Positions 1 through 64,000 of a stretch of 64,000 nt of DNA are shown here, in pieces. The DNA is taken from assembly GCA_031291305.1 (NCBI GenBank), contig JARLJH010000027.1:62001-126000 (forward strand). Reading direction: 5' to 3'. The DNA comes from Rhodoferax sp. (GTDB lineage: Bacteria; Pseudomonadota; Gammaproteobacteria; Burkholderiales; Burkholderiaceae_C). The notes under the pieces are model-generated. The model had not been told where the DNA came from. It made no database searches and saw only the letters and a list, made by a program, of their open reading frames with translations. The stretch's first letter is position 1. Each line of letters opens with the position of its first letter. The position numbers and the translations under genes are program-made.

Positions 1-1982
1 CCAATAAACAGGGCAAAGTCGCCAAACGGGTGGTGCACCATGAAAGTCCAGGCCGAGTTGCCACCCGGCAATTGCGGGCGACCGGGCCAGCGCAAGCTTG
101 ACAGCACCGGCGCGGGCAGGCGATCCAGCGCCAGACGGTGGTTGGCGCTATCGATCTGCAGCGGCTTGAGCGCAGACGGCGTATTGGATGTCACGCTGAG
201 CACCGAGCCCAGCACGCTGTTGGGGCGGTAGGTAGCCAGACCCTTGAGACCGGATTTCCAGGCTGCGCTGTACAGGTCCTGGAAGTCTTCGTAGGGGTAG
301 TCGGCAGGCACGTTCACGGTTTTGGAAATGGCCGTATCCACGTAGGGGGCGACGGCTGCCACCATTTCTTCGTGCGCCTGGGCGCTCATTTCCAGCGCGG
401 TGACAAAAGCCGGGGTGAGGGGAGTATCTTCGCCCTTGAGGTGGCGGTGCAGGCGCCAGGCGTGGTCTTCCACCGCGTATTCCTTGAAGCTGCCGTCGGG
501 CATGCGTTTCTTACGTGTGTAGGTCCAGCTGAAGGCGGGTTCGATACCATTGCTGGCGTTGTCGGCAAAGGCCAGGCTGATGGTGCCGGTGGGTGCAATC
601 GACAGCAGGTGAGAGTTGCGCAGGCCGGTTTTGCGGATGCGATCTTTCAGGCTGGCAGGCAGGCGGGAGGCAAAGGTCTGGCCGCTCAGGTACAGGTCAG
701 CGTTGAACAGCGGGAAGGCGCCACGCTCTTGGGCGAGGTCGGCTGATGCGGCATAAGACGTGTCGCGCATCAGAACAGAAATGCGCTGCGCCATGTCGCG
801 TGCTTGTTTGGTGTCGTAACGCAGGTTCAACATGATCAGCGCGTCACCCAGGCCGGTAAAGCCCAGGCCCACGCGACGTTTGCTGTTGGCCTCGGCTTGC
901 TGCTGTGGCAGTGGCCAGACGGTGGCATCGAGCACGTTGTCGAGCATGCGCACCGCCACGCGGGCCACATCAGCAAAGCCTTTGTCGTCAAAGCTGGCTT
1001 TCTCGGTAAAAGGGTTCTTGATGAAACGGGTCAGGTCGATCGAGCCCAGGCAGCAGCAACCGTAGGGCGGCAGCGGTTGCTCAGCACAAGGGTTGGTGCT
1101 GGCAATGGTTTCGCAGTAGGACAGGTTGTTGTCGCGGTTGATCTGGTCCAAAAACAGCACACCAGGTTCAGCATGGTCGTAGGTGGAGCGCATGATCTGA
1201 TCCCAAAGGGCCTTCGCCTTGAGCTTGCGGTACACCCAGATGCCGGTGTCCTTGTTCTGGAAGGCGCCGCTATCTTTTTGCTGCACGCCCGGCTCGGCAC
1301 GGTGGATCAGGGCAAAGTCGGCATCGTCTTGCACCGCTTGCATGAACTCGTCGGTCACGCCGACCGAGATATTGAAATTTTTCAGGTCGCCCTTGTCCTT
1401 GGCGTGGATGAATTCCTCAATGTCCGGATGGTCGCAACGCAGAACACCCATCTGTGCACCACGGCGGGCACCGGCGGATTCGACGGTTTCACACGAGCGG
1501 TCAAACACTCGCATGTAGCTCACTGGGCCGGAGGCACTGCTTTGCGTGCTGCCCACCCAGGCGCCGCGCGGGCGGATGCGCGAAAAGTCGTAACCCACGC
1601 CGCCGCCGCGGCGCATGGTCTCGGCGGCCTCGGTCAGCGCGGTGTAAATGCCGGGGTGGCCGTCTTCCACATGGGCAATGGAGTCGCCCACAGGTTGCAC
1701 AAAGCAGTTGATAAGGGTCGCGGACAGGTTAGTGCCGGCGGCTGACTGGATGCGACCGGCTGGCAGGAACCCGGCTTGCAGTGCTTCCAGGAACTTGCCT
1801 TCCCAGGCTTTTTGCTGCTCTGGCAACTCCACACTGGCCAAGGCATGGGCGACACGCTGGTTAACGTCGGCAATGCTGCGTTCGTCACCTTTGCTGTATT
1901 TTTCGATCAACACTTCTTCGCTGATCGGTTGGGGTGGGAGTGACAGAACCGTTTGAATTTGCTCGGGGGTGTGCAGTGCCAT
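1..1982 (-). CDS. nrdJ: Adenosylcobalamin-dependent (class II) ribonucleotide reductase, 5' part
   Basis: Reduces ribonucleotides to deoxyribonucleotides using a cobalamin-generated thiyl radical, so it works with or without oxygen. The ATG is at 1982 and about 660 codons lie in the window; the gene runs off the left edge, and class II enzymes of this type are usually 900-1000 residues. Visible motifs are [11 protein letters not shown] near residue 124 and NPCAEQPL near 297, which supplies the Asn-Cys-Glu active-site triad (C299 the radical cysteine). The partner cysteine of the redox pair is probably in INCF near residue 93. The last residues in the window ([10 protein letters not shown]) also fit NrdJ. 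The frame is open throughout. A tandem NrdR-like operator lies 95-140 bp upstream. Identity is firm. Confidence 0.95.
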
Positions 1983-2076
1983 AAATGGGTCCTAAAAAGT
2001 GAGCGCAGAAGATAGAGCCGGACTGATGCAGAAGGGAAATTGACGCATCTTGCTTGATCAGTGAAGCTGCTTCTGA

Positions 2077-2123
2077 ACACTACCTATAGCGTTCAGGGGT
2101 GGAAATATTAACACCTATAGCGT
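2077..2123 (-). promoter_or_regulatory. Tandem NrdR-like boxes upstream of nrdJ
   Basis: Two copies of CCTATAGCGT lie exactly 31 bp apart (2083 and 2114). The outer 16-mer ACACTACCTATAGCGT at 2077-2092 matches 13 of 16 positions of the NrdR consensus as I remember it (ACACTATATATAGTGT); the second, at 2108-2123, matches about 9. NrdR boxes normally occur as pairs about 31 bp apart, on one face of the helix, upstream of RNR genes. This predicts repression of nrdJ by NrdR-(d)ATP. The nrdR gene is not in the window. Confidence 0.65.
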
Positions 2124-2174
2124 TAAATTTGAGCCAATGAAAACCCTACTGGCGACATTTTTTACACCTTATCT

Positions 2175-3542
2175 TCAAATCATTCCGTCGAACATCATCA
2201 CGTCCACCTCGTCGCCCGCAGCCACATTACCTTGAGCGTGGTGCAGCACGATCAGCCCGTTGGCTTGCACCATGGAACTGAGTACGCCCGAGCCTTGATT
2301 GCCCGTGGTGCTCACTTGCAGCGAGCCGTCTGGCGCGGTGCTGACGATGCCGCGCTGGTATTCGGTACGTCCAGGTTTCTTTCGGATCGGCTCGGAACTG
2401 TGGGCTTTGAGCATTGGTGGCGCGCTGGCGCTGCATCCCATCATCTTCAACAGGGCAGGTCGCACAAAGGCAAGAAACGTGACCATCACCGCCACCGGGT
2501 TGCCGGGCAAGCCAAACAGGATGGCCGAGCCTGTCGTTTTGCTATCGTAATCAGCGCTTACACCGCTTATTAATCGGGGGTTAGAGGCCAATTTATCTCT
2601 AAAAAGTTGGCCCACGGCCATCGGTCTACCGGGACGCATGGCGATGCGCCAGAACGCCACGTCACCCAGCTGTTTCATCATCGCTTTGGTGTAGTCGGCC
2701 TCGCCCACGCTGACGCCGCCGCTGGTGATGATGGCGTCGGCTTGCAGCGCGGCCTGTTCAAAAGTTGCCCGCAAGGCATCGGGTTCATCGCGCACCACGC
2801 CCAGGTCGATCACCTCGCAGCCCAGGCGGGTCAACAGGCCGAACACCGTGTAACGGTTGCTGTCATACACAGCACCTTCGCGAGGCGGCTCGCCCAGGCT
2901 CAGGATTTCGTTGCCGGTGGAAAAATAGGCCACTCTCAAAGTGCGCCGCACTGGCACAGTTTGAATGCCTAAACTGGCCACAAGCCCCAGTGCAGCGGGC
3001 GTTAGTAGCTCTCCTTTACGTAGCGCTGGCTGGCCCTGCATCAAGTCTTCGCCCCGGTGGCGACGGTTATCGCCGAGTTGGACGATGCCTGCTGGAAGGG
3101 TGATGTACTGATTGGCATCCGTGTTGGTTGCGTCCGTGGGGGGTGAAGGGGTCACAAACTCCTGAGGAACGACCGTGTCCAGGCCTGGTGGCATGACCGC
3201 GCCGGTCATGATCTTGAGGCATTCGCCGCTCTGCACGCTGCCAATCCAAGCTTTGCCCGCCAGTGCAGTCCCGACAACTTTCAGGCTCAAGCCACCGTCA
3301 GATTTCAGTTGTTTGCCATCAAAAGCATAGCCATCCATGGCTGAGTTGTCGTGCGGTGGCACACTGATGGGCGAGACGATGTCGGCGGCCAGCACCCGGC
3401 CCAGGGCCTGGAACACACCCACTTCCTGGGTTTGCGTGACCGGTTCAACCAGCTTGGATAAAAAGGCGTTGACGGTCTCGGCGCTGAGCGCCTGAGGGTC
3501 GTAGCCCGCTAGTTCGGCGGCAATCTGGTCCAGGGTTTTCAT
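2175..3542 (-). CDS. moeA: Molybdopterin molybdenumtransferase MoeA
   Basis: Inserts molybdate into adenylated molybdopterin, the last common step of molybdenum cofactor synthesis. The product is 455 residues against about 400-410 for E. coli MoeA. Family motifs are the N-terminal PPHDNSAMDGYA, central TSGGVSVGEADYTK and LFGLPGNPVAVMVTF. The ATG overlaps the mobA stop by four bases (3539-3542), so the genes are translationally coupled. Oddity: about 25 extra residues just before the FGLPGNP motif (DKLASNPRLI to GSA) are encoded by a copy of the dispersed palindromic repeat at 2536-2597. The reading frame stays open across it, so the gene is probably functional with a longer loop. Confidence 0.95.
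   Translation of the reverse strand: MKTLDQIAAELAGYDPQALSAETVNAFLSKLVEPVTQTQEVGVFQALGRVLAADIVSPISVPPHDNSAMDGYAFDGKQLKSDGGLSLKVVGTALAGKAWIGSVQSGECLKIMTGAVMPPGLDTVVPQEFVTPSPPTDATNTDANQYITLPAGIVQLGDNRRHRGEDLMQGQPALRKGELLTPAALGLVASLGIQTVPVRRTLRVAYFSTGNEILSLGEPPREGAVYDSNRYTVFGLLTRLGCEVIDLGVVRDEPDALRATFEQAALQADAIITSGGVSVGEADYTKAMMKQLGDVAFWRIAMRPGRPMAVGQLFRDKLASNPRLISGVSADYDSKTTGSAILFGLPGNPVAVMVTFLAFVRPALLKMMGCSASAPPMLKAHSSEPIRKKPGRTEYQRGIVSTAPDGSLQVSTTGNQGSGVLSSMVQANGLIVLHHAQGNVAAGDEVDVMMFDGMI
2536..2597. repeat. Dispersed palindromic repeat copy inside moeA
   Basis: Read on the minus strand, the segment contains AAATTGGCCTCTAACCCC, then ATAAGCG and a GATAGCAAAA end. It matches the intergenic copy at 31715-31764 at its left end (AAATTGGCCTCTAGCCC) and, less closely, at its right. 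It sits in frame in moeA and adds residues absent from other MoeA proteins I know. Confidence 0.6.
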
Positions 3543-4171
3543 GGGGTTTGGCTCTCTAACTGGTGCAATTCGTTCAGGGTGTTGGCATTGGAAAAGGCTT
3601 GCGCGTTGTCTTCTGGCTGGTCAAACCGCGCCAGGGCCGTGGTGTGCAGATCGCACCAGTCCTGCACTCTGTGCCTGCCGCTTTGGATAAATTGGCTTAG
3701 ATCAGGCAAAAGACTCACGCGCATCAGGCAAAACACGGGTTGCGCCCGTAACGGCATCTGGCCATGACCATCAGACTGTGGTGCCACCGCGATCGCCAGA
3801 TCGGCGTGTTCGGCCTCCAGCGTGGTAGCCAAACGCTGTGCCAGATCCAGTGGAAACAGTGGCACATCGCACGGCACGGTCAGCAGGTAGGGCGTCTGGC
3901 AGTGTGCCAGCCCGGTCAAAAAACCCGCCAGCGGCCCGGCGTAGTCTGAATCTGCATCGGGCCACACCGGGACACCCAGGGCCTCATAGTCCAGCAGATG
4001 TCGGTTGGCATTGATGGCCAGCGACCCGACGCCACCGCCCGCGCGCAGGCGGTTCAGTGTATGCATTGCCAGCGAAACGCCTTGAAAGCTTTGCAGGCCC
4101 TTGTCCGCACCGCCCATGCGCAAGCCACGTCCGCCCGCCAGAATCAGGCCGGTGATGTCTTTGGCATTCAT
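3539..4171 (-). CDS. mobA: Molybdenum cofactor guanylyltransferase MobA
   Basis: Transfers GMP from GTP to Mo-molybdopterin, giving the guanine dinucleotide form used by DMSO reductase-family enzymes such as nitrate reductases and formate dehydrogenases. The 210 residues are a usual MobA length. The N-terminus carries the nucleotidyltransferase loop LILAGGRGLRMGGADKGL (residues 9-26), and VPCDVPLFP is the mid-domain Asp motif that binds metal. It lies between moaA (6-bp gap) and moeA (4-bp overlap) in one operon. The E. coli-type partner mobB is not present here. Confidence 0.94.
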   Translation of the reverse strand: MNAKDITGLILAGGRGLRMGGADKGLQSFQGVSLAMHTLNRLRAGGGVGSLAINANRHLLDYEALGVPVWPDADSDYAGPLAGFLTGLAHCQTPYLLTVPCDVPLFPLDLAQRLATTLEAEHADLAIAVAPQSDGHGQMPLRAQPVFCLMRVSLLPDLSQFIQSGRHRVQDWCDLHTTALARFDQPEDNAQAFSNANTLNELHQLESQTP

Positions 4172-4177
4172 GCTGGG

Positions 4178-5341
4178 TCATCCGCCGATGTAGCTCATCT
4201 CAACCCGCTTGACCGCTGGACCGGTGTCTGGCCCCATCAACTGGCGCTGCTGCGAGTAGTTGTCTCGACGGCCCTGCCAGATGTGACCGATGGCGTTGAT
4301 CAGGTCGGCGTCTGACGCCTCACCGCGCAGCAGATGGCGCAAGTCGTAGCCTTTCTCTGCAAACAGGCACAGGTAAAGTTGCCCCTCGGTCGACAGCCGT
4401 GCCCGGTTGCAGTCACTGCAAAATGCCTGCGTCACGCTGCTGATCACGCCGATTTCGCCCAGCGATGGGTCATGCCGACGCCCCTGCGCGTCGGCATAGC
4501 CCCAGCGCTGTGCGGTCTCACCGGGCTGGGTCGGCTCCAACGCTACCAACGGGAGTTCGGACTGAAGCAGGCGGATGACATCGGCCGACGGCAGCACCTC
4601 GTCCATACGCCAGCCGTTGGTGGCACCCACGTCCATGTACTCGATGAAGCGCAGCACCATGCCGCTGCCGCGGAAATATCGGGCCATCGGCAGAATCTGC
4701 TGCTCATTGGTACCGCGTTTGACCACCATGTTGATCTTGATCGGCCCCAGTCCGGCTGCGCGGGCGGCTTCAATGCCTGCCAGGACATCGGCCACCGGAA
4801 AGTCCACGTCGTTCATGCGACGAAACACGGCATTGTCCAGCGCGTCCAGGCTGACGGTGATGCGCTGCAGCCCGGCGTCTTTCAGGGCTTGTGCCTTGCG
4901 CGTCAGTAGCGAACCGTTGGTGGTCAGAGTCAGATCCAGCGGCTTGCCATCCAGAGTGCGTAGCGCTGCAAGTTGCTCAACCAACCTCTCCAGATGTTTG
5001 CGCAGCAAGGGCTCGCCGCCGGTCAGGCGGATTTTTTGCACACCATGGGCGATGAACTGGCGTGTCAGGCGGGTGATTTCCTCAAAGCTGAGCAGGGCGG
5101 AGTGCGGCAGATAGGCATAGTCTTTATCAAAAATTTCCTTGGGCATGCAGTAATTGCAGCGGAAATTGCATCGGTCGGTGACGCTGATGCGCAGGTCGCG
5201 CAAGGGGCGGCCGCGCTGGTCAGCCAGCAGTCCATTGGCGGAGATTCGCAAATCGTCTCGAAGCGCAGCATCTGGCAGGGTCAGAGCCGAGGGACGCAGG
5301 TCTTGCAATGGAATCACGCGGTGCGTGTGGGGATCTGACAT
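4178..5341 (-). CDS. moaA: GTP 3',8-cyclase MoaA
   Basis: Radical SAM enzyme that rearranges GTP to 3',8-cyclo-GTP, the first step of molybdopterin synthesis. The 387 residues carry the N-terminal cluster motif CNFRCNYC (C58, C62, C65), which binds the SAM-cleaving 4Fe-4S cluster. A C-terminal set [14 protein letters not shown] plus a later Cys in LYLCLF binds the substrate cluster, and the protein ends in the usual Gly-Gly. About 45 residues precede the core, somewhat more than in E. coli MoaA. It is the first gene of moaA-mobA-moeA. moaC, moaD and moaE are not in the window. Confidence 0.96.
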
Positions 5342-5463
5342 GAGGGGTGATTTGGAAACAGGGAGGATATGGCGTGGTGATCAAGGCGATGCATCACAGC
5401 GGGATTTTGTCACGCACGCTGTTCTTTTACGGTTAGGGTTTTTCCGACCGGGTCCTCGGCGAC

Positions 5464-5494
5464 AAAAAAGCCCGCGCAAGGCGGGCTTTTTTGG
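5464..5494 (-). terminator. Rho-independent terminator after hppA
   Basis: AAAAAAGCCCGC, a 4-base loop region and GCGGGCTTTTTT form a GC-rich stem flanked by A and T runs. It lies just downstream of the hppA stop. The symmetric A/T flanks would let it work on either strand, but moaA reads away from it. Confidence 0.88.
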
Positions 5495-5513
5495 GTGGAG
5501 AAAAGCGAACCGC

Positions 5514-7577
<2,064 letters not shown>

Positions 7578-7806
7578 AAATGAGATCTCCTGTCGTTGTT
7601 TCGCGAGGTGGTGGTGCAGCGCTAGCGGCACCACCGCTGCGTTGCTTCCTCGGCGAGACTCCGGACGATGCCTGAGCATGACGATTGGCCAACGCCTCGG
7701 ACTTTAACGCCAAAAAAGCGTTTTTTTGGTGCACAGCAAGTGGTGAGTAAGCTAAATCGGCGTTAATCTCAACCGTTTCTGATTTAACTCAAACCGAACA
7801 CTTACC
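7578..7806. promoter_or_regulatory. Divergent promoter region hppA/ppa
   Basis: This stretch separates the two divergently transcribed pyrophosphatase genes and must hold both promoters. I see an A/T-rich patch with a run of seven T at about 7721-7727 and no convincing operator palindrome. No small gene is evident. Confidence 0.5.
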
Positions 7807-8343
7807 ATGTCCCTCGATAACGTAACCCCTGGCAAAAAAGTCCCTGACGAATTCAACGTGATCATCGAAATCCCGATGAACGCAGACCCGATCAAGTACG
7901 AGGTTGACCACGAAACACACGCGATTTTTGTGGACCGTTTCATGAGCACGGCCATGCACTACCCCACCAACTATGGCTACGTGCCACAGACCATCAGCGG
8001 TGACGGTGACCCGGTCGACGTGCTGGTGATCACCCCTGTGCCGCTGATTCCAGGTGTGGTGGTGACCTGCCGCGCCATCGGCATTCTGAAGATGGAAGAT
8101 GAGGCCGGCATGGACGGCAAGGTGCTGGCGGTGCCCATCGACAAGATCCTGTCGCTTTATAGCAGTTGGCAAAAGCCCGACGACCTGAGTCCTTTCCGCT
8201 TGAAAACCATTGCCCACTTCTTTGAGCATTACAAAGACCTCGAAGTCGGCAAATGGGTCAAGGTTCTGGGCTGGGAAGGCCCTGAATCGGCTCGGCAGGA
8301 AATCGTGGAAGGCATTGCCAACTACAACAAGGCTGCCAAGTAA
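7807..8343 (+). CDS. ppa: Soluble inorganic pyrophosphatase (family I)
   Basis: Cytoplasmic hydrolysis of PPi to phosphate, which pulls biosynthetic reactions forward. The 178 residues are the normal bacterial family I length. The signature DGDPVDVLV carries the metal-binding aspartates, and the N-terminal [10 protein letters not shown] and YGYVPQT segments are typical. It is monocistronic and followed by a palindromic repeat and a strong terminator. Its divergent neighbour hppA uses the same substrate but conserves the energy, so the pair may represent alternative ways of handling PPi. Confidence 0.97.
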
Positions 8344-8349
8344 TCAGGA

Positions 8350-8400
8350 TATTTTTGGCATGTAACCCTTATGAATAGAGGGTGTGTAGCTCTTAAAAAT
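8350..8400. repeat. Divergent copy of the dispersed palindromic repeat
   Basis: The segment reads GGCATGTAACCCTTATG, a spacer, then GGGTGTGTAGCTCTTAAAA, resembling the family pattern (GGCCTCTAGCCCTTAT ... AAGGGCTAGTAGCTAT). It lies between the ppa stop and its terminator. Confidence 0.45.
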
Positions 8401-8410
8401 GTAGTATTCC

Positions 8411-8446
8411 AAGCGCCTGTACGTGGTAACACGGCAGGCGCTTTTT
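8411..8446 (+). terminator. Rho-independent terminator after ppa
   Basis: AAGCGCCTG and CAGGCGCTTTTT form an 8-9 bp stem around a 15-base loop, followed by five T. It is placed correctly for ppa. Confidence 0.85.
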
Positions 8447-8528
8447 GCTGGGTGATTGGCGCTGTGCATCACCGGATGGTGGCCGCCTTAAACTCCAGAG
8501 TCCGCATTTTTAAAGGATGGTGAGCCAC

Positions 8529-9383
8529 ATGAAACTATTGCGTTTTGGGCCAGCTGGCCATGAAAAACCCGGAGTGTTGGATGCCGATGGGAGAGTGCGG
8601 GATTTGAGCGGTGTCGTGACCGATATCGGCGGAGCAGTGCTACTGCCAGCCAGCCTGACGCGATTACGTACCCTGGATCTGACCAGCTTGCCGCTGGTGC
8701 CGGGTGTGCCACAGCAGGATTTGCGCTTGGGGCCGTGTGTTGCCCATGTGGGCAAATGCATCTGCATCGGCTTGAACTACGCTGATCATGCAGCCGAATC
8801 TGGTATGCCAGTACCGCCTGAGCCGGTGGTGTTCAATAAATGGACCAGCGCCATCATCGGTCCGGATGACGAGGTGGAAATCCCACGGGGATCGCTCAAG
8901 ACTGACTGGGAAGTGGAACTGGCCGTCGTCATCGGCCTGGGTGGGCGCTATATCGACGAGACCGACGCGATGCTTCACGTGGCAGGTTACTGCGTGATGA
9001 ACGATGTGTCCGAGCGCGAGTACCAGCTCAACCGCAGCGGCACCTGGGACAAAGGTAAAGGTTGCGACACGTTTGGCCCGCTGGGCCCATGGCTGGTGAC
9101 TGCCGATGAGGTGCCCGACCCGCAGGCGCGCAAACTCTGGCTGGAAGTGGATGGCCACCGCTATCAGAACGGCAGTACCGCTACCATGGTTTACAAGGTG
9201 CCGTTCCTGATCAGCTATCTGAGCCAATTCATGAGCTTGCAGCCAGGGGACGTAATCTCAACCGGCACGCCACCGGGTGTCGGCATGGGCCACAAGCCTC
9301 CGGTCTATTTGCGCGCCGGGCAAACCATGCGCTTGAGCGTCGAAGGGCTGGGCGTGCAGACGCAGCGGGTGGTGCAGGCGTAA
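8529..9383 (+). CDS. Fumarylacetoacetate hydrolase (FAH) family protein
   Basis: Member of the FAH family, whose enzymes cleave C-C bonds in or decarboxylate beta-diketo acids in aromatic and sugar-acid catabolism. From the ATG at 8529 the product is 284 residues starting MKLLRFGPAG, the typical family N-terminus; a start 12 bases earlier is possible. Family motifs are GLNYADHAAE, PVVFNKW, DWEVELAVVIG (metal-binding acidic residues) and QPGDVISTGTPPGVG near the C-terminus. Relatives are often annotated ureidoglycolate lyase or 2,4-diketo-3-deoxy-L-fuconate hydrolase. No neighbouring catabolic gene fixes the substrate, so it is left unassigned. Confidence 0.88.
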   Translation: MKLLRFGPAGHEKPGVLDADGRVRDLSGVVTDIGGAVLLPASLTRLRTLDLTSLPLVPGVPQQDLRLGPCVAHVGKCICIGLNYADHAAESGMPVPPEPVVFNKWTSAIIGPDDEVEIPRGSLKTDWEVELAVVIGLGGRYIDETDAMLHVAGYCVMNDVSEREYQLNRSGTWDKGKGCDTFGPLGPWLVTADEVPDPQARKLWLEVDGHRYQNGSTATMVYKVPFLISYLSQFMSLQPGDVISTGTPPGVGMGHKPPVYLRAGQTMRLSVEGLGVQTQRVVQA

Positions 9384-9413
9384 GTGGCGGGATCGACCTG
9401 GGAAAACGTTGAT

Positions 9414-9614
9414 CTACTCGATCACCGACAGCTCAGTCGCCGGGATCATGCTGGAGCCACCGCGCGGCCATTCGACCAGCACGCCGCTCTCCGTCTTGGC
9501 CACTACACAGCCGTCAGTGCGCTTGATTGATCCGCCACTGATATGGTTTACACGTTCACCCGGTTTGAAGCTTGGCTCGGTGAACAAAGATTTGAGGAAA
9601 AGTTGAAAGCTCAT
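9414..9614 (-). CDS. Small protein of unknown function, 66 residues
   Basis: I do not recognise a named family. The frame encodes 66 residues with short beta-prone segments and many Gly/Pro turns (FKPGERVNHISGG, VLVEWPRGG), which could suit a small SH3-like barrel; that is a guess. A modest purine-rich site (AAGAGAA) precedes the ATG at 9614. Codon choice looks ordinary for the region. A perfect 14-bp palindrome lies about 50 bp upstream (9666-9679), at a plausible promoter position. It converges with the FAH gene, with the stops 30 bp apart. Confidence 0.5.
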   Translation of the reverse strand: MSFQLFLKSLFTEPSFKPGERVNHISGGSIKRTDGCVVAKTESGVLVEWPRGGSSMIPATELSVIE

Positions 9615-10076
9615 GACAGTTCTCTTAAAAAGCGAGGTTCAAGGCGATGAAGTCGCTCCACATGTTAGGGTATACCCTAGTATCGCACGAGATTGATGCA
9701 TTCGCACCAAAAACAACCATATTTAGCGAGCATTGCCAAATTTGTTGCACCATAGAAGTGCCAAATACATCCGAATGAGCAATAGTTGCCAAGCCCAATT
9801 CGCACGCCAGCGCCAAGGACCGTGAACCATGCGGTGAAAGGGCAAAGCTGTTGCCGCTCAGAGTTTTTTTTTGATTAGGGCAGCCAGAATTCGACCAGGT
9901 CCGCCTGGAGTTTTTGCGGACCATGTGCGCTTAGGCAGACGGCCTCATGCGCGCTTCGCTTTGCGAAATCGGCTCCCTGCCTGATCCTCCAGCCTTCTGC
10001 GAGCGATAACCTGTTGGCGGCGAACTTACCCACTGCTAGCCAAAACCTGAGACTTCACTGGGCCTGAAACCATAAA
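9615..10076. other. Gene-poor intergenic stretch of about 460 bp
   Basis: No frame here looks like a real protein. The one 99-codon minus-strand frame (9625-9924) has no recognisable motif and atypical composition. Base composition is less GC-rich than the neighbours in the first 250 bp. It contains the palindrome TAGGGTATACCCTA (9666-9679) and an inverted repeat CCAGGTCCGCCTGG near 9896-9909. It may be a decayed gene or a regulatory spacer. Confidence 0.5.
9666..9679. promoter_or_regulatory. Perfect 14-bp palindrome, candidate operator
   Basis: TAGGGTATACCCTA is a perfect inverted repeat without a spacer, about 50 bp upstream of the small minus-strand gene that starts at 9614. Position and symmetry fit the operator of a dimeric regulator. 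I cannot name the regulator. Confidence 0.4.
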
Positions 10077-11312
10077 TCAGCTTTGGGGCAGTGCCTTGAA
10101 CGGGCTATGCCGCTCCAGCTCATTCACGTACTGGCCGATGCCTTCGCGCTCCTGGGTCAAAAAGTCGTCCACCGCGGCAAAAAACTGCGGGTGCGCCAGC
10201 CAGTGGGCGCTGGTGGTGGTCACCGGCAGCAGGGCGCGGGCGAGTTTGTGTTCGCCTTGCGCGCCACCTTCAAAACGTTGGTAGCCATGTTCAATGCACC
10301 AGGCCAGCGGCTGGTAGTAACAGGCCTCGAAGTGCAGGCAGTCCACCCGCTCCAGCGCTCCCCAGTAGCGGCCGTAAGCGACATGTTCTATATCTTTTGG
10401 GCGGAACTCCAAGTCCAGGCCTCTAGCCCTTATGTTGCTTGCGTTAATAGCTAGCAAACTGGCAGCAATCGGCTGGCCATTCTGTTCAGCGATGAACAGC
10501 ACCCAGTCCTCGGGCATGTCGGCGGCCATGCGCCCGAAGAAGGCGCGGTTGAAATAGGGTGGGTTGCCGTGTTCAAAGTAGGTGCGCTCATAGCAGCGGT
10601 AGAAAAAGTCCCAGTCATTGGGCGTGATGGCCGCACCTTCCATGACCCGAAACGTCACGCCAGCCTCGGCTACCTTGCGCCGCTCCTGGCGGATCTTTTT
10701 GCGCTTGTCCTGCGACAGGCTGGTCAGAAAGGCGTCAAAGCTGGTGTAGCCGGGCTCGGTGTTGGACCAGTGAAACTGGATGGTGTGGCGCAGCAGCATG
10801 CCCGCCTGCGTCAGCGCCGTGACATCCTCGTCGCTGGCAAACAGGGTGTGCAGTCCGGTGAGCCGTTGCTGCGCGCACCAGTTCAGCAGGGTTTGGACCA
10901 GTGCCAGCCGATCTTCAGGCGTGCGTGCCATCAGCCGACTACCTGGCACCGGGATGAACGGCACGGCACACACGGCCTTGGGGTGGTATTTCAGGCCATG
11001 CTGGTTGTAGGCCCGCGCCCAGCCCCAGTCAAAGACAAATTCGCCTTGTGAGTGCGATTTGATGTAGATCGCGCAAGCGGCCTGCAAGTTGCCGTGGCGC
11101 TCCAGCAGAAAAAATTTGGGTGTCCAGCCTGTGTCCGCTGTGGCGCAGCCGGTGGTGTGCAGGGCGCTTAAAAAAGCGTGGCGCATGAAGGGCGTGGGGT
11201 GGCTCTGAGTCAGCAGCAAGGCATCCCAGGCGTCGGCGTTGACCTGCAAGGGCGAATCTGCCACCTGAATGACATAATCATTTGACGCCGACATTGGCAT
11301 GTTTTCCATCAT
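10077..11312 (-). CDS. GNAT-fold protein of the DUF482 (FemAB-like) family
   Basis: The 411-residue product resembles DUF482 proteins, which have a GNAT-type acyltransferase fold and are often annotated as peptidoglycan-related; the substrate is unknown. Typical segments are HPTPFMRHAFLSAL near the N-terminus, CYYQPLAWCIEHG and FEGGAQGEHKLARALLP towards the C-terminus. ATG 11312 was chosen because AAAGG sits 8 bases upstream; a longer frame would run into nadE. Only 15 bp separate it from divergent nadE. A copy of the dispersed repeat (10415-10460) encodes a stretch around NASNIRARG that looks like an in-frame insertion before the YGRYWGA motif. Confidence 0.8.
   Translation of the reverse strand: MMENMPMSASNDYVIQVADSPLQVNADAWDALLLTQSHPTPFMRHAFLSALHTTGCATADTGWTPKFFLLERHGNLQAACAIYIKSHSQGEFVFDWGWARAYNQHGLKYHPKAVCAVPFIPVPGSRLMARTPEDRLALVQTLLNWCAQQRLTGLHTLFASDEDVTALTQAGMLLRHTIQFHWSNTEPGYTSFDAFLTSLSQDKRKKIRQERRKVAEAGVTFRVMEGAAITPNDWDFFYRCYERTYFEHGNPPYFNRAFFGRMAADMPEDWVLFIAEQNGQPIAASLLAINASNIRARGLDLEFRPKDIEHVAYGRYWGALERVDCLHFEACYYQPLAWCIEHGYQRFEGGAQGEHKLARALLPVTTTSAHWLAHPQFFAAVDDFLTQEREGIGQYVNELERHSPFKALPQS
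10415..10460. repeat. Dispersed palindromic repeat copy inside the DUF482 gene
   Basis: The segment reads CAGGCCTCTAGCCCTTATG, a short spacer, then GCGTTAATAGCTAGCAAA. Both halves are typical of the family. It is in frame and open on the minus strand. Confidence 0.6.
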
Positions 11313-11327
11313 TGCACTGACCTTTTC

Positions 11328-13004
11328 ATGACGCTCAAACTTTGTATTGCCCAACTCAACTTGGTGGTGGGCGATCTGGCCGGTAACTCGCAAAAAATCA
11401 TTCAGGCGGCTCAAGATGCTTACCAGAACGGCGCGCGTCTGGTGCTGACTCCCGAGTTGTCGATTTGTGGTTATGCCGCAGAAGACCTCTTTTTACGCTC
11501 GGCGTTCATTTCTGCCTGTGATGATGCCGTGAAAGCCGTGGCGGTGGCGTTGGCGCCGTTGAAAGACCTCGCCGTGGTCGTGGGCCACCCCACGGGCGGT
11601 GACAGTCGCACACGTTCATTGGCGGTTCAGCAGCGCTTTAACGCTGCCAGCGTGCTGCGCGAGGGGCAGGTCATCGCCACCTACACCAAGCATGAACTGC
11701 CCAACTATCAGGTGTTTGACGAACGGCGCTACTTCACACCGGGGCATGATGCGTGCGTGTTTGAAGCCGGGGAGGCCGGTGACACGGTCAAGATCGGCTT
11801 GCTGATTTGTGAAGACGCCTGGTTTGAAGGCCCGGCCCGGCAAGCGCGTGACGCAGGTGCTGAATTGCTGGTCACGATCAATGCCTCCCCCTTCCATGTC
11901 GGCAAGGGCAATGAGCGTGAACTCAAGATGCGTGAACGCGTGCGCGACTGCGGCTTGCCGTTGGTGTACGCGCACTTGGTGGGTGGGCAGGACGAGGTGG
12001 TGTTTGAAGGCCATTCGTTCATTCTGAATGCCGACGGCTCGCTGGCCGGGCGCGCTCCGAGTTTTATAGAAAATAGCCTTCTAGCCCAGGTAAACAAAGA
12101 GCAAGCAGCTATCAGTATTGAATCTACGATCACTGCGGATCGCACAGCAGATGAAGACTTGTGGGATGCGTTGGTGCTGGGTGTGCGCGACTACATTGGT
12201 AAGAACGGTTTTCCATCCGTGTTGCTGGGGCTATCGGGCGGCATCGATTCGGCGCTGGTGCTGGCGATTGCGGTGGATGCGCTGGGGAAAGACCGAGTAC
12301 GCGCAGTGATGATGCCGTCGCCCTATACGGCTGACATCAGTTGGATCGACGCGCGCGATATGGCTGCAAGGCTGGGTGTGCGGTATGACGAGCTGTCCAT
12401 CGTGCCCGAATTTGAGGCCTTCAAAGCGACTCTGGCCGGTGAGTTCAAGGGACTGGCCGAAGACACCACCGAAGAAAATATTCAGGCACGCATTCGTGGC
12501 ACGCTGCTCATGGCCTTGAGCAACAAGTTCGGCAGCATCGTGCTGACCACTGGCAACAAATCGGAGATGGCGACTGGCTATTGCACGCTGTATGGTGACA
12601 TGGCGGGTGGCTTTGCGGTGATCAAGGATCTCGCTAAAACCACGGTGTTCAGGATGGCGCGCTGGCGCAATGCGCACGATCCGTATGGCACCGGTGCTGC
12701 ACCGATTCCTGAGCGCATCATCACCCGGCCACCGAGTGCCGAGCTGCGCCCCGACCAGACCGACCAGGACAGCCTGCCGCCTTACGAGGTGCTGGACGCG
12801 ATTCTGCAGCGCTACATGGAAGACGATCAGAGCATCGAGGCCATCATCGCAGCGGGGTTTGATCGAGCGGATGTGGAGCGGGTCACGCGGCTCATCAAGA
12901 TCAATGAATACAAACGGCGACAGTCGCCTGTGGGTATTCGGGTCACGCACCGTAGCTTTGGCAAAGACTGGCGTTACCCCATCACCAATCGGTTCAGGGC
13001 GTGA
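11328..13004 (+). CDS. nadE: Glutamine-dependent NAD+ synthetase
   Basis: Final step of NAD biosynthesis: amidates nicotinic acid adenine dinucleotide with ammonia released from glutamine. The 558 residues combine an N-terminal nitrilase-type glutaminase (E43 in TPEL, K121 in TKHELPNY, C161 in LICEDAW) with a C-terminal synthetase carrying the ATP pyrophosphatase loop LSGGIDSA (about 302-309) and TGNKSEMATGY. Residues 245-265, in the linker between the domains, are encoded by a dispersed repeat copy (12066-12118). A PII gene follows 98 bp downstream, an arrangement known in other proteobacteria where PII controls NadE. No strong ribosome site precedes the ATG. Confidence 0.96.
   Translation: MTLKLCIAQLNLVVGDLAGNSQKIIQAAQDAYQNGARLVLTPELSICGYAAEDLFLRSAFISACDDAVKAVAVALAPLKDLAVVVGHPTGGDSRTRSLAVQQRFNAASVLREGQVIATYTKHELPNYQVFDERRYFTPGHDACVFEAGEAGDTVKIGLLICEDAWFEGPARQARDAGAELLVTINASPFHVGKGNERELKMRERVRDCGLPLVYAHLVGGQDEVVFEGHSFILNADGSLAGRAPSFIENSLLAQVNKEQAAISIESTITADRTADEDLWDALVLGVRDYIGKNGFPSVLLGLSGGIDSALVLAIAVDALGKDRVRAVMMPSPYTADISWIDARDMAARLGVRYDELSIVPEFEAFKATLAGEFKGLAEDTTEENIQARIRGTLLMALSNKFGSIVLTTGNKSEMATGYCTLYGDMAGGFAVIKDLAKTTVFRMARWRNAHDPYGTGAAPIPERIITRPPSAELRPDQTDQDSLPPYEVLDAILQRYMEDDQSIEAIIAAGFDRADVERVTRLIKINEYKRRQSPVGIRVTHRSFGKDWRYPITNRFRA
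12066..12118. repeat. Dispersed palindromic repeat copy inside nadE
   Basis: The segment reads AAATAGCCTTCTAGCCC, a spacer, then GCAAGCAGCTATCAG, matching the outer AATAGCTTCTAGCCC / AGCAGCTAT arms of the family. It is in frame in the interdomain linker. Confidence 0.6.
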
Positions 13005-13048
13005 ATACCAGTGCCATCATGCACAATGTCGTTGCACCTGCACCGTAG

Positions 13049-13441
<393 letters not shown>

Positions 13442-13479
13442 AGCTGTGGCTGCGCACGCTGACCCGGCCGTGCGGCGGT

Positions 13480-14001
13480 TTATTTTTTGACGGGTTCGGC
13501 ATTCACCAGTTGGGTGCCAGCCAGTGCGTCATGCCAAAACTGCCGTCTTGGGTGAAAGCGGCTCAAGATGGCCCACACCGTGACCCAACCCAGCGTGATC
13601 ACCGTGGCCTCACCGCCCGACAAGGTAAACAGCCATGACACCAAGAGCGGTGGCAGCAACCATAGCCAACTCCACAGGTAGCGAATCACTGCACGGCCCT
13701 GCGTCAAGGGCTGGCCTTGTAAATCCACCACGCGGATGCGCCAGGTTTTCATGGCCAAGGTCTGACCTTTGGACCACAGCCAGCCAAAGTAAATGCCAAA
13801 CACCACAAAAATGAAGGCTTGCAGCGCATGGCGGTTGTCCATGGCATTTTTGGTCTGACTCAAGGCGCTAAAGAGATAGCCGGCAATGAACACCACGCCA
13901 AACAGCAAGATGCCCTCATACAGCCAGCACGCCATGCGGCGCAGCAGGCTGGGGGTTTCAAGGGCAGGGGAGATGGGGGGGGCGGAGGTTTCTAGGGGCA
14001 T
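13480..14001 (-). CDS. RDD family membrane protein
   Basis: 173 residues with the RDD-domain arrangement: an N-terminal Arg (LLRRMACWLYEGILLF) opening the first helix, a second helix around FIFVVFGIYFGWLWSKGQT, and the conserved GQTLAMKTWRIRVVD turn, followed by further hydrophobic segments at about 110-150. RDD proteins are small inner-membrane proteins of mostly unknown role; some are proposed ion exchangers. The gene converges on the PII gene with about 38 bp between stops and diverges from ilvB. Nothing in the context suggests a function. Confidence 0.85.
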   Translation of the reverse strand: MPLETSAPPISPALETPSLLRRMACWLYEGILLFGVVFIAGYLFSALSQTKNAMDNRHALQAFIFVVFGIYFGWLWSKGQTLAMKTWRIRVVDLQGQPLTQGRAVIRYLWSWLWLLPPLLVSWLFTLSGGEATVITLGWVTVWAILSRFHPRRQFWHDALAGTQLVNAEPVKK

Positions 14002-14078
14002 GGCAGGCTAGGGCGGACAAGGCACGGCGGGGTGACCCGCGAGGCGCTGACTTTACTTGATTTTCAAGGGCGGTAACC

Positions 14079-14105
14079 TTGACACCTGCCGCAGTGCCAT
14101 AATAC
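14079..14105 (+). promoter_or_regulatory. Candidate sigma-70 promoter for the ilv operon
   Basis: A perfect TTGACA (14079-14084) is followed by TAATAC (14100-14105) with a 15-bp spacer, slightly short. The transcript would have a leader of about 140 bases. I found no leader peptide rich in Ile, Leu or Val codons, so attenuation of the enteric type is not supported. Confidence 0.45.
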
Positions 14106-14251
14106 AAGGTGCAAATTAAAGCAAACGGGTCAAAGTCTGGCGAATTATTCTTAGCGCCTGTGGCTTTGGTCTTAAGTTTCGATGCAACGCCACAAGTGTT
14201 TGCAAAGAAGCACCCAAGGTTTTTCGTCAGAGAAATTCACAAAGGTTCATC

Positions 14252-16054
14252 ATGGAAATATCAAAAGCCGAAACCGCGTCGGTATCAAACACAACATCGG
14301 ATAGCCACAGCAAGCCTGCCCAAGATTCGGGTCTGCATGAGTTGCGCGGCGCAGAAATTCTAATTAAGGCCCTGCAGGCCGAAAACGTTAAATACGTCTG
14401 GGGATACCCTGGTGGGGCCGTCTTGCACATTTATGACGCCGTGTTCAAGCAGGACACTATCCAGCACATCCTGGTTCGTCACGAACAAGCGGCGGTCCAC
14501 GCTGCAGACGGTTATGCGCGTGCCACTGGTGAGGTTGGCGTGGCACTGGTCACGTCCGGCCCGGGTGCCACCAACGCCGTGACCGGCATTGCCACAGCCT
14601 ATATGGACAGCATTCCGATGGTGATCATCAGTGGCCAAGTACCCACTGCGGCGATTGGTATGGATGCCTTCCAAGAATGCGACATGGTTGGAATCACCCG
14701 CCCGGTGGTCAAGCACAACTTTCTGGTGAAAGACGCACGTGATCTGGCGATGACCCTGAAGAAGGCGTTTCATATTGCACGCACTGGCCGCCCCGGCCCG
14801 GTGGTGGTGGACATTCCCAAAGACGTGTCTTTCAAGAAGGTGCCGTATCACGGTTACCCCGATAAGGTGGAAATGCGTTCCTACAACCCGGTGCGCAAGG
14901 GGCACGGCGGACAGATCCGCAAGGCTTTGCAGCTATTGTTGGCGGCCAAGCGTCCTTATATTTACACCGGTGGCGGCGTGTTGTTGAGCAACGCCTCGGC
15001 GGAATTGCGTCAGCTGGTGGACATGCTGGGTTACCCGGTGACCCACACATTGATGGGGCTGGGTGCCTACCCGGCGAGTGATCGTAAGTATCTTGGCATG
15101 CTGGGCATGCACGGCACCCTGGAAGCCAACAGCGCCATGCAGAATTGCGACGTGCTGCTTGCCGTGGGTGCGCGCTTCGATGACAGGGTGATTGGCAACC
15201 CCAAGCATTTTGCACAAAACGAGCGAAAGATTATCCACATTGACATCGACCCGTCGAGTATTTCCAAGCGTGTGCGTGTGGATATTCCGATTGTCGGCGA
15301 CGTCAAGGAAGTGCTCAACGAATTGATTGCCATGATAAAGGAGAGTAGTGTCAAGCCCGATGGCAACGCTCTGGGTGCCTGGTGGGACACGATTGAGGGC
15401 TGGCGCAAGCGCGATTGTCTGAAGTATGACCACGGTAGCAACGACGTGATCAAGCCGCAATATGTGGTGGAAACGCTGTGGAACATGACCAAGGACGCAG
15501 ACACCTACATCACCTCAGATGTGGGTCAGCACCAGATGTGGGCAGCGCAGTACTACCGCTTTGATGAGCCACGTCGCTGGATCAATTCAGGCGGTTTGGG
15601 AACCATGGGCGTGGGCATTCCCTATGCCATGGGCATCAAACTGGCCAAACCTGAGAGTGAAGTGTTCTGCATCACCGGCGAGGGTTCGGTGCAGATGTGC
15701 ATCCAGGAACTCTCCACCTGCTTGCAGTACAACACCCCCATCAAGATCGTCTCATTGAACAATCGATACTTGGGCATGGTGCGTCAGTGGCAGGAGATTG
15801 AGTACTCGGGTCGCTACAGCCATAGCTACATGGACGCTCTGCCCAATTTCGTCAAGTTGGCCGAGTCGTATGGTCACGTGGGCATGCTGATTGAGCACGC
15901 TTCGGATGTGGAAGGCGCCCTGCGTGAAGCACGCAAGTTGAAGGATCGCACGGTGTTCATGGATTTCCGCACGGATCCGACTGAAAACGTGTTCCCAATG
16001 GTGCGCGCAGGCAACGGCATCACTGAAATGCTGCTGAGTTCTGAAGATCTTTAA
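14252..16054 (+). CDS. ilvB: Acetolactate synthase large (catalytic) subunit
   Basis: Thiamine diphosphate-dependent condensation of two pyruvates, or pyruvate with 2-oxobutyrate, the first common step to valine, leucine and isoleucine. The 600 residues include about 30 extra N-terminal residues before the core RGAEILIKALQAENV. Key motifs are RHEQAAVHAADGYARATG with the catalytic Glu, a FAD-binding central domain, and the ThDP motif (GEGSVQMCIQEL to NNRYLGMV). First gene of ilvB-ilvN-ilvC. The paired small subunit is IlvH-like in length, so ilvI is an equally good name. Confidence 0.96.
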   Translation: MEISKAETASVSNTTSDSHSKPAQDSGLHELRGAEILIKALQAENVKYVWGYPGGAVLHIYDAVFKQDTIQHILVRHEQAAVHAADGYARATGEVGVALVTSGPGATNAVTGIATAYMDSIPMVIISGQVPTAAIGMDAFQECDMVGITRPVVKHNFLVKDARDLAMTLKKAFHIARTGRPGPVVVDIPKDVSFKKVPYHGYPDKVEMRSYNPVRKGHGGQIRKALQLLLAAKRPYIYTGGGVLLSNASAELRQLVDMLGYPVTHTLMGLGAYPASDRKYLGMLGMHGTLEANSAMQNCDVLLAVGARFDDRVIGNPKHFAQNERKIIHIDIDPSSISKRVRVDIPIVGDVKEVLNELIAMIKESSVKPDGNALGAWWDTIEGWRKRDCLKYDHGSNDVIKPQYVVETLWNMTKDADTYITSDVGQHQMWAAQYYRFDEPRRWINSGGLGTMGVGIPYAMGIKLAKPESEVFCITGEGSVQMCIQELSTCLQYNTPIKIVSLNNRYLGMVRQWQEIEYSGRYSHSYMDALPNFVKLAESYGHVGMLIEHASDVEGALREARKLKDRTVFMDFRTDPTENVFPMVRAGNGITEMLLSSEDL

Positions 16055-16086
16055 CCCAACCTGAAACGAATCTATTGTTCGCCAAG

Positions 16087-16108
16087 CCCTGCGGTTACCG
16101 CCGCAGGG
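16087..16108 (+). other. Hairpin between ilvB and ilvN
   Basis: CCCTGCGG and CCGCAGGG form a perfect 8-bp stem around a 6-base loop, without a T run. It may be an mRNA processing or stability element, or set the subunit ratio, rather than a terminator. Confidence 0.5.
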
Positions 16109-16138
16109 GGAGGGCGGCAAAAAGAGGAGTCATTCATC

Positions 16139-16630
16139 ATGAAACATATCATTGCTGTCTTGCTGGAAAATGAACCCGGTGCGTTGTCACGCGTGGTAGG
16201 ACTGTTTTCTGCCCGTGGCTACAACATTGAGTCCCTGACAGTGGCTCCTACGGAGGATCCCAGTCTGTCGCGTATGACAATTCAAACAGCCGGGTCAGAT
16301 GAGGTGATTGAACAGATTACCAAGCACCTGAACCGGTTGATTGAAGTCGTCAAGGTCGTTGATCTCACTGAGGGCGCCTACACCGAACGTGAGTTGATGA
16401 TGGTTAAGGTGCGCGCCGTAGGTAAGGAGCGCGAAGAAATGAAACGCATGGCAGACATTTTCCGGGGACGGATCATCGATGTCACTGAGAAGAGTTACAC
16501 GATTGAGTTGACAGGCGATCAATCGAAAAACGATGCATTTTTGAGTGCCATTGAAAATGGCGCGATTTTGGAAACCGTGCGAACCGGTGCCAGTGGCATT
16601 GGTCGCGGCGAGCGGATTTTGCGAGTTTAG
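16139..16630 (+). CDS. ilvN: Acetolactate synthase small (regulatory) subunit
   Basis: Regulatory partner of the preceding catalytic subunit; it raises activity and confers valine feedback inhibition. The 163 residues contain an N-terminal ACT domain (HIIAVLLENEPGALSRVVGL, then RGYNIESLTV) and a second C-terminal domain with FRGRIIDVTEKSYTIELTG. Length and sequence are closest to IlvH-type subunits. An AGAGGAG ribosome site precedes the ATG. Located 84 bp after ilvB, with a stable hairpin between them. Confidence 0.95.
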   Translation: MKHIIAVLLENEPGALSRVVGLFSARGYNIESLTVAPTEDPSLSRMTIQTAGSDEVIEQITKHLNRLIEVVKVVDLTEGAYTERELMMVKVRAVGKEREEMKRMADIFRGRIIDVTEKSYTIELTGDQSKNDAFLSAIENGAILETVRTGASGIGRGERILRV

Positions 16631-16638
16631 TTAGTTGA

Positions 16639-16660
16639 GGACAGAGCTAAAGATCTGTCC
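16639..16660 (+). other. Hairpin between ilvN and ilvC
   Basis: GGACAGA and TCTGTCC form a perfect 7-bp stem with an 8-base loop. The following sequence is T-rich but interrupted, so termination would be partial at most. ilvC expression could be tuned here. Confidence 0.4.
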
Positions 16661-16695
16661 CGTAAGGTTATTTACTTTTTACAACGGAGAGATAG

Positions 16696-17712
<1,017 letters not shown>

Positions 17713-17730
17713 GCAGCAACCTGCACAAGC

Positions 17731-17757
17731 AAAAGGCCACTTCGGTGGCCTTTTGTT
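17731..17757 (+). terminator. Rho-independent terminator after ilvC
   Basis: AAAAGGCCAC, TTCG and GTGGCCTTTTG form a stem closed by a stable UUCG tetraloop, with a T-rich tail. It separates the ilv operon from pssA. Confidence 0.88.
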
Positions 17758-17786
17758 ATTATGGCTCGACTCAAAAGGCCGCTGGA

Positions 17787-18599
17787 ATGGACGAAAACAA
17801 CAATTCTGATTTTGCTGAGATCGATGCGCCTCTCAAAAAGCGACGCAAAGGCATATACATCTTACCGAACCTCTTTACACTGGCCGCGCTATTTGGTGGT
17901 TTTTACGCCATCGTGATGGCCATTAATGGTCGCTTTGATCTGGCTGCCATTGGCGTTTTTTGCGCCATGATTTTGGATAGTCTGGACGGCCGGGTTGCTC
18001 GCATGACCAATACGCAGAGCGCATTTGGCGAGCAGATGGATTCCCTGTCGGACATGGTCTCATTCGGCGCAGCTCCCGCTTTGCTTAGTTACGTTTGGGC
18101 ACTCAAGGGGCTCGGGCGCTGGGGCTGGTTGGCAGCCTTTGTTTATTGTGCTTGCGCTGCGTTGCGGCTGGCCCGCTTCAATGTCAATACCACTGTCGTG
18201 GATAAACGTTACTTTCAGGGTTTGCCTTCGCCCGCAGCTGCGGCGTTGATTGCGGGCTTCATCTGGGTGGAGACTGATCTGGGTCTGGAGGGCAGTCATC
18301 TTGCTTGGCCCATGTTTATTTTGGCGCTTTATGCGGGCTTGACCATGGTTACCAATGTGCCGTTTTATAGCTTCAAAGATGTCCGGATGAAGCGTAGCGT
18401 GCCCTTTGTGGTGATTGTGCTGATTGCGATTGCGATTGCACTGATCAATATTGATCCGCCCACAGTTCTATTTGGGATTTTTGTGGTGTATGGCCTCAGC
18501 GGCTATGCGATTTACTTTTGGCGCAAGACCAAAGGGATTCCAACGAGCGTCATTAGCACATCAACCGATGAGCCCGACGAGCGTGGGCTTCACAATTAA
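17787..18599 (+). CDS. pssA: CDP-diacylglycerol-serine O-phosphatidyltransferase
   Basis: Makes phosphatidylserine from CDP-diacylglycerol and serine at the inner membrane, the precursor of phosphatidylethanolamine. From ATG 17787 (270 residues) the product begins MDENNNS; an earlier in-frame start would overlap the ilvC terminator. The CDP-alcohol phosphotransferase motif is complete: D64-x2-DG-x2-AR-x8-G81-x3-D85-x3-D89. Several membrane helices follow. In many Burkholderiales a psd gene lies between ilvC and pssA; here it is absent. leuA follows 32 bp downstream. Confidence 0.93.
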
Positions 18600-18631
18600 C
18601 CATCATTCATTGGGAACCCAGGAGGAACGAG

Positions 18632-20170
18632 ATGACAGACAAGTTAGTGATTTTTGATACTACCTTGCGAGATGGTGAGCAGTCTCCGGGTGCTTCCATG
18701 ACTCGTGACGAAAAGCTGCGCATTGCCCGCCAACTGGAACGTCTGAAGGTGGACGTGATTGAAGCCGGTTTTGCAGCCAGTTCCAATGGTGATTTTGAAT
18801 GTATCAAAGCCATCGCCGAGGTGATCAAGGATTCGACTGTGTGTTCGCTGGCGCGTGCCAGCGACCGTGATATCTCGCGCGCTGCAGAAGCGCTGAAACC
18901 TGCCAATTCAGGTCGACTTCACCTTTTTTTGGCGACAAGCCCTCTGCACATGGAAATGAAACTGCGCATGACACCTGATCAAGTGTTTGAGCAATCCAGG
19001 ATGGCGGTACGGTTTGCGCGTAATTTGATGGCAGACATAGAGTTCAGTGCAGAAGACGCTTACCGATCAGACCCGGATTTTTTGTGCCGGGTCTTTGAAA
19101 CAGTAATCAACGAAGGTGCCACCACCATCAATGTTCCAGATACGGTGGGTTACGCCATTCCCGAGTTATACGGCAACTTCATCAAGAATTTGCGCGAGCG
19201 TATACCCAACAGCGACAAGGCGATTTGGTCTGTTCATTGCCACAATGACCTGGGAATGGCGGTGGCCAACTCGCTGGCCGGGGTGAAAATTGGCGGCGCA
19301 CGTCAGGTGGAATGCACCATCAATGGGCTCGGCGAGCGTGCAGGAAATTGCTCGCTAGAAGAGGTCGTCATGGCCATCAAGACGCGCAAAGACTACTTTG
19401 GTCTGGATGTAGGCATTGACACCAAGCACATCGTGGCGGCCAGTCGACTGGTCAGTCAGACCACAGGGTTTGTTGTGCAGCCCAACAAGGCAGTGGTGGG
19501 GGCTAACGCCTTCGCGCACGCGTCAGGCATCCATCAAGACGGCGTGTTGAAGGCGCGCGATACCTATGAAATCATGCGTGCCGAAGATGTCGGCTGGAGC
19601 ACCAACAAAATTGTGATGGGCAAGCTCAGCGGGCGTAATGCCTTCAAGTTGCGGCTGCAAGAGCTGGGAGTGACGATGGACAGCGAGGCAGAGATCAATA
19701 ATGCGTTTACCAAGTTCAAGGACTTAGCTGACCGCAAAAGCGAGATTTTTGACGAGGACATTCTGGCTCTTGTCAGTGAAGAAAATGTTGCACAAAACCA
19801 TGATCGCTTTGGTTTTGTTTCTTTGGCGCAGCATAGCGAAACCGGTGAAATGCCCCAGGCAACGGTGGTGATGACGATGGATGGCAGGGAGGTTACCGGG
19901 CGGTCAAACGGCAATGGCCCGGTTGATGCGTCGCTCAAAGCCATCGAGGTTAATGCCAACAGTGGTGCCGAGATGGTGCTCTATTCGGTCAACGCCATCA
20001 GCGGTTCAACTGAGAGCCAGGGTGAAGTCACAGTGCGTCTGCAAAACAGCGGACGGGTGGTCAATGGCGTGGGTGCGGACCCGGATATTGTGGTCGCATC
20101 CGCCAAAGCCTACCTCAGCGCACTGAATAAACTTAACAGCCAGGCTGAACGGGTGGCAGCGCAAGGTTGA
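18632..20170 (+). CDS. leuA: 2-isopropylmalate synthase
   Basis: Condenses acetyl-CoA with 2-oxoisovalerate, the committed step to leucine. The 512 residues contain the catalytic N-terminal TIM barrel ([16 protein letters not shown] near residue 8, [14 protein letters not shown] around 205) and a C-terminal allosteric domain that binds leucine (ending near [19 protein letters not shown]). A good AGGAGG site precedes the ATG. It probably shares a transcript with pssA and ends at the terminator 20191-20225. Confidence 0.97.
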
Positions 20171-20190
20171 AGTCAAGCCGTTGGTTGAAG

Positions 20191-20225
20191 AAAGTCTCGC
20201 AAGTACTTGGTGCTGCGAGACTTTT
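20191..20225 (+). terminator. Rho-independent terminator after leuA
   Basis: AAAGTCTCGCA and TGCGAGACTTTTT form a stem of about 10 bp with an 11-base loop and a run of five T. It separates leuA from the downstream endopeptidase gene. Confidence 0.85.
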
Positions 20226-20266
20226 TAGTTTAAACTGCGACCATCGGTACAGCACGGTCAGGAGCC

Positions 20267-21358
20267 ATGGTCATGACAACTTATCTACAGAATACTCTGG
20301 GCAGGAAGTCTCATCGCTTGATTTGCTTGCTGGGGATTTTTGTCTCGATGGCATTGGCACCTTTGTCAATTTCTCATGCGGCAACCACCAGCAAGGCCCG
20401 TGTTGCCAAGCATCATGTTGCCAAGGTTCAAGTGGAGAAATCCAAGAAAGTGGCGGTCCAGGGCCGACGGCGGGTCACAGCAGTTATTTCTAAAAAATAT
20501 GTGCGATCCACGCCGCGAGTCGTGGTGCCTGAAATCGCTTCCGTCGGGCAAATGGAAGGCTTGCATACGACATCTGATGCTCTCAACCTGAAGTCGAGTG
20601 TCGCTCTGGTGGTGGATCAGCAGACCAATGAGGTGCTTTACAGCAAGAACGACAAAGCTGTTCTACCCATTGCTTCTTTGACCAAGCTCATGACCGGACT
20701 GCTGATCGGTGAATCGCATTTGCCGATGGACGAGTCGATCACCATCACATCTGATGACGTGGACACAGAAAAACACAGCAGTTCTCGTCTGCAAGTGGGC
20801 AGTGTCCTGACTCGGGGTGAACTTCTACACCTGGCTCTCATGTCAAGTGAGAACCGTGCCGCTCATGCATTGGCTAGAACTTCTCAGGGTGGGTTAACTA
20901 CATTTGTGGCACAAATGAACGCCAAGGCACGTTCCTTGGGCATGGTAGACACCATTTACGTTGAACCAACTGGCCTGTCCAGCAGCAACCGCTCAAGCGC
21001 GCGTGATCTGGTTAAATTGGTGGATGTAGCTCACCAGCATCCTCTGTTGCGCGAGCTGACGACATCTCCGGGCTTTGAGGTGGATGTGGGACGGCGGACG
21101 TTGCAATTCAACAATACCAATCGATTGGTGAAGAATCCAACTTGGGATATCGGGCTGCAGAAAACGGGCTACATCTCAGAAGCGGGCCGCTGTCTGGTCA
21201 TGCAGGCCAGTATTGCTGGTCGCAATTTCATCATGGTGTTTTTGGACTCTGCTGGTAAGCTCACTCGCTTTGCTGACGCGGAGCGCGTGCGACACTGGAT
21301 TCAAACGACAGAGCCTGGGGTATCCGCCAAAGTCGCTGTGCCTGCTATCAACGGCTAG
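20267..21358 (+). CDS. pbpG: D-alanyl-D-alanine endopeptidase (PBP7/8 type)
   Basis: Periplasmic penicillin-binding protein of low molecular mass that cleaves peptide cross-links in peptidoglycan. The 363 residues begin with an apparent signal peptide (hydrophobic stretch near 17-38 ending SHAA). A basic linker rich in Lys, Val and Arg (about 40-85) precedes the peptidase domain. The three active-site motifs are S137-LTK, S194-EN and K299-TG. The lysine-rich linker could contact the wall or membrane; that is inference. ATG 20267 and 20273 are both possible, downstream of AGGAG. Confidence 0.92.
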   Translation: MVMTTYLQNTLGRKSHRLICLLGIFVSMALAPLSISHAATTSKARVAKHHVAKVQVEKSKKVAVQGRRRVTAVISKKYVRSTPRVVVPEIASVGQMEGLHTTSDALNLKSSVALVVDQQTNEVLYSKNDKAVLPIASLTKLMTGLLIGESHLPMDESITITSDDVDTEKHSSSRLQVGSVLTRGELLHLALMSSENRAAHALARTSQGGLTTFVAQMNAKARSLGMVDTIYVEPTGLSSSNRSSARDLVKLVDVAHQHPLLRELTTSPGFEVDVGRRTLQFNNTNRLVKNPTWDIGLQKTGYISEAGRCLVMQASIAGRNFIMVFLDSAGKLTRFADAERVRHWIQTTEPGVSAKVAVPAING

Positions 21359-21359
21359 G

Positions 21360-22139
21360 TCAGCCTGGGCGATAACCCAGGTTTCGGGATATTTCTGCGG
21401 CGGTGGTCATCAATTTGGGTAGCCATGCTTCATCCATGCGGCCAGCGGGCGCGGAAATAGATAAACCAGCTACGAGTTTTCCTTGATCATCAAAAATGCC
21501 TGCCGCCATGCAGCGCACGCCAAGTTCAAGCTCTTCGTTGTCTGTGGCATAGGTTTCCCGGCGTACTTTGGTCAATTCTTTCTCGAGTGCTGGGAGTTGG
21601 GTCAGGCTGTTCTTGGTGTGGCCACTTAGTCCTGTTCGCGTAGCGTAAGCGCGAATTCTTTGTGGCTCGTCTGATGCTAAAAAAAGCTTGCCGACCGAGG
21701 TCAGATGCAAGGGTGCCCTGCCGCCAATGGCGCGAATTACCTGCATGCCGGAGCGTTCACTGTAAGCGCGCTCAACATACACAATTTCATCGCCCTGACG
21801 CATGCTCAGGTTGACAGGTTGCTGCGTGATGCGGTGCAAGTCGCGCATGGGCTCCAGGGCGGCGTCACGCACATTCAACCGATTCTTGACCAGGTTGCCC
21901 AGTTCAAGCAGCCGCATTCCCAGTCGGTAATTGCCGGCCGCTGGCCTATCCACAAAACGACCAGTTGCCAGATCATTCAGGATGCGATGCGTGGTGGATG
22001 CATGTAAACCAGCTTTTTCGCTGATTTCCTTGAGGGTCATGGCTTCCTCACGAGAAGCCAGAATATCGATCAAGCTAAACATTCGTTCAATAACTTGAAC
22101 GGTTGGTACCGATGGAATTCCTGAATCTGCTTTCCGCAT
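21360..22139 (-). CDS. IclR family transcriptional regulator
   Basis: 259 residues with an N-terminal winged helix-turn-helix (SLIDILASREEAMTLKEISEKAG, DNA-reading helix around HASTTHRILNDL) and a C-terminal IclR effector domain. IclR proteins sense small carbon metabolites and often control catabolic operons. It converges tail to tail with pbpG (1 bp between stops) and lies upstream of nothing obviously catabolic, so its target is unknown. Confidence 0.9.
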   Translation of the reverse strand: MRKADSGIPSVPTVQVIERMFSLIDILASREEAMTLKEISEKAGLHASTTHRILNDLATGRFVDRPAAGNYRLGMRLLELGNLVKNRLNVRDAALEPMRDLHRITQQPVNLSMRQGDEIVYVERAYSERSGMQVIRAIGGRAPLHLTSVGKLFLASDEPQRIRAYATRTGLSGHTKNSLTQLPALEKELTKVRRETYATDNEELELGVRCMAAGIFDDQGKLVAGLSISAPAGRMDEAWLPKLMTTAAEISRNLGYRPG

Positions 22140-22172
22140 ACAACTTCCTACAAATGATTGGAAGATTTTATC

Positions 22173-22919
22173 TTATGAAATTTTTGGATCCATCGATTGC
22201 CAGGTTCCTTGCGCTAAAAGTTCACATGGTCTGAAATGTGACTTATAGGCCATTTTTCCGCAGGCCTCTATCCAATAGCCGAGATACAGGTGGCGTAGCC
22301 CCAGGGCTCGTACCCGCTGAATTTGCCAAAGGATGTTGAAGGTTCCGAGATTCTGCCCAGGCTCCGGGTCATAAAAGGTATAGACCGCCGAGATACCGTC
22401 TTTGAGCACGTCGATGATTGACACCATTTTGAGCGTTGCGCCTGTTTGATCAGGCGACGCCGAACGGAATTCAACCATCCATGAGTTCACGTTAGTACGC
22501 ACAAGAAAATCGGCGTACTGTGTCTCGTCATCAATGTCCATGCCACCGCCTGGATGGCGGTGTTTTTGATAGCGCTTGTACAAGGCGTAATGCTCAGGCG
22601 AAAAAATCGGCTTGATCACTGTGCAAATAAGGGATTCATGGTGTGCCCAGGCACGTTTCTGGCTTCGATTGGGCTTGAAGTCTGGCACTCGTACACGAAT
22701 CGACTTGCAAGCGTCGCAGTTGTCACACTGCGGACGATAGACAAACGTGCCGCTGCGCCGGAAACCATGCTGGATCAAGACGTCATAGTTGGCCGAGTCA
22801 ATGGCTTCGCTGGGGGCAGCCACTTGTGACCTAGCCAATTGACCCATCAAGTAACTGCATGGGTACGCTGCGGTCGCGTAGTATTGAATGTCGGTGACAA
22901 ATCTCTCGGAATGGTTCAC
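22173..22919 (-). CDS. bpt: Aspartate/glutamate leucyltransferase Bpt
   Basis: Transfers Leu from leucyl-tRNA to proteins with N-terminal Asp or Glu, marking them for ClpAP-ClpS degradation. I choose the GTG at 22919, whose last two bases begin the aat stop (GTGA overlap) and which gives a normal 248-residue protein beginning with IQYYATAAYPCSYL after a short lead. An ATG at 22976 would give a longer overlap with aat. The motifs YRPQCDNCDACKSIRV and FKPNRSQKRAW are characteristic, and the Cys cluster is conserved in the family. It forms an N-end-rule operon with aat. Confidence 0.92.
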   Translation of the reverse strand: MNHSERFVTDIQYYATAAYPCSYLMGQLARSQVAAPSEAIDSANYDVLIQHGFRRSGTFVYRPQCDNCDACKSIRVRVPDFKPNRSQKRAWAHHESLICTVIKPIFSPEHYALYKRYQKHRHPGGGMDIDDETQYADFLVRTNVNSWMVEFRSASPDQTGATLKMVSIIDVLKDGISAVYTFYDPEPGQNLGTFNILWQIQRVRALGLRHLYLGYWIEACGKMAYKSHFRPCELLAQGTWQSMDPKIS

Positions 22920-23680
22920 GTGATGGCAGGTTGAGTAGCCAGAAGACAGTTCCAGTATAGGGGCGAGAACGTCCAAACTGGATCTGGCTGTGTCGCGGCC
23001 GTAGCTACATGGTCAATAAACAGCGTTCTAGGTATATCGACTGCACCCAGGGAAGTCAGATGACGGGTGTTTTGCTGACAATCGATCAGATTGATTCCCC
23101 AGTGACGGCATATACAGACCAGCGCCGCAAGCGCAATTTTGGAGGCATCCGTTGTGTGATGAAACATCGATTCTCCAAAAACAGCGCGACCAATGGCTAC
23201 AAAATAGAGCCCGCCTACCAGTTGACCTTCTACCCAGGTCTCTACGCTGTGGGCCAGACCCGCTTGATGCATACGCACGTAGGCCTGCACCATGGCGGGC
23301 ACGATCCAAGTTCCCGATTGGTCGCGCCGAGAGTTTTCCGCGCAGGCGTTAATGACCCTTTCAAACGCCGAGTCCACCCGAATGTCATGCTGTGGGGCGC
23401 GGGCAAACTGCCTGATTCGCTTCTTCAGTGATGGATGCAGTCGGAATTCTGCAGGATTCAATACCATTCTGGGGTCTGGGCTCCACCACAAAACAGGTTG
23501 ACCGGCACTGAACCACGGGAAAATGCCCGCTTGGTAAGCGTGCGCAAGGGCGCTGACCGACAAATCTCCGCCCGCGCACAAGAGGCCCGGCGCATCCGTC
23601 TCGATGCCCCAGGCGTGATGAGCCCGTGGAAATGCTTCGCCAGGTTCGAGCCATGGTAGGACTGGATGGGCTGTGTTCAT
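22916..23680 (-). CDS. aat: Leucyl/phenylalanyl-tRNA-protein transferase
   Basis: Adds Leu or Phe from aminoacyl-tRNA to proteins with N-terminal Lys or Arg, creating ClpS-recognised N-degrons. The 254 residues include the family hallmarks GLLCAGGDLS, AYQAGIFPWF, LWWSPDPRMVL, VETWVEGQLVGGLYFVAIG and FGESMFH. First gene of the aat-bpt pair, so both branches of the bacterial N-end-rule pathway are made together. It diverges from the tRNA pair at 23811. Confidence 0.96.
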   Translation of the reverse strand: MNTAHPVLPWLEPGEAFPRAHHAWGIETDAPGLLCAGGDLSVSALAHAYQAGIFPWFSAGQPVLWWSPDPRMVLNPAEFRLHPSLKKRIRQFARAPQHDIRVDSAFERVINACAENSRRDQSGTWIVPAMVQAYVRMHQAGLAHSVETWVEGQLVGGLYFVAIGRAVFGESMFHHTTDASKIALAALVCICRHWGINLIDCQQNTRHLTSLGAVDIPRTLFIDHVATAATQPDPVWTFSPLYWNCLLATQPAIT

Positions 23681-23810
23681 GCTCTGTCAGGTCGGCGCGT
23701 CATGTTGTTCGTCAAACAAAGCGACAAGCACTTAAAAAATGCTGGTCCGATGGCGCAACTGAGCCCCTTTTGGGACAAAAACAGGTTTCGACCCATTACA
23801 ATGGAGAAGT

Positions 23811-23887
<77 letters not shown>

Positions 23888-23904
23888 TTCATTTCTCGTG
23901 ATCT

Positions 23905-23981
23905 CTGCCCGTAGCTCAGTTGGATAGAGCAACAGCCTTCTAAGCTGTGGGTCGGGGGTTCGATCCCCTCCGGGCAGGCCA
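23905..23981 (+). tRNA. tRNA-Arg (anticodon TCT)
   Basis: 77 bases with perfectly paired acceptor arms CTGCCCG / CGGGCAG, anticodon stem ACAGC / GCTGT around CTTCTAA (anticodon TCT), T-loop GGTTCGATCC, and an encoded GCCA end. It lies 17 bases after tRNA-Pro and is probably co-transcribed with it. Confidence 0.97.
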
Positions 23982-24013
23982 TTGACGCAGGTGCCCCGAA
24001 CATTCCGGAAATA

Positions 24014-24661
24014 TCAGTTGGCGGCTTCCAGGCCGTTTTTGAAGTGTTCCAGCATGCGCTGGTGACACAGGCTAGCATCCCGCGCCAACAATGCCTCCAC
24101 CAATGCGCGATGCTCATTTAAGGACTCCTCCACGCGGCCTGATTTCAACAGCGAGTTATGGCGGTTGAGTTTCATGACTTTACGCAGATCTGTGACCATC
24201 TGATTGCGCCAGCGGTTGTCAGCAATCTCCAGCAACCGCATGTGAAATTGCTCGTTGATGATGAAGAACTGTTCACGGTTGAATTGCTCAGGCTGGGCAG
24301 ATTGTTCTAGTGCTTCGTGAAGCGAACGCAACTGAGCCAATTGATCTGCAGTGGCTTTTTGCGCCACCACCGCAGCGGCATCTGATTCGAGCAAGCCGAG
24401 CAAGTGGTACACGTCCTGCAAATCACGTTCAGACACCTCGGTGACATAGGCGCCCCGTCGAACTTTCATGGTGACCAGCCCTTCGGCAGCTAGCACCTTC
24501 AGTGCTTCACGCAAAGGTGTCCGGCTGATGCCGTAAGCCTCGGCGATCTTCAACTCGTCAATCCAGCTTCCAGGTTCAAGTTCGCGGCTGAAAATTCGTT
24601 GGCGCAATAGCTCCGCTACCTCTTCATAGAGTGCGCGAGGAGCTAAAGATGGTGCGGCCAT
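24014..24661 (-). CDS. GntR family regulator, FCD (FadR-type) subgroup
   Basis: 215 residues: an N-terminal GntR winged helix (ALYEEVAELLRQRIF, AYGISRTPLREALKVLAAEG) and an all-helical FCD effector domain, where His and Asp residues of the usual metal site are plausible (EQFHMRLLEIADNRW). It is divergent from the methylmalonyl-CoA mutase operon across a 138-bp region with a perfect 15-bp palindrome, so I infer that it controls propionate/methylmalonyl metabolism. Its effector is probably a small organic acid or acyl-CoA. Confidence 0.9.
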   Translation of the reverse strand: MAAPSLAPRALYEEVAELLRQRIFSRELEPGSWIDELKIAEAYGISRTPLREALKVLAAEGLVTMKVRRGAYVTEVSERDLQDVYHLLGLLESDAAAVVAQKATADQLAQLRSLHEALEQSAQPEQFNREQFFIINEQFHMRLLEIADNRWRNQMVTDLRKVMKLNRHNSLLKSGRVEESLNEHRALVEALLARDASLCHQRMLEHFKNGLEAAN

Positions 24662-24719
24662 GCTTGAAATTGTAAGCTGCGAGGAATTTTCTGTATCAAT
24701 AATTATAAATAACGTAAAC

Positions 24720-24734
24720 TCTACAGGCTGTAGA
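24720..24734. promoter_or_regulatory. Perfect palindrome, candidate GntR operator
   Basis: TCTACAGGCTGTAGA is a perfect inverted repeat about a central G, in the middle of the divergent region between the GntR regulator and the mutase gene. An AT-rich patch (AATTATAAATAACG) lies just before it. It is the obvious candidate for the divergent regulator's binding site. Confidence 0.5.
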
Positions 24735-24799
24735 AACCCGCGTCATCGCATGTTTTGCGGTGGCGATGTACCGTTTGAACTCCGACCGGAGCCACCCTC

Positions 24800-26956
24800 A
24801 TGACATCACAATCCCCCGAATTCCAGCCCGCAGACCTTGCTGCCTGGGCCAAAGCCGCTGCCAAATCTGCACCCAATGGCAATGTGGACGCGCTCAACTG
24901 GTTGACGCCCGATGGCATCACCGTTAAACCTTTGTACACAGTAGAAGATACGCAGAATCTGCCCTACGCCAACACCTTGCCCGGTTTTGAGCCCTACCTG
25001 CGTGGCCCGCAAGCCACCATGTACGCGGTGCGTCCTTGGACGATTCGGCAATACGCAGGGTTTTCGACCGCTGAAGAATCCAACGCGTTCTACCGCAAGG
25101 CTCTGGCAGCAGGCGGTCAAGGCGTGTCGGTAGCCTTTGATCTGGCAACCCATCGTGGCTATGACTCGGACCACCCTCGTGTGACCGGTGACGTCGGCAA
25201 GGCTGGTGTGGCCATTGACTCGGTCGAAGACATGAAGATACTGTTCGACCAGATTCCTCTCGATAAGGTGTCTGTGTCCATGACCATGAACGGCGCCGTG
25301 CTGCCGGTGCTGGCAGGTTACGTGATAGCGGCAGAAGAGCAGGGCGTGAGTCAGGACAAGCTCTCGGGAACGATTCAGAACGACATTCTGAAAGAGTTCA
25401 TGGTGCGCAATACCTACATCTACCCGCCCGAACCTTCGATGAAAATCATCGGCGACATCATCGAGTACACGGCGCACAACATGCCCAAGTTCAACTCGAT
25501 TTCCATCAGCGGCTACCACATGCAGGAAGCCGGTGCCAACCAGGCACTGGAACTGGCCTTTACGCTAGCTGATGGCAAGGAATACGTCAAAACCGCGATT
25601 GCCAAGGGTATGGATGTCGACGACTTTGCCGGGCGCCTTAGCTTCTTCTGGGCGGTGGGCATGAACTTCTATCTGGAAGTGGCCAAAATGCGCGCTGCCC
25701 GTATGCTGTGGTGTCGCATCATGAAGGGCTTTGATGCCAAGAAGCCCAAGAGCCTGATGCTGCGCACCCACAGCCAGACCAGCGGCTGGTCACTCACCGA
25801 GCAAGACCCCTACAACAACGTGGTTCGCACCACCATCGAAGCGATGGCAGCGGTGTTTGGCGGCACGCAGTCCCTGCACACCAATTCATTCGACGAGGCG
25901 ATTGCCTTGCCCACAGAATTTTCCAGCCGCATCGCTCGCAACACACAGCTCATCATTCAGGAAGAAACCCACATCACCAGCGTGATTGACCCGTGGGCGG
26001 GCAGTTACATGATGGAAAAGCTCACCCAGGATATGGCGGATGCAGCCTGGGCCATCATCGAGGAAGTTGAAGCCATGGGCGGTATGACCAAGGCGGTGGA
26101 CAGTGGCTGGGCCAAGCTCAAAATTGAAGCCGCTGCCGCGCAGAAACAGGCGCGCATCGATTCGGGCAAAGACGTGATCGTCGGTGTCAACAAGTACAAG
26201 CTCAAGACCGAAGATGCCATAGAAGCGCGTGACATCGACAACGTGGCGGTTCGCGACTCACAAATTGCCCGCCTCAATAGTGTCAAGCAAAAACGCGATG
26301 CAGCCCAGGTGCAGCAAGCGCTAGCTGCTCTTGAAAACGCAGCAGCCAGTGGCACGGGTAATCTGCTGGACTTGTCCATCAAGGCCATGCGTGCTCGTGC
26401 TACCGTGGGCGAAATCAGTGATGCCATGGAAAAATCATTCGGCCGTCATCGCGCCGACACACAAAAGGTGACCGGTGTGTATGCCGCCGCTTACGACAGT
26501 GCCGAAGGTTGGGACAAGCTCAAAACTGAAATCGCGGTATTTGCCACCGAGCAGGGCCGCCGCCCGCGCGTGATGATTGCCAAGCTCGGTCAGGATGGCC
26601 ATGACCGTGGTGCCAAAGTGGTGTCCACAGCCTTTGCCGACCTGGGTTTTGACGTGGATATTGGCCCGCTGTTCCAAACGCCCGAAGAATGCGCCCGCCA
26701 AGCCATTGAAAACGACGTGCACGCTGTAGGTGTCTCCACGCTCGCCGCTGGTCATAAAACCCTGGTGCCCGCCATCATTGCCGAACTGAAGAAGCAGGGC
26801 GGAGACGACATTGTGGTGTTTGTCGGTGGTGTGATTCCGCGGCAGGATTACGACATGCTGTATGAGGCCGGCGTCAAAGGTATCTATGGCCCCGGAACCC
26901 CAATCCCAGCCAGCGCCAAGGACGTGCTGGAGCAGATCAAGAAGGCGCAAGCCTGA
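24800..26956 (+). CDS. scpA: Methylmalonyl-CoA mutase
   Basis: Adenosylcobalamin-dependent interconversion of (R)-methylmalonyl-CoA and succinyl-CoA. The single 718-residue chain carries the substrate-binding barrel ([18 protein letters not shown] near residue 77, [14 protein letters not shown]) and a C-terminal B12 domain with the base-off motif [11 protein letters not shown]. This is the fused catalytic-subunit type. It heads mutase-meaB-pccB-pccA-epimerase, a complete route from propionyl-CoA to succinyl-CoA. It needs the same cofactor as NrdJ in this window. Confidence 0.96.
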
Positions 26957-26989
26957 GGTTGCCGGTTTACGTTCCCTTGCGCATCCAAC

Positions 26990-28039
26990 ATGCTCGTGAC
27001 GCATCCTGCTGAGCCGGGGCGGTTGCCGCTCGGCTCGTCGACCACATGGCTCGACGGTATCCTGAATGGTGATGGTCCACACCAGCGACGTGCGATGGCC
27101 AAAACCATCACGTTGCTGGAATCTACCCGCGCGGACCATCGTGCGCAGGCCGATGAACTGTTGACTGCCTTGCTGCCGCATACCGGGAAGTCGTTTCGCT
27201 TAGGCATTAGCGGCGTGCCGGGCGTGGGCAAATCTACCTTTATAGAAGCGTTGGGCCTGTATCTGATTGCTCAGGGACACCGCGTGGCTGTGTTGGCGGT
27301 CGATCCGTCCAGCAGCGTGTCGGGTGGCTCGATTCTGGGTGACAAGACCCGCATGGAGCAGTTGTCTGTCAACGAGCGCGCCTACATCCGGCCCAGCCCC
27401 AGCAGCGGAACGCTGGGCGGAGTGGCCGAAAAAACCCGTGAGGCCATGCTGGTCTGCGAAGCCGCCGGTTATGACGTGGTGATTGTGGAAACCGTCGGTG
27501 TGGGGCAAAGCGAGACCACGGTAGCCAACATGACTGACATGTTTGTTTTGATGCAACTGCCCAACGCTGGTGATGATTTGCAGGCCATAAAAAAAGGCGT
27601 GATGGAGCTGGCCGATCTGGTGGTCATCAACAAGGCTGACCTGGACGCCAACGCTGCCACCCGCGCACAAGCCCAGATCACGTCGAGCTTGCGCTTGCTG
27701 GGCCTGCACGGCAACCCCGACAACGCGCACCACAATGAGTCGGTCTGGCACCCGCAGGTGATGCAACTCAGCGCCTTGCAGGGCACGGGTGTGGATGCCT
27801 TTTGGGCCAAGGTGCTTGAATTCAAGACCCTGCAAGAGACCAGCGGAAAGCAGGTTATACGCCGCCAGAATCAGGCACTAGCCTGGATGTGGGAGCGTAT
27901 TGACGCTGGCTTAAAACAAGCTTTCAGACAGCATCCGGCGGTACAAGCGCTGTTGCCCAAGCTCACCCAAGAGGTGCTTGAAGGTCGCCTGGCGGCATCC
28001 ACCGCAGCAAGAAATATGCTATCAGCCCAGACTATATAA
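26990..28039 (+). CDS. meaB: Methylmalonyl-CoA mutase-associated GTPase MeaB
   Basis: G3E-type GTPase that protects and repairs methylmalonyl-CoA mutase and gates delivery of cobalamin. The 349 residues show the Walker A GVPGVGKSTF near residue 74, switch/Walker B VIVETVGVGQSE, and NKADLD for guanine recognition. It lies 33 bp after the mutase. The last six or so codons and the stop are formed by a dispersed repeat copy (28017-28060), so the native C-terminus may have been replaced. Confidence 0.94.
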   Translation: MLVTHPAEPGRLPLGSSTTWLDGILNGDGPHQRRAMAKTITLLESTRADHRAQADELLTALLPHTGKSFRLGISGVPGVGKSTFIEALGLYLIAQGHRVAVLAVDPSSSVSGGSILGDKTRMEQLSVNERAYIRPSPSSGTLGGVAEKTREAMLVCEAAGYDVVIVETVGVGQSETTVANMTDMFVLMQLPNAGDDLQAIKKGVMELADLVVINKADLDANAATRAQAQITSSLRLLGLHGNPDNAHHNESVWHPQVMQLSALQGTGVDAFWAKVLEFKTLQETSGKQVIRRQNQALAWMWERIDAGLKQAFRQHPAVQALLPKLTQEVLEGRLAASTAARNMLSAQTI

Positions 28040-28060
28040 GGGCTGACAGCTATTAAATTT
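28017..28060. repeat. Dispersed palindromic repeat over the meaB stop codon
   Basis: The segment reads TGCTATCAGCCCAGAC, then TATATAAGGGCTGACAGCTAT, with inverted arms CAGCCC / GGGCTG inside TGCTATC- and GACAGCTAT-type ends. It begins in the last codons of meaB and extends past the stop. Confidence 0.6.
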
Positions 28061-28112
28061 ATATTTTTCACTTTTCATTTGACCTATTCCTGACCCCAAG
28101 AAAGAGAAGACC

Positions 28113-29645
<1,533 letters not shown>

Positions 29646-29665
29646 GATCCGAGGAGTACAAATAA

Positions 29666-31714
29666 ATGTTTACAAAAATACTGATCGCCAACCGTGGCGA
29701 GATCGCCTGCCGTGTCATCCTCACGGCCCGCAAGATGGGCATCAAGACCGTGGCTGTTTATTCTGAAGCTGACCGCGACGCGCGTCACGTGGAACTGGCC
29801 GACGAGGCCGTGCTGATTGGCCCCGCGCCCAGCCGTGAAAGTTATCTAGTGGCTGACAAAATCATTGCGGCCTGCAAACAAACTGGCGCGCAGGCGGTGC
29901 ATCCAGGTTATGGCTTTTTGAGCGAAAACGCCGGTTTTGCCAAGCAAGTGGAAGAAGAAGGCATTGTCTTCATCGGCCCCAAGCACTATTCCATTGCCGC
30001 CATGGGCGACAAGATTGAGTCCAAAAAACTCGCCGGTGCTGCTGGCGTGAACTGCATCCCAGGCGTCAACGACGCCATCGACAGCGCTGAACAGGCCGTC
30101 GAGATTGCCAAGAGCATTGGCTACCCGGTGATGATCAAGGCCAGCGCGGGCGGCGGCGGCAAGGGTTTGCGTGTCGCCTTTAACGACAAGGAAGCGCTGG
30201 AAGGCTTTACCAGTTGCAAGAACGAAGCGCGTAACAGCTTTGGTGACGACCGTGTGTTTATCGAGAAGTTTGTCGAAGAACCCCGTCACATCGAAATCCA
30301 GCTCATTGGCGACAGCCACGGCAATGTGGTCTATCTGAACGAGCGCGAATGTTCGATCCAACGCCGCCACCAAAAGGTGATCGAAGAGGCACCCAGCCCC
30401 TTTATCAGCGACGCCACCCGCAAAGCCATGGGCGAGCAGGCTGTGGCGCTTGCCAAGGCCGTCAAGTACCAGAGCGCGGGCACGGTGGAGTTTGTGGTCG
30501 GCAAGGACCAGAGCTTTTATTTCCTGGAGATGAACACCCGCCTGCAGGTCGAGCATCCGGTCACCGAATGCATCACTGGGCTGGATCTGGTGGAGTTGAT
30601 GATCCGCGTGGCGGCGGGCGAAAAGCTGCCCTTGACGCAGGCTGAGGTCAAGCGCAACGGTTGGGCCATGGAGTGTCGCATCAACGCTGAAGACCCTTTC
30701 CGCAATTTCTTGCCTTCCACCGGGCGTCTGGTGCGCTTTCTACCTCCTCCGGAAACCATGTTCGCCTCGGATGTTTCCAAGTGGGAAGGCATCCGTGTGG
30801 ACACGGGTGTGCAGGATGGCGGCGAGATTCCGATGTACTACGACTCGATGATTGCCAAGCTGATCGTTCACGGCAAGGACCGCAGTGAGGCGATTGCCAA
30901 GATGCGCGGGGCTTTGAACGGCTTTGTCATTCGTGGTGTCTCCAGCAACATCCCGTTCCAGGCAGCACTGTTGGCGCATCCCAAGTTTGTCGCGGGCGAC
31001 TTCAATACAGGCTTCATCGCTGAAAACTACGGCAAGGGTTTCCGTGCAGAAGATGTGCCCCACAAGGATATTGAATTCCTAGTCGCCTTGGCGGCCTTCG
31101 TGAATCGTCGTTACCTGAGCCGCTCCAAAGCCATCACCGGCCAGTTGGAAGGGCATGAACTGCGCATTGGTGATGACTTTGTGGTGGTTGCGCTCGGCCA
31201 AGTGGGTAACGGCATTTCTTACCCGGTGCATTTCGCAGAATTCAACGACAAATCCCGCACCGGTCGAATAGAGGTGGGTGCTAAGAGCTATGAAATTCAT
31301 AGTGAATCAAAGTTTGGCCAGGTTCGTACTTCTGGCACCTGCAACGGCGTGCCGTTTTGCGCGCAGGTCGAGCGCGGTATCCCCAAGAAACCGCTGGCGA
31401 TTCGCGTCATCCACAACGGCACCATGCTGGATGTGATGGTGTTGCTGCCGCGTGCCGCCGAGTTGCATGCGCTGATGCCTTACAAGGCACCGCCAGACAT
31501 GAGCCGCTATGTGCTGTCACCCATGCCAGGTCTTCTGGTCGACGTGGCTGTTCAGCCCGGCCAGAAAGTTCAGGCCGGTGAACGTGTGGCGGTCATCGAA
31601 GCCATGAAGATGGAAAACGTGCTGTTCGCGGCCGCAGACGGGGTGGTGGGCAAGGTGCTGGCGGCCAAGGGCGAAAGCCTCGCGGTGGATCAGCCAATTG
31701 TGGAGTTTGCATAA
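29666..31714 (+). CDS. pccA: Propionyl-CoA carboxylase alpha (biotin carboxylase and carrier) subunit
   Basis: Carboxylates its own biotin with bicarbonate and ATP. The 682 residues contain an N-terminal biotin carboxylase ATP-grasp domain (KILIANRGEIACRV, KASAGGGGKGLRV, EMNTRLQVEHPVTE), a linker domain for beta-subunit contact, and a C-terminal biotinyl domain with EAMKMEN, whose Lys is biotinylated. This is the fused alpha architecture typical of PCC rather than separate AccB/AccC. A repeat element follows immediately after the stop. Confidence 0.95.
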   Translation: MFTKILIANRGEIACRVILTARKMGIKTVAVYSEADRDARHVELADEAVLIGPAPSRESYLVADKIIAACKQTGAQAVHPGYGFLSENAGFAKQVEEEGIVFIGPKHYSIAAMGDKIESKKLAGAAGVNCIPGVNDAIDSAEQAVEIAKSIGYPVMIKASAGGGGKGLRVAFNDKEALEGFTSCKNEARNSFGDDRVFIEKFVEEPRHIEIQLIGDSHGNVVYLNERECSIQRRHQKVIEEAPSPFISDATRKAMGEQAVALAKAVKYQSAGTVEFVVGKDQSFYFLEMNTRLQVEHPVTECITGLDLVELMIRVAAGEKLPLTQAEVKRNGWAMECRINAEDPFRNFLPSTGRLVRFLPPPETMFASDVSKWEGIRVDTGVQDGGEIPMYYDSMIAKLIVHGKDRSEAIAKMRGALNGFVIRGVSSNIPFQAALLAHPKFVAGDFNTGFIAENYGKGFRAEDVPHKDIEFLVALAAFVNRRYLSRSKAITGQLEGHELRIGDDFVVVALGQVGNGISYPVHFAEFNDKSRTGRIEVGAKSYEIHSESKFGQVRTSGTCNGVPFCAQVERGIPKKPLAIRVIHNGTMLDVMVLLPRAAELHALMPYKAPPDMSRYVLSPMPGLLVDVAVQPGQKVQAGERVAVIEAMKMENVLFAAADGVVGKVLAAKGESLAVDQPIVEFA

Positions 31715-31764
31715 GAAATTGGCCTCTAGCCCGCGTTTATAAAGGGCTGGTAGCTACTGTTTTT
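31715..31764. repeat. Dispersed palindromic repeat, intergenic reference copy
   Basis: The segment reads GAAATTGGCCTCTAGCCC, GCGTTTAT, then AAAGGGCTGGTAGCTACTG. The inverted cores TAGCCC / GGGCTG and the flanking GGCCTC / TAGCTAC ends define the family as seen in this window. It lies between pccA and the epimerase candidate. Confidence 0.7.
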
Positions 31765-31792
31765 GAGTCTTATCTTTCATAAGGAATCGATC

Positions 31793-32275
31793 ATGAGCCA
31801 AACCACTCGGCCCTTCAAGGTCCTGGGTATTCAGCAAATTGCCATCGGTGGCACCAGCAAGACACGCTTGCAAAAGCTGTGGGTGGACATGCTGGGACTG
31901 GAGTTGACCGGCACCTTCAAAAGTGAGCGTGAGAACGTCGATGAAGACATTTGCGCCATGGGCAAAGGTCCGTTCAAGGTTGAGGTCGATTTGATGCAAC
32001 CCGTGGACATTGAGAAAAAGCCCGCCGTACACGCCACGCCGCTGAATCACGTGGGCATCTGGATTGACGATTTGCCCAAGGCGGTGGAGTGGCTGACGGC
32101 GCAGGGCGTTCGCTTTGCGCCCGGTGGCATTCGTGCCGGTGCTGCGGGTTTTGACATCTGCTTTCTGCACCCGAAAGGCAATGACGAGTTTCCGATTTCG
32201 GGCGAAGGGGTGTTGATCGAGATGGTGCAGGCACCCCCTGAAGTGATCAAGGCGTTTGCCGCATTGGCGGCGTAA
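31793..32275 (+). CDS. VOC-family protein, probable methylmalonyl-CoA epimerase
   Basis: The expected step is interconversion of (S)- and (R)-methylmalonyl-CoA between the carboxylase and the mutase. The 160-residue product (ATG 31793 after AAGGA) has a vicinal-oxygen-chelate fold: two beta-alpha-beta modules, with the metal ligands plausibly in [28 protein letters not shown] and a Glu in [10 protein letters not shown]. The first module has Gln/Ala where many epimerases have His (family IDHVGIAV), so the metal site is not fully canonical. Assignment rests on fold plus operon position; a glyoxalase-like enzyme of other function is possible. Confidence 0.75.
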
Positions 32276-32312
32276 CTCACGCCCTCAGCAGGGCGTAGCG
32301 AGATCCGCTGCG

Positions 32313-32981
32313 TCAGGACGAGGGGCTGTCAGAGCTGCGCTTGGCTCGGGCACGAGCCAGAGCGGCTTCGATCACGGCACGCTTTTTGTCCAGCACGGCA
32401 GTGTCTGTATGCTGCGAATGCTGTTCTAGGTCTGTCAACTTCATCAGCGCTTTTTCTTCAAGCCTTTTGTCGTGTTCGCCCTCTTGACGTTTGCGTCTGT
32501 AGCTATTGAATGCGTAGCGTTCACGTGCTTGGTCAGCAGCCGTTTGAGACCATGCCGCCCAACCGGTGGCCGTGCCTGACGCGTTTTCTACAAGGATGCA
32601 GTCCACCGGGCACACCGGCAGGCACAACTCGCAGCCGGTGCAATAAGCCTCGATCACGGTGTGCATCAGCTTGTTGGAGCCGACGATGGCGTCCACCGGG
32701 CAGGCCTTGATGCACAGGGTGCAGCCAATGCACCAGTCCTCGTCGATGAACATCATGCTGCGTGGGGCCTCGACGCCGTTGTCAGGGTTCAAGGGCTTGA
32801 TCGACAGCCCCGTGATGGCTGCCAGCCGCGCCACGCCCTCGGCACCACCGGGTGGGCATTGGTTGATGTCTGCCGCGCCATCTGCCACGGCACGCGCATA
32901 GGCGGCGCAATCCGGATAGCCGCAACGGGTGCACTGGGTTTGCGGCAGTGCCGCCAGAATGCGATCTGCCAGATCGGTCAT
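32313..32981 (-). CDS. RnfB/RsxB-like iron-sulfur protein, stand-alone
   Basis: 222 residues resembling the soluble part of RnfB. The N-terminus has the Fe-S motif [13 protein letters not shown] with a later Cys in NQCPPGG, followed by two CxxCxxCxxxCP ferredoxin motifs ([24 protein letters not shown]) and a charged C-terminal tail. Unlike classical RnfB there is no N-terminal membrane helix, and no other rnf gene is present. The ATG overlaps the stop of phaZ by four bases. Its role is probably cytoplasmic electron transfer, for example as an electron donor to other enzymes; the partner is unknown. Confidence 0.82.
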
Positions 32982-34609
32982 GTCTTGCGTGTGACAACCT
33001 TGGCTTTGGCCGGTTTCGGGGTGGCGGCCTTGGGTGCTACCGGTTTGTCAACTACCACAACTGGGGCTTTTGCAGGCTGACTGTCGGGGCCACCGACCCA
33101 CACCGTGTGCGCTTCCTGCGCCTTGCTGGCTGGTTGAGGCTTGACCGTCATTTTGGGGGATGGGGGTGCTTTGACGGTTGGCTTCGCCGCTTTGGCCCGG
33201 GTCTTTCTGGCTGGCTTAGGGGCCACAGGCGTGGTTTTCAGAGGAGCCGCGGGTGCTGTCGGTGGCTGGGCGACGACGGCCATCGGCTCAACGGTGGCGG
33301 GTCCAGTCGGCAAGACAGTCACGGCAGGTTTGTTGGCAACGGCTTGGGGTTGATACCGAAGGATAAAGGCCTTCACTTTCGGGTAAACCATTTCACGCCA
33401 GCGGCGTCCGGCAAAAATGCCGTAGTGACCCGCGCCTTCTACCTCGTAGTGTTCCTGCATGGATGGATCGACGCCGCTGCAAATGCTGTGCACCGCTGCG
33501 GTCTGACCAGAGCCGGAGATGTCATCAAGCTGCCCTTCCACGCTCAGCAGCGCGGTGGTGGTGATGTCTTCGGGGCGCACATGTTCGACCTTGCCATCGA
33601 CACCTTTGACGTCCCAGGTGCCGTTGACCAGTTTGAGGTCCTGAAACACCGTCTGGATGGTTTCCAGGTAGTAATGCGCGTCCATGTCCAGCACCGCGTT
33701 GTACTCGTCGTAGAACTTGCGGTGCGTCTCGGCACTGGCATCGTCACCTTTGATCAGGTCCTGAAAATAATCGTAGTGGCTACGGGCGTGGTTGCTCGGG
33801 TTCATGGCGACAAAGCCAGAATGCTGCAAAAAGCCCGGGTAAACGCGCCTACCGGCACCGGGGAAGCGTGTGGGCACGCGGTAGATCACGTTGTGCTCGA
33901 ACCAGTTCAGGCTCTTGTTCATGGCCAGATTATTGACCTTGGTGGGGGATTTGCTGGCATCAATCGGGCCGCCCATCATCACCATGCTCAGGGGCGTTTT
34001 CTCACCGCGGCTGGCCATCAGCGACACGGCGGCCAGCACGGGCACGGTGGGCTGGCAGACGCTCATGACATGGCAGTTGCCGTAGCGTTTTTGCACGTGG
34101 CGAATGAATTCCTGCACGTAGTTGACGTAGTCGTCCAGATGGAACTCACCTTCGCTCAGCGGTACCAGGCGTGCATTGGTCCAGTCGGTGATGTAGACCT
34201 TGTGGTCTTTGAGCATGGTCTGAACGGTGTCGCGCAACAAGGTGGCGTAGTGTCCCGATAGCGGGGCCACGATCAGCACCGCAGGCTGGCCCTTTAGGTG
34301 GGACAGCGTTTCCAGGTCGTCGGTAAAACGTTTGAAGCGGCGCAGCTCGCAAAACGGCTTCTTGATTTCCACGCGCTCATGGATGGCGACTTCCACACCA
34401 TTCACGTCGGCGGTGCGCAGACCAAACTCGGGCTTTTCATAGTCCTTGCCCAGGCGGTGCATCAGGTCGTAACCTGCAGACAGACGTTGTGACAGCGGGT
34501 GCTGCCCCCACAGGGACAGCGGGTTGGCGTAAAGCTTGGCAGCCGATGCAGCCAAATCGGTGAAAGGCTCCATCAGCGAACGCTGGGTTTCGTAGAGTTT
34601 GTAGAGCAC
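32978..34609 (-). CDS. phaZ: Intracellular polyhydroxybutyrate depolymerase with basic tail
   Basis: Mobilises amorphous PHB inside the cell. The 543-residue product starts at a GTG (34609) preceded by AAGG. The catalytic domain (about 1-415) matches PhaZa1-type enzymes, in which the nucleophile is Cys, here in SVCQPTVP; the downstream Asp and GAGHYGIF His complete the triad. The last 125 or so residues are a low-complexity tail rich in Ala, Pro, Lys and Val ([15 protein letters not shown] and similar), unlike the usual 400-420-residue enzyme. It resembles histone-like PhaF or PhaM tails, so granule or DNA binding is possible. A TTGCAGTGCAA palindrome near the promoter is a candidate PhaR site. 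Confidence 0.92.
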
Positions 34610-34633
34610 GGTAGCGCCTTAGAGTTAAAAATG

Positions 34634-34644
34634 TTGCAGTGCAA
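34634..34644 (-). promoter_or_regulatory. TTGCA-N-TGCAA palindrome at the phaZ promoter
   Basis: A perfect 5+5 inverted repeat lies just downstream of a possible -10 TATATT on the minus strand, about 25-35 bp before the phaZ start. PhaR regulators of PHB genes bind TGC/GCA-rich repeats, so this is a reasonable candidate. The exact PhaR consensus is from memory. Confidence 0.4.
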
Positions 34645-34706
34645 TATAACAGGACTCGACCGAAATTCTCATTAGTTGGCCTGATAGGGTGTGAAAGAAA
34701 GTGGAT

Positions 34707-35531
34707 TTAGCGCCGGGCCAATTGACTGGCCAGTTGGCTCAGGGCTGCATAAGCCTGGCCCGCATCGGGGTTCCACTCAGCCACGGCTTGCCCTTGTTGA
34801 GTGACCAACGCCACGTCGCCACGCGCTGCAGGGCCGGTCAGTGCTGCCTTCGGCCCCAGCGCCACGATATTGTTGACAGCGTTCTGCAGCAATGTCGCGC
34901 GCATCTGTCGTATCAGATCGTCCGGCATGCCGCTGTGTTGCCATAACTGCTCGGCCACGTGTTGCAGTACTGGCAAAAAGTTGGTGGCAAACACGGCACC
35001 GGCGTGGTAGAGCAGTTTGTCCTGCTCGGCCAGGGTAAAACATTGTGCGCTGATGTGCTTGAGTGCTGACTGCAATTCAGCGACGGCCTGGGCATCGCCC
35101 TCCAGGGCACACGGCGTTCCAGCAAATTGCGCCAACGCCAGCTCGGGCTGCGCAAAACTCAGCAATGGGTGGCAACTGGCTACCTGCCAGCCCGCTGTGC
35201 GCAGGGGCTCCAGCACATCAGAACTGAGCGCGCCGCTGCAATGAAACGCCAGGGCAGGGCGCACAGGGCCGGCTGGCGTGGTCAGCGCGGCCAGGGCCTG
35301 GGCGGTTGGCGCAATGTGCGTGTCGGGCACCGACAGCATCCAGACATCGGCATCCGGCATCTTTGCCAGATCGGTAGACGTTTGGCCGCCACCGATGAAG
35401 TCCACCGCGCGACCTGCCGACTCAACAGACCTGGCGATTACCTCCTGCACGCGGTACATGCCTGACGCCATCCATAGGCGCCCCAGCGTTTGGCCGACCC
35501 GGCCTGCACCGATGATGTTGAGGGTCTTCAT
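34707..35531 (-). CDS. Rossmann-fold DUF2520 protein
   Basis: 274 residues with an N-terminal dinucleotide-binding loop (NIIGAGRVGQTLGRLW, GxGxxG type) and a C-terminal helical DUF2520 domain (FHCSGALSSDVLEPL, LLYHAGAVFATNFLPVL). The architecture resembles 6-phosphogluconate or ketopantoate reductases, suggesting an NAD(P)-dependent oxidoreductase, but no substrate is established for the family. The aminotransferase lies upstream on the same strand, separated by a repeat hairpin. Confidence 0.82.
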   Translation of the reverse strand: MKTLNIIGAGRVGQTLGRLWMASGMYRVQEVIARSVESAGRAVDFIGGGQTSTDLAKMPDADVWMLSVPDTHIAPTAQALAALTTPAGPVRPALAFHCSGALSSDVLEPLRTAGWQVASCHPLLSFAQPELALAQFAGTPCALEGDAQAVAELQSALKHISAQCFTLAEQDKLLYHAGAVFATNFLPVLQHVAEQLWQHSGMPDDLIRQMRATLLQNAVNNIVALGPKAALTGPAARGDVALVTQQGQAVAEWNPDAGQAYAALSQLASQLARR

Positions 35532-35548
35532 GTCAGATGAATACTCAC

Positions 35549-35605
35549 AAAAAAATAGCTTCCTTCCCTTACAGCATAAGGGCTAGGAAGCTATTTCTTA
35601 TATAA
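35549..35605. repeat. Dispersed palindromic repeat, best-folding copy
   Basis: AATAGCTTCCT and AGGAAGCTATT pair over 11 bases, enclosing CCCTTA and TAAGGG (6 bp) around a CAGCA loop. A run of A/T flanks both ends, so it may act as a terminator for the aminotransferase as well. It shows that the family folds into a long hairpin. Confidence 0.75.
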
Positions 35606-35615
35606 GTTCAGCGAC

Positions 35616-36812
35616 TCAGATCACTTTGGCGATGCAGGCGCAGACGTAGTCAATGTTTTTGCTGTTGAGCGCGGCCACGCACATGCGGCCGGTGTCGGTG
35701 CCGTACACGCCAAACTCACTGCGCAGGCGCACCATCTGGTCTTTGGACAGGCCAGAGTAGCTGAACATGCCAATCTGGCGGGTGATGAAGCTCATGTCCT
35801 GCGTCACGCCAGCGGCTTTCAGTCCGTCCACCAGCTTCTGGCGCATGGCCTTGATGCGCACGCGCATTTCGCCCAGTTCGCCTTCCCACAGGGCACGCAG
35901 TTCGGGGTTGTTGAGCACGCCGGCCACGATGGCGCCGCCATGGGTCGGCGGGTTGCTGTAGTTGGTGCGGATCACGATCTTGAGCTGGCTCAGGACGCGT
36001 GCGGCTTCTTCCTTGTTGCTGCACAACACGCTTAAGGCCCCGACGCGCTCGCCGTACAGGCTGAAGCTTTTGCTGAACGAGGTGGAGACAAAGAAGTCCA
36101 GCCCGGCGGCAACAAACTTGCCAATCACCGCACCGTCTTCGGCGATGCCATAGCCAAAACCTTGGTACGCCATGTCCAGGAAAGGTGTCAAGCCTTTGGC
36201 CTTGACCACGGCAATGACTTCATTCCACTGATCAGGGGTGATGTCGTAGCCGGTGGGGTTATGGCAGCAAGCGTGCAGCACCACGACGGTGCCTGCGGCT
36301 GCGGCGTTCAGGTCGGCCAGCATGCCGGCAAAGTTCAGGTCACGCGTGGCGGCGTCGTAATAGCGGTAGCTCTCCACCATGAAGCCGGCATTGGTAAACA
36401 GCGCGCGGTGGTTTTCCCAGCTGGGGTCGGAGATCAGCACCTTGGCGTTGGGGTTCAGGCGCTTCAGGAAGTCAGCGCCAATTTTCAGGCCACCGGTGCC
36501 GCCAAGTGCCTGAATAGTGGCTACGCGGCCACTTTTGACTGGCTCGCTGTCAGCGCCAAACACCAGGCTTTTGACTGCGGCGTCATAGGCGGCAATGCCG
36601 TCGATGGGCAGGTAACCACGGGCGGTGGGCTTGTCCATCATGGTTTTCTCGAAGGCCTGCACGCATTGCAGCAGCGGCAACTTGCCGTTGTCGTCAAAGT
36701 ACACACCCACGCCCAGATTGACCTTGGCGGGGTTGGTGTCGGCGTTGTATTGCTCGTTCAGACCCAGGATCGGGTCGCGCGGGGCCATTTCGACAGCGGA
36801 AAAGAGTGACAT
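35616..36812 (-). CDS. Aromatic/aspartate aminotransferase (class I)
   Basis: PLP-dependent transamination of aspartate or aromatic amino acids with 2-oxoglutarate. The 398 residues match the AspC/TyrB family: NLGVGVYFDDNGKLP, ACCHNPTGYD, DMAYQGFGYG and SFSKSFSLYGERVG with the Schiff-base Lys. Substrate choice between aspartate (aspC) and tyrosine/phenylalanine (tyrB) cannot be settled from sequence alone, so no symbol is given. It is divergent from the TauE-like gene across a 300-bp spacer. Confidence 0.93.
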   Translation of the reverse strand: MSLFSAVEMAPRDPILGLNEQYNADTNPAKVNLGVGVYFDDNGKLPLLQCVQAFEKTMMDKPTARGYLPIDGIAAYDAAVKSLVFGADSEPVKSGRVATIQALGGTGGLKIGADFLKRLNPNAKVLISDPSWENHRALFTNAGFMVESYRYYDAATRDLNFAGMLADLNAAAAGTVVVLHACCHNPTGYDITPDQWNEVIAVVKAKGLTPFLDMAYQGFGYGIAEDGAVIGKFVAAGLDFFVSTSFSKSFSLYGERVGALSVLCSNKEEAARVLSQLKIVIRTNYSNPPTHGGAIVAGVLNNPELRALWEGELGEMRVRIKAMRQKLVDGLKAAGVTQDMSFITRQIGMFSYSGLSKDQMVRLRSEFGVYGTDTGRMCVAALNSKNIDYVCACIAKVI

Positions 36813-37112
36813 GAGGTGATCCAGTAACGGGGATGTTTTGAAAAGGGTGCGCTCAGGGGAAGGTCGGCCTGGGCAGGGGTCAGATTTTACCGCCGAGAAG
36901 CGCTGTTAGAACATGACCTGTCTGGGCGTCATGCTTTAACACGGCCACCTATACTGCTGCCAAGCATCACCAGCGGCCCGGACGTGTGACGGTGGTCAGC
37001 GCAAAAACAGACACTTTTTCTTTGCCTTGATGGAAAATTACTTCACAAAATTCGCACTTGATGCAGCCAGGCTGCGTCTGACGTCCACCCAGTCTGGGGG
37101 ACCAATGTCGTG
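36813..37112. other. Spacer of about 300 bp between aminotransferase and TauE-like gene
   Basis: It must hold promoters for both divergent genes. I see a GGGGTCAGATTTTACC phrase near 36877-36892. A 27-codon frame (ATG 37030, TGA 37111-37113) has a stop that overlaps the TauE ATG as TGATG. It has no strong ribosome site, so whether it is translated is doubtful. Confidence 0.4.
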
Positions 37113-37853
37113 ATGCTTATTGCTTTGATTTTCTTTGCCGGGCTCTGGGCTGGCTTGCAAAACGCTTTGGCAGGCGGCGGGTCTTTCGTGACCTTGCCGG
37201 TGCTGATTCTGTCAGGCATGACGCCCCTGGCGGCCAACATCACGTCCACCGTTGCCCTGTTCCCAGGCCAGGTGACTTCCGGGGTGGCTGGCAAGAAACT
37301 GGTCACCGGTGCGGCACGCCTGCCGTTCTGGGTGTTGTTTGTGGTCAGCATCCTTGGCGGTGGCTTGGGCGGGTTGCTGTTGCTCAATACGCCTTCGTCG
37401 GTGTTCGCCAGGTTGGTGCCCTGGCTGGTGCTGTTTGCCACGGCGGTGTTTGCCTGGGGCAGTTTTTTTAAAAAGCCGGGCGAGGCCAAATTGCATCTCG
37501 GGCCGACAGGCGCGGGCTTGGCCCAGTTTGTCATTGCGATTTACGGCGGTTATTTTGGCGGCGGCATCGGTATTTTGATGATGGCCGCGCTGACCATGGC
37601 CGGTTTGCCGACGCGCAACGCTGGGGCCACCAAGAATGCGCTGGCAGGTGTCATGAATGCCTCCGCCGTGCTGTTGTTTGTGACCTCGCCGCAGGTGCAT
37701 TGGCAGGCAGCCATTGTGCTGGGGGCGGGCGCTATCCTGGGTGGTCTGATGGGCTCCTGGGCCTTGCACCGGGTCAATGAACGTGTGCTGCGCGTTGCCA
37801 TTATTTGCATTGGTATCAGCCTGACGGTCGGGCTGTTCTTGAAGCCGATTTAG
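37113..37853 (+). CDS. TauE/SafE family membrane transporter
   Basis: 246 residues with about eight hydrophobic helices in two repeated halves, the topology of TauE/SafE proteins (sulfite, sulfoacetate or related anion exporters). Characteristic segments are GLWAGLQNALAGGGSFVTLP at the first helix and YGGYFGGGIGILMMAAL at the start of the second half. The ATG at 37113 follows a GGGGG stretch; a GTG three bases earlier would add one residue. The nearest gene, uvrB, is functionally unrelated, so the substrate is not inferred. Confidence 0.9.
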   Translation: MLIALIFFAGLWAGLQNALAGGGSFVTLPVLILSGMTPLAANITSTVALFPGQVTSGVAGKKLVTGAARLPFWVLFVVSILGGGLGGLLLLNTPSSVFARLVPWLVLFATAVFAWGSFFKKPGEAKLHLGPTGAGLAQFVIAIYGGYFGGGIGILMMAALTMAGLPTRNAGATKNALAGVMNASAVLLFVTSPQVHWQAAIVLGAGAILGGLMGSWALHRVNERVLRVAIICIGISLTVGLFLKPI

Positions 37854-37876
37854 TATTTTCCTGAGTTGATCGTTCT

Positions 37877-40024
37877 ATGTCTGCCACCCGCTTGAAAGCC
37901 AGTCCGACGCACGTCTCTGAGGCGATTGCCGATGTGAGCGATACGGTGCGCACCGGTCAATTTGTCAGTTTTCCGGGTTCCCCGTTTGAGCTTTTTCAGC
38001 CTTATCCGCCAGCTGGCGATCAGCCCGAAGCCATCAACCAGCTGGTCGAGGGCGTGGAAGACGGCGAGGTGTTTCAGACGCTGCTTGGCGTGACCGGTTC
38101 GGGCAAGACCTTCACCATGGCCAATGTGATCGCGCGGCTTGGGCGACCTGCTATTGTTTTTGCACCTAATAAAACATTGGCGGCGCAGTTGTACAGCGAG
38201 TTTCGCGAGTTCTTTCCGAAGAACGCGGTGGAATACTTCGTCAGCTACTACGACTACTACCAGCCCGAGGCCTATGTGCCGCAGCGCGATTTGTTCATTG
38301 AGAAAGACTCGGCGATCAACGAGCACATCGAGCAGATGCGCCTGAGCTGCACCAAGAGCCTGCTGGAGCGCCGTGATGTGGTGATCGTTGCCACCGTCTC
38401 GGCCATTTACGGCATTGGCCAGCCCGAGGCGTATCACAAGATGGTGATGACGCTGCGTGCGGGCGACAAAATGGGTCAGCGCGACATGATTGCGCAACTG
38501 GTGCGCATGCAGTACCAGCGCAATGACGTGGAGTTTGCACGCGGAGCGTTTCGGGTGCGCGGTGACACCATTGATATTTTTCCGGCCGAGCATTCCGAGA
38601 TGGCGATCCGCGTCGAGCTGTTTGACGACGAGATTGAGTCGCTGCAACTGTTTGACCCGCTCACCGGGCGTATCCGACAAAAGATTCCACGCTTTACCGT
38701 GTATCCCAGCAGCCATTACGTGACGCCGCGCGAACAGGTTCTGTCTGCAGTTGAGGCTATCAAAATTGAACTGGCTGAGCGCATCAAGCAGTTTGTGTCG
38801 CAAGGCAAGCTGGTGGAGGCGCAGCGCCTTGAGCAGCGCACCCGGTTTGATCTGGAAATGCTCTCCGAGGTCGGCCACTGCAAGGGCATCGAGAACTACA
38901 GCCGCCATTTGAGCGGCGCTGCGGCTGGTGAGCCGCCCGCCACGCTGACCGACTACCTGCCCAAAGACGCGGTGATGTTTCTGGACGAATCACACGTGTT
39001 GATCGGCCAGTTTGGCGGCATGTTCAACGGTGACCGCTCTCGCAAGACGACGTTGGTCGAATACGGCTTTCGTCTGCCCAGCGCGCTGGACAACAGGCCG
39101 CTGAAGTTTGAAGAGTTCGAAACCCGAATGCGCCAGGCGATCTTTGTCTCGGCCACACCCGCGCAGTGGGAAAAAGACCACGCCGGGCAGGTGGTCGAGC
39201 AGTTGGTGCGCCCCACCGGCCTGGTGGACCCGGAAGTGGAAGTGCGCCCGGCCACCAGTCAGGTGGACGACGTGCTGCAGGAAATTCGCATCCGCGTTGA
39301 GAAAAACGAACGTGTGCTGATCACCACGCTGACCAAACGCATGGCCGAGCAGTTGACGGACTATTTGAGCGACAACGGTGTGAAGGTGCGCTATCTGCAC
39401 AGCGACATCGACACGGTGGAGCGCGTCGAGATCATCCGCGACTTGCGTTTGGGCGCGTTTGATGTGCTGGTGGGCATCAACCTGCTGCGCGAAGGTCTGG
39501 ATATTCCTGAGGTGTCGCTGGTGGCGATTCTGGATGCCGACAAAGAGGGTTTTTTGCGCTCCGAGCGTTCATTGATCCAGACCATTGGCCGCGCCGCCCG
39601 GAACGTGGAGGGCAGGGCGATTCTGTACGCCGACAAGATCACCGACTCCATGGAGCGCGCCATCGGCGAAACCCAGCGCCGCCGTGCCAAGCAAGTGGCG
39701 CACAACCTGGTGCACGGCATCACACCGCGCAGCATCATCAAGCAAGTGCGCGATCTGATCGACGGCGTTTACAGCGAAAAGGCAGGTAAAGAAGCTGAAA
39801 AGCTGGAGCGCGATGCCATGCAGCGCGCGCAGGTTGAAGAAATGAGCGAAAAAGATGTCTCGCGCGAGATCAAACGGCTGGAAAAACTCATGATGGAACA
39901 TGCCCGCAGCCTGGAGTTTGAGAAGGCGGCGCGGGTGCGCGATCAGCTGGCAATTTTGAAAGAGCAGGCCTTTGGTGCTCCCGGTGTCGATAATATCGCG
40001 GTGGTCGTGCCTGCAAAGAATTAA
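37877..40024 (+). CDS. uvrB: Excinuclease ABC subunit B
   Basis: Damage-verifying helicase-like subunit of nucleotide excision repair. The 715 residues include the Walker A loop [10 protein letters not shown], the beta-hairpin region [12 protein letters not shown] that probes the lesion, the DEAD-box-like motif LDESHV, helicase motifs V-VI ([22 protein letters not shown]) and a C-terminal UVR domain ([24 protein letters not shown]) for UvrC/UvrA contact. An N-terminal extension of roughly 30 residues precedes the core compared with E. coli UvrB. No LexA box was seen upstream. Confidence 0.97.
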
Positions 40025-40026
40025 GA

Positions 40027-40082
40027 GAAATCGGCCTCCATCCCTTATTCTGAAGCGAGTTGGTGCTATGGATATTAGCTAT
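40027..40082. repeat. Dispersed palindromic repeat copy after uvrB
   Basis: The segment reads AAATCGGCCTCCATCCCTTATT, a spacer, then GGTGCTATGGATATTAGCTAT, close to the family pattern though the arms are diverged. It lies directly after the uvrB stop. Confidence 0.5.
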
Positions 40083-40118
40083 CCATCGGTAATACCCTTA
40101 TTAAGTTACCGTTCAGTC

Positions 40119-40143
40119 TACTTATCCGACTATTACACTAGGT
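40119..40143 (+). promoter_or_regulatory. Weak second IscR type 1-like site
   Basis: CCGACTATTACACTAGG matches the left half of the type 1 consensus (YYGACTRWWWY) but not the right AGTC half. It lies 26 bp before the better site, consistent with multiple IscR sites at isc promoters. Confidence 0.3.
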
Positions 40144-40150
40144 TTTTGGT

Positions 40151-40175
40151 ATACTTGACTCAGTTAGTCGGCAAA
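40151..40175 (+). promoter_or_regulatory. IscR type 1 binding site at the isc promoter
   Basis: ATACTTGACTCAGTTAGTCG, followed by GCAAA, matches the type 1 consensus ATASYYGACTRWWWYAGTCRRSTAT at the GACT and AGTC cores and their spacing. It overlaps a possible -10 TATACT (40150-40155), so 2Fe-2S IscR would repress by occlusion. It lies 40 bp before the iscR start. Confidence 0.7.
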
Positions 40176-40214
40176 GCAGTCGACTGGTTATCCACTGAAT
40201 GTCAGGAGCTTGCC

Positions 40215-40751
40215 ATGCGTCTTACCACCAAAGGCCGTTTTGCGGTCACTGCGATGATTGATTTGGGCTTGCGTCAAGCGTCCGGCCCCGTGACCTTGGC
40301 GGCGATCAGTCAGCGTCAGCAGATTTCCCTCTCGTATCTGGAGCAACTGTTTGGCAAGCTGCGCCGTCATGCACTCGTGGAATCGACCCGTGGCCCCGGC
40401 GGTGGTTATACCTTGGCCAAATCGGCGCAAGACATCACGGTGGCTGAAATCATCACATCGGTCGATGAGCCGATAGATGCCACGCAATGCAGCGGCAAAA
40501 GCAACTGCCTGGGCGAGGGGCAACGCTGCATGACGCATGATTTGTGGGACTCGCTCAACGTCAAGATGGTCGAGTTTCTGGATTCTGTCAGCCTGCAAAA
40601 GCTGGTGGACGAGCAACTGGCCAAGGGCTTTCAGCTGGAGGAAAAGCCGTCGCTCAAACGCGCCATCTCGAGCATGCCGGTCATCAAGCCCATGCGTGTG
40701 AACGCGCCCAACTCAGTGTTTGCGCTGGGTAATGCCTATTCCAAGATGTAA
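40215..40751 (+). CDS. iscR: Fe-S cluster regulator IscR
   Basis: Rrf2-family repressor that binds a 2Fe-2S cluster and reports on Fe-S assembly capacity. From ATG 40215 after AGGAG it has 178 residues. The winged helix [17 protein letters not shown] to [12 protein letters not shown]-type segments and the cluster ligands [14 protein letters not shown] (three Cys spaced as in E. coli C92, C98, C104) are present. It heads the isc operon and has an IscR site in its own promoter, so autoregulation is expected. Confidence 0.96.
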
Positions 40752-40785
40752 ACCGTTTCTTTCCAACCTGCCAGAGACCCAAGCC

Positions 40786-42006
40786 ATGGACACCACGCCG
40801 CATTTCCCTATTTACATGGACTACAGCGCCACCAACCCGTGCGACCAGCGCGTGGTGGACGCGATGATCCCCTGGTTGCGTGAGCATTTTGGCAACCCGG
40901 CCTCGCGCAGCCACGCCTGGGGCTGGGAGGCCGAAGCGGCGGTTGAAAAAGCCCGTGCTCAGGTGGCTGACCTGATTGGTGCCGACCCGCGTGAAATTAT
41001 CTGGACATCGGGTGCGACCGAGTCCAACAACCTGGCTTTGAAAGGTGCGGCGCACTTTTATCAGACCAAGGGCAAACACATCATTACCGTCAAGACCGAG
41101 CACAAAGCGGTGCTGGACACATGCCGTGAGCTGGAGCGCCAGGGCTTTGAGGTGACTTACCTGGACGTGCAGGCTGATGGTCTGGTAGATCTGGAGGTGT
41201 TCAAGGCAGCCATTCGCCCCGACACCATTCTGGCCAGTGTGATGTTTGTCAATAACGAAATCGGTGTGATTCAGGACATCGCCGCTATAGGCGCGGTGTG
41301 CCGCAGCAAGGGGGTGATTTTTCACGTGGACGCGGCGCAGGCCACAGGTCGCGTGGCTTTTGATGTGAGCAAGCTGCCTGTCGATTTGATGAGTCTGACT
41401 TCGCACAAAACCTACGGCCCCAAAGGCATTGGTGCGCTGTTTGTGTGCCGCAAGCCGCGTGTTCGTATTGAAGCCCAGATGCATGGCGGTGGACATGAGC
41501 GCGGCATGCGCTCGGGCACGCTTCCCACGCACCAGATCGTCGGCATGGGTGAGGCCTACCGCATTGCCAAGGAAGAAATGGCCGTGGAAAACGTGCGCAT
41601 TCAGGCCTTGCATGATCGCATGCTGGCTGGTTTGAAGGATGTCGAGCAGGTTTTCATCAACGGTCACCTCACGCAACGTGTGCCGCACAACCTGAACATG
41701 AGTTTCAACTACGTCGAAGGCGAGTCGCTCATCATGGGCATCAAAGGTTTGGCGGTATCCAGCGGGTCGGCTTGTACCTCCGCCAGTTTGGAACCCAGCT
41801 ACGTGCTACGCGCCTTGGGCCGCAGCGACGAGCTGGCCCACAGCAGCCTGCGCATGACGATTGGTCGCTGGACCACCGAGGCCGACATCGACTACGCGGT
41901 GGAAACGATCAAGCTCAATGTTGCCAAGCTGCGCGAATTGAGCCCGCTGTGGGACATGTACAAGGAAGGCATCGATATCAGCACCATTCAATGGGCTGCT
42001 CATTAA
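40786..42006 (+). CDS. iscS: Cysteine desulfurase IscS
   Basis: PLP enzyme that takes sulfur from cysteine as a persulfide for Fe-S clusters and thio-modified tRNA. From ATG 40786 it has 406 residues. Motifs are [27 protein letters not shown], the PLP Lys in [12 protein letters not shown], and the mobile-loop Cys in [17 protein letters not shown]. An N-terminal extension is unlikely because upstream sequence overlaps iscR. It is separated from iscU by a 131-bp GC-rich repeat-like spacer. Confidence 0.97.
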
Positions 42007-42137
42007 AAAAGGCACCCCTGTGCCGGCTGGCGCCGCCTCCCCCTCAAGGGGGCGATGCCAGTGGCCCGGCAAAGCCGGTTCCACGGCATCTCCGGCTTAG
42101 GCCGCGTTTTTTGAGACTGATTTGAAGGAGAACGATC
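42007..42137. repeat. GC-rich repeat-like spacer between iscS and iscU
   Basis: It contains the hairpins CCCCCTCAAGGGGG and CCCGGCAAAGCCGG (CCGGC / GCCGG), together with GGCGCCGCC. This arrangement resembles a GC-rich dispersed element I remember from other Comamonadaceae genomes. It sits inside the operon, so it may affect mRNA stability. The iscU ribosome site (GAAGGAGA) follows it. Confidence 0.5.
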
Positions 42138-42536
42138 ATGGCATATTCTGAAAAAGTTGTAGATCACTACGAAAACCCCCGTAACGTTGGTTCGTTTGAC
42201 AAGGGCGATGAATCGGTTGGCACCGGCATGGTGGGTGCGCCCGCTTGCGGTGACGTGATGAAACTGCAGATCAAGGTCAATGCCGACACCGGCGTGATCG
42301 AAGATGCACGCTTCAAGACCTATGGCTGTGGTTCGGCCATTGCGTCCAGCTCGTTGGTCACTGAATGGGTCAAGGGCAAGACGCTGGATCAGGCCGCTGC
42401 GCTTAAAAATAGCGAGATTGCCGAAGAATTGGCCTTGCCACCTGTCAAAATCCACTGTTCCATTTTGGCGGAAGACGCCATCAAGGCAGCGGTCAATGAC
42501 TACCGCCAAAAACACACGGACGGACAAACGGCTTAA
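42138..42536 (+). CDS. iscU: Fe-S scaffold protein IscU
   Basis: Scaffold on which 2Fe-2S and 4Fe-4S clusters are built from IscS sulfur. The 132 residues carry the ligands Cys in [10 protein letters not shown], Cys in [12 protein letters not shown] and Cys in [12 protein letters not shown], plus the IscS/HscA contact LPPVKIHC. This is the standard length for the family. A strong GGAG ribosome site precedes it. Confidence 0.97.
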
Positions 42537-42603
42537 TCCTCCATCGCCCCGTCTGGCAAGAGCCAGCGGCAGCGGTGCACTGAATCAGAAACTTCAAGAC
42601 ATC

Positions 42604-42927
42604 ATGGCTATTACGCTGACAGACAGGGCCATCGCGCAGCTTGCCCGCTACCTGACTAAACGTGGGCAGGGTGTGGGTGTGCGACTGGGCGTCAAAACCA
42701 CTGGCTGCTCGGGCATGGCCTACACGCTGGAATATGTGGATTCGGTTGGCGAAGACGACTTGGTGCTTGAAGCGCCCGGTGTCAAGGTCATGGTAGACCC
42801 CAAAAGCTTGGTCTATCTGGATGGCACCGAACTGGACTTTGCGCGTGAGGGTTTGAACGAAGGGTTCAAGTTCAATAACCCCAAAGAAAGAGACCGTTGC
42901 GGCTGCGGCGAGTCTTTTCGTGTGTAA
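42604..42927 (+). CDS. iscA: A-type Fe-S carrier IscA
   Basis: Cluster carrier acting after IscU, especially for 4Fe-4S targets. The 107 residues end with the diagnostic [12 protein letters not shown] (CxC), and the first ligand Cys is in [13 protein letters not shown]. The start at 42604 follows a diverged ribosome site, but MAITLTDRA is a typical N-terminus. A 174-bp spacer with inverted repeats separates it from hscB. Confidence 0.95.
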
Positions 42928-43101
42928 AGCTACTGCGGAACTGCCATGCGTCGTTACACACGATGGGAAAGGAAGGGCACCATCTCCCTTCCTGTCGAAA
43001 TCCTCACGTACCCGCTGCAGGTACGTTCCGGTTCCTGCGCGCTGTGTGCCTAGCCTGGCAGCCCCTCGCTACGCTTTCCATCACGAAAAGGGCTGTTTAA
43101 A
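42928..43101. repeat. Spacer with inverted repeats between iscA and hscB
   Basis: It has an inverted repeat GGAAGGG / CCCTTCC (near 42971-42992) and ACGTACC / GGTACGT around CGCTGCA (43008-43025). Text-like similarity to spacers found after other betaproteobacterial genes suggests a dispersed element, remembered rather than searched. No gene is evident. It breaks the operon spacing and may end or weaken upstream transcription. Confidence 0.45.
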
Positions 43102-43623
43102 TTGAAATCTCTCCAATCTGATGATTTTGCGCTGTTTGGGCTGGAGCAGCGCTATGCGCAGGACCGCGCACGGATCGACGCGTGTTGGAAAGATTTGCAG
43201 CGTCAGGCGCACCCGGACAAGTTTGCCGACCAGGGCGCAGCGGCACAGCGCATCGCCATGCAATGGTCGGTGCGTATCAACGAGGCTTACCAGCGTCTGA
43301 AAGACCCGCTCAAGCGTGCCGCCTACTTGTGCGAATTGCACGGTGCACCGGTGAATGCCGAGAACAACACCGCTATGCCCGCCACCTTTTTGATGCAGCA
43401 AATGCAGTGGCGTGAGGAACTCGACGAGGCCAAAAGCGCCGAAGAGTTGGAGAAAATCAGCCTGCAGGTCAAGCGGGCCGAGCGCGACATGCTACAAACC
43501 ATAGAGCGCTTGATCGACGATCAGCAGGCGTTTGCAGACGCTGTGGGACAGGTTCGCGCGCTCATGTTCATTGAGCGATTTGCGGACGATGTGGACAAAC
43601 GACTTGACCAAATTGACAATTAA
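43102..43623 (+). CDS. hscB: Fe-S co-chaperone HscB
   Basis: J-domain partner of HscA that brings loaded IscU to the chaperone. The 173 residues begin at a TTG codon (43102), preceded by AAAGGG; no ATG gives a complete J-domain. The J-domain spans about residues 1-75 with the HPD motif in RQAHPDKF, and a C-terminal three-helix bundle for IscU binding follows. It lies between iscA and hscA as expected. Confidence 0.94.
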   Translation: MKSLQSDDFALFGLEQRYAQDRARIDACWKDLQRQAHPDKFADQGAAAQRIAMQWSVRINEAYQRLKDPLKRAAYLCELHGAPVNAENNTAMPATFLMQQMQWREELDEAKSAEELEKISLQVKRAERDMLQTIERLIDDQQAFADAVGQVRALMFIERFADDVDKRLDQIDN

Positions 43624-43660
43624 GTTTCCTGCCCATCGGGCCCTGTATCCTTTATAAATC

Positions 43661-45601
43661 ATGGTGTTACTACAAATTTCTGAACCAGGCCAGACGCCTG
43701 ATCCGCACCAACGTCGCATTGCTGTTGGCATTGACCTGGGAACCACGCATTCGCTGGTGGCTTCGGTGCGGCACGGTGTGGCGGAGTGTTTGCCTGATGA
43801 GCAGGGCCGGGTGATCCTGCCGTCGGTAGTGCGTTATCTGGCTGGCGGTGGCCGCCAGATTGGTTGGGATGCCGTCATTGGCGGGTTGAGCGACCCGGTG
43901 AACACCATTGCTTCGGTCAAGCGGTTTATGGGTCGTGGGCTCAAAGACGTGGCGCTGGCTGCCAAACTGCCTTATCAGTTTGTCGACCATCCTGGCATGC
44001 TCGGTCTGCAAACCGTACAGGGTGAGAAGTCTCCGGTGGAAGTCAGTGGCGACATTCTTGCCACGCTGCGCTACCGCGCGCAAGACACCTTCGATACCGA
44101 TCTGTATGGCGCGGTGATCACGGTGCCGGCCTACTTTGATGAGGCCCAACGCCAAGCCACCAAGGACGCCGCGCAACTCGCCGGCCTGAACGTGCTGCGC
44201 CTGATCAATGAGCCAACGGCAGCGGCAATAGCCTACGGGCTGGACAATGCCGCTGAAGGGGTTTACGCGATCTATGACCTGGGTGGCGGCACGTTCGACA
44301 TCTCCATCCTGCGCCTGACACAAGGCGTGTTCGAGGTGGTTTCCACCGGCGGTGATTCGGCGCTGGGTGGTGACGATTACGACCACGCCTTGGCCGACTG
44401 GGTGCTGGCGCAATTGGGTGAACAATCGGCAAGCGCGTCCAATGTGTGCAGCAACTTGGGCCTGGAGCCCCAGTGCGCTGCCAGTTGTGCTAACTACGGC
44501 AGCTCGAACAGCCGCAGCCCGGCTGACAAGGCAGCCTTAAAAGCAGCAGCCAGGGCTTGCAAAGAAGCGCTTACCGCTACAGATTCAGTAACATTTCATG
44601 CAGTATTGACGGGGGCTACAGTCACTTTTGATGTGAAGCGTGCAGACTTTGAAGCCGCGACTCAGGCGCTGACCGCCCGCACGCTCACTGCCGTGCGCAA
44701 GGCGCTGCGTGATGCCAAACTGTCGGTGGAAGAAGTCAAAGGCGTGGTCATGGTCGGTGGCTCGACCCGCATGCCGCAAATCCAAAAAGCCGTGGGCGAC
44801 TTCTTCGGCCAGGCCCCGCTGAATAACCTGAACCCTGACGAAGTGGTGGCCTTGGGTGCCGCCATTCAGGCCAACCAACTGGCGGGCAACAACCCCGGCG
44901 GCGATTTGCTGCTGCTGGATGTGATTCCGCTGAGCCTGGGCGTGGAAACCATGGGTGGCCTGGTGGAACGCATCGTGCTGCGCAATGAAACCATCCCGAC
45001 CGCCAAGGCGCAGGATTTCACCACCTACATTGACGGCCAAACCGCGCTGGCGCTGCACGTGGTGCAAGGTGAGCGCGATCTGGTGTCTGACTGCCGCAGC
45101 CTGGCGCGCTTCACCCTGCGTGGCATTCCCGCGATGACGGCGGGTGCGGCACGCATTCGCGTCACTTTTACCGTCGATGCCGATGGTCTGTTGAGCGTCT
45201 CGGCGCTGGAGCAGGTCAGTGGCGTTGAGGCGCATATCACCGTGAAACCTTCTTACGGCTTGGGCGACGAACTTATCACCCGCATGCTGCAGGACAGCTT
45301 TAGCTCGGCCGAGCGCGACATGTTTGTCCGCGCGGTGGTCGAAGCCCGCGTGGACGCCGACCGCATGATTCTGGCCACACGCAGTGCACTGGATGCTGAT
45401 GGTGATCTGCTGGACGATGCCCAGCGCGCCGAGTTGGAGCAGCTGATGCGTCAAGTGCGTGCGGCCTGCGATCTGGAAGACCCGGCGGCCATTGAAGCCA
45501 TCACCGCCATGCTAGCCAAGCACACGGAAGCCTTTGCCGCCATGCGCATGAACCGTGGCATTCAGCGTGCGCTGTCCGGCAAAAACATCGAAACAATATA
45601 A
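43661..45601 (+). CDS. hscA: Fe-S chaperone HscA (Hsp70 type) with Cys-containing insert
   Basis: Specialised Hsp70 that uses ATP to release clusters from IscU. The 646 residues compare with 616 in E. coli. The N-terminus [11 protein letters not shown] and the ATPase motifs [18 protein letters not shown] and [11 protein letters not shown] are present. In the ATPase domain (about 255-288), between [10 protein letters not shown] and [15 protein letters not shown], there is an apparent insertion of roughly 30 residues with Cys 263, 272 and 276 ([16 protein letters not shown]). I do not expect it in family members. It is in frame and may be a local duplication or a filler; a metal-binding role is speculative. 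Confidence 0.94.
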
Positions 45602-45609
45602 GGACATTG

Positions 45610-45652
45610 TGGGTCAGACCACTTTGCGCAGCAAACGTGCTCTGACCCCAAC
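45610..45652. repeat. Long imperfect hairpin between hscA and fdx
   Basis: GGGTCAGACCAC and GTGCTCTGACCC pair over 11 of 12 positions around a 16-20 base loop. The GGGGTCAGA-type phrase occurs in dispersed repeats of many proteobacteria. It occupies almost the whole 60-bp gap inside the operon. Confidence 0.55.
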
Positions 45653-45661
45653 GAATCAACC

Positions 45662-46000
45662 ATGCCCACCATCAAGATCCTGCCCCACGCTGAATACTGT
45701 CCACAGGGGGCGGAGATTTCGGCGCCAGCTGGCACCTCGATCTGCGAGGCGCTGCTGGAGCACCACATCAACATCGAGCACGCCTGCGAGATGAGCTGCG
45801 CCTGCACCACCTGCCATGTGGTGGTGCGCGAGGGGTTTGAGTCGTTGGCCCCGTCCGAAGAAGAAGAGGACGATCTGCTGGACCGCGCCTGGGGCCTGCA
45901 ACCCCAATCGCGGCTGAGCTGCCAAGCGATCCTGGCGCAAAAGGACGTGGTCATCGAAATACCTAAGTACTCGATCAACCACGCCAAGGAAAACCACTGA
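45662..46000 (+). CDS. fdx: ISC-type 2Fe-2S ferredoxin
   Basis: Electron donor for Fe-S assembly. The 112 residues show the adrenodoxin-like pattern ACEMSCACTTCHV (C-x5-C-x2-C) with a fourth Cys in RLSCQAIL, and the acidic EEEEDDLLD helix that contacts partners. It is the last gene of the isc operon here; iscX, present after fdx in E. coli, is missing. It ends just before a repeat-like spacer. Confidence 0.95.
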   Translation: MPTIKILPHAEYCPQGAEISAPAGTSICEALLEHHINIEHACEMSCACTTCHVVVREGFESLAPSEEEEDDLLDRAWGLQPQSRLSCQAILAQKDVVIEIPKYSINHAKENH

Positions 46001-46224
46001 GGTTCTGCGTTGTCGACTATCTGCGCTTGTTTTAACCCGCAGCGCACGCTGGGTATCCGACTCCGCGAATGTCCCCCGGCTTGGGGCGCTGCCCCAAACC
46101 TCCTCCTTAATTTCGCTGCGTCAGACACCCAACGCGAGCTGCTAGCCGCTGTTGGGGCACTCCATCGACTGCTCGGGCGGGCTGTACGCTCTGCGAGTTA
46201 GACTTCTTTTTTTGATCCAAACCT
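46001..46224. repeat. Repeat-like spacer between fdx and dnaQ
   Basis: No gene is evident. It includes CGGCTTGGGGCGCTGCCCCAA (GGGGC / GCCCC), and CGCTGGGTATC paired at distance with GACACCCAACG. This pattern resembles an intergenic element I have seen in related genomes. Confidence 0.4.
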
Positions 46225-46944
46225 ATGCGCCAAATCTTCCTTGACACCGAAACCACGGGCCTGTCTGCCGACAACGGCGACCGCATCATCGAGATCGGTT
46301 GCGTCGAGATGGTCAACCGCAAGCTGACCGGCAACAACCGCCACATCTATGTGAACCCGGGGCGTGACAGCCACGAAGAAGCGCTCAAGGTTCACGGCAT
46401 CACCACCGAATTCCTCAAAGACAAGCCCAAGTTCGAGGAGATCGCTGAGGACCTGCTTACCTATTTGCAGGGCACCGAGGTGGTCATCCACAACGCGCCG
46501 TTTGACCTGGGTTTTCTGGACATGGAGTTCGGCAAACTCGGCCACCCCAAGGTGCGCGAGATCGTCGTCAGCGTGACCGACACCCTGGTGATGGCCAAGG
46601 AGATGTACCCAGGCAAGCGCAATTCGCTCGACGCCCTGTGTGACCGGCTGGAGGTGGATAACTCGGGCCGCACCTTGCACGGCGCGTTACTGGATGCCGA
46701 GCTGCTGGCCGATGTGTTCATCAACTTGACCCGTGGTCAGGACGTGCTGCTGATGGACGACAGCGCTGCCAACGATGCCTCAGGCAACGCTATGCCGCGC
46801 ATGGACCTGAGCGGGTTCAAACTGCCGGTGCTGACGGCCAACGATCAGGAACTGGCCGCGCATGAAGAGGTGCTCAAACAGGTCGACAAGGACAGCAAGG
46901 GCAAAACCGTTTGGCGGGTACTGGAGCCGGTGGCAGCTGGCTGA
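46225..46944 (+). CDS. dnaQ: DNA polymerase III epsilon subunit (3'-5' exonuclease)
   Basis: Proofreading exonuclease of the replicative polymerase. The 239 residues carry the three DEDDh motifs: FLDTETTGL (Asp, Glu), HNAPFDLGFLDMEF (Asp) and HGALLDAELLADV (His, Asp). A C-terminal tail of about 60 residues, which in E. coli contacts the alpha subunit, is present. It is often next to rnhA; rnhA is not here. A long run of T (about eight) precedes the start, and the ribosome site is weak. Confidence 0.95.
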   Translation: MRQIFLDTETTGLSADNGDRIIEIGCVEMVNRKLTGNNRHIYVNPGRDSHEEALKVHGITTEFLKDKPKFEEIAEDLLTYLQGTEVVIHNAPFDLGFLDMEFGKLGHPKVREIVVSVTDTLVMAKEMYPGKRNSLDALCDRLEVDNSGRTLHGALLDAELLADVFINLTRGQDVLLMDDSAANDASGNAMPRMDLSGFKLPVLTANDQELAAHEEVLKQVDKDSKGKTVWRVLEPVAAG

Positions 46945-47030
46945 TCTGGCTGCGCCGTTCTTTCACTTAAGCACGAAAGCGATCAACGCACTTCAGCTGA
47001 AAGATATGTCCTTTCCGTCATAATCACATC

Positions 47031-47111
47031 CGCTAGAGGTGCCGCCCGTTTGAGGTGGCTGAGAAATACTCTTAGAACCTGATCTGGGTCGTGCCAGCGT
47101 AGGAAAGCGTC
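47031..47111 (+). promoter_or_regulatory. TPP riboswitch upstream of thiM
   Basis: The THI-box core is clear: CTGAGAAATACTCTTAGAACC and CTGATCTGGGTCGTGCCAGC, then GTAGGAAAGC. It lies 50 bp before thiM, so thiamine pyrophosphate should repress thiM-thiE-thiD, probably at translation initiation. A CATAAT hexamer at 47019-47024 may be the -10 element. Confidence 0.92.
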
Positions 47112-47161
47112 AAAAACTTGCTTAGCGTCGTGCGACTACCGGTCTTTAACCTGGAACGCTC

Positions 47162-48010
47162 ATGACGACATCTTCAAACGATTTGACCCCCCTTGACATC
47201 TGGGCTGACGTGCTCGCGGTGCGCACGCAGCGCCCGCTGGTGCACTCCATCACCAACTTTGTGGTGATGAACTACAACGCCAATTTCTTGCTGGCCATGG
47301 GCGCCTCACCCGTGATGGCGCACGCGCACGAAGAGGTGCGCGACATGGCGGCGATTGCGCAGGCGCTGGTGCTCAACATCGGCACGCTGGAGCCGTACTG
47401 GATTGAGAGCATGCGCCAGGCGCTTGAGATTGCGGCCAAACGAGGCATAAAAACCGTTCTGGACCCAGTAGGTGCGGGGGCTACCAGCTACAGGAATCAG
47501 AGTATTCAAGCGTTGCTGGATCAAGCCAGCCCGTCGGTCATTCGTGGCAATGCGTCGGAGATCATGAGCGTGGCTGGCAGTGCTGTGCAGACACGTGGTG
47601 TCGATAGCGGTGCAGCCGTGACCGATGCCTTGCAAGCCGCCCGCGACTTGGCGGCCAGCACCGGTGGCGTGGTCTGCGTCAGCGGCGAGGTGGATCATGT
47701 GCTGGACGCTAGCGGCCACCACGCGAGCCTGTCCAACGGCCATGAGTGGATGACCCGCATCACCGGTGTGGGCTGTTCGGCCACCGCGCTGGTTGGTGCG
47801 TTTTGCGCGGTGCAGCCCGATGCCTGGCGCGCCACGGTGTCGGCCATGGCGTATCTGGGTGTGGTGGGGCAGGTGGCGACGCAGAAGGTTCAGGAACTCG
47901 GTGGTGGTGTGGGCAGCCTGCAGATTGCCTTGCTGGATGAGTTGCAGTTGATGGACCAAGCGACCTTTGAGTCTCATATCAAAATGGCCTGTAGCCCTTA
48001 TTCTGTCTGA
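47162..48010 (+). CDS. thiM: Hydroxyethylthiazole kinase
   Basis: Salvage enzyme that phosphorylates the thiazole alcohol for thiamine synthesis. The 282 residues match the ribokinase-like ThiM family: [29 protein letters not shown] at the start, the [10 protein letters not shown] motif, and [13 protein letters not shown] as the anion hole with its catalytic Cys. The last residues (KMACSPYSV) are encoded by a dispersed repeat copy. It is the first of three thiamine genes behind a TPP riboswitch; thiC and thiG are not here, so the locus supplies salvage and coupling steps. Confidence 0.95.
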
Positions 48011-48036
48011 GCAATGCACTCTAATTACCGTAGCAA
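47980..48036. repeat. Dispersed palindromic repeat copy across thiM end and thiE start
   Basis: The segment reads AAAATGGCCTGTAGCCCTTAT, a spacer, then CTAATTACCGTAGCAAA. The left half fits the family well, the right less well. It encodes the last residues of thiM and the first of thiE (their frames are separated by only 3 bp). Confidence 0.5.
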
Positions 48037-48691
48037 ACCACGGCGTTGCACGAACCCGGGCCTGGCCGACTTGCTGCGTCTGTATCTGGTGACAGACCAA
48101 CAGGCCTTGCGTGGCAGGACGCTGACTGATGTGGTTCTCGCTGTCGTGCAGGGTGGTGCAACCTGCGTGCAGTTGCGTGAAAAGCAGGCTTGCACGCGCG
48201 ACTTTGTGGCGCTGGCCTGCGCCTTGAACGACCTACTCACACCCTTGGGTGTACCTCTGGTGATCAATGACCGCATCGACGTGGCGCTGGCCAGCCGCGC
48301 ACAGGGGGTGCATCTGGGCCAGTCCGACATGTTGGTGGAACACGCCCGCCACTTGCTGCCGCCCGAGGTGTTCATTGGCTTGTCGGTGGAAACCCTCGAA
48401 GACGTGACGCGCGCTACCAACCAGCCGGTGGACTACCTCGGCGTCAGCCCGATTTACCCCACGCCCACCAAAACCGATACGGCTGCGCCTTGGGGTCTGG
48501 ATGGCTTGCGCCGGGTGCGTGCCGTGACCGACTTGCCTCTGGTGGCCATTGGCGGCATCCATCTGGGCAATGCCACTGAGGTGCTGCACGCGGGTGCCGA
48601 TGGCTTGGCGGTGGTGAGTGCGCTGTGTTCTGCCGATGACCCGTGCGCCGCTGCCAAATCTTTCAGGCGGCTTTTTGTGCCTGTCGTTTGA
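48014..48691 (+). CDS. thiE: Thiamine-phosphate synthase
   Basis: Joins hydroxymethylpyrimidine diphosphate with thiazole phosphate. The 225 residues form a TIM barrel: LYLVTDQQALRG, GGATCVQLREKQ, PLVINDRIDVAL, GVHLGQSDM, DYLGVSPIYPTPTKTD (phosphate loop) and VAIGGIHLGN. The N-terminal 15 residues (MHSNYRSKPRR) are not conserved and partly derive from the repeat. The start lies 3 bp after the thiM stop. Some families are ThiD-ThiE fusions; here thiD is separate. Confidence 0.94.
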   Translation: MHSNYRSKPRRCTNPGLADLLRLYLVTDQQALRGRTLTDVVLAVVQGGATCVQLREKQACTRDFVALACALNDLLTPLGVPLVINDRIDVALASRAQGVHLGQSDMLVEHARHLLPPEVFIGLSVETLEDVTRATNQPVDYLGVSPIYPTPTKTDTAAPWGLDGLRRVRAVTDLPLVAIGGIHLGNATEVLHAGADGLAVVSALCSADDPCAAAKSFRRLFVPVV

Positions 48692-48757
48692 TGGCTTTGC
48701 AAATTTTCTTAAGTGCCTTTTTGACCTGTAGCCCTTTAGATTCCTGGATATACCGCT

Positions 48758-49591
48758 ATGACTATTGAAAGAACGCACCATTACCCCAGGGTCCTCTCCA
48801 TCGCCGGCTCCGACAGCGGTGGCGGTGCCGGTATTCAGGCTGATCTGAAAACTTTTGCCGCGCTGGGTTGTTTCGGCATGACAGCCATCACCGCACTCAC
48901 CGCGCAAAACACCTGCGGCGTGCGCGCCATTCACAGTGTGCCGCCCGAGATGCTGCGCGACCAGATTGACGCCGTGCTGGAAGACATTGGCGTGGATGCG
49001 GTGAAGATTGGCATGCTGCACGCGCCTGACATCGTGCACACCGTGGCACAGGCGATCGACCGGCATCGGTTGCCCCATGTGGTGTTTGACCCGGTGATGG
49101 TGGCCACCAGTGGCGCCAAGTTGATCGATGACCCGGCGATTGCCGTGCTGGTGGCCGAGATGTTTCCACGTGTCGCGCTCATCACACCCAATCTGGATGA
49201 AGCGGGCTTGCTGGTGGGCCGATCGCTGACCAGCGTGCAGGACATGGCGCAGGCCGCGCAGGTGCTACTGGACCGCGGTGCCAGGGCGGTGTTGCTAAAG
49301 GGCGGCCATTTGCCGGGCGACGAAGTGGCGGATCTGCTGCTGATGAAAGACGCCGCACCGATCTGGATGCACGGCCCGCGCATTGACAGCGCCAACACAC
49401 ATGGCACGGGTTGCACCCTGTCCAGCGCCATTGCTGCGCATCTGGCGCTGGGTTTGAGTCTGCCCGACGCGGTGCAAGCGGCCAGAGGCTTCGTGCGCAA
49501 GGCATTGCAAGCCGGGGCATCGGTCAAAACAGGGCAGGGAAGCGGCCCGTTGAACCACGGATTTGCACCGCTGTCGATGCGGTTGCTGTAG
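48758..49591 (+). CDS. thiD: Hydroxymethylpyrimidine/phosphomethylpyrimidine kinase
   Basis: Phosphorylates HMP twice to HMP diphosphate. The 277 residues carry the family markers SIAGSDSGGGAGIQADLKTF, LTAQNTCGVR, DPVMVATSGAKL, ITPNLDEAGLL and NTHGTGCTLSSAIAA (anion hole and catalytic Asp region). It ends the thiM-thiE-thiD operon and converges on the transporter cytX, which probably brings HMP for it. No ribosome site of high quality is visible upstream. Confidence 0.95.
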   Translation: MTIERTHHYPRVLSIAGSDSGGGAGIQADLKTFAALGCFGMTAITALTAQNTCGVRAIHSVPPEMLRDQIDAVLEDIGVDAVKIGMLHAPDIVHTVAQAIDRHRLPHVVFDPVMVATSGAKLIDDPAIAVLVAEMFPRVALITPNLDEAGLLVGRSLTSVQDMAQAAQVLLDRGARAVLLKGGHLPGDEVADLLLMKDAAPIWMHGPRIDSANTHGTGCTLSSAIAAHLALGLSLPDAVQAARGFVRKALQAGASVKTGQGSGPLNHGFAPLSMRLL

Positions 49592-49620
49592 GGCTTCAAC
49601 CCTCGCTTTGTGGGAATGCG

Positions 49621-49642
49621 CGCACCGCTGTTATACGGTGCG
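49621..49642. terminator. Hairpin between convergent thiD and cytX
   Basis: CGCACCG and CGGTGCG form a 7-bp stem around an 8-base loop, in the 68-bp gap between convergent genes. There is no T run on either side, so termination may depend on other features. Confidence 0.4.
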
Positions 49643-49659
49643 TCTGTGCCCAGAGAGGT

Positions 49660-50988
49660 TTATGCGTGAGCGCTCACCAAGGGCAAGCCGACTCGACGGG
49701 TGAACCACGCCACACTGAAGGTGAAGGCCAGCGTGGGCAGGGTGGCACCCCATTGCGGCGCAAACTGTGTCAGCAGGTGGTAGCAGGCGATACCCGCCAG
49801 CCACAGGGTTGCCGCTGTCCAGTCCACTTTGCGCGATGGTCGGGCGAAGTCTCCGGCACCCAGGCCCAGTCGGCCCAGAATAACGCCGTACAGCGGCACA
49901 AACACCGAGCTCAGCAGCAACAGGAACGGTTCCAGGCTGTGCATCGGTAACAGCATGGCCAAGGCCATGCACAGCGCGGCTAGCAGCAGTCCCCACTTGC
50001 GCACGCTCCAGCCCGGCAGAATGCTGTGGCCCGACACTGCGCTGGAGTAGACATCGCCATAGGCGTTGTCGATTTCATCGACCAGAATCAAGCTCAACGC
50101 CAGCAAGCCACCCTGGGCCAGTAGCAGCGCACCCACCAGATCGGAATCGGGTGGCACCACGCTGACCACCAGCACCCCGAGCGCATAACACCAGATGTTG
50201 GCCAGCGCATAGCCCAGCCAGGTGCCGGTCAAGGCACTGCGACCACTTTTGCCGTGGCGTGCGTAGTCAGCTACCAGCGGCAACCAGGACACCGGCATGG
50301 CGATCACCAGATCCATGGCCGACAACATGCCCATGCTGCCGTCGCCAGGGCGTGCCCAGAACGCGGCCAGACCTTTGGCGTGCATCAGGCTGCCAAATTG
50401 CCAGGTCAGCCACACCAGCGACGCCACGACCAGTGGCAGACCGACGCGGCTGATCAGCTTGCGCACCAGTTGGGTCATGGAACCGGCCAGCAACAGCAGC
50501 AAGACGGCACCCCACAACAAGGTAGTCGCCACCATGCCCCCCGTGCCGTCCAGACTCAGGCCAAAAGACTGTTTGCTGATCGCAGCAGTGCCATCGCGCA
50601 TGATGACGAGTTCAAACGTTGTCCAGCCAATCAGCTGCGCCATGTTCAACAGCACTGGCAAACGGGCAAAGGTACTGCCAAAGGTGGTGTGCATCAGCCC
50701 GGCACTGGACAGGCCGCTGTCGCAGCCCAGACGTGCCGTCCAGGCGAGTAAGCCTGCGCCGATCAGTGAGCCCAGCACAATGGCCAGCGCCGCCTCACGG
50801 CTGCCCACCGCAGGCACCAGATAGGCGCCCACCTGGATCACCAACAGGCCGACGCCCATGCTGAACCACAAGGAGGTGTGGTCGTGCCAGCTGAAAACGC
50901 GTTCGCTGTGGGAGACCGGTGAGAGGGCCGAATTCGGCGTACCCGCCGAGGCCGTGTTTGTGGAATCAGAACTGTGTGTCTTTGCCAT
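49660..50988 (-). CDS. cytX: Cytosine/purine-type permease, CytX HMP transporter
   Basis: Predicted importer of hydroxymethylpyrimidine for thiamine salvage. From ATG 50988 (TGGAGCAAAC ribosome site) it has 442 residues with about 12 hydrophobic helices of the NCS1 family. Typical segments are SLWFSMGVGLLVIQVGAYLVPAVGS, GSTFARLPVLLNMAQLIGWTTFEL and PVSWLPLVADYARHG. The TPP riboswitch upstream on the same strand and the thi genes opposite strongly support the thiamine role over cytosine uptake. A hydrophilic N-terminal tail of about 30 residues precedes the first helix. Confidence 0.9.
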   Translation of the reverse strand: MAKTHSSDSTNTASAGTPNSALSPVSHSERVFSWHDHTSLWFSMGVGLLVIQVGAYLVPAVGSREAALAIVLGSLIGAGLLAWTARLGCDSGLSSAGLMHTTFGSTFARLPVLLNMAQLIGWTTFELVIMRDGTAAISKQSFGLSLDGTGGMVATTLLWGAVLLLLLAGSMTQLVRKLISRVGLPLVVASLVWLTWQFGSLMHAKGLAAFWARPGDGSMGMLSAMDLVIAMPVSWLPLVADYARHGKSGRSALTGTWLGYALANIWCYALGVLVVSVVPPDSDLVGALLLAQGGLLALSLILVDEIDNAYGDVYSSAVSGHSILPGWSVRKWGLLLAALCMALAMLLPMHSLEPFLLLLSSVFVPLYGVILGRLGLGAGDFARPSRKVDWTAATLWLAGIACYHLLTQFAPQWGATLPTLAFTFSVAWFTRRVGLPLVSAHA

Positions 50989-51075
50989 CCGTTTGCTCCA
51001 TGCAAAAAGTTGGCAGGTCGGCTTCATCTTGAGGGGCTTATCGTTGCCAGAGAAGTCGGCAACACCCGTGGTCAG

Positions 51076-51172
51076 ACTGGCTTCCCTGCGCGAGGATTAC
51101 CTCAGTCAGGTTCAAAGGGACTTTCTCAGTCGGCCAGCAGTTGGTTCTGCTGGACAACACCCCTAGCGTGTG
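51076..51172 (-). promoter_or_regulatory. TPP riboswitch upstream of cytX
   Basis: Read on the minus strand: GCTAGGGGTGTTGTCC, a strong variable stem CCAGCAG / CTGCTGG, CTGAGAAAG, GAACCTGA and GCAGGGAAGCC. All THI-box cores are present. A second hairpin GTTGCC / GGCAAC (about 51040-51061) between the aptamer and cytX may be the expression platform. Confidence 0.9.
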
Positions 51173-51198
51173 CGTCATCAACTGGCGCGCAGGGGATT

Positions 51199-52257
51199 CT
51201 AAGCGTTCCCCATTGGCTTCACACCCAGACGTTGTTGCAGCAGGGCGCTGCTGGTGGTGTATTGCAGCACGGTGGATGCCTCAGGGTGAATCAGCGCGGC
51301 TGCGGCAAACGCGGCCAGGGTGGCTTCGTGAAAGCCGCTGACGATGAGTTTCTTCTTGCCAGGGTAGGTGATCACATCGCCCACGGCAAAAATGCCGGGA
51401 GCGCTGGTGGCGAAGGTGTCCACGCTGACGCAAAGTTGTTTGCGTTCCATCTCCAAACCCCATTGCGCGACGGGTCCGAGCTTGGGGCTGATGCCCAGGC
51501 ATATCAGCAAGGTGTCCATGGGCAGGTACAGAGTCTGATCGTCCGGGGTGGTGACTGCCACGCTGCTGAGTACGCCGTCAGTGGTGTGGACGGTGGTGAT
51601 CTGCCCGGCCACGAAGTTGATGCGACCCGCCTCGCGCAGGGCGGCCAGCTTGGTCAGTTGGTCTGAGCTGGCTTGCAGCACATCACGGCGGTGCAATAGC
51701 GTCACGCTTTTAGCCTGGTTCGGTCCAGTTGTGGCCAGTGTGAGGGCATTGGCAACGGCCTCGTCTTCGCCGCCCACAATCACCACGTGTTTGCCAGCAC
51801 AGGCCGCAGGTGGCGCAAACCGGTAAAAGGCCTGTTGCCCCAGAAACTCGCCGAAGCCGTCGACCCTGAGTTCTTTGGGCACAAACGCGCCAACACCGGC
51901 AGCAATGATCACAGTGTGTGTCAAAAATTGTTGTGCGGGCTGCTGGAAACGGGTGGTGGATACCAGCCAGCGTCCGTCGGGCTGACGTTCCAGCGCGTTG
52001 ACTTGTTGGCCCAAGTGCATACCCGGCTTGAACGGCGCGATTTGCTGCAATAGCTTATGCGTGAGTTCACGCCCGGTGCACACCGGCACACCGGGAATGT
52101 CATAGATGGGTTTGTCGGGATACAGCGCGATGCATTGACCGCCTGCCTCTTCAAGCACATCGACCACTTGGGCAGCAACGCCTTGCAGGCCCAACTCGAA
52201 CACGGCAAACAGCCCGACTGGACCGGCACCGATGACCAGCGCGTCGGTTTCAATCAC
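51199..52257 (-). CDS. Ferredoxin-NADP reductase, thioredoxin-reductase-like type
   Basis: FAD enzyme that passes electrons between NADPH and ferredoxin. The 352 residues (GTG start) contain two dinucleotide folds: ALVIGAGPVGLFAVFELGLQG for FAD and HVVIVGGEDEAVANAL for NADPH, with the FAD-contact AVGDVITYPG. There is no CxxC redox pair of thioredoxin reductase, as in YumC-type FNRs. It lies 27 bp downstream of the 7Fe ferredoxin gene, its likely partner. The paralogous thiamine transporter lies further downstream with its own riboswitch. Confidence 0.9.
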   Translation of the reverse strand: MIETDALVIGAGPVGLFAVFELGLQGVAAQVVDVLEEAGGQCIALYPDKPIYDIPGVPVCTGRELTHKLLQQIAPFKPGMHLGQQVNALERQPDGRWLVSTTRFQQPAQQFLTHTVIIAAGVGAFVPKELRVDGFGEFLGQQAFYRFAPPAACAGKHVVIVGGEDEAVANALTLATTGPNQAKSVTLLHRRDVLQASSDQLTKLAALREAGRINFVAGQITTVHTTDGVLSSVAVTTPDDQTLYLPMDTLLICLGISPKLGPVAQWGLEMERKQLCVSVDTFATSAPGIFAVGDVITYPGKKKLIVSGFHEATLAAFAAAALIHPEASTVLQYTTSSALLQQRLGVKPMGNA

Positions 52258-52284
52258 GGCAGTTTGTCTGTCAGATGGTGGTGA

Positions 52285-52614
52285 TCAGCGTTGCAGTTCG
52301 GATAGCTTGCCGCTGCGATCTTTCCACTCTTCGGCTTCCGGTAGTGGGGATTTGCGCTTGGAGATGGTTTTCCAGCTGGGCAGCAGCGCCAGTTCGGCAT
52401 TGATCTTGGTCATGTGGCGCTGGTTCTTGGGCACATCTTCTTCAGCGTAGATGGCGTTCACCGGGCATTCGGGGATGCAGACAGCGCAGTCGATGCACTC
52501 ATCGGGGTCGATGGTCAAAAAGTTGGGGCCTTCGCGGAAACAGTCCACGGGGCAAACGTCAACGCAATCGGTGTACTTGCATTTGATACAGGGTTCGGTG
52601 ACGACATGGGTCAT
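52285..52614 (-). CDS. fdxA: 7Fe ferredoxin FdxA
   Basis: Low-potential ferredoxin with one 3Fe-4S and one 4Fe-4S cluster. In 109 residues, the N-terminal [17 protein letters not shown] has the spacing of the Azotobacter FdI type (C9, then C17 and C21), and [15 protein letters not shown] is the second set. A C-terminal extension of about 45 residues is characteristic. It is co-directional with the FNR gene and probably forms an electron-transfer pair. The conditions of expression are unknown. Confidence 0.95.
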
Positions 52615-52723
52615 GGTGAGCGATCTACGGTTGGATTGAAAAAAGATGCAATTTTAAATGCTTGCTGGGAGCAACTGGGGAGCATAAAGCAACTGCGATC
52701 AGTTCTCATTGACGTGTGTCAAT

Positions 52724-53242
52724 TCACCGCTCAGCGTTGGTGCCGTTGGTTGCAAAGACCTTGCCCAGGGTTCTCATCTGCTGACCCATGTCCGCACCCA
52801 CCAGGTCCTGAATGCTCTGGGTATCACTCTGACTGGTAACCCCTGCGGCTGTCAGGCGGGCACGCATCTCGGTGACGTTCACACCTGCCACGTCGGCAAC
52901 CGTGGTCAGCGGCGCTCTGGCTAGCGCTTGCACGGGGGCGACAAAGGGTGGTTTGCCGCCGACTTCACCACCCAGCGGGATGAAGCTTAAGCCCAGAACT
53001 GCTGCGCTGGCCACCAGCACCCAGCGTCCGGTGGTGTTGGCCAGGTGCCGTTTGAACGCGTTCAAATTTAGCAAAACGTGCAGCACAACGCCGACCGCCA
53101 GGGCCCAACCCAGCCATTCGTGGGCGCTCTTGTTGAGTCCGGTATCGAGGTGAAAAAACATCAGGCTGCCAGTGATGGCCATGAGTGAAAAGATGCCAAT
53201 GACCAGCGGTGTGATCCAGGGGCGTTGGGTGTTGAGATTCAT
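52724..53242 (-). CDS. Small membrane protein, DUF4405-like (possible heme-binding)
   Basis: 172 residues from ATG 53242, after AAGGA. Three hydrophobic helices (about 9-27, 42-62, 74-90) are followed by a soluble domain. His in SAHEWLGW and in VVLHVLLN face each other in adjacent helices, a spacing seen in DUF4405 and cytochrome b561-like proteins, so heme coordination is possible. The second half contains a helix-hairpin-like stretch (VTEMRARLTAAGVTSQSD). It is upstream of fdxA on the same strand and may take part in electron transfer. Function is otherwise unknown. Confidence 0.75.
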   Translation of the reverse strand: MNLNTQRPWITPLVIGIFSLMAITGSLMFFHLDTGLNKSAHEWLGWALAVGVVLHVLLNLNAFKRHLANTTGRWVLVASAAVLGLSFIPLGGEVGGKPPFVAPVQALARAPLTTVADVAGVNVTEMRARLTAAGVTSQSDTQSIQDLVGADMGQQMRTLGKVFATNGTNAER

Positions 53243-53471
53243 GATTTTTCCTTGGTTATAGAGGTCAGGGTTAACCCTTGGTTTGTATTGTGAGGAGCGT
53301 CCTTTAAGTTCTATCAAGCTCATGTCAATTTGAGGTAAAGCCAGGCAAAAAGGATCATTTTCATCGACAGATTTTGGTGCGCATGTCTGGCCTGGACTGC
53401 TTTGGATAGTGCACAATTTGAACGGTCAAGACACCGATACCTTTTCTACCGCCAGTCAACAAGGACCCGCC

Positions 53472-54842
53472 ATGAGCAAGCAAACCAAGTTTTTACTCAA
53501 CGAAGATCAGATGCCCAAAGCTTGGTACAACTTGCAGGCCGACTTTCCCAAGCCGCTGCCGGTGGTGCTGCATCCGGGCACCATGCAGCCAGTCGGTCCT
53601 GATGATTTGGCACCGTTGTTTCCCATGGCGCTGATCATGCAGGAGGTCAGCACCGAGCGCGAGATCGATATCCCCGAGCCGGTGCGCGACTTGTATCGCC
53701 TGTGGCGTCCAGCACCGCTGTATCGCGCTCATGGTTTGGAGAAGGCGCTGGGTACTTGTGCCAAGATTTATTACAAGTACGAAGGTGTTAGCCCGGCGGG
53801 TAGCCACAAGCCCAATACTGCTGTGGCCCAGGCGTTCTTCAACAAAGAGGCCGGTGTCAAGCGTCTGACCACCGAAACCGGCGCCGGGCAGTGGGGCACC
53901 TCGCTGGCGTTTGCGGGCGCTCACTTTGGGCTGGAGGTGGAAGTCTTTCAGGTGCGCGTGTCCTATGACCAGAAACCCTATCGTCGCGCCGTGATGGAAA
54001 CCTATGGCGCGCGATGTGTCGCGTCACCGTCCATGGAAACCGAATATGGCCGCTCGGTGCTGGCCAAACGACCAGATCATCCGGGTAGTCTGGGCATTGC
54101 GATTTCCGAAGCGGTGGAATTGGCTGTTCAGCGCGATGACACCAAATATGCCCTTGGATCGGTTCTCAACCATGTGCTGCTGCACCAGAGCATCATTGGC
54201 CTGGAAGCCATGAAACAGATGGAGATGGCCGACACCTGGCCCGATGTGGTGGTGGGGTGCACGGGCGGCGGTTCCAACTTTGCCGGTATTGCCTTCCCAT
54301 TCATGGGACACGGCTTGCGCGGCGGGCAGAAGTCGCGCTTTGTGGCGGTGGAACCGGCCGCCTGTCCGTCACTCACGCGTGGAAAATATGCCTATGACTT
54401 TGGCGACACCGCCAAAATGACGCCGCTGACCAAAATGCACACGCTGGGCAGCCAGTTCACGCCGCCAGGCTTTCATGCTGGTGGCTTGCGCTACCACGGC
54501 ATGGCCCCCATGGTGTCGCACGCCATGCACTTGGGTTTGATGGAAGCCGTGGCCTACAACCAAGTCGAATGCTTTGCCGCTGGCGTGATGTTTGCGCGTG
54601 CTGAAGGCATCGTGCCCGCGCCGGAGGCCAACCATGCGGTCAAAGGAGCAATTGAAGAGGCGCTGCGCTGCAAGCGTGAAGGCAAGGCCGAGACGATTTT
54701 GTTCAATCTCTCAGGCCATGGCCACTTTGACATGGCTTCGTACCAAAAGTACTTTGCCAGTGAGTTGACCGACGAAAAATACGACGAAAGCGAGTTGGCC
54801 ATGGCCCTGGCGGGCCTGCCCAGCGTGCCTGACTCGGTTTAA
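53472..54842 (+). CDS. TrpB2-type tryptophan synthase beta-like enzyme
   Basis: PLP enzyme of the TrpB2 class. From ATG 53472 (AAGGACC ribosome site) it has 456 residues, longer than TrpB1. Motifs are the PLP Lys in SPAGSHKPNTA, the Glu-containing TTETGAGQWGTSLA and the phosphate-binding GCTGGGSNF. No trpA is adjacent. TrpB2 proteins act poorly with TrpA; proposed roles are indole salvage or serine/threonine deamination. It converges with serB (stops overlap by 4 bp), which makes serine, one of its substrates. Confidence 0.9.
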   Translation: MSKQTKFLLNEDQMPKAWYNLQADFPKPLPVVLHPGTMQPVGPDDLAPLFPMALIMQEVSTEREIDIPEPVRDLYRLWRPAPLYRAHGLEKALGTCAKIYYKYEGVSPAGSHKPNTAVAQAFFNKEAGVKRLTTETGAGQWGTSLAFAGAHFGLEVEVFQVRVSYDQKPYRRAVMETYGARCVASPSMETEYGRSVLAKRPDHPGSLGIAISEAVELAVQRDDTKYALGSVLNHVLLHQSIIGLEAMKQMEMADTWPDVVVGCTGGGSNFAGIAFPFMGHGLRGGQKSRFVAVEPAACPSLTRGKYAYDFGDTAKMTPLTKMHTLGSQFTPPGFHAGGLRYHGMAPMVSHAMHLGLMEAVAYNQVECFAAGVMFARAEGIVPAPEANHAVKGAIEEALRCKREGKAETILFNLSGHGHFDMASYQKYFASELTDEKYDESELAMALAGLPSVPDSV

Positions 54843-55552
54843 GCCTTCACCAGGCTCAGCAGTCGATCTAGGCCACCGGACTCAATCGACACGTTGGCCA
54901 ATTTGCGCACAGCGGGTTTGGCGTGGTAGGCCACCGACAGACCAACGACACCCATCATCGGCAGGTCATTGGCGCCATCACCCACCGCAATAGCCTGACA
55001 CGGCTCGATGCCCAGCAGGGCACAGGTTTGCAGCAGCATGGTTCGCTTTTCGTTACCGTCACAGATATCGCCCCAGGGTTGATTGACCATGCGACCGGTC
55101 AGCGTGTCGTCGGCGACTTCGAGGACGTTGGCACGGGTGTAGTCAATGCCCAGGCGTTCACGCAGGCGCTCGGTAAAGAAGGTGAAGCCTCCTGAGACCA
55201 GTAGCACTTTCAGTCCGGCCTGCTTACAGGCGGCTACCAGTTCGGCGGCACCGGGGTTGAGTTGCAGGCGCTCGGTGTAAATCTGATCGATTTGTGCCAT
55301 CGTGACACCTTTAAGCAAGGCCACACGTTGGCGCAGACTTTCTTTGTAGTCGGCAATGTCGCCGCGCATGGCGGCCTCGGTGATGGCTGCCACCTCTGCT
55401 TTGCGGCCTACCGCGTCGGCGATCTCGTCCACACACTCGATGTTGATCAGGGTGGAGTCCATGTCGAAGGCGATAAGCTTGAAATCGGTCAGGCGCAGCG
55501 GTGGGGTGATGCCTGCAATGCGCAGGCCGGGGGTAAATTCGTCAGGGGGCAT
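54839..55552 (-). CDS. serB: Phosphoserine phosphatase
   Basis: Last step of serine synthesis from 3-phosphoserine. The 237 residues have the HAD catalytic motif FDMDSTLINIECVDEIA (both Asp), the SGGFTFF motif II, Lys in the third motif region and GDGANDLPM. The upstream ACT domain of E. coli SerB is absent, giving the short form seen in many betaproteobacteria. Its stop overlaps the convergent TrpB2 stop by four bases. Confidence 0.93.
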   Translation of the reverse strand: MPPDEFTPGLRIAGITPPLRLTDFKLIAFDMDSTLINIECVDEIADAVGRKAEVAAITEAAMRGDIADYKESLRQRVALLKGVTMAQIDQIYTERLQLNPGAAELVAACKQAGLKVLLVSGGFTFFTERLRERLGIDYTRANVLEVADDTLTGRMVNQPWGDICDGNEKRTMLLQTCALLGIEPCQAIAVGDGANDLPMMGVVGLSVAYHAKPAVRKLANVSIESGGLDRLLSLVKA

Positions 55553-55556
55553 GGGT

Positions 55557-55622
55557 AATAGCTATGTATTAGAGAGCCACTAGTCCTTTATTTATAAGGG
55601 CTAGAGAGCGATTTCTTATATG
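55557..55622. repeat. Dispersed palindromic repeat copy upstream of serB
   Basis: The segment reads AATAGCTATG, then CCACTAGTCCTTTAT / ATAAGGGCTAGAG and AGCGATTTCTTATAT. The inverted core CTAGTCCTTTAT / ATAAGGGCTAG is clear. It fills the gap between the serB start and the CbiM-like gene. Confidence 0.7.
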
Positions 55623-55635
55623 GATTTGTCAGTGT

Positions 55636-56253
55636 TCAAGGTTTCGTCAGATACAGCCGGTCAGACCAGGTAGCCAGCCATTCGGGTTTGAAGGCGACCA
55701 TGATGGCGGTGAATAATCCGGTCAGAAAGGCATCGCCCCAGGCGGCCAGCCAGTGCGCGACCAAGCTCAGGCTGTTGTCGATGCCAGGCATGCTGTGACC
55801 GCTGAACTGCGCCAGCACACCGGCGACAAACCCGCAGACGGCAGTTCCCAGGAACGCCCGCCCAAGAATATAGACAAACAGATGAGGCCCAATCCAGCGG
55901 CGCACGGCCAGGCCCATGCCCAGTGCCAGCGTGGCAGGCACCACGCCCAGCCATACCGTCAGGTCCAAGGCGGTTTCCCACGGCATGGGCGAGATCAAAG
56001 CGGCAATCACACCCACCACGCACAGCACCGGCACAGCCAGCGGCCAGCCCAGCATCAGGACCAGCAGACACGCGCCGGAGCCCTGCAACTGCAGCGGCAT
56101 CTTGTGCAGGCTTGGCATCGCCCACAGCCACGGAATCAGGGTCAGCGCGGCCAGAATGGGCGTCAGTCGGGTGGCACCGGCCATCAAACGCCAGGGGCGC
56201 ATCAACACTGCGATGGTTAAGGCCAACGTCAGCATGGTGAAGTTGGTGATCAT
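55636..56253 (-). CDS. CbiM-like membrane permease (COG3235 type)
   Basis: 205 residues with about six hydrophobic helices (roughly 5-22, 30-48, 62-84, 95-112, 130-150, 165-185). It resembles the predicted CbiM-related permease family associated with energy-coupling-factor transport. In a CbiM-type protein one expects an N-terminal metal-binding His, not seen here (MITNF), so a metal role is unproven. It sits downstream of the DUF1854 gene in the same direction with a 40-bp gap. It may belong to the cyanophycin-associated set or simply neighbour it. Confidence 0.65.
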   Translation of the reverse strand: MITNFTMLTLALTIAVLMRPWRLMAGATRLTPILAALTLIPWLWAMPSLHKMPLQLQGSGACLLVLMLGWPLAVPVLCVVGVIAALISPMPWETALDLTVWLGVVPATLALGMGLAVRRWIGPHLFVYILGRAFLGTAVCGFVAGVLAQFSGHSMPGIDNSLSLVAHWLAAWGDAFLTGLFTAIMVAFKPEWLATWSDRLYLTKP

Positions 56254-56293
56254 GACGAGCGGTGGGGCAGGGGGCTTTGAGGATGGTCCAGGG

Positions 56294-56782
56294 TTACAGA
56301 AACCGGTCCAGAATTTTGCGGCTTTCCCGACTCAGGGTGGCCGCATCGCGGATCAGGAACTGAATGCCGTGCGAGTCCGTGACCAGCAAAATGGTCGCAC
56401 CAACGCGGCGGATGTCTTCATCCCCGCGCAGCACAAAGCTGGTGTTGCCCCGGTCGGTCTTGACGCTCCAGGTGCAGGGCGTGGAAAAGCTGGTGACACT
56501 GTCGATGCTCAAGATGGTCGGCATGAACTCCCGGCTCTGCAGCTCTTCACGAATCAGGCTTTGCGTCGGTTCCGGCAAAGCGGCCAGCTGGTCTACCCAG
56601 GCGACCTCATGGCCATCGGTGTGTACCAGGGAAATGCCGACATCGGGCGACTGGATCGGAAAGGCGCGGATCGGTACCACGCCCTCGACCACCTCGCCCT
56701 GCTGCGTGGTAAGAACGAGGCGGCCAAACGGGTTACGGGTCAGTTGAAAGGTGGCAGCAGTCATGGTAGTGCGGGTGTTCAT
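56294..56782 (-). CDS. DUF1854 family protein, cyanophycin-associated
   Basis: 162 residues, soluble, with mixed beta strands and polar loops. The conserved-looking segments are PFGRLVLTTQQGEVVEGVVPIRAFPI, VAWVDQLAALPE and LQSREFMPTI. Start ATG overlaps the end of the ABC transporter gene by four bases, so the two are translationally coupled. NCBI names this family as cyanophycin metabolism-associated, from memory. Its biochemical role is not known to me; the tight coupling suggests that it works with the transporter. Confidence 0.85.
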   Translation of the reverse strand: MNTRTTMTAATFQLTRNPFGRLVLTTQQGEVVEGVVPIRAFPIQSPDVGISLVHTDGHEVAWVDQLAALPEPTQSLIREELQSREFMPTILSIDSVTSFSTPCTWSVKTDRGNTSFVLRGDEDIRRVGATILLVTDSHGIQFLIRDAATLSRESRKILDRFL

Positions 56783-59061
56783 TCGTCGTCCCTGCGGCGG
56801 TCTTTGGCATCGTCCATGTCCACATCCATATTGCGTGCCTGCGCCTGATACAGGTTGTAGTAAGCGCCTTCGGCGGCCATCAGCGCATCGTGCGTGCCGA
56901 CTTCGACGATCTGGCCACGGTCCATCACCACCAACCGGTTGGCTCGGTGCAGGGTGGAGAGCCGGTGGGCAATGGCAATGGTGGTGCGGCCCTTGACCAG
57001 ATTTTCCAGCGCGTTCTGGATTTCCTTTTCGGTCTCGGAATCGACCGACGAGGTGGCTTCGTCCAGGATCAGGATGCGCGGGTCAATCAGCAGCGCCCGC
57101 GCGATCGAGATGCGCTGGCGCTCCCCGCCGGACAAACCCTGTCCACGTTCGCCGACCATTGAGTCATAGCCTTGCGCCAGACGCAGGATGAATTCGTGCG
57201 CGTGGGCAGCGCGTGCGGCGGCAATGATCTCGGCCTGCGTGGCGTGCGGCTTGCCGTAGGCAATGTTCTCGGCGATGGTGCCAAAAAACAGAAACGGCTC
57301 TTGCAACACCAGCCCGATGTGGCGGCGGTAATCGGCTACCGGAAAGGCGCGCACATCCACGCCGTCGACCTTGATCGAGCCTTCGGATACATCGTAGAAG
57401 CGGCAGATCAGGTTGACCAGCGTGCTCTTGCCCGAGCCGCTGTGACCGACCAGGCCAATCATTTCGCCGGGGTTGATCGTCAGGCTGATGCCCTTGTTGA
57501 CCTCGCGGTTGCCATAACGGAAGCTCACATCGGTTAGCTCGATGCGACCCTCGATGCGCTCCAGTTTGACCGGTTGCGTGGGTTCGGGCACGCTGGAGAC
57601 ATGATCCAGAATGTCAAAAATGCGTTTGGCGGCCGAGGCCGATTTTTCAGTCACCGAGACGATGCGGCTCATCGAGTCCAGCCGACCATAGAAACGGCTG
57701 ATGTAGGAAATGAAGGCCATCAGCACACCAACGGTGATCTCAGACTTGGACACCAGCCAGATGCCAAACCCCCAGACCACCAGCAGACCGAGTTCGGTCA
57801 TCAGCGAAATGCTGGGCGCAAACACCGACCAGATTTTGTTGATGCGGTCGTTCACCGCCAGGTTTTGTTTGTTGGCTTCGCGAAAGCGCGCTGATTCGCG
57901 GTCTTCCTGGGCAAACGCCTTGACCACCCGCACACCGGGGATGGTGTCGGCGAGCACACTGGTCACGGCTGACCAGACCCGGTCAATCTTCTCGAAACCG
58001 GTTTGCAGCCGAAAGCGCACCGAACGGATCATCCACACAATGAATGGCAGCGGCACCAGCGTAACCAATGCCAGCCAGGGGTTGATCGAGATCAGGATCA
58101 CCGCCGTCATGATCAGCATCAGGATGTCAGAGGCAAAGTCCAGCAGGTGCAGCGACAAAAACACACAAATGCGGTCACTCTCGCTGCCAATGCGCGACAT
58201 CAGGTCGCCAGTGCGCTTGCCGCCAAAGTACTCCAGCGACATGCGCAACAGGTGCTCGTAGGTGGTAGTGCGCAAATCCGCCCCAATGCGCTCGGACACC
58301 AGCGCCAGAATGTAGGTCTTGGCCCAGGACAGCCCCCAGGCCAGCACTGCAGCCCCAAACAGCCCGCCTAGATAAGTGGCCACCAGCATTGGTTCGATGT
58401 GTTTGCCGTTCTGGAACGGGATCAGCACCTCGTCCATCAAGGGCATGGCCAAGTACGGCGGAACCAAGCTGGCGGCGGTTCCCAGCAGTGTCAACCCGAG
58501 ACCTGCAAACAGTTGTTTGCTATAAGGTTTCGCAAAGCGCCAGAGCCTGAACAGCGTCCAGGTCGAGGGTGGGGTATGGATGACCTTGGTGCAGATCGGG
58601 CATTCGTCCTGGTCGGGCTCCAGCGGTGCTTTGCAGCTTGGGCAGCGTCGGCCCTCGGGCAACACCGGCGCTTCACCTGTGACGTGGCTGGTTTGATGGA
58701 TGTTGAATTGATCCACCAAACGAATCGCGTGCAGGTTGTGCGCCAGCGTAAAGCTCCAATGGGCCAAACGTCCTGTGTCGTCCAGTAGGTCCAAGTGACC
58801 CACTCCTGCATGATCATGCAGATGCATGGCCAGGCCAGGTTGGTAATGCCAGGACTGCCAGGTGGCATCTGGCGCACGACTCAACACGCGGTGCTCGGTG
58901 ACCAGAACCACACCTCTAACGAAGTGAAGTTGGCTGTCAAGATCAAACACCAGAGCGGCCAGTATGCTCTCGTTTTCATAGATTTGTGCAGCCACATCCG
59001 GGTGCCATTGGGCAGGAATGTCTTGTAGCAACGGATCGGAAGCAGTAGCGTCTTGAGTCAT
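56779..59061 (-). CDS. ABC transporter with N-terminal zinc ribbon, cyanophycin-associated
   Basis: 760 residues in a single half-transporter chain. Residues 1-165 form an extra cytoplasmic domain ending in a zinc ribbon (C140, C143, C154, C157). The six-helix transmembrane domain spans about 180-470. The ATPase domain has Walker A GHSGSGKST (539-547), the signature LSGGERQ (643-649) and Walker B ILILDEA (663-669). The type resembles lipid and peptide exporters. It stands divergent from cphA-prime across about 197 bp. Substrate is unknown: peptides, cyanophycin fragments or a signal are possibilities. Confidence 0.92.
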   Translation of the reverse strand: MTQDATASDPLLQDIPAQWHPDVAAQIYENESILAALVFDLDSQLHFVRGVVLVTEHRVLSRAPDATWQSWHYQPGLAMHLHDHAGVGHLDLLDDTGRLAHWSFTLAHNLHAIRLVDQFNIHQTSHVTGEAPVLPEGRRCPSCKAPLEPDQDECPICTKVIHTPPSTWTLFRLWRFAKPYSKQLFAGLGLTLLGTAASLVPPYLAMPLMDEVLIPFQNGKHIEPMLVATYLGGLFGAAVLAWGLSWAKTYILALVSERIGADLRTTTYEHLLRMSLEYFGGKRTGDLMSRIGSESDRICVFLSLHLLDFASDILMLIMTAVILISINPWLALVTLVPLPFIVWMIRSVRFRLQTGFEKIDRVWSAVTSVLADTIPGVRVVKAFAQEDRESARFREANKQNLAVNDRINKIWSVFAPSISLMTELGLLVVWGFGIWLVSKSEITVGVLMAFISYISRFYGRLDSMSRIVSVTEKSASAAKRIFDILDHVSSVPEPTQPVKLERIEGRIELTDVSFRYGNREVNKGISLTINPGEMIGLVGHSGSGKSTLVNLICRFYDVSEGSIKVDGVDVRAFPVADYRRHIGLVLQEPFLFFGTIAENIAYGKPHATQAEIIAAARAAHAHEFILRLAQGYDSMVGERGQGLSGGERQRISIARALLIDPRILILDEATSSVDSETEKEIQNALENLVKGRTTIAIAHRLSTLHRANRLVVMDRGQIVEVGTHDALMAAEGAYYNLYQAQARNMDVDMDDAKDRRRDDE

Positions 59062-59258
59062 ACAGGCCAGAATTTTCGGCAGGTGGGTGGCCGCAAGCCG
59101 AATTCGAGTCGGTGGCGAACGGCAAGGGGCTTGAGGAGTTTACGGGTGAACCCAGGGCTAACAAATATTTATGTCATTTCCATGAGGAGAATGGCTTCTT
59201 GGGAGTAAATCAACTGAAAATTCATGGCTGGTGCTTAATGGACAACCTTTAAAAATTC
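59062..59258. promoter_or_regulatory. Divergent promoter region of the cyanophycin locus
   Basis: It separates the ABC transporter (minus strand) and the synthetase genes (plus strand). AT-rich patches near AACAAATATTTATG and the final 40 bases suit promoters. I see no palindrome strong enough to call. A ribosome site before the cphA-prime start is not obvious. Confidence 0.45.
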
Positions 59259-61445
59259 ATGACGATGAAGACCATTCAATTGCTGCGTGTGACCCATTTG
59301 CGCGGCCCCAATATCTGGACCTACCGTCCGGTCATCGAGGCGTGGGTTGATATTGGTGACTTGGAAGACTATCCCTCCAACACCCTGCCCGGATTTTATG
59401 AGCGTTTGACCGCCATGCTGCCTGGTTTGGCGGTGCATCGCTGCGGTATTGGTGAACCCGGTGGTTTCCTGGAGCGACTGCGCGACGGAACCTGGGCGGC
59501 TCACATCCTGGAGCATGTGGTGCTAGAGCTGCAAAATTTGGCCGGCATGCGCACCGGTTTTGGAAAAACCCGACAAACCCCGGTGCGCGGCATCTACAAG
59601 ATGACCTTTCGCACCCGGCAAGAAGAGGTGGGCCGAGCGGCGCTGGCCGTGGGCTGCGATGTGGTTCATGCGGCCATTCACAACACAGCATTTGATCTGG
59701 CGGCGGCAGTATCCCGGCTGCGTGATCTGGTTGACAAGCATTGCATGGGGCCCAGTACGGCGCACATTGTGGAGGCTGCCACTGAGCGCGGTATTCCCCA
59801 TATTCGCCTGACCGATGGCAACCTGATACAACTTGGGCACGGCTCCAGCCAACGCCGGATATGGACCGCCGAGACGGACCAGACCTCGGCCATCGCCGAG
59901 GAAATTGCCAGCGATAAAGACCTTACCAAGTCATTGCTGCAGTCGTGTGGTGTGCGGGTGCCGCAAGGTCAGGTCGTCAATACTGCCCAGGAGGCGTGGG
60001 AGGCCGCGCAGGACATTGGTCTGCCGGTGGCAGTCAAACCTTATGACGGTAACCACGGCCGTGGCGTGTCCCTTGACCTGGCAAGACAACAGGACGTCGA
60101 AGCGGCATTCCTGCTGGCTCAACGCAAGGGTGAAGGCAAGGTCATCGTCGAGCAGTTCATTTCAGGCAATGAGCACCGCTTTCTGGTGGTGGGGAATAAG
60201 CTTGTCGCTGCCGCACGGGGCGAGACGGCATGGGTCACCGGAGACGGCCACGCCAACATCATTGAGCTGGTGAATTGTCAGCTCAATACCGATCCGCGTC
60301 GTGGCGCGACAGAAGACGCGCCTTTGAACACCCTGGCGCCCCACGAAGGCGCTGAAATCGTCCTGGAGTTGGAGCGTCAAGGACTCACCGCCTATTCGGT
60401 TCCAGCTGCTGGCGACAAAGTCCTGATTCAGCGCAACGGCAATGTGGCTTTTGATGTGACTGATGATGTCCACCCCAGCGTAGCAGCGGTGGCAGCTCTG
60501 GCCGCGCGAGTTGTCGGGCTGGATATTGCCGGCGTTGACATGGTGTTGGAAGACGCCTCACGCCCGTTGGCTGATCAGCGTGGTGCGGTCATCGAAGTCA
60601 ACGCCAGCCCAGGCCTGTTGGCCCATTTGAAACCAGCCAGCGGCCAACCCCGTCCTATCGGCAAAGCCATCATTGACCATTTGCTTGGAGCGGATCAAGG
60701 TCAAAGCGGGGTGGGTCGCATACCTGTGGTGGGTGTCACGGGCCAAGCCAACACCACGCACCTTGCCCGCCTGATTGCCTGGTTATTGCACAACAAAGGT
60801 CAAAAAGTTGGCCTGGCTTGCCGGGATGGTTTTTACCTGGGCGCGCGCCGGGTTTCTGCGGCGGACAGCACGGGTTGGGATGCTGGGCAGAACCTGCTGA
60901 TGAATCGCGCGCTGAATGTGGCTGTGTTCGAACACAGTACCCGCCAGATCCTGGCTGAGGGCCTGGCTTACGACAAATGCAGTGTTGGTGTGGTCACAGA
61001 TTTTGGTGGCCTGGAATCACTGGCAGAGTTCTATATAGATGACCTGGACAAGCTCTTCAACGTGGTGCGCACCCAGGTTGATGTGATCTTGCCGCACGGC
61101 ACAGCGGTCCTCAATGCCGACGATCCTCAGGTGGTTCAACTGGCACCGCTGTGCGACGGTCAGGTTATTTTTTATGGCCACAACCCTGACTCGCAAGTCA
61201 TGGTGGAGCATCGTACCAACGGTGATCGGGTGGTTTTCCTTGAAGGCGACCTGATTGTCCTGGCCCAGGGCGCGGATGCGGTCGCCCGAATTGCGCTGGA
61301 TTCACTGACGCCCGATGCCAGGGACTTGCAAGACAGTGCGCTGGCCGCCGTTGCCGCTGCATGGGCGCTTGGCATGACCCCGGATTTGATCGGCGCTGGA
61401 CTGCGAACTTTCCGACTGATCCCTAACAAAAAACTTGAATCATGA
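59259..61445 (+). CDS. Cyanophycin synthetase paralogue with degenerate Mur ligase domain
   Basis: A CphA-like protein of 728 residues, shorter than the neighbour by at least 125. It keeps an N-terminal domain (residues 1-160) and an ATP-grasp region (about 215-475) with VKPYDGNHGRGV (259-270) and the HANIIELVN-type segments. The ATP-grasp loop that in CphA reads GH...LTKI is ATEDAPLNTL here. In the Mur-like domain the P-loop is TGQANTTH (494-501) where CphA has TGTNGKTT, so the essential Lys is gone. The C-terminal Mur lobe is missing. This predicts ATP-grasp activity only, similar to cyanobacterial CphA2. Its stop overlaps the cphA start (ATGA). Confidence 0.9.
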   Translation: MTMKTIQLLRVTHLRGPNIWTYRPVIEAWVDIGDLEDYPSNTLPGFYERLTAMLPGLAVHRCGIGEPGGFLERLRDGTWAAHILEHVVLELQNLAGMRTGFGKTRQTPVRGIYKMTFRTRQEEVGRAALAVGCDVVHAAIHNTAFDLAAAVSRLRDLVDKHCMGPSTAHIVEAATERGIPHIRLTDGNLIQLGHGSSQRRIWTAETDQTSAIAEEIASDKDLTKSLLQSCGVRVPQGQVVNTAQEAWEAAQDIGLPVAVKPYDGNHGRGVSLDLARQQDVEAAFLLAQRKGEGKVIVEQFISGNEHRFLVVGNKLVAAARGETAWVTGDGHANIIELVNCQLNTDPRRGATEDAPLNTLAPHEGAEIVLELERQGLTAYSVPAAGDKVLIQRNGNVAFDVTDDVHPSVAAVAALAARVVGLDIAGVDMVLEDASRPLADQRGAVIEVNASPGLLAHLKPASGQPRPIGKAIIDHLLGADQGQSGVGRIPVVGVTGQANTTHLARLIAWLLHNKGQKVGLACRDGFYLGARRVSAADSTGWDAGQNLLMNRALNVAVFEHSTRQILAEGLAYDKCSVGVVTDFGGLESLAEFYIDDLDKLFNVVRTQVDVILPHGTAVLNADDPQVVQLAPLCDGQVIFYGHNPDSQVMVEHRTNGDRVVFLEGDLIVLAQGADAVARIALDSLTPDARDLQDSALAAVAAAWALGMTPDLIGAGLRTFRLIPNKKLES

Positions 61446-64000
61446 AGTTGTCCCGTATCAGAGCCCTTCGGGGTCCCAATCTTTGGACGCAGCGTACTGC
61501 CATTGAAGTGGTGGTGACCTGTACCGCCGCCGAGTGTGATGTCACCGTCGATCCCGGTTTTGATGCCCGTTTGCATACCTGTTTCCCGGCCATTGGCATG
61601 GTTCAGTCCGGCGGACAAGACACACCGGTCAGCTTGGCACATGTGCTGGGTGTGGCGGCTCTGGGGCTGCAGGCGCAGGCAGGGTGTCCGGTGACCTTCC
61701 GGCGTACCACACCAACCTTGGAAGTTGGCATTTTTCAGGTGATTGTGGAATACACCCAGGAGGCGGTAGGTCGGTTGGCGCTGGAGCTGGCGCACACGCT
61801 GTGCCAGGCCGCCGTGGAGGGCACTTCCTTTGACCTGCAACAGGCGCTGGCCCAGTTGCGCGATCTTGACGAAGACGTGCGCCTGGGTCCCAGCACCGGC
61901 ACCATCGTTGACGCCGCTGTAGCGCGGCAGATTCCGTATCGCCGCATGACCGAAGGCAGCATGGTCATGTTTGGCTGGGGCAGTCGACAACGCCGCATTC
62001 AGGCGGCCGAGATTGACCGAACCAGCGCCATTTCCGAGGCTATTGCGCAAGACAAGCAGCTCACCAAAAAGCTGCTGGCCGCGGCAGGCGTGCCGGTGCC
62101 CCAGGGGCGCGAAGTGGCCAGCGCCGAAGACGCGTGGGCTGCAGCCCTTGAAATTGGTATGCCGGTGGTGGTCAAACCCAAGGATGGCAATCAAGGCAAA
62201 GGAGTCACCGTCAACATTTCTTCGCGTGATCAACTGCTAGGTGCTTACCGTACGGCATCGGAATTCAGCCGCAAGATTCTGGTTGAAAAGTTTTTGCCGG
62301 GACACGACTTTCGCCTGCTGGTGGTCGGTGACAAATTGGTGGCGGCTGCTCGGCGCGATGCGCCCCATGTGGTGGGTGACGGCGTTCGCAGCGTTCGTGT
62401 GCTGGTAGACATGGTAAACAGCGATCCACGGCGGGGTTCCGGCCACGCCACATCGCTGACCAAAATCCGTTTTGACGACATCGCCCTGGCTTGCCTGGCG
62501 GGGCAGGGCTTGCAGGCAGATTCGGTACCGGCCAATGGCCAACGTGTGGTCTTGCGGCGCAATGCCAACCTGTCCACCGGCGGCAGCGCGACCGATGTCA
62601 CGGACGATGTCCACCCGGAAGTGGCCGCGCGTGCAGTGGCAGCCGCTCAAATGATTGGTCTGGATATTTGCGGTGTCGACGTTATGACCGACAGTATTCA
62701 CCACACGCTCGAAGAAAAAGGCGGCGGCGTGGTCGAGGTCAATGCCGCGCCCGGCTTGCGCATGCATGTTTCGCCGTCGTTTGGCAAGGGGCGGCCCGTG
62801 GGTGAAGCGGTGATTAACCACATGTTTGGCGCAAGTGGCAACGGGCGTATTCCGGTGGTAGCGGTGACCGGCACCAACGGCAAGACCACCACCGTGCGCC
62901 TGATCTCCCACCTGCTGACGCAAAGTGGCCTGCGTGTGGGTATGACCAGTACCGACGGGGTTTACGTGGCTGGTCAGCGCGTTGACACGGGTGACTGTAG
63001 TGGCCCCAAGAGCGCACGCAACGTTCTGGCCCACCCGGATGTGGATGCCGCCGTGCTGGAGACCGCGCGCGGTGGCATGTTGCGTGAGGGGCTGGCGTTT
63101 GACCGTTGTGATGTGGCCGTGGTCACTAACGTTGGAAGCGGCGACCATCTGGGCCTGAACTACATCGTCACGGTAGAAGACCTGGCGGTGCTCAAGCGGG
63201 TGATCGTGCAAAACATCGCTGCGCATGGCGTGGCGGTGCTCAACGCCGCTGATCCTATCGTCGCGGGCATGGCACCGCACTGTTCCGGCTCGGTCACCTT
63301 TTTTGCTGCGGACCGCCATCATCCGGTCATGGCGACCCATTTGGCGCAAGGAAACCGGGGTATCTATGTCGAGAACGCTTGCCTGGTGGCTGCGCAGGGC
63401 GACGTACAGCACAAACTGGCTTTGTCAGGCGTGCCGATCACCCATCAGGGCAGCATTGGGTTTCAGGTGGAAAACGTCATGGCGGCAGTCGCCGCTGCCT
63501 GGGGTTTGGGCTTGGATTGGGAGGTGATTCGGGCTGGTTTGGCCAGCTTCGTCAACGACAGTGACAACGCTCTGGGCCGCTTTAACTTGTTTGACTACCG
63601 TGGCGCCACTGTGATTGCTGATTACGGCCATAACCCCGATGCCATGTTGGCACTAGTGCAGGCGGTGCAAGCCTTGCCCGCCAAGCGCCGCTCGGTGGTG
63701 ATCAGCGGCGCGGGTGACCGACGCGACGACGACATTCGCCAGCAAACCCAGATCCTGGGCCAGGCTTTTGATGACGTGGTGCTGTACCAGGACCAGTGTC
63801 AGCGTGGCCGGGCAGACGGTGAAGTGATTGCCTTGCTGCGCGAAGGATTGTCGAGCGCCAAACGCACCCAGACCATTCACGAAATCACCGGCGAATTTCT
63901 GGCGATTGACACCGCCATGGACACATTGGCCGAGGGCGATCTGTGCCTGATTCTGGTGGATCAGGTGGAAGAGGCGTTGGCGTACATCCGTGCCAGGATT
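61442..64000 (+). CDS. cphA: Cyanophycin synthetase, 3' end outside the window
   Basis: Polymerises Asp and Arg into cyanophycin using ATP. 853 codons are present and the frame is still open, so the C-terminus is cut, probably by only a few residues given typical lengths of about 850-900. The N-terminal domain is residues 1-160, the ATP-grasp domain 210-460 (VKPKDGNQGKGV; RGSGHATSLTKI), and the Mur ligase-like domain starts near 470 with the P-loop TGTNGKTT (476-483). The catalytic ETARGGMLREGL and the C-terminal lobe with ADYGHNPDAM follow. Second gene of the operon with the degenerate paralogue. Confidence 0.95.
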   Translation, partial: MKLSRIRALRGPNLWTQRTAIEVVVTCTAAECDVTVDPGFDARLHTCFPAIGMVQSGGQDTPVSLAHVLGVAALGLQAQAGCPVTFRRTTPTLEVGIFQVIVEYTQEAVGRLALELAHTLCQAAVEGTSFDLQQALAQLRDLDEDVRLGPSTGTIVDAAVARQIPYRRMTEGSMVMFGWGSRQRRIQAAEIDRTSAISEAIAQDKQLTKKLLAAAGVPVPQGREVASAEDAWAAALEIGMPVVVKPKDGNQGKGVTVNISSRDQLLGAYRTASEFSRKILVEKFLPGHDFRLLVVGDKLVAAARRDAPHVVGDGVRSVRVLVDMVNSDPRRGSGHATSLTKIRFDDIALACLAGQGLQADSVPANGQRVVLRRNANLSTGGSATDVTDDVHPEVAARAVAAAQMIGLDICGVDVMTDSIHHTLEEKGGGVVEVNAAPGLRMHVSPSFGKGRPVGEAVINHMFGASGNGRIPVVAVTGTNGKTTTVRLISHLLTQSGLRVGMTSTDGVYVAGQRVDTGDCSGPKSARNVLAHPDVDAAVLETARGGMLREGLAFDRCDVAVVTNVGSGDHLGLNYIVTVEDLAVLKRVIVQNIAAHGVAVLNAADPIVAGMAPHCSGSVTFFAADRHHPVMATHLAQGNRGIYVENACLVAAQGDVQHKLALSGVPITHQGSIGFQVENVMAAVAAAWGLGLDWEVIRAGLASFVNDSDNALGRFNLFDYRGATVIADYGHNPDAMLALVQAVQALPAKRRSVVISGAGDRRDDDIRQQTQILGQAFDDVVLYQDQCQRGRADGEVIALLREGLSSAKRTQTIHEITGEFLAIDTAMDTLAEGDLCLILVDQVEEALAYIRARI

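Follow-up and report, generated by a model that had tools for sequence, protein, structure and literature searches.

According to the available text of several reports, betaproteobacteria carry two copies of cphA with no cyanophycinase reported (PMC5178258, PMC5670224), and overexpression of the R. eutropha H16 genes, whether in the native host or in E. coli, gave no cyanophycin (PMC8560796, citing Adames 2013). A betaproteobacterial pair of this sort was labelled CphA1/CphA2 in PMC5178258. In activated sludge, a 'Group 1' cphA cluster has been described that contains two cphA genes and an unclassified ABC transporter and lacks cphB; the accessible part of that study reads the cluster as a possible composite transposon and describes cphA genes of this kind as common in wastewater (PMC10687191). 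In addition, the names of two NCBIfam families, NF052233 (CphA_assoc_ABC) and NF052234 (CphA_assoc_prot), already contain the words 'cyanophycin metabolism-associated'. The initial annotation of the locus discussed here had proposed an undescribed system, which these family names and the reported cphA-cphA-ABC transporter cluster without cphB contradict. What is added here is the link of the ABC transporter and its DUF1854 partner to a split pair of synthetase proteins, CphA' and CphA.

The window, a 64,000-nucleotide stretch of Rhodoferax sp. DNA, carries four genes in a compact divergent arrangement. On the reverse strand, the gene for a 760-aa ABC half-transporter of the exporter type with an N-terminal extension (56779..59061) is followed by that for a soluble, mixed beta/alpha DUF1854 protein of 162 aa (56294..56782), whose start codon overlaps the ABC stop codon by ATGA, as had been noticed earlier. 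The two cphA genes lie on the forward strand and diverge from this pair, also in agreement with the first reading; cphA' (59259..61445) encodes 728 aa, and cphA begins at 61442 through a likewise ATGA-type junction and runs past the window end at 64000, forming an 856-aa ORF on the wider contig. In 59 of the 68 Burkholderiales genomes that possess it, the ABC gene is transcribed divergently from a cphA gene less than 1 kb away, so the arrangement is not due to chance. A promoter and terminator scan gave counts close to the shuffle background (2 vs 1.2 and 6 vs 3.8).

A 205-aa ORF at 55636-56253 had been described as a CbiM-like permease next in line. It matched no Pfam and no NCBIfam family at E 0.001 and was present in only 2/80 named loci, both from close Rhodoferax relatives, and it was therefore rejected as a component of the system. 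In a neighbour-family count, which is rough because the simple ORF caller favours long antisense ORFs in GC-rich loci, no outer-membrane, periplasmic or periplasmic-binding partner recurred beside the genes. Besides the four genes, the families found in at least 8 loci looked like ORF-calling artefacts or were rare.

The distribution of these genes was investigated in a census of 200 Burkholderiales genomes. The DUF1854 and ABC genes occurred in an identical set of 68/200 genomes. The possibility that the pair is equally common without cphA was run as a test, and cphA was found in 68/68 of the genomes with the pair, whereas none of the 123 genomes without cphA contained it; one genome (G333) was counted as cphA-only although its contig ends within the ABC gene. 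The genes are kept together even when distant, being separated by 0.77 Mb in G356 and lying 2.3 Mb apart on the same contig in G392 (possibly less if that contig is circular), and all three are absent from G102, a genome of the same genus. On the other hand, eight single CphA proteins with all three active sites (a set that excludes G346, which lacks N-domain residues and others, and G232, which falls under the 250-bit limit) all occur without the transporter. A cyanophycinase or cyanophycinase-like gene is located near 7/8 of these three-site loci vs 0/155 stretches with the pair locus, and TIGR02069 (cyanophycinase) had no match in the window genome. Hence cphA in general was discarded as the partner, since three-site CphA proteins go without the pair; the earlier association of transporter and DUF1854 with cphA persists, with the tie being to one special cphA pair and not to cphA generally. 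With no cyanophycinase gene nearby, the window locus does not fit a storage locus of the kind that has one.

The two cphA genes of the window, previously annotated simply as two cyanophycin synthetase genes, are indeed both cphA; they are not equivalent and appear to encode two complementary subunits. The cphA' product scored 990 bits against NF010623 (cut-off 877) and 693 bits against TIGR02068, under the cut-off of 850, and it lacks the Mur-ligase C-terminal lobe; the corresponding scores of CphA were 1224 and 970 bits. The patterns of scored residues are CHEH KKHRGNDEL TTEES- in CphA' and SHGV KKQRRNDER KTEDHH in CphA, with the substitutions R323G, R458L, K499T, D585E and H586S and a missing lid in CphA'. 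In the N domain of CphA', the primer-cutting motif Cx19HxxEH (C62 to H86; 59442..59516, forward strand) aligns with C59, H79, E82 and H83 of SuCphA1. Across genomes, this site is intact in 67/67 CphA' and in 0/65 CphA, and the aspartate-recognition residues R323 and R458 are missing in 67/67 CphA' and kept in 65/65 CphA (these counts, 67/65/67, exclude the window's own proteins, which were the query, as well as CphA fragments no longer than 600 aa). The arginine-ligase (M) site is mostly lost in CphA', and all scored M residues are kept in 65/65 CphA. In the G domain of CphA', the residues that bind ATP and the chain end are kept, and those that hold free aspartate are lost. Thus, CphA' is predicted to be active at the N site, to lack the aspartate site and to be degenerate in M; because R323/R458, the M-domain P-loop, D585, H586 and the lid are lost and the TIGR02068 score is below cut-off, it is not a three-site CphA1. 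CphA would be dead at the N site and intact at the aspartate and arginine-ligase sites, although the missing N motif alone does not exclude a CphA1, since approximately 17% of CphA1 proteins lack the complete motif, as the available text of PMC9262961 states. In a phylogenetic tree, CphA' formed one clade and CphA together with G185 another (support 1.0 each); a wider class of G185 was sought and yielded 1/48, namely G185 alone. The distance between cphA' and cphA is at most 150 nt in 60/62 pairs.

Every scored G and M residue is kept in the window CphA save H267 of the aspartate-adding domain, which is Gln here and in 63/65 CphA. According to the available text of two studies, H267A reduces activity in two enzymes (PMC9262961, PMC9427784), and given this replacement, CphA may be weak or dependent on CphA'. 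The idea that the aspartate-adding domain is dead through H267Q was dropped, as two further Q267 CphA proteins (G269) lie beside a cyanophycinase-like gene and Gln may be tolerated. A division of the three sites into N and G against M was abandoned in view of the same G269 proteins and of the R323/R458 loss in CphA'.

The ABC protein is a full member of NF052233 (1383.3 bits; curated cut-off 880), with a transmembrane region at residues 185-459 (PF00664, 143 bits; 57685..58509, reverse strand) and an ATPase domain at residues 523-671 (PF00005, 119 bits; 57049..57495, reverse strand). Walker A, Q-loop, signature, Walker B, catalytic Glu and H-loop are kept in 66-68 of 68 sequences, one of which is cut off in that region. 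By its domains and ATPase motifs it is probably a type IV fold ABC exporter, the closest solved structures by sequence being exporters of the ABCB/MsbA/TM287-288/Sav1866 type. Two acidic transmembrane residues are conserved, D308 in 67/68 and D312 in 68/68 sequences; D312 is not special, since Sav1866 has it too. The N-terminal part had been described as an unusual domain ending in a CxxC...CxxC ribbon. The four cysteines (C140, C143, C154 and C157) are present, and the ribbon proves to be only the tail of the domain (residues ~138-159; 58585..58650, reverse strand), the preceding part (residues ~17-128; 58678..59013, reverse strand) being predicted to be PH-like. In an AlphaFold2 model of residues 1-174 (pLDDT 86.5), a helix, seven strands and a long C-terminal helix were seen, and Foldseek gave PH/PTB/GRAM-type proteins such as 5yqr and 3dcx as top matches (probability 1.0, best E only 0.0011). 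Pfam bPH_3 matched 2/31 members with an E of 0.038 at best, and G86 of this domain is invariant in 68/68 sequences. The seven-strand barrel with its capping C-terminal helix is thus predicted to form a PH-like fold, and its position would place it on the cytosolic side. The putative zinc ribbon, for which Pfam matches fall below cut-off, has all four cysteines in 31/31 aligned members yet is missing in 11/67 genomes of a wider set (56/67 carry it), so it was ruled out as a defining element and appears dispensable in the evolution of the protein.

The DUF1854 protein is a full member of NF052234 (228.2 bits; curated cut-off 150) and matches PF08909 with 163.7 bits (cut-off 26.8). Its structure model (pLDDT 90.3, pTM 0.59) retrieved no PDB fold at E <0.001, with TM-scores of ~0.2, and a profile comparison with the ABC N-terminus gave a probability of 1% over 22 columns. 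No match was found in plasmids, a PHROGs search led nowhere, and a literature search found no function for this protein or for the ABC transporter. The control genome of Sulfolobus acidocaldarius contains a PF08909 match, and the cphA and ABC models hit nothing in it; therefore, the domain extends beyond the cyanophycin setting.

A reading that we favour tentatively, and put somewhat short of an even chance, is that the products of all four genes work as a single machine, in which a cyanophycin-type synthetase of two subunits has its own membrane transporter complex, probably an exporter. CphA would lengthen the poly-aspartate backbone and add arginine (or lysine) and would be unable to cut chains; CphA', probably unable to take free aspartate and mostly unable to add arginine, would cut chains into short fragments with its metallopeptidase-like site, and the two might form a complex. 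The ABC protein would be an exporter-type half-transporter that works as a homodimer and has its PH-like domain in the cytosol. Together with DUF1854, which is translated from the start codon that follows, it would serve as the membrane acceptor and might export short pieces of the beta-Asp-Arg type from the cytoplasm, both cargo and outward direction being our inference. The observed gene layout, strict co-inheritance (jointly in 68/200 genomes and kept when distant), complementary active-site losses in the two subunits, preserved ATPase motifs, exporter fold and absence of cyanophycinase from 155/155 stretches speak for such a machine. The cphA genes of R. eutropha H16, which we take to be a pair of the CphA'/CphA type, point the same way. 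Their failure to give cyanophycin upon overexpression, as relayed in the available text of PMC8560796, is a second-hand result of Adames 2013 and could also reflect inactive enzymes. Gln at position 267 of nearly all CphA, the DUF1854 match of Sulfolobus acidocaldarius, where neither the cphA nor the ABC model scored, the capacity of some exporter-fold ABC proteins to import and, in the rough neighbour count, the lack of a recurring outer-membrane or periplasmic partner count against it.

Several other explanations share part of this evidence. The pair may make ordinary intracellular cyanophycin, with the ABC protein and DUF1854 tethering or regulating the synthetase on the membrane through the PH-like domain or sensing amino acids, and with no transport of polymer. 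The likely cytosolic position of that domain and the strict tie of the module to the synthetase are consistent with this idea, whereas a mere tether would not need every ATPase motif, and 0/155 pair stretches with a cyanophycinase would mean a store without its usual release enzyme, though CphA' has a cutting site; it is considered unlikely, if a serious candidate. That the transporter serves another envelope function, such as moving a lipid or metabolite needed during polymer synthesis, with DUF1854 as a general ABC accessory, seems quite unlikely: the transporter sequence is closest to ABCB/MsbA-type lipid and multidrug exporters and DUF1854 occurs in the archaeal control, in which the cphA and ABC models found no match, but the transporter is found in none of the 123 genomes of the order sample without cphA.

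Import is known for some ABC proteins of the exporter fold, and an inward transporter might bring beta-Asp-Arg dipeptides or basic amino acids to the synthetase; a positively charged cargo would go well with the acidic residue D308 in TM3. The other acidic residue is common to Sav1866, the closest solved structures are exporters and no periplasmic binding protein recurs beside the ABC gene in the rough count, which makes uptake distinctly improbable. Adjacency in most genomes would also be expected of mere neighbours travelling with cphA and sharing no work, yet the retention of the genes at a distance (G356, G392) and their joint absence from a genome of the same genus (G102) render this very improbable.

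A more specific version of the four-gene machine, which we likewise regard as unlikely at present and worth keeping in view, holds that the betaproteobacterial module does not serve storage: CphA' and CphA would make short, trimmed Asp-Arg/Lys oligomers that the PH-domain ABC protein and DUF1854 export, and CphA' may also join the chain end to a carboxylate-free acceptor (amine or lipid), giving a capped or lipid-linked product. More generally, the results suggest that betaproteobacteria move nitrogen-rich polymer or fragments across the membrane rather than only storing them. A split synthetase with a coupled transporter offers a concrete, testable answer to the betaproteobacterial puzzle of two cphA genes, no reported cyanophycinase and no polymer found in R. 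eutropha H16. If it is correct, co-expression of cphA' and cphA as well as the transporter would be required, the search for the product should turn to the membrane or the cell exterior, DUF1854 would gain a function, and there would be relevance for wastewater nitrogen recovery and polymer production.

Among known transporters, type I secretion and peptide-exporting ABC proteins (TIGR01846, 406 bits; TIGR03796, 347 bits; both under cut-off) share with the window protein an exporter core and an additional N-terminal cytosolic domain. In the window protein, this domain is predicted to be PH-like with a ribbon and not C39-like. The window proteins are full members of NF052233 and NF052234, whose name lines record the association only and give no cargo, PH-like domain or CphA'/CphA link. 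The 'Group 1' cluster likewise has two cphA copies and an ABC transporter without cphB, but DUF1854 goes unmentioned (0 occurrences of 'DUF') and the two cphA genes are not told apart in the available text (PMC10687191). CphA2, the cyanobacterial beta-Asp-Arg polymerase, resembles CphA' in that the M-domain P-loop and lid are mostly missing (PMC9427784, as far as its text is available); it lacks Cx19HxxEH according to the accessible part of PMC9262961, whereas the motif is retained in 67/67 CphA' and in that of the window. CphA' was therefore rejected as a CphA2, and the CphA1/CphA2 label is disfavoured. In comparison with classical CphA1 (SuCphA1 and TeCphA1), as described in the available text of PMC9262961 and PMC9427784, the N-G-M domain order is the same and both subunits jointly cover the three sites, with the difference that here the N site is found only in CphA', and aspartate recognition and arginine ligation in CphA.

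The co-inheritance of DUF1854, the ABC half-transporter and cyanophycin synthetase, which the initial annotation had named as a check, was examined in 200 genomes of the Burkholderiales, with cphA called at E <= 1e-100. The DUF1854 family (PF08909) and the ABC model were each found in 68 genomes and cphA in 77; the first two genome sets were identical and lay inside the third (Fisher test, 5.7e-44, relatedness ignored). The ABC gene was followed by DUF1854 on the same strand in all 68, including G264, in which the ABC match is incomplete and the two genes lie further apart. In 59 of the 68 the ABC gene was divergent from cphA and less than 1 kb away. Of the remaining nine, three were divergent over longer distances (1.3, 8 and 13 kb), two had both genes close together on one strand, two had them on different contigs, and in G356 and G392 the genes were widely separated. 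All three genes were absent from G102, a congener of G356, G392 and G276. A phylum-wide sample of 219 genomes contained DUF1854 in nine, all of them among the 11 with cphA. One of these nine, G185, lies outside the class, and its genes may reflect transfer or contamination, because its assembly shows 8% contamination and the DUF1854 gene was found in no other of the 48 genomes of its own class.

Among the best 80 of at least 568 relatives, the ABC gene was present in 79 loci, cphA' in 74 and cphA in 72; the six loci without any cphA have under 2 kb of sequence upstream of DUF1854, ending short of the place of cphA. Several local variations were also observed. In one locus (L185:5324-17779, genome G326), approximately 12 kb is inserted between the ABC gene and cphA', containing two TonB-dependent-receptor-like genes (the first by family match, the other by eye) and transport genes (by eye). 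In genus g5, ABC-DUF1854 is preceded by a gene for a sigma-70-region-4 protein and by a DUF3619-like gene (L187:11518-12093(-), L190:6249-7462, L189:5881-6725; one of each tested by family match), and may be regulated there. In the window, the order of a CytX-like transporter, a ferredoxin-type gene, SerB and a 205-aa membrane ORF (49660-56253) is shared with just the two closest Rhodoferax loci (2/80).

The nine Burkholderiales genomes with cphA and without DUF1854 are mostly accounted for by cphA type. One (G333) is a cut pair whose contig stops inside the ABC gene, one CphA (G346) is degenerate and another (G232) is weakly related (29-31% identity). The other six (G256, G298, G324, G338, G375 and G408) and two genomes of the phylum sample (G083, G086) carry a three-site CphA with all 19 scored residues (8/8), which were located by alignment and are numbered and assigned roles after passages on SuCphA1/TeCphA1 (PMC9262961, PMC9427784). 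A second Mur-ligase-like ORF adjoins the three-site cphA at L182:10803-12542 and L268:5565-7325 (579 and 586 aa); that of L182 matches PF08245 and PF02875.

Judged by these residues, CphA' and CphA of paired loci are reciprocally degenerate. In CphA', the N site (C59, H79, E82, H83) and K220, K261, R309, D431 and E450 were retained in 67/67 genomes and H267 in 66/67. R323 was replaced by Gly in 66 and Ser in one, R458 was Leu in 64 and Arg in none, N394 remained Asn in 59/67, and the M-domain lid was absent in 59/67. The scored M residues and lid were retained in five of the 67 (L202 to L206, from G348, G309, G368, G355 and G244), all full-length and already carrying R323G and R458L, which suggests that loss of the aspartate site preceded that of the Arg-ligase site. 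In CphA, a full N site occurred in 0/65 genomes and H267 was Gln in 63/65, with R323, N394, R458 and all scored M residues present in 65/65. The same pattern was seen in 69 CphA' and 65 CphA among the best 80 of at least 568 relatives. A FastTree tree placed the 67 CphA' in one clade, the 65 CphA and that of G185 in a second, and the nine single CphAs in a third (support 1.0 each). In 60/62 pairs, no more than 150 nt separate the cphA start from the end of cphA'.

Two genomes call for caution. The CphA of G185, which adjoins the ABC and DUF1854 genes and is cut by the contig end, has an intact N site together with Q267. In addition to its four-gene module, G269 has a second locus (L278, ~4619-11844) whose two CphAs have no N site, carry Q267 and group with the single CphAs. 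On the basis of these proteins, Q267 arose more than once and need not be fatal to the enzyme.

With regard to degradation, the cyanophycinase model TIGR02069 matched 16/200 Burkholderiales genomes at E 1e-10, 13 of them over the cut-off; among the 68 pair genomes, four were over it (G269, G237, G281, G313) and two below (G323, G392), and no match was found in the window genome. Matches above 230 bits occurred in seven Burkholderiales genomes, namely the six three-site genomes and G269. Three cyanophycinase-like queries matched 7/8 stretches around three-site CphA and 0/155 pair-locus stretches; in the exception, G298, the match sits next to a cphA fragment on a different contig. The second locus of G269 also has such a match, and an isoaspartyl aminopeptidase-like ORF (by eye) lies with it beside both CphAs. 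Apart from these exceptions, the census agrees with the absence of cyanophycinase from betaproteobacteria reported in passages of two papers (PMC5178258, PMC5670224).

The window genes are largely as initially annotated, with some corrections needed. DUF1854 (56294-56782, minus strand) starts inside the ABC stop codon (ATGA), as does cphA inside that of cphA', and its nearest relatives are from Rhodoferax (84-86% identity, among the best 80 of at least 568), which makes a host of that group probable. The ABC protein belongs to NF052233 (1383 bits, cut-off 880) and the DUF1854 protein to NF052234 (228 bits, cut-off 150), NCBIfam families both titled 'cyanophycin metabolism-associated'. The association with cphA was therefore already on record with curators. 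Full-text searches, with most subscription journals outside their scope, returned no paper for DUF1854 or for this title, and no paper among those listed by searches on cyanophycin transporters, export and subunits assigned a function to the module genes. New within our searches are the reciprocal division of active sites between CphA' and CphA, the exact link between this division and the transporter, the PH-like fold of the N-terminus, and the way in which these loci differ from those with a cyanophycinase.

Most likely, CphA would act as an elongating enzyme incapable of self-priming and CphA' would provide a cutting site and perhaps hold the chain end, two steps that follow from site residues of known function; the ABC and DUF1854 proteins would accept short pieces at the membrane and then export them. 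We infer the CphA'/CphA complex, the cargo and the export direction. The R. eutropha H16 genes are reported to have yielded no cyanophycin (PMC8560796), an outcome equally compatible with export, with another product and with enzymes that are inactive.

As a domain, DUF1854 is wider than the cyanophycin module: PF08909 matches the control genome of Sulfolobus acidocaldarius, in which the cphA and ABC models have no match, and its gene context there could reveal a general role. The predicted DUF1854 structure (pLDDT 90.3, pTM 0.59) had no PDB fold match at E below 0.001. The transporter N-terminus (residues 1-174, 31 sequences) was modelled as a helix followed by seven strands and a long C-terminal helix (mean pLDDT 86.5), and the PDB matches listed by Foldseek were overwhelmingly to PH, PTB, GRAM and related domains. 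Among these, probability reached 1.00 and E was no better than 0.0011, so the N-terminus is considered PH-like at the fold level. The four ribbon cysteines were present in 56/67 genomes and lost in 11, and present in all 74 uncut sequences among the best 80 of at least 568 relatives. The core has an exporter fold with all ATPase motifs retained, and TM3 carries a pair of acidic residues spaced by one turn, D308 (67/68 sequences) and D312 (68/68). In the alignment with Sav1866, D312 has an Asp as its counterpart and D308 does not.
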